DNA of 64,000 bases, taken from contig NZ_CP009512.1 in the NCBI RefSeq assembly GCF_000970205.1, forward strand, positions 3,038,001-3,102,000, in the 5' to 3' direction. Positions 1 to 64,000 of the stretch are shown one piece after another. Position 1 is the stretch's first letter, and each line of letters opens with the position of its first letter. The notes beneath the pieces were generated by a model. That model was not told the DNA's origin and ran no database searches. It saw nothing but the letters and a program-made list of their open reading frames with translations. The stretch comes from Methanosarcina mazei S-6 (GTDB taxonomy: Archaea > Halobacteriota > Methanosarcinia > Methanosarcinales > Methanosarcinaceae). Position numbers and translations under genes: made by a program.

Positions 1-197
1 GAGTACCTGTGGCTGAGATGTTCGGATTTGCCGGAGAGATAAGGTCAGCAACCGAAGGACGTGCCATGTGGAGCACTGAGTTCGGAGGCTTTGACGTTGT
101 GCCGTCAAGCATCCTGACCGAAATTGTTGGCCAGATCAGAGAAAGGAAGGGTCTGAAGAAGGATCTTCCCAAAGCTTCTGACTACCTTTCAATGTAA
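1..197 (+). CDS. fusA: Translation elongation factor EF-2, C-terminal end (partial)
   Basis: This is the last 65 codons of archaeal EF-2, the GTPase that moves the ribosome along mRNA; the gene enters from the left edge, in the frame whose first complete codon is at position 3. The conserved C-terminal segment is visible ([18 protein letters not shown], then the WSTEFGGF stretch) and the protein ends in the usual short Lys-rich tail before TAA. EF-1alpha and S10 follow on the same strand, the usual archaeal str-operon order. The start lies outside the window. Confidence 0.95.
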
Positions 198-551
198 GCG
201 GAACTATTTTCCGCTTCACCTTATTCAGGCATAAACCGGATCACAAACTTTCCTGTCCGTTCACAGGAGAAAGATAAGGATGTCTTCAAAGAGAAGAGTC
301 CAGAAATCTTTTGATGGTTAAGTCGATGGGAAAGGTTTAAAACAAGGTATGCCTATAATGGGGAAAACAGTCCAGGCCGCTGGAAATTCAAATCAATTTG
401 ACCCGATAAATGTTCGAATCGGGAAATTTTAAGTAATGGTTGAAAGAAGACCGGAGAAGGTCTGATCATTACGAGATCTGCCCTAATATTAATATACTAT
501 GATTAGATATAGCATTGAAACTCATCCAGAATTTATAAAGGAGAATAATAA
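198..551 (+). promoter_or_regulatory. Spacer between fusA and tuf with probable tuf promoter
   Basis: There is no gene in this 354-bp gap. An AT-rich box around 484-497 (aatattaatatact) could be a TATA element giving a short leader, and a clear Shine-Dalgarno AAGGAG lies at about 538-543, just before the tuf ATG. A second AT-rich patch near 333-355 could mark an alternative promoter. Assignment is by position and base composition only. Confidence 0.4.
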
Positions 552-2167
<1,616 letters not shown>

Positions 2168-2406
2168 ATGCAAAAAACGCCAGGTTACAGAACATCTCTG
2201 TACCCGGTCTTGCAAATTCCTTTTAACTTCTTTATTCCTGAATATTTATTTTATCCACTTTTGAGAAATTTGCCGGCGGCTGTCTGTATAAAGAACTTGT
2301 CAGCCAGCCGGATATTCTTCAAATATATTTCTGTGATGTTTTTCTTGATCCTTCTCTCTGTAATTTCTTGTGATTTTCTTTCTGTGATCTTCTTTCTATG
2401 TATTCA
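2168..2406. other. Noncoding T-rich leader into the repeat array
   Basis: This is the first part of an 800-bp gap between rpsJ and the next gene. It is pyrimidine-rich on the plus strand, with several TTTCTT/CTTTCT runs. An open frame here (2168-2416) has no recognisable product and low-complexity composition, and is not called as a gene. Confidence 0.5.
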
Positions 2407-2624
2407 CTTTAGTTAGATCTCAGTTTTTTACTTTAGTTAGATCTCAGTTTTTTACTTTAGTTAGATCTCAGTTTTTTACTTTAGTTAGATCTCAGTTTTT
2501 TACTTTAGTTAGATCTCAGTTTTTTGCTTTAGTTAGATCTCAGTTTTTTACTTTAGTTAGATCTCAGTTTTTTACTTTAGTTAGATCTCAGTTTTTTACT
2601 TTAGTTAACTTTAGTTAGATCTCA
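2407..2624 (+). repeat. 24-bp tandem repeat array carrying T6 tracts downstream of rpsJ
   Basis: Eight full head-to-tail copies of a 24-bp unit start at 2407, 2431, 2455, 2479, 2503, 2527, 2551 and 2575, with truncated copies at 2599 and 2609. Each unit reads CTTTAGTTAGATCTCAG followed by T6 and A (the copy at 2503 ends in G). Copies are nearly identical, so expansion is recent. Each unit places a T6 tract on the coding strand downstream of a very highly expressed operon, so the array may act as a stack of archaeal U-tract terminators. There are no unique spacers, so it is not CRISPR. Confidence 0.95.
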
Positions 2625-2792
2625 TCCAGTTACAAATTCATTTTATTAGAGAAATTGAAATTACTCAGTTTTATCCACTTGTTCTTTGTCCATTTTTCCG
2701 GTTTCTTCTATTCGTTCTATCTGAACGAATCCGGCATACTTACAGAAAAAAATACCTGTAAAAATTATACCTCAGGATATAATGAACACAAA

Positions 2793-2836
2793 TTTATATG
2801 TTAAATTCTAAAATTCATATCAATCTTTCTTGATAT
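2793..2836 (+). promoter_or_regulatory. Promoter and ATATCAA-N6-TTGATAT operator of the Fe-S/Dsr operon
   Basis: A perfect operator (ATATCAA, spacer TCTTTC, TTGATAT) occupies 2817-2836. A TATA-like TTTATATG at 2793-2800 lies about 25 bp before it, so the operator covers the expected transcription start, the geometry of repression by promoter occlusion. The same operator appears in front of several thiol/metalloid genes in this window. It is 131 bp upstream of the GTG start at 2968. Confidence 0.7.
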
Positions 2837-2967
2837 TTACCTTGTGGGTTTTTATGAATCAGATCCATATTGATTAAGAGAATTGAATTTCATTTTTGGA
2901 AGAAGAACGCCTGATATTATTATGTCAAAAACTGAGTTAAATTTTTGTAACCTTCGCAGGTGGTAAA

Positions 2968-3765
2968 GTGCCCGGAAATCCTAATGAAATAAAACTGGTA
3001 AACAATGCTATGTCCAATGTTACCCGACGGAAGATAATGAACTTTTTATCGGCAGGAGACAAAAGTGCTGAAGAAATCGGGGGAGAAGTGGGAAAGACTA
3101 TGCTTGATTTCCATCTAAAACTCCTTCAACAGGCAAGCCTGATCGAGATTGAAGAAGGGACTGTGAGACTGAGCGAATATGGCAGGAATTTCCTTAAAGA
3201 GAAAGAGGAGAAAGGTGCAGATAAAACTGCAGATATTTCTCAGGCAAAACCAATAGAGATTACTGAGGTCAGACAGCTTTTGCCCTGTATAGCCGATTCC
3301 TCAAAGTTCAGGGTAATTGCAAATATAGCCCCTCATCTAGGTGGAACTCTCAAGGTTCTTGAACCACTCTTTCCCAGAGGCAAATATTCGGACAAAATAG
3401 GCGCTCTGATAATTCAAAAAGGAGAAATTATTACAACTGTTTACGGCACTGGAAAGGTGACCATGACAATGATAAAAAGTGAGGCGGAAGCCAGAGAATC
3501 TCTCCAGAGCCTTAAAAATACTATCAATGAAGCAATTGCAAAAGGTGTTGCTCCAGCACCAAGAGAAAAAGTCAGGGTTGAACCTATGGAGATCTACAAA
3601 TACCTGCCTCAGACCAACTGTGGCAAATGTGGTGAACAGAGCTGTTATACCTTTGCAATAAAGCTTATGGGAGGAGAGATCACTCTGGACAAATGCACAC
3701 CTCTAAAAGAACCGGGCTATGCAACAAACCTGGAGCATCTGCAAGTCCTTAGTGCATATATCTGA
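2968..3765 (+). CDS. Winged-helix protein with C-terminal 4Fe-4S domain (paralogue 1)
   Basis: This 265-aa protein is probably an iron-sulfur-dependent DNA-binding regulator. Residues 10-75 form an ArsR-like winged helix (TRRKIMNFLSAG, then LDFHLKLLQQASLIE as the recognition-helix region). Residues 95-195 are an unassigned alpha/beta domain. Residues 205-260 form the 4Fe-4S module found in the corrinoid Fe-S subunits CdhD/CdhE, with C218-x2-C221-x4-C226-x16-C243. The GTG start aligns with the ATG of the paralogue at 4078, giving equal lengths. It heads the sulfur-relay cluster and lies behind a shared operator. A redox- or Fe-S-sensing role is inferred; a non-regulatory electron-transfer role is possible. 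Confidence 0.75.
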   Translation: MPGNPNEIKLVNNAMSNVTRRKIMNFLSAGDKSAEEIGGEVGKTMLDFHLKLLQQASLIEIEEGTVRLSEYGRNFLKEKEEKGADKTADISQAKPIEITEVRQLLPCIADSSKFRVIANIAPHLGGTLKVLEPLFPRGKYSDKIGALIIQKGEIITTVYGTGKVTMTMIKSEAEARESLQSLKNTINEAIAKGVAPAPREKVRVEPMEIYKYLPQTNCGKCGEQSCYTFAIKLMGGEITLDKCTPLKEPGYATNLEHLQVLSAYI

Positions 3766-3791
3766 TTAGGTTTTATGAAATTCATCTGATT

Positions 3792-3943
3792 GGAGCACAT
3801 TAAAACACCTTGATTATAGTGCTCATTGATAGCTCTTTATCATACTCCAGATAGGTTAAATTCTCCTGCAAACTCGCTGAAGATGCTCTTAAACGATATT
3901 ATTGGAATAATTAGCATCCAGAAGTAAGAAAATATCCAAAAAA
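3792..3943 (+). pseudogene. Relic of a second dsrE-like gene
   Basis: DNA after the first winged-helix/Fe-S gene still aligns with the intact dsrE-like gene that follows the second copy. Shared words include ATAGTGCTCA at about 3817-3826 (intact copy 4925 onwards) and AAACTCGCTGAAGA at about 3870-3883 (intact copy 4976 onwards), in matching order and spacing, preceded in both by GGAG. The relic frame is broken by several stops and the similarity fades after about 3900. It shows that the regulator plus dsrE pair was duplicated as a unit and the first dsrE was then lost. Confidence 0.75.
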
Positions 3944-4077
3944 GTCATATATTTTCTTTTTTATTTTTCATAGAGATTTCTTCATCAGGTTGTGGAAAAT
4001 GAGTTGTGATCAGAGCCTGTAAGCAACGTGTACGCCTGAAAAAATTACCTGGCGGAAATAGCCTCCTGGTGTTAAAA

Positions 4078-4875
4078 ATGACGGAGAATCCGAACGAGAC
4101 AAAGCTAGTAAACTTTGCTATGGCCAACGGTACTCGAAGGAAGATAATTAACTTCCTGGCGGACGGTTATAGAAGTACCGGGGAAATAGGAGAGATAGTT
4201 GAGAAGGTAGCGCTTGACTTTCATCTCAAGATTCTCAAAGATGCGGGCCTTATCGAGCTAGAAGAAGAAACTGCAAAGTTAAGTGAGTACGGAAAGAATT
4301 TTCTGAAAGGTAAAAAAGAGACAAATCCTGAAGAAACCACTGATTTCTCCCAGTCAAAACCAATAGAGATTGCAAGTATCAGACAGGTTTTGCCCTGCAT
4401 AGCTGATGCCTCAAGACTCAGGATAAGTTCAAATATAACCCCACCACCTGGTAGAGTTTTGAAACTCCTTGAACCTCTCTTTCAAAGAAGTAGTTATTCA
4501 GATAGAAAAAATAGCTTGATAATTCAAAAAGGAGAAATCATCACAACTATTTACGGTAGTGGGAAAGTCTCCATCAGAATGGTCAAAAACGAAAACGAAG
4601 CTAAAGAAGAACTTGAAAGACTGAAGAGTATTATCAATGAGGCTATTGCAAAAGGCGAAGCCCCAGCTCCCAGAGAAAAGATAAAGGTTAATCTTATGGA
4701 GATATATAAACACCTGCCCCAAACCAACTGTGGCAGATGTGGCGAGCAGGGATGTTACAGCTTTGCCATCAAGCTTATGGCCAGACAGGCAGCTCTGGAA
4801 TTGTGTACACCCCTTAAAGAGCCGGAATACGCAAATAATCAGGAGCATCTTGAGGTTCTGGTTAATTACATCTAA
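4078..4875 (+). CDS. Winged-helix protein with C-terminal 4Fe-4S domain (paralogue 2)
   Basis: This is a 265-aa tandem paralogue of the 2968-3765 protein, with the same domain order: winged helix (TRRKIINFLADG, LDFHLKILKDAGLIE), middle domain, and the C-x2-C-x4-C-x16-C 4Fe-4S module (TNCGRCGEQGC, then the fourth Cys in LELC). The ATG at 4078 is preferred over an upstream in-frame GTG at 4006 because it aligns with paralogue 1 and no similarity extends upstream. The gene runs 34 bp ahead of the dsrE-like gene and probably shares its transcript. Keeping two copies suggests different DNA targets or heterodimers; that is inference. Confidence 0.75.
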   Translation: MTENPNETKLVNFAMANGTRRKIINFLADGYRSTGEIGEIVEKVALDFHLKILKDAGLIELEEETAKLSEYGKNFLKGKKETNPEETTDFSQSKPIEIASIRQVLPCIADASRLRISSNITPPPGRVLKLLEPLFQRSSYSDRKNSLIIQKGEIITTIYGSGKVSIRMVKNENEAKEELERLKSIINEAIAKGEAPAPREKIKVNLMEIYKHLPQTNCGRCGEQGCYSFAIKLMARQAALELCTPLKEPEYANNQEHLEVLVNYI

Positions 4876-4909
4876 ACTATTAATAAAATATATCTTGTTA
4901 GGAGGAAAT

Positions 4910-5293
4910 TTGAAGACACTTACTATAGTGCTCACCGATGGCCCTTATATTTCAGAATATGCTGAAATCGCCTCCAAACTCGCTGAAGAAGCACTTAAAC
5001 AAAATCAGGTGAACATATTCCTTTACCTGGATGCAGTGCATATCCCTAAAAAAAGCCAAAACCCTTCATTTTTTAATAATGTGAGTGAACTTTTCACCGG
5101 GCTGGCAGAGAAAGGAGCCATAATCAGAGCCTGTGCAAGGTGTGCTGCTGCACGCGGCTACCTGGCAGAAGAGGACAATACTCTGAAAGGAAGTAACTGT
5201 GAGGATTATCTCACCGGGATAAAAATTTCCAGTCTTTATGAACTCTCAGAAATGCTGAAAAAGAGTGACAGGGTAATCTCACTGTCAAGATAA
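4910..5293 (+). CDS. DsrE/TusD-like sulfur-relay protein
   Basis: This 127-aa DsrE-fold protein begins with the family's typical beta strand (LTIVLTDGPY). The conserved catalytic Cys region is present as RACARCAAARG, with C75 and C78; C78 sits at the position of the sulfur-carrying Cys of E. coli TusD. DsrE/TusD subunits carry persulfide sulfur within a DsrEFH/TusBCD complex. The start is TTG at 4910, chosen because a perfect AGGAGG lies at 4900-4905 and the reading then matches DsrE N-termini. DsrF-like and DsrH-like genes follow directly. Likely role: sulfur transfer, perhaps to tRNA or an Fe-S/thiol target. Confidence 0.8.
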   Translation: MKTLTIVLTDGPYISEYAEIASKLAEEALKQNQVNIFLYLDAVHIPKKSQNPSFFNNVSELFTGLAEKGAIIRACARCAAARGYLAEEDNTLKGSNCEDYLTGIKISSLYELSEMLKKSDRVISLSR

Positions 5294-5315
5294 ACCACCA
5301 AAAAGAGGTCTAATG

Positions 5316-5660
5316 ATGAAATCGGTTTTCTGTCTGCTGGATACTGCCCCATACGGAAATGAAAAAGCCTTTGGAGCATTGAATGCGGCTGCAGTAAGTC
5401 TTACGGAAGTGAGCGTTACTTTCGGCCTTTATGGAGATGGAGTTTATCTTGCAGCTGCTGACCAGGATAGCACAGAGCTTGGAGTTCCAAATCTTTCAGA
5501 CATTCTCTACTCATATGGAGAGTTAAGAGTAATTGTGCATGAACCCTCACTGATTGAAAGGGGACTTTTTGGTGAAACTCTGATAGAGACCATAGAACTT
5601 GTAGATGAAGAGGATTTTCTTGAAGAGATGGAAAACTCAGACTTCGTTATCTTATTTTAA
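5316..5660 (+). CDS. DsrF/TusC-like sulfur-relay protein
   Basis: This is a 114-aa member of the DsrE/F superfamily in the DsrF (TusC) position of the trio: KSVFCLLDTAPYGNEKAFGALNAA matches the family pattern of a beta strand followed by a helix with an Asn/Gly-rich turn, and FGLYGDGVYLAA is the second conserved strand. DsrF subunits are usually structural partners without an essential Cys. The second of two adjacent ATGs (5316) is preferred because the GAGGT at 5305-5309 is better spaced. It is 22 bp after dsrE and 15 bp before the DsrH-like gene, so the three are one operon. Confidence 0.75.
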   Translation: MKSVFCLLDTAPYGNEKAFGALNAAAVSLTEVSVTFGLYGDGVYLAAADQDSTELGVPNLSDILYSYGELRVIVHEPSLIERGLFGETLIETIELVDEEDFLEEMENSDFVILF

Positions 5661-5675
5661 GAAAGAGGTAATAGT

Positions 5676-5972
5676 GTGCAAGAAGAATATGATGTATTCC
5701 TGTTGACAAAGCCTCCTTTCAGTCCACGGGCAGAATTGTGCCTTAAACTGGCTGCTCGCTCCGGAAATGCAAGGCTTTACCTTGCAGGCGACGGAGTTTA
5801 TCATCTTCTTTGCGGCATACGAGAGCTTCCGGGATGTATGGTTTATGCCTGTCAGGAAGACCTCGAAGCAAGGGCTGTAAACGCCAGAGAGAAAGCTATG
5901 GTTCCTGAGAACTTTTACGCTGTTTTTATAGAGGATGTAATGGAACACTGTAAACATGCATATACATTTTAA
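5676..5972 (+). CDS. DsrH/TusB-like sulfur-relay protein
   Basis: This 98-aa protein has the short DsrH/TusB length. The pattern DVFLLTKPPFSPRAELCLKLA starts the fold and ARLYLAGDGVYHLLCG matches the 'LxxDGVY' strand shared by the DsrE superfamily. The GTG start at 5676 is preceded by GAGG. It completes a DsrE-DsrF-DsrH set, usually a hexameric sulfur-transfer complex. No dissimilatory sulfite reductase genes are nearby, so a biosynthetic or stress-related sulfur relay is more likely than sulfur respiration. Confidence 0.65.
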   Translation: MQEEYDVFLLTKPPFSPRAELCLKLAARSGNARLYLAGDGVYHLLCGIRELPGCMVYACQEDLEARAVNAREKAMVPENFYAVFIEDVMEHCKHAYTF

Positions 5973-6076
5973 ACGAAAGCCAGCAGACATGAAATAAGCG
6001 TCACTGGACAGGATGACTTTATATGACCGAAAAGCTCCCACCTGAGATTATTTAGGGATTAGAACAAGCGAGCAGG

Positions 6077-6310
6077 TTGCATGAGCAAGCAGTCTGCGAC
6101 CATGAAAAATGCAGAGAGTTTAGTGAAACTTTATCTAACCTTCTGGTCAGGCTCGAAGACATGAAATACTACAGGACAGCGGATAGGTTAATGAGCATTC
6201 TCATAAACTGCAGCCCGAAAGAAGCCTCTCACTGCGAAAAAGCTTCGCTTGTTGGAGAAATGATGAAAGAAGTGACAAAAGAACTGACAAAAAAGCACAA
6301 TTCAAGATAA
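6077..6310 (+). CDS. Small Cys-containing hypothetical protein
   Basis: This possible 77-aa protein opens at TTG 6077; an in-frame stop at 6053 excludes a longer start. It is charged, helical-looking and carries four Cys (VCDHEKC near the N-terminus, then INCSPKEASHCEK), suggestive of metal or thiol chemistry. It follows the DsrEFH trio on the same strand after about 100 bp and may belong to that transcript. I do not recognise a family. The start codon is weak, so the N-terminus is uncertain. Confidence 0.45.
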   Translation: MHEQAVCDHEKCREFSETLSNLLVRLEDMKYYRTADRLMSILINCSPKEASHCEKASLVGEMMKEVTKELTKKHNSR

Positions 6311-6946
6311 GTTATTATGATCTTTATATACTCAGTGTTATTAAATACTCGACACTCAGAACTTTAATAATGGGCGATCCCTTTTTAGCTCCAAAATTAT
6401 GTTTGAGAGGATATCATTGAAACTTTAAGGAATTAGAAATTTCATATTTCTGGAAAAGAAATGCTCTCTTGAAAAGAATACTCTCTTATTAACATTTCAG
6501 GTTGACAGCTCTCAGCTACTTAAATATGTTATTTAAAAATCCAGCACCTCTATAACATTCCGGACTTGTCATCTGTTTTTTACCCGGTTAAAAATGATTA
6601 ACAATCATCCCAAAAATATTACAACCGGTTACTTTTATATAGATTATTTCAAATATATTTGAAACAGCTATGGGATTCATACCTTTAAAGAACAGCATGA
6701 GGCACATTAGAGATTATGAAATACTTCTGTGCTTCAGATACTTTGATGCTGATTTTTAAATTCAGTTGTCTGAAGCCTGAACAAATGAATATCTCAGAAG
6801 ACTGTTCACGTCAGCGTTAAACTGAGTGTAATCGATTACAGGCGGTTCAAAATCGTATGATTTATGAGGATTGACGCAACATCAGATGTAAAACTTTGAT
6901 GTATGTAATAAGTGAATAAAATAGCAGTTTATGAGGTACAAAAAAC
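6311..6946. other. Noncoding spacer with an 18-bp palindrome
   Basis: No gene is seen in these 636 bp. A perfect palindrome tttcaaatatatttgaaa lies at 6647-6664; it keeps the TCAA-N6-TTGA core of the operator found elsewhere in the window but has TTTCAA half-sites, so it may be a divergent member. The rest is AT-rich without clear structure. Confidence 0.5.
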
Positions 6947-7645
6947 GTGTCGAAATCAAAAAATGTATGGGAAGAGTTCTTTGCAGATAAGAAGAGAGGA
7001 GGGCACAGATCTTCAGCTGAAGAATTTTTATCCAAAGAGGCCAGAGAAAAGCTGTACCATCTGAATGGGGGCAAAACCCTTCTTGATTTTGGCTGCGGCG
7101 CAGGAGAGCTTCTGGTTTATTATTCTCTCGAATATGAAAAGCTCGTAGGAGCTGATTTTTCCGCATCAATGCTTGAAGAGGCAGGCAAAAGGGTCAGGGG
7201 AAGAAAGTGTGAAAATGTAAATTTAATACTGGCTAATGATAAGAATGTCTGGGAAAAGCTTGATTTTTCCTTTGACCGGATAACTGCAGCCGAAGTGATC
7301 CAGTACCTCACATATGAAAAAGTTGATAATTTTATTGCCAGTGCTATGAAGCATTTGAACAAAGGAGGCAAAATAATTCTCTTTGACCTTCTGGACCCTC
7401 GGTTATACCCGCTATGGAAAATAGGGCTATTCTCACGAGATTTCGGAGTAGATAAAATTCTTCGTAGGATAGCTTTTGAAACGCGTACAATTTTCCTGGC
7501 GACTCTTAAAAACCGTCCAAAAGATATTCTCGGATACACTCATAAGCCCCATACAATAGAAAACATTGCAAATAAACATGGTTTCAAGATGGAGTATGTG
7601 AAGTCCATGTATTATGAGTATAAGTACCATGCAATAATATCATGA
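6947..7645 (+). CDS. Class I SAM-dependent methyltransferase
   Basis: A 232-aa protein with the Rossmann SAM fold: motif I LLDFGCGAGELL (about residues 45-56), an acidic residue in LVGADFSASMLEEAG, then DRITAAEVIQYLT and LNKGGKIILFDLLDP (motifs IV and VI). The substrate is unknown; the C-terminal half resembles small-molecule or lipid methyltransferases. The start is GTG at 6947. It stands alone between long spacers, so context does not assign a pathway. Confidence 0.75.
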   Translation: MSKSKNVWEEFFADKKRGGHRSSAEEFLSKEAREKLYHLNGGKTLLDFGCGAGELLVYYSLEYEKLVGADFSASMLEEAGKRVRGRKCENVNLILANDKNVWEKLDFSFDRITAAEVIQYLTYEKVDNFIASAMKHLNKGGKIILFDLLDPRLYPLWKIGLFSRDFGVDKILRRIAFETRTIFLATLKNRPKDILGYTHKPHTIENIANKHGFKMEYVKSMYYEYKYHAIIS

Positions 7646-7827
7646 GTGGAGATCCTGATTAATTTAAAAACCTTTTACCCTTAGTGAAGTCAGCTGATAC
7701 CCTGCAATATACTGAGAACTCTATCATTTTAAGGCTAAAAAGATTATTTAAAATAAAGTTGAAGTAAAAATCTAATATACATTTGAAAAGCAAATCAGGT
7801 ATATTTTCAGAAAATTGGGGAAAAGTG

Positions 7828-8478
7828 ATGTTTGGTAATATTTCTACCTCTGGACTTTTGAATGGGAAAAGCTTATTTCTTTCTTTATTCCCGGAAAGAG
7901 ATAAAACACTTCCTGGCCTGAAGAAATTGAAAAAAAGAACCATTAAATTTTTTCTTTATTCATTTAATACTCTAATCCTTACGAAAATAATACTGTTTCT
8001 GGTCCCCGATGCCCTGATTTTGCATTATTTTGGAGCCAATCCTTGCTGGAATAATTTCGGAACTTCTGCATTTTCCGGGTCAATCATCCAGATACCTGGT
8101 TTATTGTTTCACCCGATGGCCTGTACTCTAGCTAAGCAAGGTATAATACACGCTGTTATTGAAGTTTTTATAGCTGCTATGGTAGTTGTGGGAATTATCG
8201 CACTGTATATTGAAGATAAATATGCCAGCCAAAAACCGGCAATAAACGGTAATGTCTCAAATTCTGGACAAATGGGAGACATAATTGGAGATCACATTAG
8301 AATTAAACGGGAGCAGAAGGACAAGAATAATTTTGTGCCTGTAGAAGACGATATACTCCCTGAAGTATTTAGAATATCCGGAGGCTCACGGTTCTGCTGG
8401 TTAGATATGTATGGTGAAAACGTATATGGGCCGATTTTATGGGAGGAAAAATCTGAAGAATCGAAAAATGAAGACTGA
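7828..8478 (+). CDS. Small membrane protein, possibly related to the C-terminal half of putative permeases
   Basis: A 216-aa protein with about three hydrophobic segments in its first half (TLILTKIILFLVPDALIL, SGSIIQIPGLLFHPMACTL, EVFIAAMVVVGIIALYI) and a hydrophilic C-terminal domain of about 75 residues. The middle, with HYFG followed by GSIIQIPGLLFHPMACTLAKQG, faintly resembles the C-terminal half of COG0701-type permeases, which often occur as split or partial forms. The ATG at 7828 is preferred over TTG 7783 because GGGG lies seven bases upstream. Function is unknown. Confidence 0.5.
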   Translation: MFGNISTSGLLNGKSLFLSLFPERDKTLPGLKKLKKRTIKFFLYSFNTLILTKIILFLVPDALILHYFGANPCWNNFGTSAFSGSIIQIPGLLFHPMACTLAKQGIIHAVIEVFIAAMVVVGIIALYIEDKYASQKPAINGNVSNSGQMGDIIGDHIRIKREQKDKNNFVPVEDDILPEVFRISGGSRFCWLDMYGENVYGPILWEEKSEESKNED

Positions 8479-8543
8479 TACTGTTGTGAGAACTGAAAAA
8501 AAATCAATATCTACAAATGTGTCCCATTGCAGGAAAGATAATT

Positions 8544-8864
8544 TCAAACATCATTAAATTCGATACTTAGGCTGCCTGCTTTTTTTGCCAGAGATCTGGC
8601 AAGAAATCCACATTCCAGTTTGCAAAGGTTGAGTACTGCGCAGGGCACAAGGCAATTTGAGCAGCACCTAGCTTCCTGTGCTTTATCAATCACGTAATTA
8701 TTCTTGATATCAAGAATTTCATTCACTGGGATTTCCATAAGAGAAAATTTCTTTATCTTTTCGCATGGGGTTTCGATGTCAACAACAATTTTACTTCCTT
8801 TTTTGCTTCCGCGGATTGTATGGACAAAATCACAGATAGTAGAATTTACGGTAATTTCAGTCAA
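8544..8864 (-). CDS. Cys-rich small protein (paralogue A)
   Basis: A 106-aa protein with nine cysteines, including CCSNCLVPCAVLNLC near the C-terminus and single Cys in STIC and ETPCEK. Its length equals that of paralogue B at 13337-13657 and every segment aligns. The start is TTG, as in the paralogue. It is divergent from the ASKHA ATPase at 9086 with the shared operator (8962-8981) between them. Such a Cys pattern suggests a bound metal, metalloid or Fe-S cluster; the function is not established. I do not recognise a characterised family. Confidence 0.7.
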   Translation of the reverse strand: MTEITVNSTICDFVHTIRGSKKGSKIVVDIETPCEKIKKFSLMEIPVNEILDIKNNYVIDKAQEARCCSNCLVPCAVLNLCKLECGFLARSLAKKAGSLSIEFNDV

Positions 8865-8961
8865 TGTATAACCTTCTACTTTTTAGTCTTGCAAGTTTTC
8901 TTTATCATCTTTTTAATTTAGAACTTAATGAGAGTGAATAGTAATCTCAAGTCTCTAGGAT

Positions 8962-8981
8962 ATATCAAATTTCGTTGATAT
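8962..8981. promoter_or_regulatory. ATATCAA-N6-TTGATAT operator between divergent genes
   Basis: A perfect inverted repeat (spacer ATTTCG) lies between the divergent Cys-rich gene (start 8864) and the hydantoinase-type gene (start 9086). A TATA-like CTTTATAAATTTAAAT lies at 8995-9010 for the rightward gene, so here the operator precedes the TATA/BRE region. It is identical in arms to the sites at 2817, 15031, 22096 and 22170. Confidence 0.7.
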
Positions 8982-9085
8982 CTAACTTTATGTGCTTTAT
9001 AAATTTAAATAAAATGGATAATTGTGAAAATAAAAGAATATCAATAATTTCCTTAAAAAAGTAGCAAAAAAGGAGTAGTTTCAAC

Positions 9086-11014
9086 ATGCAGTATAGCCTG
9101 GGGATTGATGCAGGAGGCACATACACAGATGCTGTGATTATAAGGGACTCGGATGGCATCATTGTCGATTCAAATAAGGCACTTACAACCTACCCGGATC
9201 TTCACCCTGGTATCAAAAACGTACTCGACAGCCTGAACCCTGATTACCTGAAAAACACAAAGCTGGTTTCGGTTTCCACAACTCTTTCTACCAATACAAT
9301 TCTAGAGGGCACTGGTTTTCCAGTAGCCGTGATCCTTATAGGAGATCATCCACTTGAACGAGAACTACCGACCGAATATGTACTTTATGTTACAGGTGGA
9401 CACGACCACAATGGGGAAGAAAAGGCTTCACTCAACCTGGAAGCTATTGAGAAATTCTCCCTTAATGTTAAGGGCAGGGTTTTAGCTTTTGCCATATCGT
9501 CATATTTTAGCACTAGAAACCCGGAACACGAACTGAAAGCAAAGGACCGAATCCTTGAGCTTACGGGGCTGCCTGTGGTTTGCGGGCATGAGCTTTCCCA
9601 GGAACTGGGAGCTTACGAAAGGGCAGTAACAGCTTTTCTTAATGCGCAGCTAATCCCCATAACAGGGCAGTTCGTACAGTCCATAATCACAGATATAAAA
9701 GAGCGGGGAATTAATGCCAGGCTCCTTATGCTAAAATGTGACGGTTCAGTTGTCGGAATCAAAGATGCCCTGAGAAAGCCAATAGAAACTATATTCTCAG
9801 GTCCGGCAGCAAGTCTTATTGGAGCTTCTTACCTCTCTGGACTTGAGACCTGTGCCGTAATTGATGTAGGAGGCACAAGTACGGACATCTCCTCGATCCA
9901 TATAGGCGTTCCTGATCTGAACAACGAGGGAGCTGTTGTAGGGGGCTGGAAAACCCGCGTTAGAGCGATAAGGATGGAAACAACGGCTACAGGCGGGGAC
10001 AGCCACATCTGGACAGTAAATAGGGAACTCTACCTTGGACCCAGGAGAGTTATACCGCTTGCAGTCGCTGCAGTAAAATACCCAAATTTTCTGAATAATC
10101 TCAAAAGGACTCCAATGCCTGCCAGAGAAAATCTGTGTGAGAACATTCAGCCCACAAAGTTTTTTGCCAGATCAGGATATATTGCAGGTGAGCTGAGTAA
10201 AGCCGAAGCCGAAGTACTGAAGGTAATAGGAGAAGAACCTGTTTCTGTGTTCGAAATATCAGCCCTTACAAGAAAAGACTTTCATCCTCAGACGCTTGAC
10301 TGTCTCATCAAAAAACGCCTTGTTCAGGTAATTGGCTTTACACCAACAGACGCTCTGCATGTGTTAGGGGAATACACAGCCTGGCGTGAAGAAGCTTCGC
10401 GTACAGGAGCAGAAAGGCTTGGAAGACTCATGCGCATGACACCAATAGAATTCTGTACTGCCGTAAAAAAGAAAGTTGCCAGAAATATGGCACTTCATCT
10501 TCTCTCGTATATCCTGACAGGTGTCCCATGCGAATCCATTGAGAAGATTTTGGACGTAGACTATCCCGCAAAATTCAAACTGCAACTTCCTGTTGTCCTG
10601 CTTGGAGGACCTGTTAGAGCGCATAGAAAGGAACTGGAAGAACTGATAGATGCAGATATCCTGGTTCCAGAACATGCCGAGGTAGGGAATGCAGTTGGAG
10701 CACTTGTAGGAAAAGGAATCAAAAGAGCTGAAATTCTCATAAGGCCAGAGAGCCTCATGTCTCCTGACAGGGATTTTCTTGTCTTTGCCCCGGGAAGCAG
10801 ACTGAAATTTGAGACTTACTCAAAAGCTTTGGAGAAAGCAACCGAGATTGGAAAAAAGCTTGTTGAAGATTATATGAAAGAATGTGGGCTCAGTGGCAAC
10901 CAGGTTGAAATCTCTAGTGAGAAAAAGACCGTTTCTCCTGACGGCTGGAACCATCCTCCTACGGAAACAAATCTGCTGGTTGTGGGAGTAGGTATGAGAG
11001 AATTGCACGTTTGA
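9086..11014 (+). CDS. Hydantoinase/oxoprolinase-family ASKHA ATPase
   Basis: A 642-aa protein of the hydantoinase A family. The N-terminus shows the actin-like phosphate loop LGIDAGGTYTDAVI (residues 4-17) and a second ATPase signature, CAVIDVGGTSTDISSI, near residue 260. The family performs ATP-dependent hydrolysis of hydantoins or 5-oxoproline, but no HyuB partner is present here, so the substrate is open. The ATG at 9086 follows GGAG. Upstream are a shared ArsR-type operator and a divergent Cys-rich gene. ASKHA ATPases also include corrinoid-protein reductive activators, and a solitary MtrA lies 1.8 kb downstream; a link is only a hypothesis. Confidence 0.8.
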   Translation: MQYSLGIDAGGTYTDAVIIRDSDGIIVDSNKALTTYPDLHPGIKNVLDSLNPDYLKNTKLVSVSTTLSTNTILEGTGFPVAVILIGDHPLERELPTEYVLYVTGGHDHNGEEKASLNLEAIEKFSLNVKGRVLAFAISSYFSTRNPEHELKAKDRILELTGLPVVCGHELSQELGAYERAVTAFLNAQLIPITGQFVQSIITDIKERGINARLLMLKCDGSVVGIKDALRKPIETIFSGPAASLIGASYLSGLETCAVIDVGGTSTDISSIHIGVPDLNNEGAVVGGWKTRVRAIRMETTATGGDSHIWTVNRELYLGPRRVIPLAVAAVKYPNFLNNLKRTPMPARENLCENIQPTKFFARSGYIAGELSKAEAEVLKVIGEEPVSVFEISALTRKDFHPQTLDCLIKKRLVQVIGFTPTDALHVLGEYTAWREEASRTGAERLGRLMRMTPIEFCTAVKKKVARNMALHLLSYILTGVPCESIEKILDVDYPAKFKLQLPVVLLGGPVRAHRKELEELIDADILVPEHAEVGNAVGALVGKGIKRAEILIRPESLMSPDRDFLVFAPGSRLKFETYSKALEKATEIGKKLVEDYMKECGLSGNQVEISSEKKTVSPDGWNHPPTETNLLVVGVGMRELHV

Positions 11015-11156
11015 GCAACTGACTCAGAATCGAATCATGAAAGCTGGCAAGGGTTTTTAAAAAACAATTAATAAGTTTGTCTTATCAGGCTATACCCAGG
11101 ATCCACGTTTAAGACTTTCTCAATGTGGAGTTTGTATTTTAAAGTAAGGGATAAAA

Positions 11157-12557
11157 ATGGATGAAAAATATTTGAGGTATGTAAGGCAAAACAAAAAAAA
11201 GATAGGAGCATCCATTGTAATTCTTGTTTTCCTGATTGCAATGGGAATTTTCATTCTTTATGCCATAAAATCCGAATATTCTCCTATACCTTTAAATAAA
11301 AAGGTATATGTTACAGGCGATAGAAGTGGAGATTTCAACTGTGACGGAGAGGCTGACCAGGTAGAGATAAACCAGGCTCTTAAATTCGTAGCAGAAACAC
11401 CAGGATATAATACTGTTTATCTTAAAGGTCCCTTTACCTATACTATCAACAGTACCATTTACATGCAAAGCAACACGATTCTTGAGGGAGACCCTGATGC
11501 TGTTATCAAACTGGTTGATCATGCAGGGTGGACCAATTCTCCCATGATCCCCCTGATTGGGAAATATGGAGACTCAGAAATAACCGATGTAATTATTCGT
11601 GGGTTTGAAATCGATGGCAATCATGATAACAACACTGATCGTTCTAAAGGTAGAGGCTACTATAATATAATTTATTTCACCAGTGCGAAAAACATAAAAG
11701 TTTATAATATGTATATGCATGACGGCCACGGTGACGGATTAAGGATTAACCACGGTAAAAATATTCAGTTTTATAATAACAAAATATATAAGCTTGGACA
11801 TGATGGGCTTTATGCTATTGAGTGCACAAACGTAAAAGCCTGGAATAATACGATAACCTGCAGAACTAACAGTGGCCTCAGAGTCTGGAATTCGAATCAT
11901 GTGAAGTTCTATGATAACATTATTAATTCCACATTTGACAGGAACGCAGGCGGCCCTGGAATCCTGATTGAAAAAACTACCGGAGTTATGAATGATATAG
12001 AAATCTACAATAATTCTATTCACAACACCTTCGGACCCGGATTATGGTTGATAGGATACGACTCTTCTTATCCCAAAAAAGAGGCGCAGAATATCCATAT
12101 TCATCGAAATACATTTTATAGTACGGGTACTAATCCGAGTATAAACTGGGTCGGTGGCATCGTAACAAGTGGCTTTTACGATACTCTTATAGAGAACAAT
12201 ATATTCGATGGTGTGTACCACGCTGCAGTAATCCATATGTACCCGGATGGTAAAGTCACGGACCTTTCACCTGCAGGTACGGGACACACAACAACCGTCC
12301 GCAACAATATTATAGTGAATACCCAGAAACGCACAGAGAATCCAGATGGGACCGGATATGCAGTAATCAATTATCTCCCTGAAACACATAGTTTTGTGCT
12401 GGAAAATAACTGCCTTTACAATAATTCTGCGGGTAACTATAAAAACGCGAGTTCAACAACTGACTTCTATGCAGATCCTCTCTTTGTAGACCAGAAGAAA
12501 CATAATTATCACCTGAAATCAAATTCTCCCTGCATAAAGGCAGGTAACTCTTCTTAA
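11157..12557 (+). CDS. Membrane-anchored right-handed beta-helix protein
   Basis: A 466-aa protein with a short cytoplasmic N-terminus, one transmembrane or uncleaved signal segment (residues 16-38, ASIVILVFLIAMGIFILYAI), and an extracellular beta-helix. Repeated short strands with Asn ladders are visible (NIKVYNMYMHDGHGDGL, NIQFYNNKIYKLGHDGL, VKFYDNIINS). An Asp-rich motif (GDFNCDGEADQVEINQAL) at residues 60-77 is typical of archaeal secreted beta-helix proteins. Likely a cell-surface polysaccharide-binding or -cleaving protein; no catalytic set is certain. Confidence 0.75.
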   Translation: MDEKYLRYVRQNKKKIGASIVILVFLIAMGIFILYAIKSEYSPIPLNKKVYVTGDRSGDFNCDGEADQVEINQALKFVAETPGYNTVYLKGPFTYTINSTIYMQSNTILEGDPDAVIKLVDHAGWTNSPMIPLIGKYGDSEITDVIIRGFEIDGNHDNNTDRSKGRGYYNIIYFTSAKNIKVYNMYMHDGHGDGLRINHGKNIQFYNNKIYKLGHDGLYAIECTNVKAWNNTITCRTNSGLRVWNSNHVKFYDNIINSTFDRNAGGPGILIEKTTGVMNDIEIYNNSIHNTFGPGLWLIGYDSSYPKKEAQNIHIHRNTFYSTGTNPSINWVGGIVTSGFYDTLIENNIFDGVYHAAVIHMYPDGKVTDLSPAGTGHTTTVRNNIIVNTQKRTENPDGTGYAVINYLPETHSFVLENNCLYNNSAGNYKNASSTTDFYADPLFVDQKKHNYHLKSNSPCIKAGNSS

Positions 12558-12772
12558 ATTTTTAAAAAAATTGGAAAAAAATGTCCAAATCAACAAGGAA
12601 AAATCAATAGGAATATGGTTAAAAGTGTAGGCTCATACAGAACTCAGCTTCCTAAAGTCAAATCGAAATTAATATCATAATTAACAGCTCATTAAAAATG
12701 AAATGCAAGTTATCAAAAAGTGAACTAAAAAACCGTTTAACATGAAGAACTACTCGGAAAAGGAGCTTTTAC

Positions 12773-13321
12773 ATGGGATGGCCTGTAATTTCCGGCGATT
12801 ATATAGTAGGAGATCCAAAATCTCCTGTGGCAGTAGTAACCCTCGCTTCTGACTATCAAAGCCTGAACCTGAAAAACTACGCCATCTGTGGAACCTGTTT
12901 TACGGAAAATTTTGGAATTGAGAAGGTAATAGTTAATGTGCTTTCGAATCCCCGCATCAGCTGCCTGGTTGTCTGCGGACAGGAAAGCGACCATTTTGCC
13001 GGGCAGTCCCTGCTGGCACTTGCCGAAAATGGGGTTTCTGCTTTCGGAGGGTCAAAAAGGATTATCGGGTCAGAAGGAGTGATCCCTTATCTTGACGACA
13101 TCCCGGCAACCGCAATATCCCGCTTCCTCAGGGAAATTGAAGTTATTGACCTTGTCGGGACAACCGACCCTGCAGTCATCCAGCAGGCAATCGATTCCTG
13201 CAGCGGAAAAGAAAGAGGCGAAGCCCCGGAACTTTCTATGCCCGAAATTAATGAACATAGCTGGAAGAAATACGAACCTGAGGTAAAGAAGAATATAATG
13301 TCCAAAATTAAAAAAGGATAA
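12773..13321 (+). CDS. Solitary MtrA-like corrinoid protein without membrane anchor
   Basis: This 182-aa protein is homologous to subunit A of N5-methyl-tetrahydromethanopterin:coenzyme M methyltransferase (GWPVISGDYIVGDPKSPVAVVTL at the start; IIGSEGVIPYLDDI). His74 in DHFAGQ aligns with the His that ligates cobalt in canonical MtrA (pattern H-x2-GQ). The C-terminal transmembrane helix of Mtr-complex MtrA is absent, and no other mtr genes are near, so it is a soluble paralogue. The ATG follows AAGGAG. It probably carries a corrinoid in another methyl transfer; the partners are unknown. It converges on the Cys-rich paralogue B. Confidence 0.85.
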   Translation: MGWPVISGDYIVGDPKSPVAVVTLASDYQSLNLKNYAICGTCFTENFGIEKVIVNVLSNPRISCLVVCGQESDHFAGQSLLALAENGVSAFGGSKRIIGSEGVIPYLDDIPATAISRFLREIEVIDLVGTTDPAVIQQAIDSCSGKERGEAPELSMPEINEHSWKKYEPEVKKNIMSKIKKG

Positions 13322-13336
13322 AATTCGCCTCTTTGT

Positions 13337-13657
13337 TTAAACTTCATTAAACTCTATACTGATACTGCCTGCTTTTTTTACCAGGGATTTTGCAAGGAAA
13401 CCGCTTTCCATTCTGCATAGATTGAGCACTGCACATGGTACAAGGCAATTAGAGGAGCACTGCGCTTCCTGTGCTCTATCAATGACATAATTGTTCTTGA
13501 TATCGAGAATTTCCATCATGGGGACTTCCATGTGAGAGAATTTTTTTATCTTCTCACAGGGGGTTTCAATATCAACAATAATTTTGTTTCCTTTTTTGCT
13601 TCCATGTATCTTGTGTACAAAACCACAGATCGTAGAATTTACAGTAAATTCAGACAA
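13337..13657 (-). CDS. Cys-rich small protein (paralogue B)
   Basis: A 106-aa paralogue of the 8544-8864 protein, with conserved STICGFVH, IETPCEKIKKFSHMEVP, DIKNNYVID and SSNCLVPCAVLNLC. The start TTG at 13657 is chosen because GGTGG precedes it and it gives exactly the length of paralogue A; an upstream in-frame ATG at 13681 lacks support. It is the third gene of the permease - mini-thioredoxin - Cys-rich operon (32 bp after the thioredoxin stop). The operon context supports a role in thiol or metalloid handling. Confidence 0.7.
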   Translation of the reverse strand: MSEFTVNSTICGFVHKIHGSKKGNKIIVDIETPCEKIKKFSHMEVPMMEILDIKNNYVIDRAQEAQCSSNCLVPCAVLNLCRMESGFLAKSLVKKAGSISIEFNEV

Positions 13658-13689
13658 TGTGCCACCTTTGATATCAGTCAATTAAGTTC

Positions 13690-13920
13690 TTAGATTATCC
13701 ATTTTCGAACATCTTTTTCATCCGGGACTTTACCTGCAAGTTTTACTTCACCATCAATAACAACTGCAGGAGTGACCATAACGCCGTAGCTCATAATTTT
13801 TTCAATATCCTCAACTTTAATTACTTCAGCTTCAACTCCAGTTTGCTTCAATACTTTTTCAATCGTTTCTTTTGTTTTTTTGCATTTGGGGCATCCTGTT
13901 CCGAGAATTTCTATTTTCAT
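13690..13920 (-). CDS. Small redox-active disulfide protein (mini-thioredoxin)
   Basis: A 76-aa thioredoxin/glutaredoxin-fold protein with the active site CPKC (C10, C13) directly after the first strand (KIEILGTGCPKCKK) and the cis-Pro segment VTPAVVIDGEV. It matches the small 'redox-active disulfide' family common next to permeases in archaea and bacteria. It is encoded between the TPFCSCS permease and the Cys-rich protein on one transcript. It may reduce or load the permease substrate; inferred. Confidence 0.85.
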   Translation of the reverse strand: MKIEILGTGCPKCKKTKETIEKVLKQTGVEAEVIKVEDIEKIMSYGVMVTPAVVIDGEVKLAGKVPDEKDVRKWII

Positions 13921-14004
13921 ACGCTTTCCTCTGTTATTTAAGTTCTGTTCCTATTTTGGCTTATTTGACATTTAATTTCAAAAATTTGTAAGACATTGGC
14001 AGAT

Positions 14005-14976
14005 TTACAACAACACATTGAACAAATAACCTGTAAAAATTATCGATAATGCTACAATTGAAACAAATATCGCAATCAATTCTTTTTTCAGTACTTTTCT
14101 AAGAATAATCATCTCAGGCAGAGACACTGCTGTAACAGACATAAGAAAAGCAAGGGCAGTCCCTACAGGCAGTCCTTTTCCAATCAAGCTCTCTACAATA
14201 GGGATCATAGCCATGATATTCGAATAAAGGGGCACCCCAATAAGGACCGCAACTGGCACTGCAAGTAGATTGTCCTTACCAGCGTATTTTTCGAGTATTC
14301 CTTCGGGCGCATATCCATGGAAAATACCTCCGATAGCGACTCCTATTATTACATAGAGCCATACTCTGCCCACAATTTCTTTTACACTTTCAAAGGCATA
14401 TTCTGCTCTTTCCTTCATTATTAGTTTTTGATCTTCCACACTGTGCTTTCCTACTTTCATCTTGTAAACAAAGCCTTCGACATATTTTTCGAGTTTAAGA
14501 AGGCCAATTAGATATCCCCCCAACACGCCCAGTATGACTCCTGAAACAATATAGATTACCGTAGCCTTAAGGCCGAGAGTTGCCCATAGAGCGGCTACAG
14601 CAGCTTCGTTTACAAGAGGAGAGGTGATCAGAAAAGCGAAAGTAACTCCCAGAGGCACTCCAGCTTCAACAAATCCTATGAAGATCGGGACAGACGAACA
14701 AGAACAAAAAGGAGTTACTGTTCCGATGAGAGATGCAAGAAAATAATATCTGATTCCTTTCTTACTTCCAAGAACCTGCCTTGTTCTTTCGGGAGTAATG
14801 TATGTCCTTATATAGGAAACAACAAAAATCATTACAGCTAAAAGGACGAAAATTTTCATTACATCATAAATAACAAAATTAACACTGGATGCAAGGCGTG
14901 TATCAGATGCAATCCCTAAGATCTCATATGTCAGTTTGTCAGCAATCCATTGAAGAGGATAAAATATATCGACCAT
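14005..14976 (-). CDS. Permease of the ArsP/SO_0444-like (COG0701) family
   Basis: A 323-aa integral membrane protein with about eight hydrophobic helices. The signature TPFCSCSSVPIFIGF (residues 88-102, C91 and C93) is characteristic of permeases that export trivalent organoarsenicals or metals. A second half-repeat carries GVPLYSNIMAMIPIVESL. It is the first gene of the operon with the mini-thioredoxin and Cys-rich protein, and an ArsR-type operator sits at the expected start of transcription. The substrate (arsenical, metal or thiol adduct) is not fixed by sequence. Confidence 0.85.
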   Translation of the reverse strand: MVDIFYPLQWIADKLTYEILGIASDTRLASSVNFVIYDVMKIFVLLAVMIFVVSYIRTYITPERTRQVLGSKKGIRYYFLASLIGTVTPFCSCSSVPIFIGFVEAGVPLGVTFAFLITSPLVNEAAVAALWATLGLKATVIYIVSGVILGVLGGYLIGLLKLEKYVEGFVYKMKVGKHSVEDQKLIMKERAEYAFESVKEIVGRVWLYVIIGVAIGGIFHGYAPEGILEKYAGKDNLLAVPVAVLIGVPLYSNIMAMIPIVESLIGKGLPVGTALAFLMSVTAVSLPEMIILRKVLKKELIAIFVSIVALSIIFTGYLFNVLL

Positions 14977-15027
14977 TTTAGACCCTCCTTTGTATCCATC
15001 ATTTTATTACTGTTGCTTCAATCTTCA

Positions 15028-15070
15028 AATATATCAATATATATTGATATATTGTGTGCTATATAAATAT
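15028..15070 (-). promoter_or_regulatory. Operator/promoter of the permease-thioredoxin operon
   Basis: A 26-bp perfect palindrome at 15028-15053 contains ATATCAA-TATATA-TTGATAT (15031-15050). On the minus strand a TATA box (TATTTATATAG, about 15059-15069) lies about 25 bp upstream of it, so the operator covers the predicted start site. The permease ATG is at 14976. Confidence 0.75.
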
Positions 15071-15759
15071 TTCCATTGGTCTCGGAATATTTTCTTTATT
15101 TTGAACACCATTCATTGGTCATCGGTTAAGGAATTTTTTTGCCTGAAAGCTATCGATTTTGCACCAGAAGCCTATCTTAAATTTTGGTCGATTTACATGA
15201 AATCGATATTCTGTTCATGCCTATAATGAAATTAAATATTTGATGAATGTCGTAGGAATGGAGGCAATTTATCACGATTCATCACTTAACCGAAGACGCA
15301 TGGAACACCATTATACATTTACAGCTACCAGCAAGCCTTCCCAGATATTTTCAGAGAAAAACAGCAAATTCACGGGACAGAAAAAAGATGAAATATAGAA
15401 AAAGAGTCCCTAAAACTTGAAATAAATAAATGAGTTTCGATGAAAAAAGAAAACTTCCTCCTTCAGATAAATGCCTGTTAGTTCAAAGAGTGAAGGTCGG
15501 TTTTCTGAAGAGAAAGAGTAAGAAGAACTTATTTCATTTAAAAGGAGGCAGTGTTGCGAATTTTCTGTGAATTCAAAGTCAAATTATTGCATACTGAATG
15601 AAATTTGGTTCTCTTGAGGCGAGATTTCTTCCCCAATAACTTATTGAGATTTGTGATTTTACAGCAAATTAGGCACACTGCCTAAAAGGAGAATATTGTT
15701 ATTTATGAGATCCTGAAAAAAACTTTAATCCACTCATAACTTTCAGGGAACACAGCTCA
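15071..15759. other. Noncoding spacer, no feature recognised
   Basis: No supported gene is present in this part of the 935-bp gap between the permease operon and the next arsR. A short open frame at 14990-15226 crosses the operator and has no recognisable product. Confidence 0.5.
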
Positions 15760-15906
15760 TAAGGTTTCTATAAGAATACTAAAAGATTCTATAATAATAC
15801 TAAAAGTTACTATAATAATACTAAAAGTTCCTATAATAATACTAAAACTTTCTATAATAATACTAAAAGATTCTACAATAATACTAAAAGTTTCTATAAT
15901 AATACT
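15760..15906. repeat. 21-bp tandem repeats at the 3' end of arsR
   Basis: Seven imperfect copies of a 21-bp unit (AAAAG-TTCTATAATAATACT with small changes) run to 15906, five bases from the stop of the minus-strand arsR (15912). Full copies start at 15781, 15802, 15823, 15844, 15865 and 15886, with a partial one before. On the arsR transcript the unit gives runs of UAUUAUUAUAG. There are no unique spacers, so it is not CRISPR. Confidence 0.9.
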
Positions 15907-15911
15907 AAACA

Positions 15912-16223
15912 TTACTCTTCAAGGACTTCCAGGATTTTCCTGATTTTTTCGTTTTGTATGGAATATAATCTCTTTTTGCCTTCTTTTCTTACTTTAATTA
16001 TCCCCCAGTCCTGTAGTTTTGCAAGGTGCATTGAGGTATTGGATTGAGTCTTACCAATAATTTCTGGAATTTCACATGCGCATATTTCACCTTTATTACC
16101 GTGTTTATTTTCCCCACATTTGCACTCAGATTCAATTAGAGCCTTGATGATTCTATACCTTGTATCTTCGCTAAGAGCCTTGAAAATTTGTAAGTTTTTT
16201 TCATTAATCATATCAAGATACAT
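15912..16223 (-). CDS. arsR: ArsR/SmtB-family transcriptional regulator (double CxC)
   Basis: A 103-aa winged-helix repressor: LSEDTRYRIIKALI is the first helix pair, and SNTSMHLAKLQDWGIIKVRKEGKKRLYSI gives the recognition helix and wing. It carries two CxC pairs, C34/C36 and C48/C50 (EICACE); the latter is in the usual ArsR metalloid-sensing position. An alternative start at Met5 is possible. A partial operator (ATATCAA, then TTGA at the same spacing) overlaps its start at 16210-16229, suggesting autoregulation. Confidence 0.85.
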   Translation of the reverse strand: MYLDMINEKNLQIFKALSEDTRYRIIKALIESECKCGENKHGNKGEICACEIPEIIGKTQSNTSMHLAKLQDWGIIKVRKEGKKRLYSIQNEKIRKILEVLEE

Positions 16224-16503
16224 TGAATGTGAAAGATATATACTTTTCTAAAGCCAGGAATTAATACTGAATTGAATTATCCTGATGAATTTCCACGGTC
16301 TTAATTGCTTATTAATCCTTATCTCTGCCCTTGCTATTCTTGGTCCCTCACTTAGAAATTACAATATAATTGTCAACCTTGAAAGCGGCTAATATCGTAG
16401 TTTCGATCGAACATCATGAAAAGCCACATAGGCCTATTTTTTCTATCTTGAAGTTTGTATTTTTTGAAATCGTTATCATTTTATATCATATCGATAGACA
16501 TAA

Positions 16504-16523
16504 ATATCAACAATTCATGATAT
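16504..16523 (+). promoter_or_regulatory. Operator upstream of the CCCC protein gene
   Basis: ATATCAA-CAATTC-ATGATAT differs from the consensus at one base. A TATA-like TTTATATC at 16480-16487 lies about 25 bp upstream, again putting the operator at the expected start site. The ATG of the downstream gene is at 16556. The rest of the 332-bp spacer (16224-16555) holds nothing else recognisable. Confidence 0.6.
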
Positions 16524-16555
16524 ATCTTATAGATCTCTAATGGAGATGTTCTTAG

Positions 16556-16861
16556 ATGGGCAAACTTGGAAAAAATTTGCTTGGAAAATTGGTTGGAAGC
16601 GACAAAAGTTGCTGTTGCTGCGGCCCTTCTATCGTAAGTGTAAAAAAAATAAAAGTTGACAACAAAGATATGGAAATTGCCGGATTAGATGAAGAATTCG
16701 AAAAATATTTTTCTGCAGGCAAGACACCTGAAAATATAGATATAGAAGAACTTATCCGAACCCTTACAAAAATAAATGAAATACCCGAAGAAGGACTGGA
16801 TAAGTTAAAAGTCGCAGTACTTGAGGAGTACGAGACATACTGGCAGGGGAAAAGAAAATAA
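16556..16861 (+). CDS. Small protein with four consecutive cysteines
   Basis: A 101-aa protein beginning with a basic helix and then SDKSCCCCGPSIVSVKKIKV (four Cys at residues 19-22), followed by an acidic helical domain (DEEFEKYFSAGKTPENIDIEELIRTL). The family is not known to me, but such CCCC/CCG motifs occur in small proteins of archaeal arsenic loci. It is the first gene of a short run with a Zn-ribbon remnant and an arsR, behind an ArsR-type operator. Probably a metalloid- or metal-binding carrier. Confidence 0.65.
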   Translation: MGKLGKNLLGKLVGSDKSCCCCGPSIVSVKKIKVDNKDMEIAGLDEEFEKYFSAGKTPENIDIEELIRTLTKINEIPEEGLDKLKVAVLEEYETYWQGKRK

Positions 16862-16922
16862 TCATATCTACGTGTGTGAATATGTAGTGTTGCCATTTAC
16901 TAAAAGATTTTGTCGTGAGTCG

Positions 16923-17090
16923 ATGGAAATGAATCCCGTATGCTCAATTTGTGGAAAAGAGGAAGATTCGTTACTCAGAGCCAATCACAGGGACTTAGGA
17001 AATATAAAGATGTGTGTGAAGTGCTGATCAAAAGAACAGTGTAAAAACATGCTACTTCCTATAGGAAGTGGAGGCAGCTGCTGCAGGTAA
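16923..17090 (+). pseudogene. Small Zn-ribbon protein gene interrupted by in-frame UGA
   Basis: From ATG 16923 the frame encodes 34 residues (VCSICGKEEDSLL, then IKMCVKC) and meets TGA at 17025-17027. The same frame then stays open for 20 more codons (SKEQCKN, ending GSGGSCCR) to TAA at 17088-17090, right before the arsR start. The joined product would be a 55-residue protein with CxxC...CxxC and a C-terminal Cys pair. In such mini Zn-ribbons the residue after the last CxxC is often Trp, so TGG to TGA is the simplest explanation. Methanosarcina is not known to use selenocysteine. Confidence 0.6.
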
Positions 17091-17094
17091 ATTC

Positions 17095-17508
17095 ATGAAA
17101 GCTGAAAGAAAATCAGATGTGAACAAAAGAAAGCGTGAAGTGGAAATTGGAAGATTGGAACGTTTTATTTTTGACAGAGATCAGTTAGAGGTAAGAACGC
17201 AAAAGCTCAGTTCTCTGGTAAATGGGCTGGATGAAGAAGCACTATACTCAGAAGCCAGGATTTTTAAAGCCCTTGCAGATCCCAATCGCCTCAAAATTGT
17301 AAAACTATTAAAAGAAGGAGAACTCTGTGCCTGCGAATTAACTATTGCTCTTTCCAGTTCCCAATCGACTGTTTCTCACCATCTTTCGGTATTGAAGAGT
17401 GCGGGCCTGGTCAAAGAACGGAAAGAAGGAAAATGGTCTTACTTTCGTCTCTCGGAAGGAGCAGTTATTGAAATACTTAACCAGGCAAAACTGCTTCATG
17501 AAAGATGA
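17095..17508 (+). CDS. arsR: ArsR-family transcriptional regulator
   Basis: A 137-aa regulator with a basic N-terminal extension and a classic ArsR domain: IFKALADPNRLKIVKLL, GELCACELTIALSSSQSTVSHHLSVL and the wing KERKEGKWSYFRL. C78 and C80 form the CxC metalloid site. The start ATG at 17095 follows AGGT; a GTG at 17068 lies inside the Zn-ribbon frame and is less likely. It stands upstream of the second permease (17685). Confidence 0.88.
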   Translation: MKAERKSDVNKRKREVEIGRLERFIFDRDQLEVRTQKLSSLVNGLDEEALYSEARIFKALADPNRLKIVKLLKEGELCACELTIALSSSQSTVSHHLSVLKSAGLVKERKEGKWSYFRLSEGAVIEILNQAKLLHER

Positions 17509-17684
17509 GATTTCAGAAAGTTATATTTTTAAAAGTAGCATTAAGAACCGGATCTGTATCCCTTAAAAAGGGTTAAAGCTTCACAAAAGTCGCGTTCCTG
17601 AGAGGGTGTCTGGTGTTTTCAAGGTTCCAATAGCTGTAGCTTTCGGTAATTTAAAGGAAAAAATAATTTTGAAGGAAGATCAAA

Positions 17685-18584
17685 ATGTTCTGGGATAATT
17701 TAACTGTGGCGGCTAAGTTCTTTATTGAGATCTCCGTTGAGCTAACTATTTTATTTATAGGTATAACTTTTCTAGTGGGGCTGAGTCAGGAGTATGTGCC
17801 GGACGAGACCATAAAAAGAGCCCTTGGTGGGCGGAATAAAGTTATAGGCAGTATCCTTGGGGCAGGATTTGGTGCAATTACCCCTTTCTGCTCCTGTTCA
17901 ACCATACCGCTTCTCCTGGGAATGCTTAAGGCTGGTGCACCTTTTGCTGCAGCAATGGCATTCCTATTCTCGTCGCCTTTACTAAACCCGGTGATAATAT
18001 CTCTGTTTGTCATTCTGCTGGGCTGGAAGGTAACTGCTCTTTATTTTGTCGTCGTTTTTATGTCTACAATTGCTATAGGTCTCTTACTTGACTGGTTAGG
18101 CTTTTCCAATCAGATTAAGCCAGTTGCTGTTGTAAGAAACCGTTGTGATTGTGAGCAGGACACAAATGCGAAGTCCAGAATACAGCGGTCTGCAGTATTC
18201 GCGTTTAGCCTTTTCCGTCAGCTTATGCCTTATCTCCTCTTGGGAGCAGGAATTGGGGCATTTATTCACGGATTTGTACCAACAGAAGTTATCACCCGCG
18301 TTGCCGGACCGAGCAATCCTCTAGCGGTTCCTGTTGCTGCAATTATTGGTGTCCCCATCTATATCCGGGCTGAGACTATGATTCCTATAGGACTGGCACT
18401 CATCGAAAAGGGAATGAGTGTGGGAGCTGTTCTGGCACTGATAATAGGCGGTGCAGGAGCCAGCATACCCGAGCTGACACTTCTGTCATCAATATTCAAG
18501 AAGAGACTACTTACAGCCTTCATGATAACGGTTTTTTCAATAGCTGTGATTGCAGGATATCTTGCAAATCTGCTGACACTGTGA
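17685..18584 (+). CDS. Permease of the ArsP/SO_0444-like (COG0701) family
   Basis: A 299-aa membrane protein with two half-repeats. The signature TPFCSCSTIPLLLGM is at residues 66-80 (C69, C71) and the second half has GVPIYIRAETMIPIGLALIEKG. It also carries a Cys pair (RCDCEQ) in the central loop. It is a likely efflux permease for organoarsenicals or metals, paired by position with the arsR at 17095. It is only distantly similar to the permease at 14005, so the two are probably not recent duplicates. Confidence 0.85.
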   Translation: MFWDNLTVAAKFFIEISVELTILFIGITFLVGLSQEYVPDETIKRALGGRNKVIGSILGAGFGAITPFCSCSTIPLLLGMLKAGAPFAAAMAFLFSSPLLNPVIISLFVILLGWKVTALYFVVVFMSTIAIGLLLDWLGFSNQIKPVAVVRNRCDCEQDTNAKSRIQRSAVFAFSLFRQLMPYLLLGAGIGAFIHGFVPTEVITRVAGPSNPLAVPVAAIIGVPIYIRAETMIPIGLALIEKGMSVGAVLALIIGGAGASIPELTLLSSIFKKRLLTAFMITVFSIAVIAGYLANLLTL

Positions 18585-18632
18585 AAACCTTATAAAAGCT
18601 TAGGAACCATACCAAGCATGTAGATCAAAGAC

Positions 18633-18665
18633 CTGGATCATTTCTCAAATATCCGGATGATCCAG
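18633..18665. terminator. Hairpin between convergent permease and arsC genes
   Basis: CTGGATCAT (18633-18641) and ATGATCCAG (18657-18665) form a 9-bp stem, followed on the plus strand by a T-rich run (TCTTTT). It lies at the junction of convergent genes, overlapping the 3' end of the arsC remnant, and fits a transcription terminator for the permease gene. Confidence 0.45.
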
Positions 18666-19101
18666 TCTTTTATCTCATCTCTGATCTGGCGGAAGATCTT
18701 AAGCTTCTCTTCTTCTGATCCCAAAGTTGCAGCGGGATCCTCAAAACTTTTCTGAATCACCTCTCTTGCTCTTGGGTATTCGGCTGGAACCTCCAGGTTT
18801 GTACTGCAGATAGGACAGGAAACTTTAGCCCGATCACATACTGTGACTGCCATGTCAAAAATGACATCCTGGAATTCTTTATGAGTTTTGGAGTATTGAC
18901 TGGAGATGTCAATGCCAATTTCCTTCATAACTCGAACAGCATACGGATTAACATTTGTGGCCATAATACCGGCGCTGTAAGCCTCGTATCGACTTCCATA
19001 AATATTCCTCAAAAGACCTTCAGCCATCCGGGATCTGGCTGAGTTGTGGGTGCGTAAAAAAAGAACTTTCTTTTTTCTTTTGATCCCGTATTTGGTACCA
19101 T
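18638..19101 (-). pseudogene. arsC: Arsenate reductase (LMW phosphatase type), inactivated
   Basis: The body is a thioredoxin-coupled ArsC of low-molecular-weight phosphatase type (MAEGLLRNIYG, AYSAGI, VTVCDRAKVSCPICS, then the FEDPAA loop). Two lesions are visible. Upstream of Met19027 the frame reads VLFLRTHNSARSR, where the catalytic P-loop Cys should be (VLFLC): TGC has become CGC. No start codon precedes it in that frame; the only good ATG (19101) is in the +1 frame, giving MVPNTGSKEK, so a single-base indel in the A-rich tract separates them. Starting at Met19027 would remove the P-loop entirely. Confidence 0.75.
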
Positions 19102-19293
19102 ATGACTGTTATTGCATATAATAATTAATTATCATTGTGATGGTTCTTTAATCTGTCAGGTCATGTATTAAAAATGAGGGAGAATAGTAAAGGTTCTTTA
19201 AGTATTAAGAGAAAAATTGAAAATCGGTAAGAGTAACCATCAGGAACTGCTGATATCCACCCATACTTTATTCCATATTTGTCCTGTCTTCTA

Positions 19294-20040
19294 TTACACC
19301 CGGGCTTTTAATTTCAGGCTTTCGACTGGCAAATCTCTGTATTGCCTTTTACTGATATCTAAATCTTCATTCAGGATTTCAACCGAAAACCCTGCCTTTT
19401 TCAGAAGCCCCAAATATTCCTCTTTTAAAACGGCACCAGCAATACAACCCGCAAGCAGCTCACTGTCATTTTTAAGTTCTTCAGGCAGCTCATCAAGGAG
19501 AACCATGTCCGAAATATACATTCTGCCTTCCGGTTTCAGAACACGGAACGCCTCTCTGAAAACTTTTTCCTTATCAGGAGCCAGGTTAATAACACAGTTA
19601 CTGATAATAACATCCACAGAACTATCTTTAACCGGAAGAGACTCAATATCCCCATGGCGGAATTCTACATTTGAGTAGCCATATTTTCGGGCATTAGCCT
19701 GCGCTTTTTCAACCATTTCAAGAGTCATATCGACCCCGATAACTTTTCCTGAGCTTCCTATTTTCTGTGCAGCAAGAAAACAATCAAAACCCCCGCCAGA
19801 ACCCAGATCCAGAACGACATCTCCGGGTTTCAGTTCTGCAAAAGCGGTAGGATTGCCGCAGCCAAGACCCATATTCGCATCCGGAACAGCCTGAACGTCA
19901 GATTCGGAATAACCAAGTGACCTGGAAAGGTCTGTTGAGTTAGAATCACCGCAGCATCCGCCAGAACAGCAGGAGCCCCCTAAAATTGCAATTTCCTGAT
20001 ACTTCTTTTTGATAACTTCCTTTTTTTCATTCGCATCCAT
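19294..20040 (-). CDS. arsM: Arsenite S-adenosylmethionine methyltransferase
   Basis: A 248-aa ArsM. SAM-binding motif I is [11 protein letters not shown] (77-87), with MTLEMVEKA and [11 protein letters not shown] following. Cys61, Cys149 and Cys199 occupy the three conserved As(III)-binding positions ([24 protein letters not shown]). An N-terminal CCSGGCC (24-30) adds four more Cys and is common in archaeal ArsM. The protein methylates As(III) to volatile or exportable species. It is followed on the operator side by the arsR at 20095. Confidence 0.92.
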
Positions 20041-20094
20041 TTTTATATCCCATTCCTTACCATTGATATTTTTCTATTTATCTTGAGCTTACTG

Positions 20095-20502
20095 TCAGTT
20101 ATTTTTAACTTTGTTTTCAACCCGGTTTTCAGTACTCCCATTAATAGTGTTGTTGATTCGGTATTCGGTTTTACATACAGGACATACCTCTGAAACAGAG
20201 CATACTCCTGAAGCCTGCTGCCCATCACAACAGGGTTTTATATCCCGGATTCCAAGAGATAATAGCAAACAGCTGATCTCTTCGTTTTTAATGCTGTAAA
20301 TTACGTTTCTTCCCTGCTTTTCGTACTTTAAAATTCCAGCTTCAACTAGGACTTTCAAATGTTTTGAAACCGTTGTCTGGTCCTTTTTTGTAAGGGAAGA
20401 AAAGTCACAGGCACAGTAGCTGTGTTCCAGCAAGTAAGAGAGGATGGTAAGCCGTGTTTCATCTCCGAGAGCTTTAAAGAATTTCACTTTACTATCAAGC
20501 AT
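20095..20502 (-). CDS. arsR: ArsR-family transcriptional regulator with Cys-rich tail
   Basis: A 135-aa repressor: FFKALGDETRLTILSYLL, then CxC at C30/C32 (HSYCACDFSSLTKKDQTTVSKHLKVL is the sensing and recognition region). The C-terminus has more Cys (IKPCCDG, VCSVSEVCPVCKTEY). The start is placed at Met 20502 rather than 20532, because a 30-bp palindrome (20506-20535) that looks like its operator overlaps the longer form. It lies just upstream of arsM on the same strand and likely controls it. Confidence 0.87.
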   Translation of the reverse strand: MLDSKVKFFKALGDETRLTILSYLLEHSYCACDFSSLTKKDQTTVSKHLKVLVEAGILKYEKQGRNVIYSIKNEEISCLLLSLGIRDIKPCCDGQQASGVCSVSEVCPVCKTEYRINNTINGSTENRVENKVKNN

Positions 20503-20505
20503 AAT

Positions 20506-20535
20506 TATATGGATATATGCACATATATCCATATA
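20506..20535. promoter_or_regulatory. 14-2-14 palindromic operator of arsR-arsM
   Basis: TATATGGATATATG (20506-20519), a CA spacer, then its exact complement CATATATCCATATA (20522-20535). It abuts the arsR ATG (20502). Its half-site differs from the ATATCAA/TTGATAT family, so this arsR probably has its own DNA specificity. Confidence 0.65.
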
Positions 20536-20667
20536 TATTTGGTGGTCACTGGTTTAGAATTCTATTAGTTCAAAAATCCATTTTTTACAAATAACAATCA
20601 GTTTACCGGGCACTGTTTTAACACTTACGCGATCAAAAAAATAAGTGTTTAGAAGAGTCTAAGAAAC

Positions 20668-21312
20668 TCAGAATCCGCTGAAGTGGTTCTGGTAAACCAT
20701 ATAAAAGCCGACACATAAAACAATGATGCCTGCAACTTTTTTTAAAGGAAAACCATACTTTGAAACTTTCTGAAGCCTTGTGGAAGAAAAGCTTGCAGAG
20801 TAAGCAACAAGAAGCATTGGAATGGAAAAGCCGATAGAATATATGAAAAGCATCAGTGCCCCATATGCAACTTTTCCTGAAACTGCTACCATTGTAAGGA
20901 TTGAGCCAAGTACTGAGCCCACACATGGAAGCCAGACAATCCCCAGAGAGAGACCGAGCAAAAGACCTCCGAAAAGTCCTTCCTTTCGGGAATTTGCAAG
21001 TGAAGAAAAATTTCCAAAAACATTGAAAATATTGAGGTCAAAGATCAGTGAAATACCCATTGTGACCAGAAGAACTTCGGCGAAGATGTAAAGTAGATCG
21101 AGATATGCAGTTAGCGTTGCTCCGAAAAGAGAGGTGACAATCCCCATGCTGGTAAAGGAAATAGACAACCCCAATACTATTGCAAGAGGCCTGAACTTTC
21201 CTTGTTCAGTTGAATAAGCAAAAACTGCCGGAATTACTGGAAGGATGCAGGGGGAGAGTACACTGACCAACCCTGCAAAGAAAGCGGCGACCGGCAGAAA
21301 GTCAGAAAACAT
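20668..21312 (-). CDS. ccdA: CcdA-type thiol:disulfide interchange membrane protein
   Basis: A 214-aa six-helix protein with the two conserved membrane cysteines: C22 in SVLSPCILPVIP and C130 in IVWLPCVGSVLG. CcdA passes electrons from cytoplasmic thioredoxin to extracytoplasmic thioredoxin-like proteins. It lies 3 bp after the thioredoxin-like lipoprotein gene, so the two form an operon. In this metalloid island it may keep surface thiols or a metal-binding lipoprotein reduced. Confidence 0.88.
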   Translation of the reverse strand: MFSDFLPVAAFFAGLVSVLSPCILPVIPAVFAYSTEQGKFRPLAIVLGLSISFTSMGIVTSLFGATLTAYLDLLYIFAEVLLVTMGISLIFDLNIFNVFGNFSSLANSRKEGLFGGLLLGLSLGIVWLPCVGSVLGSILTMVAVSGKVAYGALMLFIYSIGFSIPMLLVAYSASFSSTRLQKVSKYGFPLKKVAGIIVLCVGFYMVYQNHFSGF

Positions 21313-21315
21313 AAA

Positions 21316-21897
21316 TTACTCTCCATGGTTTCTGTCTTCGATGGCTTTCCCAAGAGTCTCTGAAAGGGTTGCTTTATCGACAACACCCAGGAACCTTGCA
21401 TTTGCTCTCTCCGAACTTTCAGTTCCGTCCTGCCGCATGTAGATATATTTACCGTCTTCGATGACTGTAATAACACAGGTATCTGGAATAACTCTTACCC
21501 CAAATGTTGATGCAAATTCAGGGTACTCATTGACATCAATGAGCATTATTGAAGCTTTATCCTGATATATCGGTAGAATCTCTGTAAGTATCTCTTCCTG
21601 TTCCTGACAGGGGATGCATCTTTTAGAACCAAGTTTCAACACAACAGGACCTTTATCAAGAGCTTCGTCAATCTGGCTCAGATCTGTAACCTCGACCAAT
21701 CCTGCTCCACTGACGGAATTATTAATGTCAGCAGCGGTTTCAACAGTCTCGGCTTCACTTTCGGAACCATTAATATCCATGCAGCCTGAGCTGAAAAGGA
21801 CAAAAAAAATAGCTAAAATAGGGAGCGGTTTTTTCAAAAAGGACTGAAACGAAGAAGAAATTCGTTCTCTGTCCTGTATTTTATGCAATCGCTTCAT
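21316..21897 (-). CDS. Thioredoxin-like lipoprotein
   Basis: A 193-aa protein with a basic N-terminus, a hydrophobic helix (LPILAIFFVLF) and a lipobox-like FSSGC with C39. A thioredoxin fold follows, with active site CIPC (C94, C97; LKLGSKRCIPCQEQEEIL) and cis-Pro in GVRVIPDTCVI. It is the probable extracytoplasmic partner of CcdA. A degenerate operator (21951-21970) and a minus-strand TATA box (about 21990-21998) precede it. Confidence 0.87.
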   Translation of the reverse strand: MKRLHKIQDRERISSSFQSFLKKPLPILAIFFVLFSSGCMDINGSESEAETVETAADINNSVSGAGLVEVTDLSQIDEALDKGPVVLKLGSKRCIPCQEQEEILTEILPIYQDKASIMLIDVNEYPEFASTFGVRVIPDTCVITVIEDGKYIYMRQDGTESSERANARFLGVVDKATLSETLGKAIEDRNHGE

Positions 21898-21950
21898 TAC
21901 AATTCTCCTAAATCAGGTTCTGTATTTATGCATATAAGAAAAGGATTAAA

Positions 21951-21998
21951 GAATCAAAATATGTTGATATATTCAAGTATAATATATGATATAAATAT
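21951..21998 (-). promoter_or_regulatory. Promoter and degenerate operator of the thioredoxin-ccdA operon
   Basis: GAATCAA-AATATG-TTGATAT (21951-21970) keeps one perfect arm and 5 of 7 bases in the other. A TATA-like TATTTATAT on the minus strand (about 21990-21998) is about 25 bp upstream, matching the geometry of the stronger sites. Confidence 0.5.
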
Positions 21999-22095
21999 TT
22001 TACCTGGATCATTCGGATGCAGAAAAAAATTCAATAAACACGCATTAATCTTTCAATTTAGTTCAGGATTCGTTTGATAAAAAAATGCAGGTTAG

Positions 22096-22115
22096 ATATC
22101 AAAATATATTGATAT
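22096..22115. promoter_or_regulatory. ATATCAA-N6-TTGATAT operator (distal arsR site)
   Basis: A perfect site with spacer AATATA, lying between the divergent thioredoxin-ccdA operon and the arsR at 22227. Together with the site 74 bp further on, it gives this intergenic region two perfect operators. Confidence 0.7.
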
Positions 22116-22147
22116 GGATCCTCCAGACTCGAAGTCGAAAAGTATCG

Positions 22148-22189
22148 CTTATAAATAATAATAAGTTTAATATCAAACAAAATTGATAT
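22148..22189 (+). promoter_or_regulatory. arsR promoter and proximal operator
   Basis: A TATA-like CTTATAAATAAT (about 22148-22159) is followed about 25 bp later by a perfect operator, ATATCAA-ACAAAA-TTGATAT at 22170-22189, covering the predicted transcription start of the arsR at 22227. This argues for autorepression. Confidence 0.72.
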
Positions 22190-22226
22190 GAAAAAATTTA
22201 TTTAGAAAGCTTAACTTCTTTTATTC

Positions 22227-22568
22227 ATGAGTTATTGCTGCCCTGTGGACCCGGAGAAAAAAAAGGAATGGGAAGAAAAAATGCTCCAGGAAATAGATTT
22301 TCTGGACAACGACATTAAAAAAGCAAGTGAGATATTTAGTGCTCTGGGACATCCGATAAGACTGAAAATTGCTTATTTTCTTTCTCAGAGAGACCACTGT
22401 GTCTGCGAACTGATATTCAAGTTAAATGAGAGGCAAAACCTGGTCTCCCACCACCTGGCGATTTTGAAAAACTGCGGGGTCATTGAAGCCTATAATGTCT
22501 CAAAATGGAGGTTTTACAGGCTGAACCCTGAATTCGGAGATATTTTGAATAATATATTGAAAATTTGA
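22227..22568 (+). CDS. arsR: ArsR-family transcriptional regulator (candidate master regulator)
   Basis: A 113-aa ArsR: IFSALGHPIRLKIAYFLS, CxC at C58/C60 (RDHCVCELIFKL), then NLVSHHLAILKNCGVIEAYNVSKWRFYRL. An N-terminal MSYCCPVDPE adds a Cys pair. It has two perfect ATATCAA-N6-TTGATAT operators in its own upstream region, one at the start site, so it is the best candidate for the protein that reads this operator throughout the window. Its TGA stop overlaps a possible 40-codon Cys-rich ORF. Confidence 0.88.
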   Translation: MSYCCPVDPEKKKEWEEKMLQEIDFLDNDIKKASEIFSALGHPIRLKIAYFLSQRDHCVCELIFKLNERQNLVSHHLAILKNCGVIEAYNVSKWRFYRLNPEFGDILNNILKI

Positions 22569-22687
22569 ACTGCTGCCAAGCTAAAGACTTGCCGGCTTTC
22601 CGATCATCCTTCCCTCTAACGACACCCACACAGGGCCCTACCTGCAGTCCCTGCGGTAGCAAACCCAAGTCCAAAAAAACCGGGTGA
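22565..22687 (+). CDS. Possible 40-aa Cys-rich peptide coupled to arsR
   Basis: A short frame opens at TTG 22565, overlapping the arsR stop as TTGA, the layout of translational coupling. It encodes MNCCQAKDLP, then GPTCSPCGSKPKSKKTG. The Cys pair followed by CxxCG and a Lys-rich stretch resembles the N-terminal Zn/Fe-S module of CopZ-like metallochaperones, but the rest of such a protein is missing. It could be a real mini-protein, a remnant or chance. Confidence 0.35.
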   Translation: MNCCQAKDLPAFRSSFPLTTPTQGPTCSPCGSKPKSKKTG

Positions 22688-22740
22688 AATGAATTCAACT
22701 AGCTGTAAAGGAATCAAAAATAGTGGAAATGGTTTGTCTC

Positions 22741-23088
22741 TCAGTCCTCACAGCAACAGCAGCAATCCTCTTCTTTCCTGTCTTTATCCTTCTCGAAAAT
22801 TCTGTTGTATACATTTTCCTCATATACGTTTGTCCACCCTATCTGTGAACCGGCAGCAACAAACATTGCAACAGAAATGGCTTCTGCGATTTCCTCCTTT
22901 GTTGCTCCGGCAACAATAGCCCTTTGAGAATGCGTGTCAACGCAAAACTGACAGCGCATAAGGACCGAGGAAGCGACAGCAATTAATTCTTTTGTTTTAA
23001 GATCAAAAAAAGCGTCTTTAAAAATGGAATTTCTCATCTGTCCAAAAGCTTCTGCAGTTTCAGGCAACATTTCATTTAAAAATGACAT
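22741..23088 (-). CDS. AhpD-like carboxymuconolactone decarboxylase family protein with five-Cys tail
   Basis: A 115-aa all-helical AhpD-fold protein. The redox motif is CQFCVDTHSQ (C46, C49, H53), the peroxidase-coupled dithiol site of the family. The C-terminus ends in EEDCCCCCED, a five-Cys run at residues 109-113 that is not part of the AhpD fold. The start at 23088 has a well spaced GAGGT; the ATG at 23115 does not. It fits a thiol-redox or detoxifying role within the metalloid island. Confidence 0.8.
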   Translation of the reverse strand: MSFLNEMLPETAEAFGQMRNSIFKDAFFDLKTKELIAVASSVLMRCQFCVDTHSQRAIVAGATKEEIAEAISVAMFVAAGSQIGWTNVYEENVYNRIFEKDKDRKEEDCCCCCED

Positions 23089-23410
23089 ATCAATACCTCT
23101 TCTAAAAGAAATCATATCACTGTTAAAATTAGTTAGAAGCTACGAATTTTCAGGTGTTCTGTGCATTTTTAATGACCCGGTCTTCTGCAGAAAGCAGAGT
23201 TCCATTGCATACTATTGCCCCGGTTTTCAGGTTTATGTGTATACAGCAAGTCTTCTTCATCATTTTCAGGATTATTTTCAGGATTATATTCAGGATTCCC
23301 TTCTTCCTTTACTCCATCACTTTCTATTTTCATATTTGACCTCGGAGTTCCATTGAATGATTTAAACTATAATAAAAATAGGAATCCAAATTTAAAAGTC
23401 TGGAGGACGA

Positions 23411-23430
23411 GTATCAAGAATAATTGATAC
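23411..23430. promoter_or_regulatory. Variant operator GTATCAA-N6-TTGATAC
   Basis: A perfect inverted repeat with the same 7-6-7 spacing, but with G/C at the outer positions. It is about 320 bp upstream of the AhpD-like gene. A TTTAAAAG at about 23390-23397 lies 25 bp to its left, so a rightward transcript is possible, although no gene follows there. Confidence 0.5.
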
Positions 23431-23459
23431 AAAAAAGAGCTAACGAAGAAAACCTGAAA

Positions 23460-23509
23460 GATTGAAGAATATCAAAGAGGATATGATTGAAGAATATCAA
23501 AGAGGATAT
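23460..23509. repeat. 25-bp direct repeat, two copies
   Basis: GATTGAAGAATATCAAAGAG plus GATAT is repeated back to back. Each copy contains an ATATCAA half-operator. There is no coding role. Confidence 0.7.
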
Positions 23510-23736
23510 AACAGTCTTATAAAGGATATAATAATCTTATGAAATAGAACACTGTCAGGCAAAGAGAAATAATATGCGAAGAACACATATTCCTGAATGA
23601 TAAACCAATAATTAGAGGTTGCAGAATTTAGGAAAAAAAGAATAAAATAAGAAAATATAATGCAGATTTTTGGAGCTCAACGCCTCTGAACCTATTTTTC
23701 AATTATACTGAATTTAAGCAGACCGGGAAAAACTAT

Positions 23737-24627
23737 TCACTGCTTGCTGCGCCTCAATACATATATGGAAGCCACTAACGCAATACCTGCCCCAAATTCA
23801 AAAGCTGGTGCAGGTTCAGCTTCACTGCTCTCATCAGTAGTCTCTTCTTCCTCTGTTTCTTCTCCAGCCCTTTCTTCCCCGGCTTCAGGCTTAATGTCAA
23901 TTATAATTTCATGTTCCGAAAACCCCGGGATATATACTGCCATGGTCGCAGTTTCGTTTTCCTGCAAGAGATAACAGAGCAGACGGCTTCCGCCGGCGAA
24001 GAGTTCATCGATATTTCCCGCTTTTTCAATCACTTTCCCATCAAAGCGGAGCCTGATGCGGTCTGGACTGGAAAGGTTGACGGTCTCGTTGTCTACATTT
24101 ATGGTAATGACTCTGCCTTCTGGAAGATCGGAATTCACCTCGAGGACTACACGGTCCCTGTCCCTTTCCCTGATGTGCACGCCCATGGGAGTGTAATTCA
24201 CAACGGATGCATTATCCCCGCCTGCACGGAGTGATATTTCGGCTCCGATTCTGCCGCGGGCAATTTCCCGGCTAAGCACCTGGTGCATGTATGCAATATG
24301 GGGGCCGTAACGGTATCCTGTCTGCATGAGAGCAGGGTCCATGGGACTTCCACGGAACATGACCACACTGTTATTTACAAGAGTCACTGTAACCCTGCCG
24401 TCTGAAATCCTGGCATCAGGTCCTTTGATAGGCTCGTCACCAGTGGCGGTAGCAAGATAATTCTTGAAGACAATAAGGTATCCTGCAAAATTATTTTTGG
24501 AAATATTTACAATGACTGCATCTCCCGGACTGTCGGAAAGTTCGGTATCCATGCTTGCTTCCACTTCTTCCGCAAGGTCAAAAACTACGGTTTTATTGGC
24601 AAAAGCCCGGACCTGCAGGATTCCCAT
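23737..24627 (-). CDS. Secreted surface protein, C-terminal part (frameshifted)
   Basis: This 296-aa frame has no signal peptide at its start but ends in an acidic Glu/Thr stalk and a C-terminal anchor (PAPAFEFGAGIALVASIYV, then LRR), resembling archaeal PGF-CTERM-type tails with PAF in place of PGF. Its first residues (MGILQVRAFANKTVVFDL) continue the upstream frame 24585-25322, which has the signal peptide but no anchor. One missing base near 24628-24632 splits one gene of about 530 codons. Function unknown; probably a surface protein. Confidence 0.6.
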   Translation of the reverse strand: MGILQVRAFANKTVVFDLAEEVEASMDTELSDSPGDAVIVNISKNNFAGYLIVFKNYLATATGDEPIKGPDARISDGRVTVTLVNNSVVMFRGSPMDPALMQTGYRYGPHIAYMHQVLSREIARGRIGAEISLRAGGDNASVVNYTPMGVHIRERDRDRVVLEVNSDLPEGRVITINVDNETVNLSSPDRIRLRFDGKVIEKAGNIDELFAGGSRLLCYLLQENETATMAVYIPGFSEHEIIIDIKPEAGEERAGEETEEEETTDESSEAEPAPAFEFGAGIALVASIYVLRRSKQ

Positions 24628-25322
24628 AGGTTATCGTGGAGGAAAATCTGGCTGTCAGCACCTTCGTAGACAGCAGTTGCCCCTGCAACCCTCTCTTCCT
24701 TAAAGGCAAAATCAGAAACCGTAACCGAATTGAAAATCAGGTCTCCGCCAACCGCAAAACTGCTGACTTCTCCTGAACTGTTATCAAAACTGAAGGTTGT
24801 ATAGTTCCCATATTCAAAGCGTCCCTTATGCATGAAATGCATTCCCTGTCCCATACCCCTCATGTTCTGTACAGCTTGCTGGCGCATCATGAGCTGTTGC
24901 CAGGAATTAATAGAGGCAGGCTTCTGCTGCATATTCGCAGCCATGTAGCTCGCAATTTCCTGCCCTGTAACTCCGTAATGCTCTTCAACCTCAAGAATCG
25001 TAAGCTGCGGACCCATATCCTTCGGAAGCCCGAGATCGGAAAGTGCGGTTTCCACAGGGATTCCAAAATTGCTGCATGCCTCATTGAAAATCATTGATCC
25101 GAAGCCTGCAAACCTGCTGTCGTACCTGTCAAACCCGTAACCATTCATCATTCCATGTCCCATTCCAGGGCCCATGCCGTCAACAGGCTTTCCTCCCTGC
25201 CCGCCCCCAGATCCTCCACCCTGCCCCATCTGGGCAAAAGAGGGAACCGCCCCCAGGAACACAATCAAAAGGACACAGAATACAGATAGAGCTAAGCATT
25301 TCATATTCAACTTTACTTTCAT
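24585..25322 (-). CDS. Secreted surface protein, N-terminal part (frameshifted)
   Basis: A 245-aa frame with a signal peptide (CLALSVFCVLLIVFLGAVPSFAQ region, residues 9-31), a Gly/Met-rich stretch (GQGGGSGGGQGG, GPGMGHGMMNGYG) and a globular region. A 45-residue helical segment (PVETALSDLGLP, VTGQEIASYM) resembles domains found in secreted hydrogenase or quinone-linked proteins, but I do not assign it. After FLHDN the frame changes to an unrelated tail (LWESCRSGLLPIKP), while the +1 frame continues sensibly as the 23737-24627 ORF. Confidence 0.6.
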   Translation of the reverse strand: MKVKLNMKCLALSVFCVLLIVFLGAVPSFAQMGQGGGSGGGQGGKPVDGMGPGMGHGMMNGYGFDRYDSRFAGFGSMIFNEACSNFGIPVETALSDLGLPKDMGPQLTILEVEEHYGVTGQEIASYMAANMQQKPASINSWQQLMMRQQAVQNMRGMGQGMHFMHKGRFEYGNYTTFSFDNSSGEVSSFAVGGDLIFNSVTVSDFAFKEERVAGATAVYEGADSQIFLHDNLWESCRSGLLPIKP

Positions 25323-25733
25323 CCTTCACCACCCACATACAATAAAATGTTAATAATTGCCAGTGGCCTTGAACTGTCAGTGACCTGTCCAGCTTAAATA
25401 CAAAAAGCTAAAAAATACTCAAAAAAATAAAAAACCAAAACAGTTGATTATATGGTTTAATCATATAAAATCTCTAATACTGAGGATCCTGCACTAAAAT
25501 CCAGGTCTTTAAATCCGGACCCATAAATAAAGATCTGTAACAGATCATCCAGAAAAATGAAATTTAAGATAGGATTTGTCCCCAAAAATTCTGCCAGACC
25601 AGTAAACTTCAGGAAAAAACAACAGGAAGATTGACTTCTTCCAATTGATAAAGTTAAGTAATATTGAAACAGGTAAAGCCTCTTAGAATACATCGGAAAA
25701 TATAATAAGAGGCAACCTGTTAAATTGCTGGAT
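25323..25733. other. Noncoding spacer with a small inverted repeat
   Basis: No gene is present. TTATATG-N7-CATATAA at 25448-25468 could form a small hairpin between the two leftward genes. Confidence 0.4.
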
Positions 25734-27254
25734 TCAGTATCTACGTTCCACCGTGAAAGTAACCTTTTTAGAGCCGTCTGCGGGTACGTTTACTTCCCAC
25801 TCGGCAGTGTAAGCATCCGTCTTTTCATAAGTATCTGAACCCGTGGTAATTTCCCAGTCCCCGTAGAAGTGTTCTACGATGCGTATTTTTTGTGCCTGAG
25901 ACTTATGGTTTTTCAGTTCTATCTCGTAGCTCTCCCGCCAGACATCAGTGCTTATTCTCTTGTAATCGGTCTGGGTCCTGGTGCCTGTTACATCAAAGGC
26001 GTTTCCGACAACTACCTTAATTTCCTCATCTTTCGGGGTATGGTCTATGCTGTCTTCCCCGAGGAACTGGAGCTGACCTTCGGAATCAGATTTGTATACC
26101 CTCAATACTCCGGCAGGGAGAGGCATTCCAAGGCCCCTGTCTTTTGAGTTGGTCAGGTTAAGGGCTACCTGTACTTTATCGCTTTTTGAGACATCAAAGA
26201 TAAGTTCCTTTTTCACGGGCACGGAATCCGCGGAAAGTAGGGAAAGCTGCTTAACCTGCTTGTTTTTAAGAGTTGCCGGCCTTTCCAGGGTATAAAGGTG
26301 GTACTCAAAGAGAGATTCTTCAGCAAAACCTTCTTTTACACTATCGTATGCTACTTCCTCTTCTACTGCAGCTTCTTCATAATAATTCCTCTGCGGTACA
26401 GCTATACGGTGGACCTCTCCTGCAACAAGCTTCAACCTGGCGTCCTCATAGGTGGTCCCAGCCTGATTATCGATGCTGACCCAGCCCTGGATGTCAGCTT
26501 TTGTGTCATCAGCATTAGTCTTCACGATATAATCCGCCTTCCAGTTCATGCCACCTGTAAGGTAAGATGTGAGGACATTCCTGCTGCCTGATACGGGGGA
26601 ATAAATCTGCCAGACGAGGGTAGGTTTTGTGAGCAGACCTGCGGAATCAGGGAATTCGAGTCTGGAAACTTCTGTAAGACTCACTACTTTTCCGTCACTC
26701 AGCTGGAGCACAACCCCGCCGTCATGGCTTAGAAGAGTACCTGTATAGGTTTCTCCTTCCTTTTCGGTTGCAGTGATTTCCTTGCCCAGGAATTTGTCCA
26801 GAAGCTTGTAGCTGCTTACCAGGTCATATTCATAGTTCTGTTCAAGGACGGCAGTATTTTTGTTTTTTGTGTCCTCAAATATGACAGATGTAGGATCGAT
26901 AAGCTCTGCAACATCAGTGTATTCGATATTGTTAACTCCCGTATTGAGGTCGAGTTTCCGGCGTTCTTTCACAAGAGCAAGGTTGTTGTTATAAACCGTA
27001 ACCTCAGTTGCCGAATCAGTCCCTGCAGCCCCGGCAGTAAGAAATTCCAAAGGATTTACAGGTTCTGCCTTTGTTATTACGCTGGAAGAGGATTCAATCC
27101 CGTTAACAGCCATTTCTCCTCCCTGAGCAATGGTTTCGCGCCCGTCTGCCTGGACTGTATTTCCAGCAGGTCCGGGGTAAGCAAACACTGCAGCTGTGGC
27201 TGCAATTCCTATAAAAGCCAGAGCAAGCCATATGTAACTTTTTCGTGTTATCAT
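25734..27254 (-). CDS. Secreted DUF4139-type protein
   Basis: A 506-aa protein with an N-terminal signal anchor (YIWLALAFIGIAATAAVFAYPG). From residue 80 it has the DUF4139/DUF4140 pattern: EVTVYNNNLALVKERRKLDLNTGVNNIEYTDVAELIDPTSVIFE, then RNVLTSYLTGGMNWKADYIV, the 'W..Y...' core of the family, and a C-terminal beta-sandwich ending in KKVTFTVERRY. The function of the family is not established. Likely cell-surface. No operon partner within 250 bp. Confidence 0.82.
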   Translation of the reverse strand: MITRKSYIWLALAFIGIAATAAVFAYPGPAGNTVQADGRETIAQGGEMAVNGIESSSSVITKAEPVNPLEFLTAGAAGTDSATEVTVYNNNLALVKERRKLDLNTGVNNIEYTDVAELIDPTSVIFEDTKNKNTAVLEQNYEYDLVSSYKLLDKFLGKEITATEKEGETYTGTLLSHDGGVVLQLSDGKVVSLTEVSRLEFPDSAGLLTKPTLVWQIYSPVSGSRNVLTSYLTGGMNWKADYIVKTNADDTKADIQGWVSIDNQAGTTYEDARLKLVAGEVHRIAVPQRNYYEEAAVEEEVAYDSVKEGFAEESLFEYHLYTLERPATLKNKQVKQLSLLSADSVPVKKELIFDVSKSDKVQVALNLTNSKDRGLGMPLPAGVLRVYKSDSEGQLQFLGEDSIDHTPKDEEIKVVVGNAFDVTGTRTQTDYKRISTDVWRESYEIELKNHKSQAQKIRIVEHFYGDWEITTGSDTYEKTDAYTAEWEVNVPADGSKKVTFTVERRY

Positions 27255-27511
27255 AGAAGAGAATAGAACACTGTTTTATTTATATGTGACTTTGACTGCG
27301 GACAGACTTGAAGTTATCTCGTCTCCTGCCTGAAATAAACAGGCCTTAGGATGCTGAAAAAGGAAAAATCTTCAATTATTTGATAAAAGTCAGGCCAAAA
27401 ACAGTTATAATAATATACACCAATACAGAATATAGAATTTAAGATAGATAGTGGCGAAAAATGCAGATAAGCAATTGCAGATAAACCAGGAAATATAAAG
27501 GATTCATCTTC

Positions 27512-29020
27512 ATGAAAATGATCGAACCCCGGGAAGTAAAAAGCCGGACAGGATTTTTGCATTTAATCTCCGGCATTATACTGATCCTATTTTTTACAAT
27601 AGCTGTATTTCCGGTTTCAGCCTCCGGAATAGAGGCAAACAGGGAAATCTCTACAGGAACAGCCACAGGAATAGCTTATACAGGCGGGAGTTTTACAGTT
27701 ACCGTAAATATATCAACAGACCAGAACATTGAAGCCCTCGCCCTTGACGAAAACCTTCCTGAGGGATGGAATGTGAATGTGGTTGAAAGTGCAGGAGCTA
27801 CTTTCCAGAATATTGAGACGTTTAAAGAGTCTACCCTGGAATGGGTCTGGGTAGAAAGCCTTCAGGCAGGAGGAGAAAAAACAATCGTTTACAGGGTGAC
27901 AGTACCTCCGTCTGCTGCACCTGGAAACTTCAGGCTTTCAGGAAATATTTCCGCATATTCAGTCTCCGCCATCCCTGTCACGGGAGATTTGGAAATAATT
28001 GTGACATGCCCTCCCCCGGAAGCTAACTTTTCCGCAAGCCCCCTCTCCGGCACCAGCCCTCTTAAAGTCCAGTTCACTGACCTGTCCACAGGAAATCCGG
28101 ATTCCTGGGAATGGGACTTTGACGGAAACGGAATCACTGACTCTTTAGAAAAAAATCCTGTATGGACCTACGAAACAGCCGGGACATATACTGTAATTCT
28201 CAGGGCAGTCAATAAGACCTATGGAAATGATACCAGGACAAAAACAGGTTATATCACAGTTATTGAGGAAATCCAGTCTTCCGGAGGAAGCAGCGGGAGC
28301 AGGGGAAGCGGCGGAAGCGGAGGAGGAGGCGGAGGAGGTGGATCTCCTGAATCGACAAGGAATGTAGAGCTAAAGGAGATTTCAAATGAGCAGGTCTTCA
28401 AAGGAGTCCATACCTGCTACACGTTCAGAGGAGAGACAAACGATGTCGTTGCTATTGAGTTTGACCCCAAAAAGAATTTTGGAAAAACAACAACGATTGT
28501 AGAGATGCTGAAGAACACGTCCATATTAGTTAAAAAGCCTGCCCCGGGAACGGTCTATAAAAACCTGAATATATGGGTAGGAAACAGCGGATTTTCAAGC
28601 TCGGAAAACCTTGAAAACGCCAGCATAAGCTTCAGGGTAAACCGGATATGGCTCTCCGAAAACAGCATCGGTGAAAACACGATAACCCTTTACAGGTACA
28701 GTGACGACACATGGAATGAACTTTCCACAGTCCTGACCGGAGAAGACGAAGATTTCTTCTACTTTAAAGCAAAAACTCCGGGATTTTCACCTTTTGCTAT
28801 CTCAGGTCCTGACGAAAAAAGCCAGCCGATTGAAATCACTCCTGCCAGAGAAGAGAATAATCTTATGAGCAAAGGAGAAACACCCGAAGAAGAGAATAAA
28901 GGGAATATGGTTTCACATACGGAAAAAGAAAGTGAAAGTGCCCCTGGGGCAGGAGTTTTATTTGCAGCAGCCGGGGTTCTGGCATCATATGCAGCGATGA
29001 AAAAAAGTAAATTAGAATAA
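27512..29020 (+). CDS. Surface protein with PKD domain and PGF-pre-PGF domain
   Basis: A 502-aa exported protein. Signal peptide residues 1-38 (FLHLISGIILILFFTIAVFP, then VSASG); an Ig-like domain to about 165; a PKD domain about 170-250 (EANFSASPLSGTSPLKVQF, then DSWEWDFDGNG); a Gly/Ser linker about 255-280; a PGF-pre-PGF domain about 285-430 (FYFKAKTPGFSPFAIS at its end); and a C-terminal transmembrane segment (GAGVLFAAAGVLASYAA). It is probably a Methanosarcina cell-envelope protein and a candidate N-glycosylation substrate. Confidence 0.85.
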   Translation: MKMIEPREVKSRTGFLHLISGIILILFFTIAVFPVSASGIEANREISTGTATGIAYTGGSFTVTVNISTDQNIEALALDENLPEGWNVNVVESAGATFQNIETFKESTLEWVWVESLQAGGEKTIVYRVTVPPSAAPGNFRLSGNISAYSVSAIPVTGDLEIIVTCPPPEANFSASPLSGTSPLKVQFTDLSTGNPDSWEWDFDGNGITDSLEKNPVWTYETAGTYTVILRAVNKTYGNDTRTKTGYITVIEEIQSSGGSSGSRGSGGSGGGGGGGGSPESTRNVELKEISNEQVFKGVHTCYTFRGETNDVVAIEFDPKKNFGKTTTIVEMLKNTSILVKKPAPGTVYKNLNIWVGNSGFSSSENLENASISFRVNRIWLSENSIGENTITLYRYSDDTWNELSTVLTGEDEDFFYFKAKTPGFSPFAISGPDEKSQPIEITPAREENNLMSKGETPEEENKGNMVSHTEKESESAPGAGVLFAAAGVLASYAAMKKSKLE

Positions 29021-29135
29021 AATAGAATTAAACAAAATAAAGTAAATGAGAGTAAAATGGGATGAAATAAAGTGAAATAGAGTAAAATGGAATAAAATAA
29101 AAAAGAGAGTAAAATGGAATGAGATAAAATTCTCA
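29021..29135 (-). repeat. A-rich imperfect repeats (GAGTAAAATGGAATAAAATAAA)
   Basis: Three to four imperfect copies of an A-rich unit of about 22-40 bp lie between convergent genes. On the minus strand they give T-rich runs downstream of the nucleotidyltransferase gene and may serve as its terminator. Confidence 0.6.
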
Positions 29136-29187
29136 AGACTGAAGCCGGAGAAAATATTTTCAGGCTAATTGTGGATATTTAGATGAA

Positions 29188-30129
29188 TCAAATGTATCCG
29201 CACTTTTCAAGCCATGTGAGAGACCTTATCCATTCCCCTTTCGGCTCCCTTGAAGTACCCACAACAAGCCGCTTAATGTCCCCTACTTCTTCGACCACTC
29301 CGCGGGCTTCTATGATCTCTCCGGGGAGAGCCTGGCCTGCGTATGTATGAGTGTAGGAAAGCACATGGTCGATTTCTTCGTGTTCCACTTTATAATAGGA
29401 AGGGCTGTCAAAGGCAAAGTCAGCATTTATAACTTCGGCTTCAATTTTCATTTTGACGGTATCTTTTCCCCGCAGCAGGGGTTCTTTAATCTGGTCCCAT
29501 TCCCGCACGAAGAGGAGGTCAAAGTATGTGCCTTCTACCATGCCGCGGTTGCCTTTTCTGGACTCATGCAGCATGAATTCGTCAAAAGAGATCTCAGGGA
29601 TTCTTTTTCTGTAGATCCTCTGCCACATGTCTTCATCCAGTTCCTCCACAGGCCCCTCTTGCTGTTTAGCAGCGGTTATGGCATCTCTTGCCCTGAACCA
29701 CATGGGACCGTAGACAACAAAATCGACATCTGAACTCTCATTTTGCAGGCCTGCAAGCATTGAACCCGTGACTCCCATACTTGTCCTGGGAATTTCCGCC
29801 ATGTCAAGCACTTTTACTATTGCCCTTACACGGCTGTCGGAATTTATAAGCTCGGGAATTATGTCAGAAGGGCGGAGCACTTTTTCTACTTCGGATTCAG
29901 GGACAACGTGCACGTCCCGGACCCATTCTGGCCTATTTTTTTTCATGAATTCGAAAGCAGGACCGAAATCATATTTTTTGTACCTTACTCCGTTTAATTC
30001 CCTCTCTCCGGTTTCATCCGGAACGTAGCGAAGCGTGGCTCTTATCCCATCGGTACGGAAATAATCAGAAACTGCAAAAAGCCAGTTGTCTTTTGTAAGA
30101 AGAAAATCTCTGAGGCGTGTTTTAAGCAT
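29188..30129 (-). CDS. Nucleotidyltransferase-domain protein
   Basis: A 313-aa protein with a polymerase-beta-like nucleotidyltransferase core: MGVTGSMLAGL followed by SSDVDFVVYGP (the G-S...DxD metal-binding motif, about residues 118-138). A C-terminal OB-like or S1-like segment (EVINADFAFDSPSYYKVEH, GEIIEARGVVEEVGDIK) follows. It is common in Methanosarcina as a stand-alone gene; the nucleotide acceptor is unknown. Confidence 0.75.
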   Translation of the reverse strand: MLKTRLRDFLLTKDNWLFAVSDYFRTDGIRATLRYVPDETGERELNGVRYKKYDFGPAFEFMKKNRPEWVRDVHVVPESEVEKVLRPSDIIPELINSDSRVRAIVKVLDMAEIPRTSMGVTGSMLAGLQNESSDVDFVVYGPMWFRARDAITAAKQQEGPVEELDEDMWQRIYRKRIPEISFDEFMLHESRKGNRGMVEGTYFDLLFVREWDQIKEPLLRGKDTVKMKIEAEVINADFAFDSPSYYKVEHEEIDHVLSYTHTYAGQALPGEIIEARGVVEEVGDIKRLVVGTSREPKGEWIRSLTWLEKCGYI

Positions 30130-30540
30130 TTTGTATCATCCCTGGAGCCTGTAAAAATAATCCAGTCTGCCGAACTTAACTGCTACGGATTGGTTTTCAG
30201 TCAAGAGTTTCCCATAAAGAATGGACCTGTAACGGCCATAATAACCTGATAATGAACCTTAATAACAACCTTAAAAATACCTGAATATAAACGGATTTGA
30301 GACCGGACTTCAGGTAATTGACGCGATAAAATGTATTGTACTATTCATGTATTTAACTGCCGATGTTTTGGCTCCTGATAAAATTAGCTTATTTCGAAAA
30401 AATGGAGTAATATACCCGGAGTAATATATACTAAAGAAGTAAAATAAAGAATACTGAAAGTATGCTCTGAAAAAAAATGCGGAACATCATAAAAAATAAA
30501 CGGAATAACCTGCGTGTGCAGAAGATCCGAGGTAATAAGT
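30130..30540. other. Noncoding spacer between divergent genes
   Basis: 411 bp, AT-rich, holding the promoters of the nucleotidyltransferase and the M20 gene. A good GAGGT ribosome-binding site at 30529-30533 decides the M20 start. Nothing else is recognised. Confidence 0.4.
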
Positions 30541-31800
30541 TTGAGAGATGACCCGAGTGGAGAATCGCTTGATTCCTGGATTATCCGGCTGAGGCGAGAA
30601 TTCCACAAATACCCCGAACTCAGTTTTAAAGAATACGAAACCCAGAAAAGAATCCTGAAAATTCTTGGAGAGCTTGGTATAGAAGGCAGGAAGATTGCGG
30701 ATACCGGCGTGCTTGCAAGCATCCGCGGAACTAAGCCCGGTCCCTGCATTGCCCTCAGGACGGATACTGACGGACTCCAGGTACAGGAAGAGCCTGCGGA
30801 AAGAAACAGGGAATATATTTCCAGAACCGAGGGAGTAATGCATGCCTGCGGGCACGACGGGCATATGGCAATGCTCTTTGGGGCTGCAAGAATGTTTATG
30901 GAAAACAGAGAGTTTCCCGGAGAAGTCCGCCTGATTTTCCAGCCCGCAGAAGAGATCCCGCCCGGGGGCTCGGAAAGGGTTATCGCCGAAGGAGGGCTTG
31001 AAGGCGTGGACGCGATAATTGGCATGCATATTTTTACCAATCACGAGTCCGGAAGCGTGGGGTTTCGTCCCGGACCTTTTATGGCAAGCACAAACCGTTT
31101 CGAAGTTATACTAAAAGGAAAAGGCGGGCACATCTCACTGCCAGCAAAATGCATTGACCCTGTGAGGATGGCTGTATACTTTATAAACAGCCTCAATTCC
31201 GCTCTTGAGGAGCGGCTTGATAAAGAAAAATATGTCCTTGGAGTGGGCAGGATCCAGGGCGGTGCTCAGTTTAACAGGACACCTGACAATGTAGGGATTC
31301 TCGGGAGCTACCGGACATTTGACAGCGAGACAACAGATATTATCGACGCGACGATAAAAGAGTGCCTTGAAAAAATAAAACAAGAATACCTGAAACACGG
31401 AGAGGAGTTTTCAGGCCTTCCGGACTATGAACTTGATATCCTGCACGGATATCCGGTCCTGGTAAATGACCCTTTTTTCACGGAAGCTGTAAACTTGAAA
31501 CTGCATGAGAGCTTCCCTGAGCTCACGGTCTACCCGGAAATCGAAAAGACCTTTGCTGCCGAAGATTTTGCAAGCTATCTGCAGGTAGTGCCGGGAATTT
31601 TTATTTCACTCGGCACGAGGAACCAGAAAAAAGGAATAGTGGAGATCAACCATTCATGCGCTTTTGATATTGACGAAGAGATCCTTCTCAAAGGCAGTGA
31701 AATTTTCCACACATTATCCCTGGATTTCCTCAAACACCCTGAAAAATACCTCAGCCTCCAGAAATACCACGGGCCTCAGGAATATATCGAAAAAACCTGA
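30541..31800 (+). CDS. M20-family amidohydrolase/peptidase
   Basis: A 419-aa metal-dependent aminoacylase-like hydrolase: RREFHKYPELSFKEYET, CIALRTDTDGL, then the HACGHDGHMAML metal-binding block, PAEEIPPGG with the catalytic Glu pair, and AAEDFASYL near the C-terminus. The family cleaves N-acyl amino acids or related amides. The start is TTG 30541 with GAGGT seven bases upstream; an upstream TGC-rich extension to 30514 is not supported. A GNAT acetyltransferase follows 41 bp later, so acylation and deacylation enzymes may be co-transcribed. Confidence 0.87.
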   Translation: MRDDPSGESLDSWIIRLRREFHKYPELSFKEYETQKRILKILGELGIEGRKIADTGVLASIRGTKPGPCIALRTDTDGLQVQEEPAERNREYISRTEGVMHACGHDGHMAMLFGAARMFMENREFPGEVRLIFQPAEEIPPGGSERVIAEGGLEGVDAIIGMHIFTNHESGSVGFRPGPFMASTNRFEVILKGKGGHISLPAKCIDPVRMAVYFINSLNSALEERLDKEKYVLGVGRIQGGAQFNRTPDNVGILGSYRTFDSETTDIIDATIKECLEKIKQEYLKHGEEFSGLPDYELDILHGYPVLVNDPFFTEAVNLKLHESFPELTVYPEIEKTFAAEDFASYLQVVPGIFISLGTRNQKKGIVEINHSCAFDIDEEILLKGSEIFHTLSLDFLKHPEKYLSLQKYHGPQEYIEKT

Positions 31801-31841
31801 ATTTTAAAAAGCCCCGAATTGAGAAAAACAAGGAGAGAAGA

Positions 31842-32279
31842 ATGATAATCCAGATGTACGACGATTCCAGAATGGATGAAGTCCGTGAAGTTGTCCTGGG
31901 AGTCCTGCTGGAGCACGGTTTTGAGTATGACAGGCTTAAAGACGCCGACCTGAAGGACATAAACAGCTACTATTTATCAAAAGATGGAGCCTTTTTCGTA
32001 GGAATTGATGACGGCAGGGTAGTGGGCACCGCAGGGGTCCGCAAACTTGAGGAGAACATGTGCGAAATCAGGCGCATCTACCTTAAAAAGGAATACAGGG
32101 GTAAAGGAAACGGAGAAAAACTTTTTCTGGCTGCTCTGAATTTTGCAGAGAAAAATTGTGCGGGTGCTCTTCTTAAAACAGATCCGGCCCTTAAAAAAGC
32201 AATAAGTATGTATCTAAAGCACGGATTTTCCTTTGTAATGAAAAAAGATGGATATCTGTATTTTGAGAAACGGTTTTAA
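31842..32279 (+). CDS. GNAT-family N-acetyltransferase
   Basis: A 145-aa GNAT: VVGTAGVRKLEENMCEIRRIYLKKEYRGKGNGEKLF contains motif A (R-x-x-G-x-G/N at YRGKGNG), followed by AISMYLKHGFSFVMKKDGYLYFEK as motif B. The substrate is unknown. It is co-directional with the M20 amidohydrolase. Its last codons are tandemly duplicated downstream. Confidence 0.8.
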   Translation: MIIQMYDDSRMDEVREVVLGVLLEHGFEYDRLKDADLKDINSYYLSKDGAFFVGIDDGRVVGTAGVRKLEENMCEIRRIYLKKEYRGKGNGEKLFLAALNFAEKNCAGALLKTDPALKKAISMYLKHGFSFVMKKDGYLYFEKRF

Positions 32280-32348
32280 AGATGGGTATCTGTATTTTGA
32301 GAAGCGGCTTTAAAGAAAGGTGTCATATTTTGAGATAAGGTATTAAAA
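32247..32348 (+). repeat. 34-bp tandem duplication of the GNAT gene end
   Basis: The last 34 bases of the gene including the TAA (32247-32280, from GATGGATATCTG to TTTTAAA) are repeated at once at 32281-32314 with three changes, and a third degraded copy follows to about 32348. The stop codon lies inside the unit, so the copies add only 3' untranslated sequence. Confidence 0.8.
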
Positions 32349-32428
32349 AGAGAGTGTAAAAATTAGCTTCAAAAAAACCGTTTTATATTTCCTGTTGAAA
32401 TGTCAGTTTTACTTTTCCGGAGACTGCA

Positions 32429-34456
32429 TTATTTTTCCGGCAAAATGCAGGAACCGCCTTCTCTCCTGTCAAGAGCCTGAAGATATTCAAGCACCGCAAG
32501 CACAAAGGCTGAATGTGACCATGCAAGAGGAAGGACGGAGAGAGGCTTTCCCCCATTATCTACCTGCTCGGGCATAAGGCCTGATGGATGTGCGTGGGCT
32601 GCACACCATTTAATAAGCTCAAGAGCGCGGTCAAGGTTCCCAGTTGCAGAATGCCATTGAGAGAGCCAGAGGGTGCAGATAATCCAGCTGTTCATATAAC
32701 CAAAGTAACTGTCATGGAGATACCTTGCAATCCCGCCTGAGGGGCGCAAAAGTTCGCGCTCTATTGCTTCCATTGTCCTTACCATTCTGGGGTCATCCGG
32801 GGGGAGGATCCCGAAATACCAGACTGCAAATACAGAGGAATCAAGATCTGGCTCTTCAAGAGACCGCCTGAATCTCCCTAGCTTATGGTCGTAAAGCTTC
32901 TCAATGATGGTTTCTTTTAACTTTCCTGCAGCCTCTTTCCAGATATCTGCATTGCCATAATCCCCAAGGGAACGGGCAAGCTCACAGGCGCCCTTGAGCC
33001 CCGCATAGACCGTACAGGCACTGTAAGTATGTACGCCTTTTCTCTCTTCCCACAGGTCAAAACTTGGAATTGGCAGGCCTGTTTCCCTGTCAATTGCTTT
33101 TATGAGGTAGCTGGCTGCGGGGATTACAAGAGCTCTGTAGTACCTGCCTGTTGTCCATACGCTCCTTGCAATCTCCCAGTTGTTATAAAGAGCATAGAGA
33201 GGAAGACCTGTCTCATCAATCTGTATCATGGGCACAGGATGCCAGGTACTCCCAAAATCCCCTGCAGGCGTATATTTATGCAGGAAATTACCTCGATGAG
33301 TAATAGTTCTTGAAAAAAACTCAAATGTTTCCGCACTCAGGTGGTGATACCGCGCCCTGTCAAGGGCAAGGCAAACCCAGGCAGCATCCCTTGGCCAGCA
33401 GTAAGTGTAAAGGTCTGCCCCAAACTGTTTAATATCCGAATCGCAGGACGCGATCACCGAACCCGTAATGTCCATATGGGCTACGGAGGCGAGAAGGCTT
33501 CTGTAGAAACATTTTATAACCTCCTCAGGAAGCTGCGGCATCCGGGAATATTCAGAAAGTACGGATATCCGTTCGGTAAAAGAATTCCAGAAATTGAAGT
33601 TATGGTGGAAAAGGTAACTTCCTGTGTTCTTCACCCTTCTATGAACTTTAAGCACACCGCAGTAGTTCTTTCCGATTGCGACCCAGAAATGCACCCTCGT
33701 TGCTTCCCCCGGTTTTAACTCCGGAAGGGTCCAGCCAAGTGTGGAGTCCACAGAGCCGTGAGCTACGGGATTTCCGCTCAGGCTTGCATCACTTTCCATA
33801 TCTTTCCAGGTACCTTCGAGCCCTCTCCATTCTGCAGTCCCCACTGCATACTGGTCAAAGGCTGGCTCACTGGCATGCAGAAAATAACGATCTCGTTTGT
33901 AATGGATAAGGACATTTTTGTCTATTACGGCTGTTTCTCCTATTTTGGTTTCAAGTATCCTGTAATTCTGGTTGGAAAAAAGACGGAGGCGCCTTGAAGA
34001 ATTGGAGACATTCCGGATCTCAAATGTCCTGTAGAAAATGCTGGTAGACGGGTGAACCGCCTCCCAGACCGTGACTTTAAGGCCAAGATCCGAATTTTCA
34101 AAAACTGTTTCCCCTATGTTCGACGTTACCTCCCTGAAGGTTTCAGGTGTTTTTTTATTGCCTGCTCCTTTTTCGCTAGCCATTACGCGTGCAATCTCTT
34201 CCTCCGGGCTTTCCGAGATCTCATGGATCCTGTTGCAAAACTCGGTATCAAATTCGGATTTATACCGCTGTCGGATATTCCAGTTTTCAAGCCAGCTGCA
34301 GTAAAGAGAATCAAGGTCACATATCCCGACCCTTATTGAGTTTCCGTGATTTTCAAGCCCTACATACGGGAAGTAAACATCCCTTACAGTCCCCCTCTCA
34401 TCTTCACAGATAAGGATTTTCCCATTTCCAAAAATCAGCGGCCTAATTCCGGACAC
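32429..34456 (-). CDS. Glycoside hydrolase family 15 protein (glucoamylase/trehalase type)
   Basis: A 675-aa protein with an N-terminal beta-sandwich (FGNGKILICEDERGTVRD, VYFPYVGLENHG) and a C-terminal (alpha/alpha)6 barrel: YTYCWPRDAAWVCLALDRA is the substrate-binding WPRD motif, IQIDETGLPLYAL carries the first catalytic Glu region, and MPEQVDNGG holds the second catalytic Glu, both typical of GH15. It lacks a signal peptide and is probably cytoplasmic, acting on glycogen-like polysaccharide or trehalose. The start is listed as GTG 34456, but GGAGG overlaps it, so a leaderless transcript or a slightly different start is possible. Confidence 0.87.
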   Translation of the reverse strand: MSGIRPLIFGNGKILICEDERGTVRDVYFPYVGLENHGNSIRVGICDLDSLYCSWLENWNIRQRYKSEFDTEFCNRIHEISESPEEEIARVMASEKGAGNKKTPETFREVTSNIGETVFENSDLGLKVTVWEAVHPSTSIFYRTFEIRNVSNSSRRLRLFSNQNYRILETKIGETAVIDKNVLIHYKRDRYFLHASEPAFDQYAVGTAEWRGLEGTWKDMESDASLSGNPVAHGSVDSTLGWTLPELKPGEATRVHFWVAIGKNYCGVLKVHRRVKNTGSYLFHHNFNFWNSFTERISVLSEYSRMPQLPEEVIKCFYRSLLASVAHMDITGSVIASCDSDIKQFGADLYTYCWPRDAAWVCLALDRARYHHLSAETFEFFSRTITHRGNFLHKYTPAGDFGSTWHPVPMIQIDETGLPLYALYNNWEIARSVWTTGRYYRALVIPAASYLIKAIDRETGLPIPSFDLWEERKGVHTYSACTVYAGLKGACELARSLGDYGNADIWKEAAGKLKETIIEKLYDHKLGRFRRSLEEPDLDSSVFAVWYFGILPPDDPRMVRTMEAIERELLRPSGGIARYLHDSYFGYMNSWIICTLWLSQWHSATGNLDRALELIKWCAAHAHPSGLMPEQVDNGGKPLSVLPLAWSHSAFVLAVLEYLQALDRREGGSCILPEK

Positions 34457-35035
34457 CTCCGACTATATTTTTTATAAATTTTCCGGTTATTTTTTCACTT
34501 TCCGTCCAGGTAATACTCTGTTTTAAAAGAGAATCCGGTCAGGAACCCAGTCCGGATTCGAAGTAATTGGATGACTGTATTTTATTTTAGATCTTAATAT
34601 TCTTTTTCGAGCCAGGAATGTAAATAAATCTGTACATTAATAACTCCTGGATTTCCTTAAACCTGATAATTTTCAGATCACTATTCAGTACAGCCCTGAA
34701 TACCCAGGTAAAGAGCAGATAAAAGCAGGTAAAAAACGGTAAAAACAGATAAAAAAGGCTGTGAAAACTATTTTAGTTTTAAAAAATTTACCTTCGGGGT
34801 AAACCCTGTAAAATAATTTTATTCCCAAATATTTGTAGAGAAAAGATACACATTTGCTGCATAGGGATTCTAATATAAAGCACAGCTAAGCTCCGGAGAA
34901 TGATAATATTTCTTACTAAGTATATATATAAACATAATACGAAAGTTTATATTTGGTTGCGTTCTTTTTAGTATGATTTAAAAAAACGGCATCTCTAAAG
35001 AAAAAACCTACATACAGAAAATCTGCGTGTCTACT
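34457..35035 (+). promoter_or_regulatory. Spacer with promoter of the small Zn-ribbon gene
   Basis: 579 bp without a gene. A strong TATA-like run (tatatatataaac) at about 34921-34933 lies about 100 bp before the small Zn-ribbon ORF at 35036, implying a leader of roughly 80 nt. A GTAAAAACGG/GATAAAA-type near-repeat is at about 34715-34760. Confidence 0.45.
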
Positions 35036-35191
35036 ATGGTTTACGTAACAAAAATATGTCCCGTTTGCGGGAAAGAATTCTTTGTCCTCAAGGATGCAGA
35101 GGAAAAGGCAATATACTGCACTCTGGCGTGCCTGGCAACAGCTCAGGAGAAGTTTGAACGCAGAGGCAGGTCCTTCCCGAGTTTTAGCTAA
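35036..35191 (+). CDS. 51-aa Zn-ribbon protein
   Basis: A small gene from ATG 35036 to TAA 35191: VYVTKICPVCGKEFFVLKD, then AIYCTLACLA, giving a CxxC...CxxxC zinc-binding treble-clef-like fold, and a basic tail (KFERRGRSFPSFS). A strong TATA box lies upstream. The function is unknown; such mini Zn-ribbons are frequent in Methanosarcina. Confidence 0.65.
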   Translation: MVYVTKICPVCGKEFFVLKDAEEKAIYCTLACLATAQEKFERRGRSFPSFS

Positions 35192-35285
35192 GCATTCTTA
35201 TTTCAGGCAAAAATAACTCAAAAACTGAAAGGGAAAACACCCGGGAGAAGGGAATGTTTTTCCGCCCTTTTTATTTTTAGAGATA

Positions 35286-35915
35286 TTATTTTCCAGCAAT
35301 TTTTTTTGCTATCTGAGTTACATGCCTGCCCTGGTAACGTGCCATCTCAAGTTCATTCTCTGAAGGCTGGCGGCTCCCGTCCCCACCTGCAATCGTTGAA
35401 GCCCCATATGGGCTGCCGCCTGTAATTTCGTTCATTATTGTCTGCCGCTTTTCTGCATAGGGAAGACCGACAATAACCATTCCAAGGTGAAGCAGGGTAA
35501 CATGAAATGAGAGTATTGTAGATTCCTGTCCGCCATGCTGCGTTCCGCTGGAAGTAAATACGCTCCCCACCTTTCCTACAAAAGCGTCCTCACTCCACAG
35601 TTTTCCAAGCCCATCAAGGACCGCACGCATCTGGGCAGTCATCATCCCGTAACGTGTGGGAGTACCGAATATTAATGCATCGGCTCCAGCCAGGACCTCT
35701 TCATACATATCCCGCGTCACGACCGGAATGTGGGCAAAAAGTTTTTTGGTTTCTATTGCTCCCATTTTCTCAAGAACGTCCTCCGGCAGGGTTTCCGGGA
35801 CCTGATAAATCCCAACCTCTGCCCCCTCAACTTCCCTTGCGCCTGCAGCGACAGCTTCTGCCATCCTGTAAATGTGCGCGTGAACACTGTGAAATATTAT
35901 ATTTACCTTAACCAT
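35286..35915 (-). CDS. wrbA: WrbA-type NAD(P)H:quinone oxidoreductase
   Basis: A 209-aa flavodoxin-like FMN protein. VNIIFHSVHAHIYRMAEAV is the phosphate-binding first loop (family consensus is YS..GH), ALIFGTPTRYGMM is the second FMN loop, SSGTQHGGQESTI the third, and GGSPYGASTIAGGDGSR is the WrbA signature. It reduces quinones by two electrons and protects against redox stress. It converges on the small Zn-ribbon gene; T-rich DNA between them (35240-35280) may terminate both. Confidence 0.92.
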   Translation of the reverse strand: MVKVNIIFHSVHAHIYRMAEAVAAGAREVEGAEVGIYQVPETLPEDVLEKMGAIETKKLFAHIPVVTRDMYEEVLAGADALIFGTPTRYGMMTAQMRAVLDGLGKLWSEDAFVGKVGSVFTSSGTQHGGQESTILSFHVTLLHLGMVIVGLPYAEKRQTIMNEITGGSPYGASTIAGGDGSRQPSENELEMARYQGRHVTQIAKKIAGK

Positions 35916-36131
35916 CCAATCACCTTCAAAAAGCCGTTAAAATTATACTGAGATGTGATTGAGGTCCCAAAAATAAGATAGCCTGATTTAAGCTCCTGAA
36001 AACTCCAGAACCCCTCATTAAAGGTAGTTTTCTGATACTTTATATAGCTTGTTAGCAGAAGTCACGCCCTTTTCCCGGGCTTATTTTATACTGCTTATCT
36101 TTCTGAAGTATCAAAATAGTTATTAAGAAAT

Positions 36132-37277
36132 ATGATGTATAAGCTGGGCATGCCCTCTCTTTCTATCGTAATGCCTTCCATGAATGAGGAAGAAACTATT
36201 CGTATCTGTATAGAGAAAGCCCAGTATATATTCAAAAAATATGGTATAGAGGGGGAAATAATAGTTGCTGATAATTCTTCTGACAGAACTGCAGAGATTG
36301 CAGCATCAATGGGTGCAAAAGTCATAGGCCCAATAAAAGGTTACGGGAATGCTTACCTCAAAGGGCTCGCAGAGGCAAAAGGGGACTACATTGCTATCGC
36401 AGATGCAGACAACACCTATGACCTCCTTGAACTTGACAGGTTTCTGGATCCCCTTATGTCAGGAGAAGCAGATTTCATAATGGGCACGCGGCTTAAGGGA
36501 GAAATTAAAGCAGGAGCCATGCCCTGGCTGCACCAGTACATAGGCAATCCCATACTGACAGGAATGCTTAATTTCCTGTTCAAAACGAAAATCTCGGACG
36601 CACACTGCGGGATGAGGGCTTTTACTAAAGAAGCCCTTGAGAAAATGGATCTTAAAACTCACGGCATGGAACTCGCATCTGAGATGGTGATCGAAGCTGC
36701 AAGATGCGGGCTCCGAATTAAGGAAGTTCCCATAACATATTATTCACGCAAAGCTCCCTCCAAACTTCGCTCATTTCAGGACGGCTGGCGGCATGTAAGA
36801 TTTATGATGTTATACAGGCCTGTCCCTTTCCTCTATATCCCCGGAGCTTTCGTATTTCTCCTGGGTTTCCTTATAACCGCTTCCCTTCTTCTTACGAACA
36901 ACGCTGCATATAACCGTCTGCATTCCTTTATCTTGGGCAGCATGCTCTTAATTATTGGCGGGCAGATCCTTGCAACCGGAGGGTACATGAAAACATACGG
37001 AATTATCCACGGCATGTACCGCGATGACGAAAAAGGCAGAAAGCTTCTGAGCTACCATTCCCTTGAAAAAGAGCTTGTAGGAGGATCCCTTATCCTGGGC
37101 TCAGGATTTATTATCGGACTGAAAGTTGCCTATACCTGGGCCAGTACAGGCTATGGCACCCTTGAAGAGGTGGAGTCTGCGGTAATCTCAATGGTCCTTG
37201 CAGCAATCGGGCTTCAGCTGATTTTTGCTGCGATATTTGTAAGTGTAATGCTCCTTGAAGTTGACACCGACTGGTAA
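36132..37277 (+). CDS. Family 2 glycosyltransferase with C-terminal membrane domain
   Basis: A 381-aa DPM1/GT2-type enzyme: LSIVMPSMNEEETIRICIEKA, ADNSSDRTAEIA and IAIADADNTYD (DxD, about residues 95-105), TRLKGEIKAG, HCGMRAF and AFQDG-like motifs. Four hydrophobic helices follow after residue 230. Likely a polyprenyl-phosphate hexose synthase feeding N-glycosylation. Two ATGs are adjacent; neither has a clear Shine-Dalgarno. Nine bp before the next glycosyltransferase, so an operon. Confidence 0.87.
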   Translation: MMYKLGMPSLSIVMPSMNEEETIRICIEKAQYIFKKYGIEGEIIVADNSSDRTAEIAASMGAKVIGPIKGYGNAYLKGLAEAKGDYIAIADADNTYDLLELDRFLDPLMSGEADFIMGTRLKGEIKAGAMPWLHQYIGNPILTGMLNFLFKTKISDAHCGMRAFTKEALEKMDLKTHGMELASEMVIEAARCGLRIKEVPITYYSRKAPSKLRSFQDGWRHVRFMMLYRPVPFLYIPGAFVFLLGFLITASLLLTNNAAYNRLHSFILGSMLLIIGGQILATGGYMKTYGIIHGMYRDDEKGRKLLSYHSLEKELVGGSLILGSGFIIGLKVAYTWASTGYGTLEEVESAVISMVLAAIGLQLIFAAIFVSVMLLEVDTDW

Positions 37278-37286
37278 AGTGATCAG

Positions 37287-38459
37287 ATGAAAGTTGCCTT
37301 TGTATACGATGCTGTCTATCCCTGGGTCAAGGGCGGTGCTGAGGTGCGCATCCATGAGCTGGGGAGGAGGCTTTCCTTACAGGGACATGATGTGCACCTT
37401 TTCGGGATTAAATGGTGGGAGGGTGAAGATGTTTTACAGTATGAAGGCATGACCCTTCACGGAGTCTGTAAAGCCCGTGACCTGTATGTAAACGGTAAGC
37501 GTTCGATTTCCGAAGCACTCATTTTCTCTTTAAAGCTGTTTCCGGTTCTTGTAAGAGAAAAGTTCGACCTTATTGACGTGAGTGTATTTCCCTATTTTTC
37601 CTGTTTCACCGTAAAAGCTGTTTCAGTCCTGAAGAGCACCCCTGCAGTATTTACATGGCACGAGGTATGGGGGGACTACTGGTACGAATACCTTGGAAAA
37701 AGAAAAGGCTTTTTCGGGCTTGCGATAGAGGCTGCGGTTGCCAAGATTTCAAAGAATGATATTGCGGTCTCGGAGTGGACAAAGAACAGACTTGAGTCGG
37801 TTCTGGGAACGAAGAGAGAGATAGCAGTCCTGCCCAACGGGGTCGACCAGAAGCTGATCTCCGGGATCAAGCCTGCAGGGCAGGATTGTTCAGAAAAACA
37901 AAAGGGCAAAATTTATGACATTATCTTTGCAGGCAGGCTCATAAAAGAAAAAAATGTTGATGTTTTGATAAAAACTGTTTCCCTGTTAAAAAAAGATAAC
38001 CCTGAAGTTTGCTGCTGTATTGCCGGAGATGGGCCTGAAAGAAAAGCTCTTGAGAAATTTACTCTTGAGATTGGGATGCAGAAAAATGTAGAATTTGCAG
38101 GGTTTCAGGAGTACAGGGCATTAATAGGAAAAATCAAAGCCTCAAAGGTTCTTGTTCTTCCTTCAAGCAGGGAAGGCTTTGGAATGGTTGTAATCGAGGC
38201 TTTTGCCTGTGGTGTGCCCGTAGTAACAGTAAAAGAAAAGTATAACGCAGCACAGGGGCTTATTGCAGACGGGATTGATGGGTTCGTCGTGGGGCTTGAC
38301 GAGAGAGAAATTGCAAAGGCTATAGACAAAATAATAAAAGAGCATCAGGAAGGCATAAAGTATTCAGAAGCTATATTAAACAAAGCTAAAAAATATGATT
38401 GGGACGAAATCGTTAAGAATGTCCTTATCGCCTACAGAGGCTTTATAAAAAAGGATTAA
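37287..38459 (+). CDS. Family 4 glycosyltransferase
   Basis: A 390-aa GT-B enzyme: VKGGAEVRIHELGRRLSLQGH at the N-terminus binds the acceptor; AVLPNGVDQ, DIIFAGRLIKEKNVDVLI and LPSSREGFGMVVIEAFACG (the nucleotide-sugar EX7E region) are in the C-terminal domain. It follows the GT2 gene by nine bases and is probably co-translated. The sugar donor is unknown. Confidence 0.9.
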   Translation: MKVAFVYDAVYPWVKGGAEVRIHELGRRLSLQGHDVHLFGIKWWEGEDVLQYEGMTLHGVCKARDLYVNGKRSISEALIFSLKLFPVLVREKFDLIDVSVFPYFSCFTVKAVSVLKSTPAVFTWHEVWGDYWYEYLGKRKGFFGLAIEAAVAKISKNDIAVSEWTKNRLESVLGTKREIAVLPNGVDQKLISGIKPAGQDCSEKQKGKIYDIIFAGRLIKEKNVDVLIKTVSLLKKDNPEVCCCIAGDGPERKALEKFTLEIGMQKNVEFAGFQEYRALIGKIKASKVLVLPSSREGFGMVVIEAFACGVPVVTVKEKYNAAQGLIADGIDGFVVGLDEREIAKAIDKIIKEHQEGIKYSEAILNKAKKYDWDEIVKNVLIAYRGFIKKD

Positions 38460-38932
38460 AGTTAAGTATTCCTACCTGTATAAAAAATAAAACCTACCTG
38501 AAATCTCTTAATAAAAACAACCCGATTCAAAGAAAATATAATAAATAATTACCTTCTTTATAAAAAAAGTATAAAACCCCAGTTTTAATAAGGAATTAAA
38601 TCGTAGTTTTTATTAGAAAAGTAGTTAAATTCCTATATACATTATTTAGTGGGGGATAGGCGATGGGCAAACTGAGCTCATACCTGTGCAGTTTGGGTTT
38701 TAATAGTCCTGGTTGCCACATACAGCATCTGAATTACTACATAGCATTATTACCCAGGCTATTTGAGAACATCAAATTGAATATACTTTCAGATATAGCT
38801 TAAATATTTACATCTTATTTAAAAATTCAGTTGTATAGATCCAGTATATATTAGAATACACAATTTAAGGAATTAATAAACAGAAGCTCCAATTAATTCC
38901 CCCTAAGTGTATCCCATCTCAGAGGATTATAC
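38460..38932. other. Noncoding spacer
   Basis: 473 bp, AT-rich. TATA-like runs near 38850-38870 (atatattagaatacac) precede the next gene. No gene or repeat recognised. Confidence 0.4.
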
Positions 38933-39874
38933 ATGTCTAATAAAACCCAGTTATCAATTATAATCCCGGTACATAATGAAGAGGAAAATATCTTAGAGCT
39001 ATACAAAAGTTTATACAATATTCTTTCACTGGTTGGAAAAACATATGAAATAATCTATGTTGATGACGGATCTACGGATGATAGCTTTGAGAAAATAAAA
39101 AGCATTGAGGATGCAAGGGTTAAAGTTGTAAGGTTTCAGAGAAACTATGGAAAAGCTGCGGCTCTCTCCTGCGGATTTAAAAAATCAAAAGGGGATATTG
39201 TTATTACAATGGACGGGGATTTGCAGGACGACCCCAAAGAGATACCCAGATTTATAGAAGAACTTGATAAATATGACATGGTTTCAGGCTGGAAAAGTAA
39301 AAGATATGACCCAATTTCAAAAACCCTGCCTTCAAGATTCTTTAACTGGTTAACCCGATTCATAACCGGGGTTAAAATCAACGATTTCAACTGCGGGTAC
39401 AAAGCATATCACAACTATGTTGTAAAAAATATAAACTTATACGGTGAATTTCACCGCTACATCCCGGCTCTTGCTTACTGGAGAGGTTATTCAGTTGGAG
39501 AAATTGAAGTGGAACATCACCCGAGAATACACGGGGAATCTAAATACGGAGTCGAAAGGTTATTGAAAGGTTTCCTTGACCTTATAACAGTTACATTTCT
39601 CATGATGTACAAAAAGAGGCCTCTGCATATGTTTGGAGGCATAGGATTCCTTCTGAGTTTTTCAGGAGTATTCATATCAGTATATTTAATGTTTTTATGG
39701 ATAATAGGGGAAAGAATCGGAGACAGGCCTCTTCTTATGCTCGGGATACTGCTTACGGTAATAGGAGCCCAGTTTGTTTCTCTAGGTCTTATAGGAGAAC
39801 TGATTACAAACTCGAGAAACAATGATGATTATATTATAAAGTACGATAGCTATGAAATGGAAAACGGCAATTAA
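38933..39874 (+). CDS. Family 2 glycosyltransferase (dolichyl-phosphate sugar synthase-like)
   Basis: A 313-aa GT2 enzyme similar to ArnC/DPM1: LSIIIPVHNEEENILELY, IYVDDGSTDDSFEKI, VITMDGDLQDDPKEI (DxD), DFNCGYKAY and HGESKYGVERL. Two C-terminal transmembrane helices match polyprenyl-phosphate glycosyltransferases. It overlaps the next gene by 23 bp, suggesting that sugar-lipid synthesis and its translocation are coupled. Confidence 0.9.
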   Translation: MSNKTQLSIIIPVHNEEENILELYKSLYNILSLVGKTYEIIYVDDGSTDDSFEKIKSIEDARVKVVRFQRNYGKAAALSCGFKKSKGDIVITMDGDLQDDPKEIPRFIEELDKYDMVSGWKSKRYDPISKTLPSRFFNWLTRFITGVKINDFNCGYKAYHNYVVKNINLYGEFHRYIPALAYWRGYSVGEIEVEHHPRIHGESKYGVERLLKGFLDLITVTFLMMYKKRPLHMFGGIGFLLSFSGVFISVYLMFLWIIGERIGDRPLLMLGILLTVIGAQFVSLGLIGELITNSRNNDDYIIKYDSYEMENGN

Positions 39875-40745
39875 AGTTGCAGTTACCTCTGGATTAATGC
39901 TTTACCTGATAAGCAAACTCGATGTGAATGCAATCTATGAAGCCTTTATTCAAATGGACCTGGCATTACTTTCTCTTTCATTACCTTTCATTGCCCTGAT
40001 GTATTTAATAAAAGCAAGGAAGTGGCAGGCACTGCTTGATTGTATAAATGTCAGGATCCCGATCAGAAGATCACTGGAGATAATTCTGATAGGTACATTC
40101 TATGGAGCACTTACTCCGGGCAGGGCAGGAGAGGTTTCAAGAGCTTTTTATCTTGATGCTGAAAAATCCAGGAGCATTCCCACTGTAATAATGGACAGGG
40201 TTATAGATGTTATCTGTCTCCTGACATTGAGTGTCCTATCAACCGCCCTGTTCTTTAAAGACAGAAACCTGATTTATCTGATGGTTTTAGCTGTGCCGCT
40301 TTTCATTTCCGGGATAGTTATCACCATGAATGAGAGAATAGTAAGCTTTGCTTTCAAGAGCTTTTCTCAGGGAAAAGAATACACAGAAAATTACATGAAA
40401 ACAATAAGGGAGATAACAGGAAATAGAAAAGTTCTGCTTTTTACTTTTTCTTTAACTCTTGGCTATTATATCCTGAACCTCATTGTGTACTGGATAGTGA
40501 TAAAATCCCTGAGCCCGGCTTTAAATAATATCCTTACCTTCTCCCTGCCTATAATAGTAATCCTGGGAAATTTTCCCATATCCATATCAGGATTCGGAGT
40601 CAGAGAGTTTGCAAGTGTCACTATTTTCCAGATGCTGAACGAGAATTCAGCCTATGGGTTCACATGTCCAGTAGTCCTTTACCTTTTAACTTCCCTTTCT
40701 CCTGCATTACTTGGATTTTTATTTACTTTAAGAAAAAAAGTTTGA
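39852..40745 (+). CDS. Flippase-like lysylphosphatidylglycerol synthase-TM (UPF0104) protein
   Basis: A 297-aa polytopic protein with about eight helices. Family marks: ALTPGRAGEVSRAFYL, VIMDRVIDVICLLTL, GNFPISISGFGVREFASVTIF. Archaeal homologues act near polyprenyl-linked sugar assembly, probably moving glycolipids. It overlaps the upstream GT2 by 23 bp. Confidence 0.85.
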   Translation: MKWKTAIKVAVTSGLMLYLISKLDVNAIYEAFIQMDLALLSLSLPFIALMYLIKARKWQALLDCINVRIPIRRSLEIILIGTFYGALTPGRAGEVSRAFYLDAEKSRSIPTVIMDRVIDVICLLTLSVLSTALFFKDRNLIYLMVLAVPLFISGIVITMNERIVSFAFKSFSQGKEYTENYMKTIREITGNRKVLLFTFSLTLGYYILNLIVYWIVIKSLSPALNNILTFSLPIIVILGNFPISISGFGVREFASVTIFQMLNENSAYGFTCPVVLYLLTSLSPALLGFLFTLRKKV

Positions 40746-40756
40746 AAATTAAGCTA

Positions 40757-40868
40757 TAAAGCTCAAATAAAGGATGAATCGGGAAGAAATCAGGAAATAA
40801 ATAAAGGATAAATCAGGAATAAATCAAAGATAAATCAGGAAATAAATAAAGGATAAATCAGGAATAAC
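40757..40868. repeat. AT-rich tandem repeats (AAATAAAGGATAAATCAGGAAT)
   Basis: Four to five imperfect copies of a unit of about 22 bp (GATAAATCAGG core) fill most of the spacer between the flippase-like gene and the methyltransferase. Confidence 0.75.
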
Positions 40869-40935
40869 AAATATAGACAGATATATAGAATCAAAATCCA
40901 ATATCGGAATTTTAAAACGTTTTATGGGGATTAAA

Positions 40936-41523
40936 ATGAGCCAGAATTCAGAGAGTGGAAATTACAGGAAGTATACTTCCAGAAACCCGCTCATGGGGAT
41001 AGTTGTATCCGGGTTTATGAAAAATTTGAGCGAAACTATGGTTCCACTGGAAGAAGTGGAAAGTATTATCGATATAGGCTGCGGGGAAGGGTTCATCATC
41101 AACTGTCTTAACAGGAAAGATATTACAGGCGTGGATGTCTCAAAGAAAGCGTTAAATATCGCAAAACAAAAGAATCCGGGCTGTAATTTCTGCACGGGAA
41201 GCATATATGACCTGTCATTTAAAAAGAACAGTTTTGACCTCGTAATTGCAACAGAAGTGCTGGAACATCTTGAAAACCCGGAAAGAGCTCTCCGGGAAAT
41301 AAAGAGAATATCTAAAAAATACTGCATATTCAGTGTGCCCAATGAGCCATATTTTCGCACAATGAACTTCTTAAGAGGTAAGAACCTTACACGCTTAGGG
41401 AATGACATTGAACATTTACAGAACTGGAGCACAAAAGAGTTTGTAAAGTTAGTGGGAAGGCATTTTAATGTGGTAGAAGTAAAGAGACCTTTTCCGTGGA
41501 CAATGGTATTGTGCGAAAAATAA
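40936..41523 (+). CDS. Class I SAM-dependent methyltransferase
   Basis: A 195-aa methyltransferase: IIDIGCGEGFIINCL (motif I, about residues 38-52), ITGVDVSKKAL, FDLVIATEVLEHLENPERAL (motif IV) and ISKKYCIFSVPNEP. Probably acts on a lipid or sugar intermediate of the glycan pathway. ATG 40936 is preferred to ATG 40924 because GGGGA is well spaced from it. Confidence 0.8.
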   Translation: MSQNSESGNYRKYTSRNPLMGIVVSGFMKNLSETMVPLEEVESIIDIGCGEGFIINCLNRKDITGVDVSKKALNIAKQKNPGCNFCTGSIYDLSFKKNSFDLVIATEVLEHLENPERALREIKRISKKYCIFSVPNEPYFRTMNFLRGKNLTRLGNDIEHLQNWSTKEFVKLVGRHFNVVEVKRPFPWTMVLCEK

Positions 41524-42224
41524 GGATTAAAGGTACAGGAGCTTGGATAATTTTTTAGGAATAACTTTGTTCTCGTGGTCGTAACCAATCCCCGACAAAT
41601 CCAGTTCAAGGGATTTTTTAATGAAGTTATTTTTATATCAAATATATTTTTGAGGGAAGAAATCGTCTGCCCGGACCCAGTAATCCCTGTGCTAACAGCA
41701 GTCTGGAAATAGATGAGCCATGTATCCTACTTTCGGCAGGTAACTTGTTTTTTTCGAAATATTTTTCCCGATCGCGTTTTTGCTGGAAAACACATTCTCC
41801 CTTATACAAAACATTATTGCAAAAATGGTTCATTGTTTATATATGTCGTGGGATTTTGGTCATATGTTAACCCGGTTTAAACACAGTATATATTTGTGTA
41901 ATGTTTAAAAAACACCATCAGTAAAAATTTTCAAGATCTAATGTCGACCTGCCGAATATAGGATGTATACCCCCAGGTAGCAACGTATTGCGGAAGATCC
42001 TTGCAGGGTCGCTGTGAAGTTATAAGGGGGGGAAGTAGCTGAAGGGGTTAAAGGGTATTTGAAAATAAAAGCTATTTAAAGAAAAACAGCTCCATCATGT
42101 TTAAAAAATCTGAAAAATCAGAAGTGAAATATTTATTTACAAGCATTCTCTACGCATGTAAGGATGTGGAATAGACTCTGAAGAAAAAACAAATACTGGT
42201 TTTGTGTATAACAGGTAAGTACGT
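41524..42224. other. Spacer with a possible minus-strand gene relic
   Basis: No intact gene in about 700 bp. On the minus strand, 41527-41637 reads about 36 codons (including GIGYDHENKVIPKKLSKLL) ending in TAA and bounded upstream by TGA, like the C-terminal remnant of a lost protein. The rest is AT-rich with a poly-C/G patch (ccccc at about 41980, gggggg at about 42030). Confidence 0.35.
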
Positions 42225-43331
42225 ATGAAAATTCTGCACCTTACAAAGAAGTATCATCCCATGATAGGAGGAGATGCTTATGCCGTATACAATCTAAAAA
42301 AGTACCAGATGGAGACTGGCTGTGCAGTTTACGTTTTAACCTCTAATTGCGATGAAATAACTCAAAATGAAAAAGTCTTCAAGTATGGCTTAAAAGATAC
42401 CTCAGCAAATCTGGACAAAATTACCCCTCAAAGGCTAATATCTCTTTTTTTATTATTTTTTGAGAGCTTCAGGATGCTTGGAGAACTGAAACCCGACATT
42501 ATCCACTCTCACTCCGCAGACCTTGGATTTTTCATATCCTTTGCAGCAAAATTCTATAATATTCCTGTCGTCAATACCTGCCATGGAATCAGCTTTGATG
42601 ATAAACGATATTTCTTTTTGAAAAGACAGGCTGAAAAGTTTTTCATAAAACATTCAGGATTTAAAAAAGTTATAGCTGTGGACAAAAATGGGCTTGAAAT
42701 CCTGAAAAAAGCTGAAATAAAAAATGGGATCTATATTCCGAACGGTGTGGATATTCACCGATTTGAAAATATAACCAGAGAAAAAAACTGTGGAAAGATA
42801 AGATTCCTGTTTGTGGGAAGGTTGGAAAAACAAAAAGGGCTGGAGTACCTCTTAAAGGCGACAGAATACCTCCGCTCAAAAAACGATTTTGAGATTATTA
42901 TCGCCGGTAATGGTCGAGAGGCTAAGAAACTTAAAGAGAGTGCAAAAGAGTACGGAATACAAGATATAGTAAAATTTACCGGAAAGCTCAGCGAACAGGA
43001 ACTGTTTGAACATTACCTCAAATGTGACATATTCGTTTTGCCTTCATTATGGGAGGGTCTGCCTTTGACACTCCTTGAAGCCGCATCTGCAGAGTTGCCC
43101 ATAATAGCTACTAAAGTTGGGGGCATACCTTCTGTTTTTTCCCATGGAAAAAATGCAATTCTGGTAAAATCAGGGGAAAGCATGGAACTAGCAAGAGAAA
43201 TGCGCAGACTGATAGAAGATAAAAAACTTAGAGAAGTACTGGGTTCCAACGCCAGAAACCTTGTAGAAGAATATTCATGGGAAAATTCAGTAAAAAAACT
43301 GGATTCAGTTTATTCTCTGCGAGTAAGTTGA
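42225..43331 (+). CDS. Family 4 glycosyltransferase
   Basis: A 368-aa GT-B enzyme: HLTKKYHPMIGGDAYAVYNL, IIHSHSADLGF, VVNTCHGISFD, YIPNGVDIHRF, RFLFVGRLEKQKGLEYLLKA and VLPSLWEGLPLTLLEAASAELP (EX7E). The start ATG has AGGT upstream. It belongs to the glycan region, but its sugar is unknown. Confidence 0.9.
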   Translation: MKILHLTKKYHPMIGGDAYAVYNLKKYQMETGCAVYVLTSNCDEITQNEKVFKYGLKDTSANLDKITPQRLISLFLLFFESFRMLGELKPDIIHSHSADLGFFISFAAKFYNIPVVNTCHGISFDDKRYFFLKRQAEKFFIKHSGFKKVIAVDKNGLEILKKAEIKNGIYIPNGVDIHRFENITREKNCGKIRFLFVGRLEKQKGLEYLLKATEYLRSKNDFEIIIAGNGREAKKLKESAKEYGIQDIVKFTGKLSEQELFEHYLKCDIFVLPSLWEGLPLTLLEAASAELPIIATKVGGIPSVFSHGKNAILVKSGESMELAREMRRLIEDKKLREVLGSNARNLVEEYSWENSVKKLDSVYSLRVS

Positions 43332-43398
43332 GAGAAATTCAACTGAACAGTAGCTGAGTAACTAAACTTAAGCAGGGAAAAATCTTGCTGGGATCTGA

Positions 43399-44343
43399 TT
43401 AATAGTGCCCTGAGGCTGTGAATTTTCGTTTTAAAGCCTGGGGGAGGATATCAAAGTGCAGACCGAGCCAGAAAGCTGTGGCTTCCACGAAATGTCTTAC
43501 TACAGCTCTCGGAACCCATTTAATAATATTTATTGTCTCATAATTATTGAAGAACATAAACCTGATGTCCAGAAAAGTTGAAATCACAGAAAAAAAAGGT
43601 ATAAGAGGCAGATACACGTTGTTTCTATTTTTGAATATCTGAATATGCGCTGTACCTGCATCAAAGTATTTCTTGAATAAAATTTTCAGAGAATTATTAT
43701 GCGAATGCACAACAACTGAACCCGGATCGTACACTATTTTATAGCCGGCTTCGAGAACCCGTTTGGACCAGTCCTGATCTTCAGTCTGAACCAGTAACTC
43801 ATTAAAAGGAAACTTTTCCCATGTATCCTTTCTGATGCAGGAGCTGGTATTTGAGAAAAATACGAGTTTCTTATAGTTCCTGCAATTCTGCATACTTTTG
43901 ACTTCCCTATCAGACCCCCAGCCGCTTGAAATGTATCGTGCTTCAAAAGGATCACAATCTGATCTTGGAACATTCCGGCTATACACACCCGCAACTTCTT
44001 CATCAGAAAAATTTCGAATTAAGTTTTCAAGCCAGTGTTCATTGAAAGGCGATGCATCCTGAGTTAAATAAGCCAGATACTTCCCCTTAGACAACTTTGC
44101 GCCATAATTTCTGGTTTTTCCATGTCCAAAGTCTTTCACGTCTATACTGAAAAATCTAACAGGAAAGTTATTCACAATATCCGGGGTTCCATCAGTCGAA
44201 GCCGAATCAATAACTATAACTTCAAAATTTGTATAATTCTGAGCATATACCTTTTTCAGGCATTCCCCAATAGTTGCTTTTCCATTTCGGGTCAAAATAA
44301 TTATAGAGACTTCTGGACAGGGCATTAAAATGATATCATGCAT
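43399..44343 (-). CDS. Family 2 glycosyltransferase (rhamnosyltransferase-like)
   Basis: A 314-aa GT2: VSIIILTRNGKATIGECLKKV, VIVIDSASTDGTPDIV, GKTRNYGAKLSKGKYLAYLTQDASP (TQD in the DxD position) and TEDQDWSKRVLEAGYKIVYDP. The segment pattern fits rhamnosyl- or galactofuranosyl-like transferases. It is convergent with the GT4 gene. Confidence 0.88.
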   Translation of the reverse strand: MHDIILMPCPEVSIIILTRNGKATIGECLKKVYAQNYTNFEVIVIDSASTDGTPDIVNNFPVRFFSIDVKDFGHGKTRNYGAKLSKGKYLAYLTQDASPFNEHWLENLIRNFSDEEVAGVYSRNVPRSDCDPFEARYISSGWGSDREVKSMQNCRNYKKLVFFSNTSSCIRKDTWEKFPFNELLVQTEDQDWSKRVLEAGYKIVYDPGSVVVHSHNNSLKILFKKYFDAGTAHIQIFKNRNNVYLPLIPFFSVISTFLDIRFMFFNNYETINIIKWVPRAVVRHFVEATAFWLGLHFDILPQALKRKFTASGHY

Positions 44344-45506
44344 ACTTCATTATATAAATGTCGATGATATAGACGATTCAAGCCACGCTCCATATATAAA
44401 AATCCATAATTAACCCGAATCTATGGAATATAATAGAATAAAGCATTTTTAGTATAGAGCGAGCATATCAGAACTATATATAATACTTTATTTTTAGAAA
44501 AAAACAATCAAAAAACAAAAGCTTATTAATAAAAGACTCCTGCATCTATCTTCAAAATTTATCATATAGAAAAAGAAGTGAAAAGATAGAAATATTAAAG
44601 AGTTAAATTGAAAGTCTCAGTATCATGCAGATTTAAGAGCAGGCTGATGAGAATTTTACGCAGAGATTAGATTCAAAAATCTGAAGATAATCTGGTAAGA
44701 TATTGCCACTGCATATCAGGTTGTTATGAAGGTTAGAATTATTATAAAATCCAAACAGACAATTTTGCCTTTATGCATGGTTGATTAAAATCGCTCTTTA
44801 TGATTCAAGAGACGATTCTCCAACCTGCGGAAATATAATGGAACCGTTTATAGGAAAAAAGAACAAGTATCCATAAGCAGACCGCCTCATGTTCACAGTA
44901 GCTGCAAACAAAACTGAGACAGAAACAGCAAATATTATAAACGTCCTGTAAGGCAGTACAATTACTCCAAACTCGACCGTTCGGACTGCCGCCAGAAATG
45001 AACAGCTCGAGATATTCCGAAGTGGTCTATGTGAAGCCTTTCACACTGCCATGAAAATGGCCCGCCAGAAACCTAATATTAATTAAAAAAAAGTTTCAGA
45101 TCCATTATGCAATAAAGGAAAAAATGCCTGATCATTTTGATGGTTCCAGGCATGGGTATGAGGAATTTTGTTTAACAAATCCTATTAATTAATGTTTATG
45201 GAGAAGCCATATTTTTGGTAAATGACATCATCTAAAGCATAAGGTTAATATCACCCGTACATCCTGAAAATACACACCGGGAACATACCACACCATAAAT
45301 AAAGGATCATTTTCATGATATAAACCTGTAAGCTACTACTGAAACATAGTATTCCGTGCAATTATAAATTTCCAGGAACAGTAAAATGCCCTGGGGTTCT
45401 GAGTATTCTATCCTGACAAATGCAAAATTATCCCTCCAGACCATGAAAAGGAACCCATATTAAATATCCTGAACTGAGAAAAAGTATAAAAAAAGGAGTA
45501 ATATCT
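44344..45506. other. 1.16-kb spacer, possible decayed DNA
   Basis: No intact gene is seen. A stretch near 44820-45080 is richer in GC than its surroundings and reads for about 20-45 codons in several frames, on both strands, between stops, as a decayed gene might. I could not assign it. The DNA directly before 45507 has a GGAG ribosome-binding site. Confidence 0.4.
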
Positions 45507-46220
45507 ATGAAAGGTGTAATCCTCGCAGGAGGCACAGGCTCTCGCCTCTATCCGCTTACTAAAGTAACAAACAAGCACCTGCTACCAGTATACGATAAGC
45601 CGATGATTTACTATCCCATACAGACTCTTATTAATGCAGGAATCAAAGAGATTATGATCGTTTCAGGAAAAGGTCATGCCGGACACTTTCTGGAATTGCT
45701 AGGCTCAGGTTCCGAATTAGGTGTCCGTCTAACCTATGAAATCCAGGAGGAGGCCGGAGGAATTGCTCAGGCACTTGGACTTGCGGAAGACTTTGCTGAC
45801 AATAGTCCAGTGACAATGATTCTTGGAGATAATATTTTTCAGGATAATATCATTGATTCCGTAAAGTCTTTCACATCAGGAGCAAAGATATTTCTCAAAG
45901 AGGTTTCCGATGCTCACAGATTTGGAGTCGCTGAAATTGATGGAAACCGGATAATTTCTATAGAAGAAAAGCCTAAAATCCCGAAATCCAGCCTTGCAGT
46001 TACGGGCCTGTACATCTATGACTCCAGAGTCTTTGAGATAATACGCAACCTGAAACCCTCCGGAAGAGGGGAGCTTGAGATTACCGATGTCAATAACGCA
46101 TATGTTAGGATGGGTGAAATGGAATACTCAATACTTGAAGGGTTCTGGAGTGACGCGGGTACTTTTGAATCTTTATTCCGGGCAAGTGAGCTTGTAAAAA
46201 ACTTAAATAATAAAAACTAA
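45507..46220 (+). CDS. Sugar-phosphate nucleotidyltransferase (RmlA-like)
   Basis: A 237-aa nucleotidyltransferase of short RmlA type: MKGVILAGGTGSRLYPLTKV is the nucleotide-binding loop, NKHLLPVYDKPMIYYPIQTL follows, and MILGDNIF carries the metal-binding Asp. It activates a sugar-1-phosphate (probably glucose-1-P to dTDP-glucose) for glycan synthesis. rmlBCD are not in the window. It is 13 bp before the exporter permease, so glycan precursor synthesis and export are co-transcribed. Confidence 0.88.
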   Translation: MKGVILAGGTGSRLYPLTKVTNKHLLPVYDKPMIYYPIQTLINAGIKEIMIVSGKGHAGHFLELLGSGSELGVRLTYEIQEEAGGIAQALGLAEDFADNSPVTMILGDNIFQDNIIDSVKSFTSGAKIFLKEVSDAHRFGVAEIDGNRIISIEEKPKIPKSSLAVTGLYIYDSRVFEIIRNLKPSGRGELEITDVNNAYVRMGEMEYSILEGFWSDAGTFESLFRASELVKNLNNKN

Positions 46221-46233
46221 CGGAAAAACGAAT

Positions 46234-46995
46234 ATGTATATTTTTGAATACAGCGAGTTAATCCGAAATCTGGTAATAAGCGACCTCAAGGTCAAATACC
46301 AGAGTTCTTTCTTAGGTTTTGCCTGGTCGATGTTGAATCCGTTATTGATGATGTTAGTATTATATGCTGTGTTTCAAAACATTTTCAAGTTCGAACAGGA
46401 ACATTTCGCTCTATATCTTCTTATAGGAATCATTGCGTGGCGTTTTCTATCAATCGGGACTATGACAGCCATGGGTTCCATTGTCGGGAAACCCAGTCTT
46501 GTAACTAAGATTTATATTCCAAGAGAAATACTTACGTTCAGTATTACTATGTCAGCATTCATCAGTTCTATACTTGAATTTACAGTGCTCATACCCTTAA
46601 TGCTGATACTGGGAGCTCCAATATCAATAACTATATTGCTATTTCCAGTAGTTCACGCACTGTATTTTATTATTGTGTACGGGCTCAGCCTTGTACTTTC
46701 TGCTTTATATGTTTATTTCCGAGACTTAAATCAAATATGGGATATCCTTCTTCAGATTGGGTTTTACGTGTCCCCTATCATATATCCGCTTACTATGGTA
46801 CCTGAAAAATATCTCCTATATTATACCTTGAATCCTATCACTCGCTTAATAATGATGTACAGGGACATCTTATTGTTCGGTAATTTTCCTACGGTCCTTG
46901 ATTTTTTAATCGTTGGCGGCTTCGGAGTAGTATTTTTAGCATTTGGGTCTGCAGTCTTCAAGAGGCTGTCCTTAAGGTTTGCGGAAGAGGTGTAA
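46234..46995 (+). CDS. wzm: ABC-2 type polysaccharide/glycan exporter permease
   Basis: A 253-aa membrane protein with six helices: LVISDLKVKYQSSFLGFAWSMLNPLLMMLVL is the hallmark N-terminus of Wzm/TagG permeases, and YFRDLNQIWDILLQIGFYVSPIIYP is the second signature. It pairs with the ATPase gene 3 bp downstream. Exports a lipid-linked glycan across the membrane. Confidence 0.92.
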   Translation: MYIFEYSELIRNLVISDLKVKYQSSFLGFAWSMLNPLLMMLVLYAVFQNIFKFEQEHFALYLLIGIIAWRFLSIGTMTAMGSIVGKPSLVTKIYIPREILTFSITMSAFISSILEFTVLIPLMLILGAPISITILLFPVVHALYFIIVYGLSLVLSALYVYFRDLNQIWDILLQIGFYVSPIIYPLTMVPEKYLLYYTLNPITRLIMMYRDILLFGNFPTVLDFLIVGGFGVVFLAFGSAVFKRLSLRFAEEV

Positions 46996-46998
46996 AAG

Positions 46999-48513
46999 TT
47001 GCAAGGGTTAAATTTTGGCTCAAATATGAAAGAAAAAAATGAAGAAGAATACGCTATCGAAGTTAATAATGTGTCAAAAAGTTTCAGGATTCCCCATGAA
47101 AAAAGAGTAACCGTATACGATAACCTTGTCGGATGTGTCACAGGCAAATCATATAGTTACGAAGCTTTTGAAGCACTTAAAGATGTTAGTTTCAATGTAA
47201 AAAAAGGGGAAACTTTTGGAATAATCGGCCGAAATGGTTCCGGGAAAAGCACAATGCTAAAGATACTTGCGAACGTTTTGACCCCGGACAATGGCTATGT
47301 AATAACGAAAAATAAAATTGCTCCTTTTTTAGAACTCGGAGTGGGTTTTCAACCAGAACTCACTGCTGTTGAGAATGTGTATCTTTACGGAGCAATCATG
47401 GGATTAAAACGTGCCGAAATGGATACGAAGATCGATTATATCTTCGAATTTTCAGAGCTGGAGAAATTTAAAGACACAAAACTGAAAAATTTTTCATCCG
47501 GAATGTACGCAAGGTTAGCTTTTTCTACAGCTATTTCTACAGATCCGGATATACTTTTAATAGATGAAGCGCTGTCAGTAGGAGATGAAGCATTTCAAAA
47601 AAAATGCGCGGAATGGATTGAAAATATCAAAAATAAAGGTAGAACAATTGTTTTTGTGTCACATGATCTCAATTCTGTAAAAAACCTGTGTAGTCGATGT
47701 TTGCTGCTAAATGATGGAAAAGTATCCTGCATGGCGGACACCGAAACGGTCATTGCAGCATACCGTAAAATTATGAACACTTCTGAGGATGAGATAGAAA
47801 CTGCTCATGTTCCCTCGAATGATGAAACCGATATTTTGCACATAGAAGAACCTGCAGGGATGATAGGGATTCCAGAACAAACAGAGACCGCAGAACCAAT
47901 AGAAGTGAAGAATTGTATGCAGCATATAGAAAACCTTCAAGCTGTCAAAGTAAATGAGACTACAGAAATTTCATACGACAATTTGCTGTCTTCTAATGTC
48001 CATATTGGAGAATACACATATGGGAACCCGCAAATATTCATCTGGACAGATAGATATCATGTTCATATTGGGAAATTTTGCTCGATTGATGATAATGTAA
48101 AAATATTAGTTGATGGCGATCACAGATTGGATTGGGTATCTACGTTCCCATTTGGTCATATAATCCCGTCAATTAGAAAAAATATAGATCATCATAAAGG
48201 GAAAGGGGATGTTATTATTGGCAATGATGTTTTTATTGGCTATGGCTCAATAGTACATTCCGGGGTAAAAATTGGAGATGGAGCGGTAGTAGGAGCAGGT
48301 TCAGTAGTAACAGAAGACGTCGATAATTATGAGGTAGTCACAGGAAACCCTGCCAAACATGTAAAATACAGATTCTCAGAAGAATCGATAGAGAAATTGA
48401 TGAGAATAAAATGGTGGGATTGGGACATTGAAAAAATTAGTGAAAATATTGAGCTGTTCGAATCTCAGGACATAAATTCATTTATATCAAAATTTATTAA
48501 AGGTTCAGGTTGA
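46999..48513 (+). CDS. wzt: Wzt-type ABC ATPase fused to a LbetaH (CatB-like) acetyltransferase
   Basis: A 504-aa two-enzyme fusion. Residues 20-260 are a Wzt/TagH ATPase: Walker A GRNGSGKST at 77-85, signature NFSSGMYARLAFS, Walker B DILLIDEAL, and VSHDLNSV. After an acidic linker of about 60 residues, residues 325-480 form a hexapeptide left-handed beta-helix acetyltransferase (VHIGKFCSID, GDHRLDWVSTFPF with the catalytic-type His, VIIGNDVFIGYGSIV, GDGAVVGAGSVV, NPAKHVKYRFS). Canonical Wzt has a carbohydrate-binding domain in this place. TTG 46999 with GAGGTG is preferred over ATG 47026. Confidence 0.88.
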   Translation: MQGLNFGSNMKEKNEEEYAIEVNNVSKSFRIPHEKRVTVYDNLVGCVTGKSYSYEAFEALKDVSFNVKKGETFGIIGRNGSGKSTMLKILANVLTPDNGYVITKNKIAPFLELGVGFQPELTAVENVYLYGAIMGLKRAEMDTKIDYIFEFSELEKFKDTKLKNFSSGMYARLAFSTAISTDPDILLIDEALSVGDEAFQKKCAEWIENIKNKGRTIVFVSHDLNSVKNLCSRCLLLNDGKVSCMADTETVIAAYRKIMNTSEDEIETAHVPSNDETDILHIEEPAGMIGIPEQTETAEPIEVKNCMQHIENLQAVKVNETTEISYDNLLSSNVHIGEYTYGNPQIFIWTDRYHVHIGKFCSIDDNVKILVDGDHRLDWVSTFPFGHIIPSIRKNIDHHKGKGDVIIGNDVFIGYGSIVHSGVKIGDGAVVGAGSVVTEDVDNYEVVTGNPAKHVKYRFSEESIEKLMRIKWWDWDIEKISENIELFESQDINSFISKFIKGSG

Positions 48514-48517
48514 TGTA

Positions 48518-51500
48518 ATGCTCGAGTGGACTGGTGAGAGATATCTGCCTTTTATAGATCCAGGTGTATGTGGGGCAGAAATTCATTATGAACACTTACA
48601 TCGTTATGCTTTTGCGGCTCAATTTGTAAGTGGTAAAAAAGTGCTGGATCTTGCATCCGGAGAAGGTTACGGAAGTTACTTATTAGCAAAAGAAGCAAAT
48701 TTTGTCGTTGGTGTCGACATCGATGAAAATGCCGTAAAACATGCTTCACAAAAGTATCAGGCAGAAAATCTCAATTTCGTGAAAGGCTCAATTTGCGAAA
48801 CCCCAATTAAAGGAGAAAAAGAGTTTGATGTAATTATTAGTTTTGAAGCAATAGAGCATATTGAGGAACAAGAAGCTTTTCTTTCCGAGGTAAAAAGACT
48901 TCTCAAAGACGATGGTTTATTTATAGTTTCCTCACCAAACAAAACCCTTTATACTGATGAAACGGGCCAGCAGAATCCACATCATGTAAAAGAATTATAT
49001 TTCCACGAGTTTGAAAACTTATTAAGGAAATATTTTTCAAACACTATTTTCTTTGGACAGGAAGTATGCTGTGGTTCAAATATATGGGAACTGAAACAGA
49101 AAGGAATTTCGAAATCATTAGATTTTGTTATTGAAAAAAAGAATACAAATTTTGACTTTGTAGATGAAGATAGTAAGGACCCTCTTTACTACATTGCTGT
49201 AGCTTCAAATTGTAGAACAGAAAAAGTTGAGGACATATCAAGTTATCTTGTTGATAAGTCTCACACTCTGCTAAAACAAGGACTTACCTATATAAGAGAA
49301 CTCGAAGAAGGAATGCATAAACGTGAAAACCTGATTTCAGGCTATGAGGGAAAAATTTCTGATTATGAAGAAAAAACTTCTGATTATGAAGAAAAAATTT
49401 CTCACTATAAAGGAAAAATTTCTATTTATGAAGAAAAAGTTTCCGATTACGAAGAAAAAATAAATAGCTTAAATAGCCAGATCTCAGATTTAAATAAAAG
49501 GTCTCAGGAACTCGAGCATGAAATCGATGAGATGAAGCAGAGTATATTATATAAAATTGCGATGGGTTTTCAGACAAAATTTGTTGAGCGAGCTTTACCA
49601 GTAAATACGCGTAGAAGACGAACTTATGATACATGTCTGCTAACCGGTCGTACTTTGATAAACCAGGGGCCCAGTAATTTATTAACCAGTCAAAAAAAAG
49701 ACCAGATGCAAAAAAAAGATGCAAGTGAATCCTCAGACAGAGAAAAAATTCAGGACCTCAGACCTGATCAAACAGGCATTAATATTGACCTATATAATAA
49801 TATGAAAAAAAGCAGACTTCATGAATTAACAGCAAAATATGTTCGCGGCAAAGGAATACAGGTAGGACCAGTATATCACGAATTAGGTATTACGAGCAAT
49901 ATAGACATAACATATTTAAATCATACAGGACAGGAACAAATAAGTCAGGAACAGCCTGAACCTGAAAACTCCGTACCTGCCAAACCTGATAAAGTTATTG
50001 ATATAGGATGTCTGGATAAATATGAAAATGAAGAACTCAACTTTTGTATTGTTAATAAGGTTACCGAAAAGGTAAAAGATCCTCTGGAATTTTTGAACTG
50101 CGCGTTGAGAACTTTAAAACCCGGTGGAATACTCTTTTTAATAGATTCTAATAATGCAGACTCGCCAGAAACCAGTGATGAAAAAGAAGAAAAAACACTA
50201 AGCAAAGAATATCCAACTGAAGCAATCCTAAAACAACTTAATTTACAGGAGCCTGACCTATTTACAGTTCTTGAAGATGTTGAATATAATTTTGAACATG
50301 AAAAGAAAGAGGCTCAAGAGCATGTATTTATAGTTGAGAAAGGTCATTTTGAAAAAGAAATAACCAGGCTTCTTAAAACTTCAGATGGTATTATAAATTC
50401 TAAAGATATTGAACTGGATGTAATTGTTCCAGTTTATAATGCTTATGAAGATACATTAAAGTGCCTTTACAGTGTTCTGAAAAATGCTGGCAATTTCAGG
50501 ACCGTTTTGATTAACGATAAAAGTACTGACCATCGGATAAAAGACCTTTTTACAAAATTAAAACCTTTCGAATCCGAAAAATTTGTTCTTCTTGAAAATC
50601 CTGAAAACAAAGGATTTGTAAAGACAGTAAATAGAGGGATGAAGTTTTCAGAAAAGGATGTTATCCTTTTAAACAGCGATACAATTGTTACCGAAGGGTG
50701 GACACGGAAGTTAAAGAGATGTGCGTATTCTGATGAAAAGATAGGGACAGTCACACCTTTTACTAATAACGGTACAATATGTTCTATCCCCAATTTCTGC
50801 GAAAACAATGAAATTCCCGCAGGATTCACAATAGAAGCATTTGCAAATTTTATCGAACAAATATCCCTTAAAAAATATCCGGAAATCCCAACTGCTGTTG
50901 GCTTTTGTATGTATATTAAAAGAGAAGCCCTAGACAAAGCAGGATACTTTAATGAGGAAGCTTTTGGGAAAGGGTACGGAGAAGAAAACGATTTTTGTAT
51001 GCGAGTTATTCGTAAAGGATATAAAAATGTACTCTGCGATGACACATTTGTATTCCACAAAGGTGAAGCGTCTTTTTCGGCAAGTAAAGCAGAACTTATA
51101 AAGAAAAATCTGGATACCCTCTCAAAAATGTATCCTGACTATATACCTGCAGTTAGCAAATTTATTAACTCAAACCCTTTGAAAGAAATACACGAAAATA
51201 TACAGTTAAGGATACAGACATGGGATATCCAAAAAAAAAAAATAATGTATATACTTCATTCATGGGGTGGCGGAACAGAAAATCATGTTAAAAATTTGAT
51301 CAAAAAATTTAGCAAAGATTATAAGTTATATGTTTTACAGGTGATCAGTAACAAAATAATATTAACGGAGATAAATAACAATAATGTTTTAAAATATATT
51401 TTTTCAATGAATTCACAAATGAATAGATTTGAATTTCATAATGAAGAATATGAAAAAATCATTTCGAGTATTATAGATACGTTCCAGATAAACTTAATAC

Positions 51501-52660
51501 ACGTACATCAATTAATTGGTCACACTTTTGATGTATTCAATATTGCAAAAATTAGAAATATTCCTATTGTATTCTCAATTCATGATTTTTATTCTGTTTG
51601 TCCAAAAATTAATTTAATAGATTATAACAATAAATATTGTCATGGAAAGAACAATTCAACTGACTGTAGAATATGCTTTATGGATTTCGGGATAACGTCA
51701 TTTTCCATTACTTCGTGGAGAAATAATTTTACGGATATTTTTGAACAAACAACTCTTATAATTGCTCCCTCAAAGTCTACACTTGAGATTCTGAGTACAT
51801 ATTATCCTAATATTGCAGGCAAATCGATAGTCATAGAACATGGACATGAGGAAGAATTATTAATAAGTAGAGACGTGGCCAAAAAACCGAGAGATATGCG
51901 TAATAAACCCTTTCACATTGCATTTATAGGGGGGCTAAGCCCTGGAAAAGGTAGGAAAATATTTTATGATCTGGCAGGCTCAAAAGAACTAAGAGATAAA
52001 ACGAGATGGAGCATTTTTGGAATCTCAGATATACATTCCGACCCCGCATGCTACCAGGATTTAAATGTGACAATTTTTGGGAAATACAGGAACTTCCTGG
52101 AACTTAAAAAAATGATTTTAGAGAACGAAGTCGATCTGGTGATTTTTCCTGCAAAATGGGCAGAAACTTTTTCATATACCTTATCGGAAGCCTGGTCTAT
52201 AGGGGTTCCAGTATTGGTTTCTGACCTGGGCGCCCTGAAAGATAGAGTGGAGAAAAATGGTGGCGGTTGGGTAGTAGATATATCAGAGACAAAAAATGTC
52301 GAAAACAAAATACTTGAAATTATATCAAAGCCTGAAGAATATATAGCAAAAACTAACGAAGTCCAGCAAATTAGTTTGAAAGACCTGGACTCAATGATAT
52401 TTGAATATGATACAGTTTACAAAACCTACTTAAAATCTATAACCCCCATATACTTCTCTCAAAATGTCTTCACCAATAATGACCTCTTAAAAAATATATT
52501 CTCAGAAAATTTACATACACCCAGCGAAACCTCAAACATAGAAGCTGAATACAGTGCAAATTTACCCAGGAGACTAGTTCAATGCTATTATGATAACGGT
52601 TTTATCTATACAGTTAATAAAACCAAGGCTTATGTATGTGAAGCTTTTTCCCGTAAATAA
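48518..52660 (+). CDS. Giant multidomain methyltransferase - coiled coil - GT2 - GT4 protein
   Basis: A 1380-aa protein. Residues 1-190: SAM methyltransferase (KVLDLASGEGYGSYLL, DVIISFEAIEHIE). Residues 270-345: coiled coil made of seven-residue repeats (SDYEEKI). Residues 430-610: a second methyltransferase-like segment (VRGKGIQVGPVYHELG, LEFLNCALRTLKPGGILFLI) lacking a clean SAM motif. Residues 632-880: GT2 domain (LDVIVPVYNAYEDTLKCL, VILLNSDTIV, GYGEENDFCMRV). Residues 908-1320: GT4 domain (MYILHSWGGGTENHV, NLIHVHQLIGH, FIGGLSPGKGRK). It sits 4 bp after the Wzt fusion and probably builds and caps the chain that the exporter moves, like WbdD-type chain terminators. Confidence 0.85.
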   Translation: MLEWTGERYLPFIDPGVCGAEIHYEHLHRYAFAAQFVSGKKVLDLASGEGYGSYLLAKEANFVVGVDIDENAVKHASQKYQAENLNFVKGSICETPIKGEKEFDVIISFEAIEHIEEQEAFLSEVKRLLKDDGLFIVSSPNKTLYTDETGQQNPHHVKELYFHEFENLLRKYFSNTIFFGQEVCCGSNIWELKQKGISKSLDFVIEKKNTNFDFVDEDSKDPLYYIAVASNCRTEKVEDISSYLVDKSHTLLKQGLTYIRELEEGMHKRENLISGYEGKISDYEEKTSDYEEKISHYKGKISIYEEKVSDYEEKINSLNSQISDLNKRSQELEHEIDEMKQSILYKIAMGFQTKFVERALPVNTRRRRTYDTCLLTGRTLINQGPSNLLTSQKKDQMQKKDASESSDREKIQDLRPDQTGINIDLYNNMKKSRLHELTAKYVRGKGIQVGPVYHELGITSNIDITYLNHTGQEQISQEQPEPENSVPAKPDKVIDIGCLDKYENEELNFCIVNKVTEKVKDPLEFLNCALRTLKPGGILFLIDSNNADSPETSDEKEEKTLSKEYPTEAILKQLNLQEPDLFTVLEDVEYNFEHEKKEAQEHVFIVEKGHFEKEITRLLKTSDGIINSKDIELDVIVPVYNAYEDTLKCLYSVLKNAGNFRTVLINDKSTDHRIKDLFTKLKPFESEKFVLLENPENKGFVKTVNRGMKFSEKDVILLNSDTIVTEGWTRKLKRCAYSDEKIGTVTPFTNNGTICSIPNFCENNEIPAGFTIEAFANFIEQISLKKYPEIPTAVGFCMYIKREALDKAGYFNEEAFGKGYGEENDFCMRVIRKGYKNVLCDDTFVFHKGEASFSASKAELIKKNLDTLSKMYPDYIPAVSKFINSNPLKEIHENIQLRIQTWDIQKKKIMYILHSWGGGTENHVKNLIKKFSKDYKLYVLQVISNKIILTEINNNNVLKYIFSMNSQMNRFEFHNEEYEKIISSIIDTFQINLIHVHQLIGHTFDVFNIAKIRNIPIVFSIHDFYSVCPKINLIDYNNKYCHGKNNSTDCRICFMDFGITSFSITSWRNNFTDIFEQTTLIIAPSKSTLEILSTYYPNIAGKSIVIEHGHEEELLISRDVAKKPRDMRNKPFHIAFIGGLSPGKGRKIFYDLAGSKELRDKTRWSIFGISDIHSDPACYQDLNVTIFGKYRNFLELKKMILENEVDLVIFPAKWAETFSYTLSEAWSIGVPVLVSDLGALKDRVEKNGGGWVVDISETKNVENKILEIISKPEEYIAKTNEVQQISLKDLDSMIFEYDTVYKTYLKSITPIYFSQNVFTNNDLLKNIFSENLHTPSETSNIEAEYSANLPRRLVQCYYDNGFIYTVNKTKAYVCEAFSRK
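49343..49463 (+). repeat. 21-bp in-frame repeats encoding heptads
   Basis: About six copies of a 21-bp unit (GATTATGAAGAAAAAATTTCT and variants) encode SDYEEKI heptads of the coiled coil in the multidomain protein. Being in multiples of 21 bp, copy-number change would alter coiled-coil length without frameshift, a possible molecular ruler. Confidence 0.85.
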
Positions 52661-53102
52661 TAGTCAACATAGTATGTGCACTTTTAAACATTACAATATA
52701 AATATGCAGCAGTAGGAAACGCAGATGGGAATGGAAGAGTTCAAAAAAAAGCAACTATTAAAATAATGGAAAACATGGAAATAAATATGTCTTTACTTCC
52801 CTTTCCTATTTTCTGTGCTTTCCATAGTATACATCTTTGAATTGTAAAAACAAAGAATCGAGCCAAATTAAAAATTAGCCATGCTTTCCAGGACATTACT
52901 TAAGTGTCATTTTCATTTAGCAAATATTTCCTGCATCAACTATACATTAAGATACATTCTGTAAGTCGTCAGTTGAAATTCGAGTCTCAGATCATGGGAA
53001 ATATTTCTGAAACTTTCTGATTTTTGAGAATTAAATTGCTTTGGAATAAACTATTACGAATTAGAAATTAATAACACGATTCTGAGTTTTTGGATTAGTT
53101 AT
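52661..53102. other. Noncoding spacer
   Basis: About 440 bp between the giant gene and the acyltransferase relic. AT-rich, no gene. A GATTCTGAGTTTTTGGATTAG patch (about 53078 onward) resembles DNA near 56130-56150. Confidence 0.4.
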
Positions 53103-53165
53103 TTAATTCCCTATTATTATTTTACTGTAAGGCAGATAGGATATCAAGTAAATACTAAAATAACT
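53103..53165 (-). pseudogene. 3' end of the acyltransferase gene separated by IS66
   Basis: Removing the IS element and one target-site copy joins SVLILSY of the 54691-55791 frame, in frame, to FSIYLISYLPYSKIIIGN and a TAA at 53103-53105. This is the usual C-terminal pattern of acyltransferase family 3 (a last helix, then P-Y and a short basic end). It therefore represents the original 3' end of that gene. Confidence 0.85.
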
Positions 53166-53173
53166 GTAACTGC

Positions 53174-54607
53174 TCAGAGTATAGTTAACGGCGCTCCTAT
53201 GAGCGCCGCACGAATACCCTCTAAAACAGGTAAACCGTTCTTTTTTCCTGTAGAAATGTACGCCCTAATTCTGCAGAAAGCTTGCGCTCCCATTGCTTTT
53301 CTGAAAGTTCCCGATATTTTCTGCTGTAGTTTCATCATCCTGATATCTCTTTCTGCCTGATTATTATCAAATGGAACTTTCAAATCTGTCAGGAATCTCA
53401 GAATCTTTTCTTTGTGTTCTATAAACCTATCCAGCAGATTCCTTGATTTTGTTTTTGGATTTTTACCGCGTTTTCCCTGTTTTTCAGGATTTAGAGAATG
53501 CGGATTTTCTTCAAGCGCTCTAATGATAATTGCATCAAACCTTTCTTCCAATGCTTTAATTTGCTCAAAATCAGGTTCTCTTAATTGCTCTTTACACTCA
53601 TCAGTGTATTTCTTCATCTCAGTGAGCAGTTCATTCATCTCTTTAGCCCATGTCTGTTTATAGTTCTCTTCAATTCCTGTAAGTTCTCTCTGTAAATGAG
53701 CGTTACACAGAGCATGATCACAATCATAAACGTTGTAAGGTTTCCATCCATCATGAACTGCTACTCCCTTAAACTTCGGAAGAATTCCCATAGCATCTAT
53801 TGCTTCTGCTCCTCTTTTTGTATGAGCAAAATAACATGTGTATTTTTCATTAGAAGCTACATGAAGCCAGTGTCTTTTTCCTTCAATCTTCATACCAGTT
53901 TCATCAAAATTGATTACAGGCGAGGCTAATAACTTCTCTCTAATAACGTTTTCAAATTCCTCTAAATTCTGGAAACATTCTCTTTCTGCTCTAATTATCG
54001 TAGCAGGACAGATTTTTATTCCCATAATGTCTTCAAATAACTCAGAAATTCTATCATAAGGAACAAACTGGTAATTTTTACAGTAAATAGCTGAAGCTAA
54101 AATATTAGGGCCATACTGAACCGGATATTTCACTGATTCGGGAAAAACGGCTTTATTCAACTTTCCACAACAAGGACAGGTTTTAATCTGACTTTTATGT
54201 TCTGTAACAATTAGATTTACGGGAGGAATGTCAAAGACCTGTCTTCTCTCATAAGCTTCAACTTCAACATTCTCAAGGGTAGATCCGCATTCTTTGCAGC
54301 AGGTCAAAGAATGTTCTATTACCTACTCAGGATGATCAACCATATCAAGAGTCGTGCCTGGATGACCTTCCTGACCTCCAGGTTTCTTCCCGCTTGGTTT
54401 ACGCAGACTCTTGGGATTAGGTTTCTCTTTGACAAAATAATCAGTAGAAGGAGGTCGACTGCTGTTACGACTGTTTTGATTTAAACGAGATTCTAAGGCT
54501 ACAAGTCTTTCAGTGAGTTCTTTAACTTGAGATTCTAAACTCTCAATGTAAGCTACAATAATTTCAGGATTTGAAGCACAGTAAGAAAGAATCTCATCAC
54601 GTTTCAT
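53174..54607 (-). CDS. IS66-family transposase with in-frame UAG codon
   Basis: The frame runs for 478 codons with a single internal UAG (codon 95, minus strand 54325-54323); 1434 bp is an exact multiple of three. Before it: a coiled-coil N-terminus (SLESQVKELTERLVALESRL) and QNSRNSSRPPS. After it: a Zn-binding region (CCKECGSTL, TCPCCGK) and the DDE core (NFDETGMKIEGKRHW, AVHDGWKPYN, NNQAERDIRMMKLQQ). In Methanosarcina UAG can be decoded as pyrrolysine, so a full-length 477-aa product is plausible. Without readthrough the product would be a 94-aa fragment plus possible restart at TTG 54307. Confidence 0.88.
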
Positions 54608-54637
54608 AAAGCTAAAAAGGAATCATTTTATATCCAA

Positions 54638-54660
54638 TTTTTCCTCGGAACGAGGAAAAA
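54638..54660 (-). terminator. 10-bp perfect hairpin upstream of the transposase
   Basis: TTTTTCCTCG-GAA-CGAGGAAAAA lies 31 bp before the transposase start. Similar stems in insertion sequences block transcription entering from outside; it could also be a transposase-regulating RNA structure. A second stem GTAGCC-N7-GGCTAC follows at 54664-54682. Confidence 0.45.
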
Positions 54661-54690
54661 TGTGTAGCCTCGTTAAGGCTACCTGAATAG

Positions 54691-55791
54691 TTACAAATAA
54701 CTTAGTATAAGTACCGATATAAACAGAACAGGATAAAATATTAAATGATAAGGGTCGATACCAAGCCGTGGAAATATTAGTGTACCGATCAGTGTAATAT
54801 ATAAAACATGGATTAAATAAATCCCAAAAGAATATTTGCCAATCAGTGAAAAAACATTTAAATATTTTGAATATTTATATTTATTAGTATGAATATTTAA
54901 ACTGATTATAGAAAGCATTGAAAAAATAAGTGGAAAGTATATTGAGTCAAGAAGGTTAGAAACTAAAAAATAAGATTGAGGGATGCTACGGTAACTTCCA
55001 TATTTAATGATACCATTTATCTGTAAAGCAGAAATTGCTCCTGTAAAGACTACTATTGTTACAATAATCCATTTTTTATTTTGAAAAACTTTATCTGTTA
55101 CGTATTCATAATTTCGGCATAAATAGATACCAAGTATAAAATAAAAAATATAAGAAAAAAATGCACGATCTACAAAGTAAATTGATATAAAATAAGTTAA
55201 TGAGCTAAAGTGAGTGCTTGAATTAATATAATTTATTGCAATCATTTTAATTACTATCCATAATTGTTGTGCAATCAGTGCTAAAAATATAAAAATTGTT
55301 TCATAATTACCCACAAACTTTTCATATATCTTTATAATATAAGGATAAAATAGATAAAATTGAATTATTAAAGAAAAATACCATAAATGATAAGAACTAC
55401 CCGCAGTAAGAAAGTAAAATATTACTGTCTTTATAGAAGGATATTCCAGATTACCATGTATTTCAGAAATTATTATATTAAGTAACAAATATAATATTGA
55501 AAAGATTATATATTGAGGAAGTATTGATTTAGCTCTCTTTTTGTAAAATGTTTTTTGTGAAAATAGACCTCTATAATTGAGGGAAAGAACAAAACCAGAT
55601 ATAAATATGAATAACGGGACAGCAAAGTGTGAAAATACGTCTATTATTAAGTTTACTATTAATAACAAATTTAGATTTAGTATTTGTGAGTTCGAAGAGG
55701 TGTGGATAGCTATTACTGCTAGCACAGCAAATCCTCTTAAATAGTCGACTTCCCCAATTCTCTTATTTTTTTGAGTAGATAAATCATTCAT
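54691..55791 (-). CDS. Acyltransferase family 3 membrane protein, C-terminus cut by IS66
   Basis: A 366-aa polytopic acyltransferase with about ten helices: VDYLRGFAVLAVIAIHTSS is the family's N-terminal R/H active-site motif, and HFAVPLFIFISGFVLSLNYRG follows. It would O-acylate a surface glycan. The last three codons and the stop come from IS66 DNA; the original gene ended 53103-53105. Only about 18 residues are lost (last helix end and tail), so function may be impaired rather than abolished. Confidence 0.85.
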   Translation of the reverse strand: MNDLSTQKNKRIGEVDYLRGFAVLAVIAIHTSSNSQILNLNLLLIVNLIIDVFSHFAVPLFIFISGFVLSLNYRGLFSQKTFYKKRAKSILPQYIIFSILYLLLNIIISEIHGNLEYPSIKTVIFYFLTAGSSYHLWYFSLIIQFYLFYPYIIKIYEKFVGNYETIFIFLALIAQQLWIVIKMIAINYINSSTHFSSLTYFISIYFVDRAFFSYIFYFILGIYLCRNYEYVTDKVFQNKKWIIVTIVVFTGAISALQINGIIKYGSYRSIPQSYFLVSNLLDSIYFPLIFSMLSIISLNIHTNKYKYSKYLNVFSLIGKYSFGIYLIHVLYITLIGTLIFPRLGIDPYHLIFYPVLFISVLILSYL

Positions 55792-56190
55792 ACTTGCATA
55801 AAGAGCACTTAAAGTTATATAATATTATTTTAGTGTCGATACGAAACATTGCCGGATTAGCTTCTGATAACATTCAGTCTTGCCCCATTAACTGGTTTAT
55901 ATTTTATCTATGAGGACTTACGCGCTTGGACTGCAAGACTATATCATTAAGCTAATACTATCCAAAGTTTTAATTTAAACCACGATGCAAGACTTATTAT
56001 GCTTCAATTACATATTTATCGAGCTCATCCCAAAACCAATTTTATGCTCAAATCAGTAAATTTGTAGTATTGTTTTTTGTGATCTGAAACTCGATTGATT
56101 ATTCAGAATACAGGATTCAGAGAAATAATTTTGAGTTTTGGGATTAGTTTATTAAAATCAACTCAGGACTTTTCTCCAATTGGGTACAAA
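55792..56190. other. Noncoding spacer
   Basis: 399 bp, AT-rich. It contains the promoter of the acyltransferase gene. TGAGTTTTGGGATTAG (about 56132-56147) resembles a stretch near 53080. No gene is recognised. Confidence 0.4.
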
Positions 56191-58005
56191 TTAGACGTAT
56201 AAGTTGTATTCGTTTTTCTGTCCAATACAGTAGCTAGTTCCATCATTTGAAACAACTGCAATTTTGATTCTGTGAGTGCCATCTCCTAATAGTGAAGGAT
56301 TAAAAGAGGCTCTAAATCCCGCTTTAAGGAAGTCTTTGTTATTTAAATTATTTATCAAATCTTCTCTTTTAATTCCATATCTCGAAGGGACAGTTATTTT
56401 GTCATTGACTACAATGAAAACAGCCCTCGCTAGCTTATTTTCATCGACATCTACAGCCCAACCTTCAATTACTATTTCATCAGTTTCAGTACTAGTTATA
56501 GCAATATTAACTGTCTTATCTTTGATCAAATTAACCTGTTGCCCATTAATGCTGTCCACAGAATATTGCGGTTCCTTATCTTTTTTTTTCAATGCCTCTA
56601 AATCATATTTCTCCTGGGAAAAAACACTGAGATTATATTTTCTTAATAAAGTGGCTTTTTCTCTAACTGCAGTAGCATCTGGGTAAAGTCGTTCTAAATT
56701 TTTATCGGGTTGCAGATCAAAAGTTTCCAAGTAGTATTTATTCTGTTCAAATTGTTCATTTAAAACTGATCCTGTCTCAATCCCTGTTACAAAATGATAA
56801 GAGACCCCTATAAAAAGTAAGCAAAGTACGCTCCCTAAAAGTAAATAATTAAGGATTTTTGTTTTCTCAATTATATCTTTTGCAGAAAAACGGTCAGGCA
56901 CAATTTGAAAGTTTCGACAATATATGTTTACGAAATTTAGAGATATGAAATATAACCCGATTATACTCCAGTACGTGAGTAAAAGATATCTTTGCGATAA
57001 AGCAACAGATGATCCAAATCCGGCTCTTGCCACTGATACTTCGAGTGATGCAAAAAGAGAAAATAGTACTAAAGAAAACCATTTTGAGTTTTTCTCCAAT
57101 TGAAGATTTTTTCTATTCACAATAAAAATAAAAACTAAAATAGTAATGATCAGCAAACCTACAATTGGAGATAAAACAGGGTCTCTAATTATAGTAGATC
57201 CAACGGAATTAAGAAAAGTTGAAACTCCATCTTCTAAATTATAAAGAGAATATAAGAGTGAGGGATGGTGTGAGGGTTTTGCATAACCGAAAAGATAAAC
57301 TGAAAAAGAGACAGCAGTACACGTTATCCAGACAACTGTTTTTTTGATCTTCTCGTCAGAATTGCTTAGGACAACCTGAACCAGACAAACAATCCATGTA
57401 ATCGTGCCCGCTGCGAATGAAAATAGCGAAACGAACGCAAAACCTATAGAAGCTAAAAATTTACTATCAAACTTTTTACTCGAATCTATAAGGTACACTG
57501 CTGAAATGAATGCGAGAATATGCAAAGACTGCTCGGTTCTAATGCCAAAAAGGAAATTACTCATCTGGAACAGGTTAAAGAAGAACCATGCAATGGGAAC
57601 GAACTTCAATAATGATAGTTTCGTAACCCCATGGTCTTTTTTATACATGGAGAATAATATAAAGAAAGAAATACAGTAGAATCCATATGATAAATACATC
57701 AAACTTTTTACATTATAGCTAGTGATTAAAGACATGGAAAACATAAATATACGAGGAAAAAACGGTCTGCTCTCATTTTGCTGACTAAATAAGTCAAAAA
57801 TACTTAAATCAGAGTTTTCATATTTCATCAAAAATGCCGGAAACTCATTCCATTGATCCAGAAATGGAACATTAACCCCAAATGAATGAATATAGAACAA
57901 TCCAATTATTATTGGCAAAAGAATCAGTGTTAGTATTGAAGGAGAAGTAACTGCTGATAAAGCCTTTTTTATAGGAACGTCAGTATGGCTAATCATTTTG
58001 CGCAT
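56191..58005 (-). CDS. Large polytopic membrane protein, possibly a GT-C-type glycosyltransferase
   Basis: A 604-aa protein with about 10-12 transmembrane helices in the first 430 residues. An early loop has FGVNVPFLDQWNEFPAFL; the D-x-W/E pattern in a first extracytoplasmic loop is reminiscent of GT-C enzymes. The C-terminal 130 residues form a soluble beta-rich domain (ITSTETDEIVIEGWAVDVDE, VPSRYGIKREDLI) like those in surface glycosyltransferases of exopolysaccharide loci. ATG 58005 with GGTGG is preferred over TTG 58020. The family is not certain. Confidence 0.65.
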   Translation of the reverse strand: MRKMISHTDVPIKKALSAVTSPSILTLILLPIIIGLFYIHSFGVNVPFLDQWNEFPAFLMKYENSDLSIFDLFSQQNESRPFFPRIFMFSMSLITSYNVKSLMYLSYGFYCISFFILFSMYKKDHGVTKLSLLKFVPIAWFFFNLFQMSNFLFGIRTEQSLHILAFISAVYLIDSSKKFDSKFLASIGFAFVSLFSFAAGTITWIVCLVQVVLSNSDEKIKKTVVWITCTAVSFSVYLFGYAKPSHHPSLLYSLYNLEDGVSTFLNSVGSTIIRDPVLSPIVGLLIITILVFIFIVNRKNLQLEKNSKWFSLVLFSLFASLEVSVARAGFGSSVALSQRYLLLTYWSIIGLYFISLNFVNIYCRNFQIVPDRFSAKDIIEKTKILNYLLLGSVLCLLFIGVSYHFVTGIETGSVLNEQFEQNKYYLETFDLQPDKNLERLYPDATAVREKATLLRKYNLSVFSQEKYDLEALKKKDKEPQYSVDSINGQQVNLIKDKTVNIAITSTETDEIVIEGWAVDVDENKLARAVFIVVNDKITVPSRYGIKREDLINNLNNKDFLKAGFRASFNPSLLGDGTHRIKIAVVSNDGTSYCIGQKNEYNLYV

Positions 58006-59313
58006 TAGAAATACCACCAAAAAAATATATTACAATTCATTTCACCACTTTACACAGAAAATACTGCAGCAGGATTAATTTCTTAAACTTAGACTCATTC
58101 TTAATCGTCCCTGTAACTTTCTCAATAAATAAAGATATAAATATTACTGCTGGCACCCCGTTTATTCCGTCTGTCCTCTCATACCCCTGTAAATATTCCG
58201 AGTTTCACCCCATTCTTCAAAATAATCATTATACTGTTGATCTTTTCATATAAGATAAAGTTTCTCCCATTTTATCTCCACAAAAATACTTACTGTCTAT
58301 TGAAACGATTCCAAAGGAAGTTATCCCTCATAATAAAAATAATTTTTGAGAGCCCGTGTGTAAATAACCCATGGATCTTCAGACCAACCTTCAGACCAAC
58401 TTCAAGTTATCTCCAGACAATTACTGAGGGTTCTTATTGTTCGGGTTATCTCACTATCGAGAGTATATAAAAAAGCGTATAGTCTTCGCGAATCTCTATG
58501 TGTATTTAGAGATCCCAGGCTCCCACATGCATTTATCCTGTTGAATCTTCCAGCAAATAATTATTCTACCCGTCCCCACTGCGTCAGCGTCTATCCAGAA
58601 ACTTTGCAAGAAGATATCAAGTATCCGTCATTCTGTGAAACGTGTTACTCACTATAATATTATTCTCGATAAACCTTATTACAAAAATGGATCCTGTATA
58701 CAGGCAATAGAGTAGAAAAGTCATAGATTGTAAATAGCATTAATCTTGAAATTGCTTCTTAAAAGATAATGAACTTATATTCCCATTGTCTTCAGAATTT
58801 ATAATATAGAGGAGAAGATAAAAATGATAATTATGATATGCTGAGCAGGGCAGAAGATGATAAAAATCTGAATTTGTTTTGTTTACATATGGTATTCCAG
58901 CACAGGAACCTTAAGGTAATAAGAAAGAAAGATGACACCGGGTAATAAGATTAAAGAAAAGAGTTCGTAAATAAATTACGGAGAATTAAGAATATTATTA
59001 TGGATAAGTCAGTTTTGTGGAAAATGTAAGAGTGGCAGTGAGAGAATATTTAAATAGTGCCCTGACATATTAAGCTAATTTGCAATTCGGGACCCGGTGA
59101 AAACGATATTTTAAGAGTCAACTTTATAAGTCCTGGCTTCTTACAGAAGGAATCTGTTGAAGCATCTTATAAACAAAGGAAAATTTTTAAGGAAAAGCAA
59201 GAACAAGGCAAGAACAAGGCAAGAACAAGGCAAGAACAAGATTTAACCTATAATACTTCATGTATTAAAATCCCCAAACCCCCTCCTCATGGGTAGAAAA
59301 AAATACAACCGAG
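58006..59313. other. 1.3-kb noncoding spacer upstream of aglB
   Basis: No gene is supported. A frame at 58237-58470 has no recognisable product. AT-rich throughout; a TATA-like gagtatataaaaaag is at about 58459-58473, and an 11-bp tandem repeat lies at 59197-59240. Confidence 0.45.
59197..59240. repeat. 11-bp tandem repeat, four copies
   Basis: GCAAGAACAAG is repeated exactly four times, about 75 bp upstream of the aglB start. It probably falls in the leader of the aglB transcript. Confidence 0.9.
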
Positions 59314-61812
59314 TTGATTATTACGAATAATATAACGAGGATTTCGGAGACAAAAAAGATTCCAAAAAAAATCAACCTGGGGATAATATCCCTGCTTATA
59401 GTTTTCATGATAGCGTTTCTCATGCGCATGCTCTCCTATGCTTCACTTACCGCAGACGGAGGCATAACCTTCACGGGCTATGATGAATTTTATCATATGC
59501 GGCGCATTCTTTATACGACTTTTAATTTCCCCAGCTTCCTTAACTTTGACACCTACATTAATTATCCTTATGGTTTTGAAGTTGGGTGGCCTCCATTCTT
59601 TGACCTGTTAGGTGCTCTGCTTGCAATAATTCTCGGAGCAGGACAGCCCGATGTACACACCGTCGAATTTGCAGGAGCTATTTTACCCGTACTGCTCGGA
59701 GTCCTGACAATAATCCCGGTATATGTGATTGCAGCCTCAATCTTTAACAGAAAAACAGGACTTGTTGGAGCTTTAGTTTTTGCGGTTCTGCCCGCTCACG
59801 TATATATATCACGTTTTGGGACAGTTGACCATCATGTGGCTGAAGTGTTCCTTTCAACAGTAGCCTATGCGTTTTTCATACTTGCGTTAAAGCAGGCAGG
59901 GGAAAGTAAGCTTTCATCAGGTTCGCTTAAAAATATATCATCAGATAAAAAACCTGTAAAGCCTCTGGTTTATTCCGCGGTCTCAGGGCTCTTTTTTTCC
60001 CTCCTCATATTCACATGGGTAGGAGCTCCTGCCTTTGTCAGTTTTATTGTTCTTTACGCATTAATTCAGGCAACACTCGACCTTAAAACAGGAAGAAAAT
60101 CGGATTACGTATTCATTTGCTCTGCCGTAGCCCTGCTTGCAACACTTCTGTTTACCATTCCTCTCTCGGCCGGGGCGGTCCGTGAAGGACTTGAGATGAG
60201 TGCAATGTACCTTTCCTGGTTCCAGGTAGTGTATCTGGTGATCATGCTTACCGGAATACTCCTTCTCTGGGGCTTTTCATCATACGCCTCAAAGAAAGAA
60301 ATGGACTGGAAGTATTATCCTGGCATTTTAATCCTCGTTTTTGGCTCAGGGCTTCTTTTCCTGAGGATGTTTTCCGGTGAATACTACGCTTTTATTATTG
60401 AAGGCATGAGGTTCTTTTCAGGCAAAGGAGAATACATAAGCACGATTGTCGAAGCAGTCCCCCTGTTTTTGACAGGGCAGGGAAAATTTACTCTTTCAGG
60501 GGTGCTGGGAAGTTTCGGGCTTACTTTCCTCACTGCACTGGCAGGTCTTTTCCTTCTTATCCTTGAATTGAAAAGCGAAAAATCAAGACCTGAAAATATA
60601 TTTTTCCTTGTATGGACACTTTTTTATGCTTATCTTGCCCTTTCCCAGAGACGCTTTACCTATCTTTTTGCATTAAACGTTTCAATTCTTACTGCCTATC
60701 TCTTCTGGGTTCTGATGGAATCTCTTGATTTCGAAAATGAAATAAAAAAGCTGATAAAACGCGGGAAGGGAGAGAGGAAAGTTTCTGAAACCGCTCTTCA
60801 AACAGAAAAAAAGTCATCATTAAAAAGGAAGTCGAAAAACAGACAGGTAACGGAATCAAAGAGTAAGACTGATGAACCGGACTACTTTAAACTTGTTTCC
60901 GGAACTGCACTTATTGCACTTATTTTTGTTTCTTCGATCTGGATTGATGTGACTTATGCAAAAGATGGTGTCTCTATCGACCCTGGATGGCAGGACTCTC
61001 TTGAATGGCTTGAGGCTTCCACACCTGAGACTTCCTATTATCTTGAGCCTTCAGAAACCCCTGAGTATGGAGTGCTCAGCTGGTGGGACTACGGAAACTG
61101 GATAGTATATGTGGGAAAGCGCCCCGCAGTTTCAAATAACTTCCAGACAGGTGTAGAAGACTCTGCGAACTTCCTCCTGACAGATTCAGAAGAAGAAGCA
61201 AAAACAATAGTTGAGAAACTCAAAGTAAAATATGTAATGACAGACACACTGATGGCAGAAGGCAAGTTCAGTTCTATTACCTCGTTAGCAGGGAAAGAGA
61301 TTGGAGAGTATTACGAAGTCGAAACCGTAAAAGGAGATACAGGCCTCAGGACCGTTGCGACTCCCAAACAGGCGCTTTTGCAGACTCAGGTATATAAGCT
61401 TCACAAACTCGACGGGACCTCTCTGGGACATTTCAGGCTGGTCCACGAAAGTGCCGTGAATTCCACGGATGATGGGAACAGTAAAGAAAATACTGTAAAG
61501 GTATTCGAATATGTTAAAGGGGCAACTCTTTCAGGCACTGCAAGCCCTAACGAGACCGTAATGGCGACACTTGAGCTCAGCTCAAACACAGGCAGAAAAT
61601 TTACATATCAGAAAGGGGACGTTGCAGATGAAAATGGTTTGTTTGAGATAACTGTTCCCTACTCAACTGAAAGCACAGGAGACGGAGTTCATGCTACATC
61701 TGCCTACTCGCTGACATCAGGGGAAAAACCGATCACCAGTGGCATTCAGGTGACTGAAGACGATATTTTGAACGGGAACAGAATAGAGGTAAAAGCCCCT
61801 GAAGGAGCATAA
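59314..61812 (+). CDS. aglB: Oligosaccharyltransferase AglB (STT3 family)
   Basis: An 832-aa archaeal STT3/AglB that transfers a lipid-linked glycan to Asn in N-x-S/T sequons of surface proteins. The first extracytoplasmic loop has GYDEFYHMRR (D57, the metal-binding position), followed by GTVDHHVAEVF; about 12 helices run to residue 430 and the soluble domain has SWWDYGNWI (the WWDYG signature at 590-594). A basic cytoplasmic-looking insert (about 475-520, KSSLKRKSKNRQ) is present. The start TTG 59314 is provisional because no ribosome site is clear. Confidence 0.93.
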   Translation: MIITNNITRISETKKIPKKINLGIISLLIVFMIAFLMRMLSYASLTADGGITFTGYDEFYHMRRILYTTFNFPSFLNFDTYINYPYGFEVGWPPFFDLLGALLAIILGAGQPDVHTVEFAGAILPVLLGVLTIIPVYVIAASIFNRKTGLVGALVFAVLPAHVYISRFGTVDHHVAEVFLSTVAYAFFILALKQAGESKLSSGSLKNISSDKKPVKPLVYSAVSGLFFSLLIFTWVGAPAFVSFIVLYALIQATLDLKTGRKSDYVFICSAVALLATLLFTIPLSAGAVREGLEMSAMYLSWFQVVYLVIMLTGILLLWGFSSYASKKEMDWKYYPGILILVFGSGLLFLRMFSGEYYAFIIEGMRFFSGKGEYISTIVEAVPLFLTGQGKFTLSGVLGSFGLTFLTALAGLFLLILELKSEKSRPENIFFLVWTLFYAYLALSQRRFTYLFALNVSILTAYLFWVLMESLDFENEIKKLIKRGKGERKVSETALQTEKKSSLKRKSKNRQVTESKSKTDEPDYFKLVSGTALIALIFVSSIWIDVTYAKDGVSIDPGWQDSLEWLEASTPETSYYLEPSETPEYGVLSWWDYGNWIVYVGKRPAVSNNFQTGVEDSANFLLTDSEEEAKTIVEKLKVKYVMTDTLMAEGKFSSITSLAGKEIGEYYEVETVKGDTGLRTVATPKQALLQTQVYKLHKLDGTSLGHFRLVHESAVNSTDDGNSKENTVKVFEYVKGATLSGTASPNETVMATLELSSNTGRKFTYQKGDVADENGLFEITVPYSTESTGDGVHATSAYSLTSGEKPITSGIQVTEDDILNGNRIEVKAPEGA

Positions 61813-62111
61813 AAAAACCTGAAAAAACCAAAAAAGTTAAAAAGATAAAAACGGATAAAAAATCTAAAAAGTCTAAAAAAAGACCTGAAAAAGTCTAAAA
61901 GCCTAAAAATGTAGAAAGGTCTGAAAAAATCTAAAAAATATGAAAAAATCTAAAAAATAGAGGAAAGAAAAAAATCTTTCCTTATTTTTCCTTAGAAAAT
62001 CTGGTAACTTTTCTGCGGAAGGCTCTGTTTCCGCGGAAAACCCATTTTTAAGGCTTATTCTGTTTTTTAAGGCTTATTCTGTTTTTTAAGGCTTATTCTG
62101 TTTTTTAAGGC
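61813..62111 (+). terminator. A-rich trailer and T-tract array between aglB and the DHH gene
   Basis: The first half is a low-complexity AAAAA/TCTAAAAA region. The second half has T6 tracts inside 19-bp repeats (next feature), in the right orientation to end aglB transcription. Confidence 0.4.
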
Positions 62112-62120
62112 TTATTCTCC
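62051..62120 (-). repeat. 19-bp repeats at the DHH gene stop codon
   Basis: AGGCTTATTCTGTTTTTTA occurs at 62051, 62070 and 62089, with a fourth partial copy at 62108 that contains the TAA stop of the minus-strand DHH gene (62112-62114). Each unit therefore contains an image of the stop codon and a T6 tract on the plus strand. Confidence 0.9.
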
Positions 62121-63599
62121 GGTACTTTCCACCCCTACCGCGCTGAGGAACCTTTTAACGACTGCTTCGTTAACGAGCCTCAGAAGTGTCTGCCTGTCTT
62201 TTGTGGCACTGAAAACTCCGAGAGGTATCTGGGCACCTGCTGCATTTGCATGCCCTCCTGCATCTTCTCCAAAAGCCTGGCGCATAATTTCTCCAAGGTT
62301 GACCCTTATATCGGTGCTGCGTCCGGAGATATAGATGCGGTCTTCCGAAACCCCGAAGACAACGGTTGTGGAGATCCCCTCAAGGCTCAGGAGATAATCC
62401 GCAGCCTGGGGAAGGGTGTCCCTATCGCGGATGTTACCGACATTTGAGAGAAGGTAACTCCCAAGTACCTGCCGGTTCCGAATAGCTTCCCCGAGTACCT
62501 CAAGGGTTTCAATAGCCATCGAAGGCTGCTCGAGCTGGTCCAGTATCCCGTGGTTCGAAAGCGGATAAAGGTAGGAAGCAGCAGAGAGGTCTGCCGGATC
62601 TGTTTTCCGCTTAAAGTCCTGAGTATCGGTCCTTATACCATAAAGCAGAGCCGTTGCGAGGGTTTTGGAGATATTGATATTCAACTGCTGCAGGTACTTT
62701 GTCATTATGGTGGCTGTCGCCCCGAAGTTGGGCCTGATGTCGATATATTCAGCCTTTATCTCGGTTTCTCCCGGAGGGTGGTGGTCAATTACAATTCCCA
62801 CGTAGGAGTTGGGGGGAACCATATTATTAACTCCCGGGATCGAGCAGTCTATCAGGGCAATTTCGTCAAAGTCCTTCAGATCGTGCTCCTCCATCTTGCC
62901 GAGATCAATCCCGAGAAGGTTTACGAAAGCCTTGTTCTCCTGATGCCCTATCCTTCCATGGTAGAGAATGCTTGCTTCAACACCGAGGCTTTTTGCAATT
63001 TCCTTTAAGGCAAGCCCGCTGGATATTGCGTCAGGGTCAGGGTTGTCATGGATTACGATGGCAAGTTTTTTATCCCTGATTCCCTTCAGCCACCTGGCAA
63101 GCCTGTTGCCCCTGTGGACTGATTCGGCTCTCTCGAGAGAGCGGGAAAGAGAGCTTGCAACGAGCTTTGAAGGCATAAAGACATAATCCGATCCCAGGTC
63201 TTCCATCTTTTCTTTATTGATGATATCCGAAGCCCTGGAAAAGATCTGGATATCAGGGTTTACCACTTTTTTGAAGTTTTCAATTCCTTTTCTGTTAGCC
63301 TCATTGTTAGAACTCAGGAAGAGTATTGCAACGACGTTTTTAAGATCAATATTATTAACGAGTTCAGGATCAGAGATATCTCCGAGAATGGCTTCAAACC
63401 CTTCTTCCCTGAGAGTCTCAATCTTGGCTTCGTCCTTATCAACAATAATTACAAGCTTATTGCTTTCCCTGAGCTCTTTTGCAAGAGCAAAACCAATGCT
63501 ACCGCTACCCAAAATAAGATACCTGGGTTTAACTGTACTTTTAAGATTGCTATCCGCATCTTTTGAAGAATTAGACAAAAATCGTCCTCCTGCTTTCAT
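62112..63599 (-). CDS. TrkA-N / DHH-DHHA1 phosphoesterase fusion
   Basis: A 495-aa protein. Residues 25-145 form a TrkA-N (RCK-type) NAD-binding domain (RYLILGSGSIGFALAKEL, VIIVDKDEAKIETL). Residues 178-300 form a DHH domain: HDNPDPDA (184-191) and VIDHHPPGE (270-278) hold the metal ligands. The C-terminal DHHA1 domain ends with DAGGHANAAGAQ. Such proteins hydrolyse cyclic dinucleotides or short oligoribonucleotides (GdpP/NrnA-like), and the RCK domain could sense NAD(H) or a cyclic nucleotide. It is monocistronic. The protein is of normal family length. Confidence 0.88.
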   Translation of the reverse strand: MKAGGRFLSNSSKDADSNLKSTVKPRYLILGSGSIGFALAKELRESNKLVIIVDKDEAKIETLREEGFEAILGDISDPELVNNIDLKNVVAILFLSSNNEANRKGIENFKKVVNPDIQIFSRASDIINKEKMEDLGSDYVFMPSKLVASSLSRSLERAESVHRGNRLARWLKGIRDKKLAIVIHDNPDPDAISSGLALKEIAKSLGVEASILYHGRIGHQENKAFVNLLGIDLGKMEEHDLKDFDEIALIDCSIPGVNNMVPPNSYVGIVIDHHPPGETEIKAEYIDIRPNFGATATIMTKYLQQLNINISKTLATALLYGIRTDTQDFKRKTDPADLSAASYLYPLSNHGILDQLEQPSMAIETLEVLGEAIRNRQVLGSYLLSNVGNIRDRDTLPQAADYLLSLEGISTTVVFGVSEDRIYISGRSTDIRVNLGEIMRQAFGEDAGGHANAAGAQIPLGVFSATKDRQTLLRLVNEAVVKRFLSAVGVESTGE

Positions 63600-64000
63600 G
63601 TAAGTTCAGACACGTGCAAAGGAAAGCAAACATTTGATCAGATTCCTGCCTGCTTACAATTTTTTCACTTTTCTCTTTACGGGATACAAATATAAGAATA
63701 ACGAAAACATTACATTGTTAGACATAAGGCTATTTAAAATTATTTAAGTATCGAATCCGATTCATCAGTCAATTTTATAATTTACATATTCGCTTTCGTT
63801 TTTACAACTCGAGTCTCGAATACTGATGTTTTTTTGAGATTTGCGAATAGATTTGCTGAGATTTGCGAATAGATTTGCTAATAGATTTGCTAATAGATTT
63901 GCTGATATTAGTTATCTAACCTGAGTTATTAGTTGCTTTTACTATACATTTCTTACCCTTGCTAAAGCCTTAAACCTTGCTTAAGCTGCATGTAACTGAG
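63600..64000. other. Noncoding right edge
   Basis: 401 bp with no gene. It carries the DHH-gene promoter region (AT-rich 63700-63790) and the tandem repeat listed separately. Confidence 0.45.
63836..63903. repeat. Tandem repeat of 22-bp and 12-bp units
   Basis: GAGATTTGCGAATAGATTTG plus CT (22 bp) occurs twice at 63836-63879, followed by two copies of the 12-bp AATAGATTTGCT at 63880-63903. The 12-mer is the second half of the longer unit, so the array grew by slippage. Confidence 0.85.

Follow-up and report, generated by a model that had tools for sequence, protein, structure and literature searches.

The window analysed here is a 64,000-nucleotide stretch of the Methanosarcina mazei S-6 genome. 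On its plus strand, positions 2968-6310 hold a run of genes that opens with two paralogues of 265 aa, regA (2968-3765, with a GTG start) and regB (4078-4875), which are 64% identical over 262 aa. They are followed by a dsrE/tusD-like (4910-5293), a dsrF/tusC-like (5313-5660) and a dsrH/tusB-like gene (5676-5972), the trio that the initial annotation had described. The last gene (6023-6310) encodes a small Cys-containing protein of about 95 aa, carries an in-frame TAG at 6053-6055, and has orthologues 3' of dsrH in most Methanosarcinaceae loci. A perfect palindrome, ATATCAA-N6-TTGATAT, lies at 2817-2836, 131 bp 5' of regA. Because only 34 bp separate regB from dsrE, the trio stands behind this operator as part of the operon; the proposal that the trio follows a shared thiol/metalloid operator thus stands for the operator itself, which is placed before regA and reaches the trio through the operon. 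The frames of the operon are all intact, changes relative to a close relative fall mostly at third codon positions, and gene order is maintained across about 30 loci, which together argue that the arrangement is not due to chance. An Rfam search of the first 20 kb returned no RNA elements. The gap between regA and regB contains a decayed copy of dsrE (3772-4031, plus strand; 72% over 125 nt against dsrE, E 6e-14), a feature absent from the initial annotation. The spacing of this remnant is 1.1 kb, the same as that of the two paralogues, and fragments are found at the equivalent position in loci L011, L046 and L048.

Each 265-aa protein comprises a winged helix, a putatively TBP-like middle domain and an FeS domain. 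The winged helix of RegB exceeds the HTH_5 cut-off (8.6e-7), whereas that of RegA matches weakly, and the ArsR-like winged helix claimed earlier for both proteins is accordingly clear for RegB and weak for RegA. The nearest solved winged helix is 1y0u, a putative arsenical-resistance repressor. No CxC-type arsenite site is present in the winged helix, and neither RegA nor RegB has a Cys before C107. Nevertheless, the winged helix is retained by every full-length member in two families, with a well-conserved recognition-helix region. An AlphaFold model of RegB built from four input sequences had a mean pLDDT of 46 and was usable for the winged helix only. The middle domain, likewise absent from the initial annotation, matches the TBP 2z8u with an E of 1.6e-6 over 37 residues only, and the Pfam TBP match is below cut-off; its C107 is invariant. 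The FeS domain matches PF04060 at 47.9 and 46.8 bits in the two proteins against a gathering score of 23 (E about 1e-12). C218, C221, C226 and C243 form the exact C-x2-C-x4-C-x16-C spacing reported before and are invariant across 27 relatives, and the domain is probably of the [4Fe-4S] type. Its closest named domain is that of CdhE, the gamma subunit, in line with one half of the earlier comparison to CdhD/CdhE; CdhD was not among the matches of the domain.

The products of the three following genes match, in gene order, PF02635 (E 4e-19 for DsrE), PF02635 and PF04077, and the best solved matches of DsrE, DsrF and DsrH are chains A, B and C of 2hy5. C75, the first Cys in the DsrE sequence ACARC, aligns with Cys78 of solved DsrE and is invariant in ten relatives, which bears out the claim that the sulfur-carrier Cys of TusD is kept; C78 of DsrE and C22 of DsrH are invariant as well. 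At the equivalog level, TusB/DsrH (TIGR03011) scored 51.3, over its cut-off of 49.2, whereas TusD (42.9 against 89.25) and TusC (35.9 against 94.15) were both below theirs. DsrEFH/TusBCD trios act in sulfur oxidation or in the thiolation of tRNA and pass their sulfur to DsrC/TusE, the known acceptor. DsrC/TusE (PF04358) was absent from all seven trio-bearing genomes tested, the same search having found it in E. coli and in genome G205. TusA was absent from three Methanothrix-like genomes.

The operon belongs to an arsenic island, a context that the initial annotation did not mention. On the minus strand, the island includes a thioredoxin-like gene of the MTH895/ArsE family (13690-13920; TIGR00412 over cut-off), an ArsP_1 permease (14005-14976; PF03773), the CxC-type ArsR1 (15912-16223; PF01022), an arsenate-reductase-like gene of the low molecular weight phosphatase type (18638-19027; TIGR02691 at 2e-25, below cut-off), the arsenite methyltransferase ArsM (19294-20040; NF008823 over cut-off) and ArsR3 (20095-20532; PF01022). 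On the plus strand are ArsR2 (17068-17508; PF01022), a second ArsP_1 permease (17685-18584; PF03773) and ArsR4, with a CVC motif (22227-22568; NF033788 over cut-off). The 4.14-Mb genome holds five perfect copies of the operator, and all five are inside the island, before reg and ars genes. Besides the copy before regA, they lie at 8962-8981, between a DUF6951 gene (8544-8864, minus strand) and a hydantoinase-like gene (9086-11014, plus strand); at 15031-15050, 55 bp before ArsP_1; at 22096-22115, before ArsR4 and a thioredoxin-like gene; and at 22170-22189, 37 bp before ArsR4. A copy with one mismatch (16504-16523) precedes the gene at 16556-16861 and ArsR1. A further candidate for the shared operator, the exact palindrome TTCAAATATATTTGAA (6648), was dropped, since the window contains a single exact copy, which lies 3' of the trio.

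The operator is kept, with 0-2 mismatches, 5' of most related operons, and ArsR4 orthologues of 79-93% identity are present in most operator-bearing genomes. ArsR4, which has a CVC motif, is a candidate reader of the operator, and ArsR4 and ArsR1 appear to be equally good putative readers. Two Methanosarcina genomes without reg lack the operator; because ArsR4 is missing there too, they cannot tell reg from ArsR as the reader.

We next considered conservation across genomes. In counts that, like all genome counts given here, are inflated by kinship among genomes, reg and DsrE co-occur in 33 of 393 genomes and occur apart in 3 and 2. Together with the gene order kept at loci outside this strain, this lends good support to the dedicated, conserved system anticipated in the initial annotation, in which the winged-helix/FeS proteins are linked to a sulfur carrier. 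The module ranges over Methanosarcinaceae and a Methanothrix-like family, with one occurrence elsewhere, and the trio is missing in most genomes of the phylum. ArsP, ACR3 or ArsM genes were found at 35 of 52 reg loci and at none of 40 control loci, a gene set that had been partly chosen from the reg loci themselves and was retested with the curated models PF03773 and TIGR00832. Within 16 kb of reg, ACR3 (TIGR00832 over cut-off) was present in 20 of 22 genomes, against 0.3 expected, and ArsP_1 in 11 of 16, against 0.4 expected. In Methanothrix-like genomes, ACR3 is within about 3 kb of the trio in 12 of 12, and in 10 of these 12 it is immediately 5' of the module on the same strand, at 57-121 bp. 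The link between the module and arsenic genes is thus strong. Reg is found without the trio in G008, G030 and G075, and Archaeoglobus-like genomes have the FeS part while both the winged helix and the trio are missing; thus, the trio and the FeS protein are not strictly interdependent. Homologues of 170-185 aa that lack the winged helix are present in ACR3/ArsP/Trx operons, and in the Archaeoglobus-like locus L116 such a homologue is the last gene of an ACR3-ArsP-thioredoxin operon. In the reg tree, some Methanosarcinaceae regs cluster with Methanothrix-like ones, a grouping that suggests island transfer between lineages.

We favour, with moderate confidence, the explanation that the operon serves an archaeal arsenic (metalloid/thiol-stress) island as an accessory module, in which DsrEFH would carry sulfane sulfur and the FeS proteins would sense or receive it. 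Since the reg promoter bears the island-wide ArsR-type operator, the operon would be expected to be induced by arsenic along with the genes for ArsP, ArsR and thioredoxin. Sulfane sulfur would be held as a persulfide on DsrE, and the 265-aa proteins, with their winged helix, TBP-like domain (C107) and probable [4Fe-4S] domain, would be the sensors or receivers. Thiols and clusters are targets of arsenite and antimonite, and the state of the Cys/FeS module (damaged, repaired or persulfidated via DsrEFH) could then tune the island. Against this explanation stand ArsR4 and ArsR1 as equally good putative readers of the operator, the Methanothrix-like loci, which lack the operator, the genomes in which reg or the FeS part occurs without the trio, and the ACR3 of M. 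mazei S-6, which is located elsewhere in the genome and not in the island. A bolder version, to which we give a minor chance, is that a DNA-binding Fe-S protein, and not DsrC/TusE, is the end point of the relay: the DsrE persulfide would pass to C107 or to the cluster of the 265-aa proteins, and a sulfur carrier would write the signal that sets the arsenic regulon. The initial annotation had raised two possible roles, control of persulfide delivery by Fe-S status and a DNA-binding protein that receives sulfur; the absence of DsrC/TusE makes the latter somewhat more plausible.

It is also possible, if rather unlikely, that DsrEFH is itself the detoxifying step and transfers sulfane sulfur to arsenicals, either arsenite or methylated forms; thioarsenicals would then leave via ACR3 or ArsP, and the 265-aa proteins would only regulate this step. 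The direct joining of the trio module to ACR3 and the rhodanese found in the same gene run in loci L104 and L102 would fit this chemistry, and the lack of DsrC/TusE makes a small-molecule acceptor possible. However, we know of no case in which DsrEFH passes sulfur to a small molecule, the FeS partner would be left unexplained, and G008 has reg and ACR3 without the trio. In Thioalkalivibrio, DsrE/F-like genes are arsenite-responsive, and thioarsenates are discussed there (PMC6620896). The known DsrEFH transfer is to protein Cys (PMC3397948). More doubtful is the suggestion that the 265-aa proteins are Fe-S or sulfur-handling proteins of arsenic operons and not transcription regulators, and that a single lineage gained the winged helix as a tether to protein or DNA. 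This would account for the short homologues that remain in arsenic operons and for the weak winged helix of RegA, devoid of ArsR-type Cys, but not for the retention of the winged helix throughout the full-length proteins of both families, nor for the RegB match over the HTH_5 cut-off. We consider it very improbable that the trio thiolates tRNA in the manner of TusBCD or supplies sulfur in general, with the arsenic linkage reflecting mere co-residence in a mobile island. Although the trio is clearly DsrEFH/TusDCB-related and the reg tree suggests island transfer, this function loses weight because DsrC/TusE is missing from the seven trio-bearing genomes tested and TusA from three Methanothrix-like ones; furthermore, most genomes of the phylum do without the trio, ACR3 is close by in all 12 Methanothrix-like genomes, and the Methanosarcina trio shares the ars operator. 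A link to acetate metabolism, based on the CdhE-like domain and the Methanosarcina plus Methanothrix-like range, was rejected, as the arsenic linkage and the winged-helix-less homologues of other lineages explain more.

That archaea lacking the acceptor combine the trio with ACR3 and with a winged-helix/TBP-like/FeS protein of unusual make-up points to a different use, in metalloid stress, and suggests that these archaea dedicate a sulfur relay to arsenic-like poisons. Methanogens participate in the arsenic cycling of anoxic soils, and the function of the module would therefore be environmentally relevant. We found no description of the reg-trio-arsenic combination in the literature searched. 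The trio resembles Allochromatium vinosum DsrEFH and E. coli TusBCD in its three adjacent genes of identical order, the DsrE Cys78 equivalent and a Cys in the region of DsrH Cys20, but only TusB/DsrH reaches the full-length model, and the M. mazei trio has neither the DsrC/TusE acceptor nor a dsrAB context and is tied to arsenic genes and a winged-helix/FeS protein. Like ArsR/SmtB repressors, the reg proteins have an HTH_5-type winged helix and a palindromic operator common to the ars island; in contrast, they are 265 aa long instead of about 110, lack the CxC arsenite site and add the TBP-like and FeS domains. With CdhE, the large (gamma) subunit of the corrinoid Fe-S protein, they share PF04060, equal Cys spacing and the surround YkyLPxtnCgxCGe, but not the corrinoid/TIM-barrel part, and their FeS domain follows the winged helix and TBP-like domain. 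The SAO/TSO selenoprotein-organometal systems of Haft and co-workers (review PMC13188914) likewise combine an ArsP-like efflux permease, a thioredoxin-like protein and a DsrE-family protein, but the matches are weak and all below cut-offs, the trio is DsrEFH instead of a single DsrE, and no selenoproteins or ABC transporter were seen. Finally, the module shares neighbours and the operator with archaeal ars operons (ACR3, ArsP, ArsM, thioredoxin) and in Methanothrix-like genomes forms one transcription unit with them, differing by the extra sulfane-sulfur carrier trio and the TBP-like/FeS protein.

The genome of M. mazei S-6 consists of a single contig of 4.14 Mb, in which regA (2968-3765), regB (4078-4875), dsrE (4910-5293), dsrF (5313-5660), dsrH (5676-5972) and a small Cys-containing gene (6023-6310) follow one another on the plus strand between positions 2968 and 6310. 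RegA and RegB are paralogues of 265 aa each, are 64% identical, and share the same domain order: the winged helix comes first, a middle domain follows, and a PF04060 FeS domain, whose closest named relative is the CdhE/gamma subunit, forms the C terminus. C218, C221, C226 and C243 of the FeS domain form an exact C-x2-C-x4-C-x16-C motif in both paralogues. A profile of 27 relatives matched the middle domain to an archaeal TBP over 37 residues (E 1.6e-6), and an extra cysteine, C107 in 'LLPCIAD', is kept by 27/27 of these relatives. The winged helix contains no cysteine, and thus the classical ArsR arsenite site is absent from Reg.

The initial annotation had looked to conservation of the gene neighborhood as support for a dedicated system, and this expectation was borne out beyond the strain: the order reg-dsrE-dsrF-dsrH is kept in Methanosarcina and related genera and is also present in a second family within this class, which we take to be Methanothrix-like. 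A single genome from another family (G375, locus L109) likewise has this order, with reg in a shortened form. Reg and this type of DsrE were both present in 33 of 393 genomes and both absent from 355, while only one of the two was found in 3 and 2 genomes (Fisher 4e-42, which is over-optimistic since the genomes are related; kinship inflates all counts reported here). Genomes having solely a winged-helix-less form were scored as reg-negative in this count; that form (~178 aa) is found in Archaeoglobus-like and other lineages, with no trio nearby. In the Reg tree, proteins of some Methanosarcinaceae genera (L064-L068) cluster with the Methanothrix-like ones (100/97), a grouping that suggests horizontal transfer of the module.

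The neighborhoods of reg show that the reg-dsrEFH operon is a module of an arsenic island and not a free-standing sulfur operon. ArsR genes were present in 31 of 52 loci around reg, and ArsP, ACR3 or ArsM in 35/52, compared to 0/40 control loci taken at two fixed relative positions from reg-bearing and similar genomes. Because the arsenic-gene query set derived partly from reg loci, we ran a second test based on curated families: ACR3 (TIGR00832, above cut-off) lay within 16 kb of reg in 20/22 genomes (expected 0.3), and ArsP_1 in 11/16 (expected 0.4). Furthermore, ACR3 is immediately 5' of reg on the same strand, with match ends 57-121 bp apart, in 10 of the 12 Methanothrix-like genomes, and in the remaining two it is ~3 kb away. 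One locus (L104) carries arsR, rhodanese, ACR3, reg, dsrE, dsrF and dsrH in a single direction. The winged-helix-less protein ends an ACR3-ArsP-thioredoxin run in locus L116, and adjoins a divergent ArsP_1 gene in G205, presumably an Archaeoglobus-like genome. The island also spans 13.7-23 kb of the window, where two ArsP_1, four ArsR, ArsM and thioredoxin genes are located; the ACR3 of this genome sits elsewhere. Winged-helix-less FeS homologues in L110, L113 and L114 adjoin TauE/SafE-type exporter genes (Pfam match for L110), which is a further sulfur link. The stretch 8544-13681 of the island encodes two DUF6951 proteins, a hydantoinase/oxoprolinase-like protein and an MtrA-like protein of soluble type, with one operator copy between these genes; MtrA-like and DUF6951 genes reappear close to reg in other loci.

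The spacers of related operons have diverged except for one conserved block upstream of regA, the palindrome ATATCAA-N6-TTGATAT (2817-2836), which most of the 31 loci compared carry upstream of reg (0-2 mismatches) and which is absent from Methanothrix-like loci. All five perfect copies in the genome fall within the window, preceding regA (one), DUF6951/hydantoinase (one), ArsP (one) and ArsR4 (two). In other Methanosarcina genomes, perfect sites lie within ~18 kb of reg operons and precede reg itself as well as ArsP, ArsR4, ArsR1 and similar genes. Thus, the shared operator of the initial annotation exists and is shared within the island, but it stands in front of regA and would govern the whole operon rather than the trio alone. 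ArsR4 (22227-22568, plus strand) and ArsR1 (15912-16223, minus strand) have classical CxC sites and, judged by sequence, are strong candidates for its reader. Two reg-less Methanosarcina genomes lack both the operator and ArsR4; as Reg and ArsR4 are absent jointly, these genomes are compatible with either protein as the reader. A related palindrome, TTTCAA-N6-TTGAAA, is found downstream of the trio (6646-6665), and in L050 and L062 it takes the position that the usual operator has in front of reg; this palindrome could represent a sister type of operator. Two tandem arrays were also observed: CTTTAGTTAGATCTCAGTTTTTTA, a 24-bp unit in about nine copies (2403-2620) between a ribosomal protein gene and regA, and ATATGAAATTGAATTG, a 16-bp array just past the window (G000:C1:3104346-3104509) that yields ten operator near-matches through repetition.

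DsrE, DsrF and DsrH each match their counterpart in the solved A. vinosum DsrEFH, DsrH weakly. DsrE C75 aligns with Cys78 of A. vinosum DsrE, the sulfur-carrying residue in that organism (PMC3397948). C75 and C78 are conserved in 10/10 aligned DsrE relatives and C22 in 9/9 DsrH relatives. When the window is compared with a close relative, each of the five genes has its substitutions chiefly at the third position of codons, and the genes are therefore under purifying selection. A search that detects DsrC/TusE in E. coli and G205 did not find it in any of seven genomes with the trio, and TusA was not found in three Methanothrix-like genomes; the classical DsrEFH partners are thus unavailable there. 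With moderate confidence, the likeliest mechanism is that metalloid or thiol stress would derepress the island, DsrEFH would carry sulfane sulfur, and the 265-aa proteins would sense or receive sulfur or cluster state. The main rival is direct thiolation of arsenicals by DsrEFH. DsrE/F-like genes of Thioalkalivibrio respond to arsenite but have no assigned function there (PMC6620896). No earlier description of a reg-dsrEFH arsenic module was found in the papers searched, which cover the subscription literature only in part. The small gene 3' of dsrH encodes ~95 aa in relatives; its codon 11 is an in-frame TAG (6053-6055), Lys in most relatives, which may be read as pyrrolysine in Methanosarcina; alternatively, the true start may be further downstream, at TTG 6077.

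The gap between regA and regB contains a degraded dsrE that aligns with the intact gene at 72% over 125 nt (E 6e-14). The two dsrE copies are spaced 1.1 kb apart, equal to the spacing of the reg paralogues, and three relatives carry dsrE fragments at the equivalent place. Therefore, a reg-dsrE unit was tandemly duplicated and one dsrE decayed. The regB copies form a single well-supported group in the Reg tree (100/99), and thus the duplication is old. Individual copies are disrupted in two genomes: G062 (L059) has a TAA within reg, lacks ArsR4 and has an altered operator, and the regB copy of G088 (L054) is broken.
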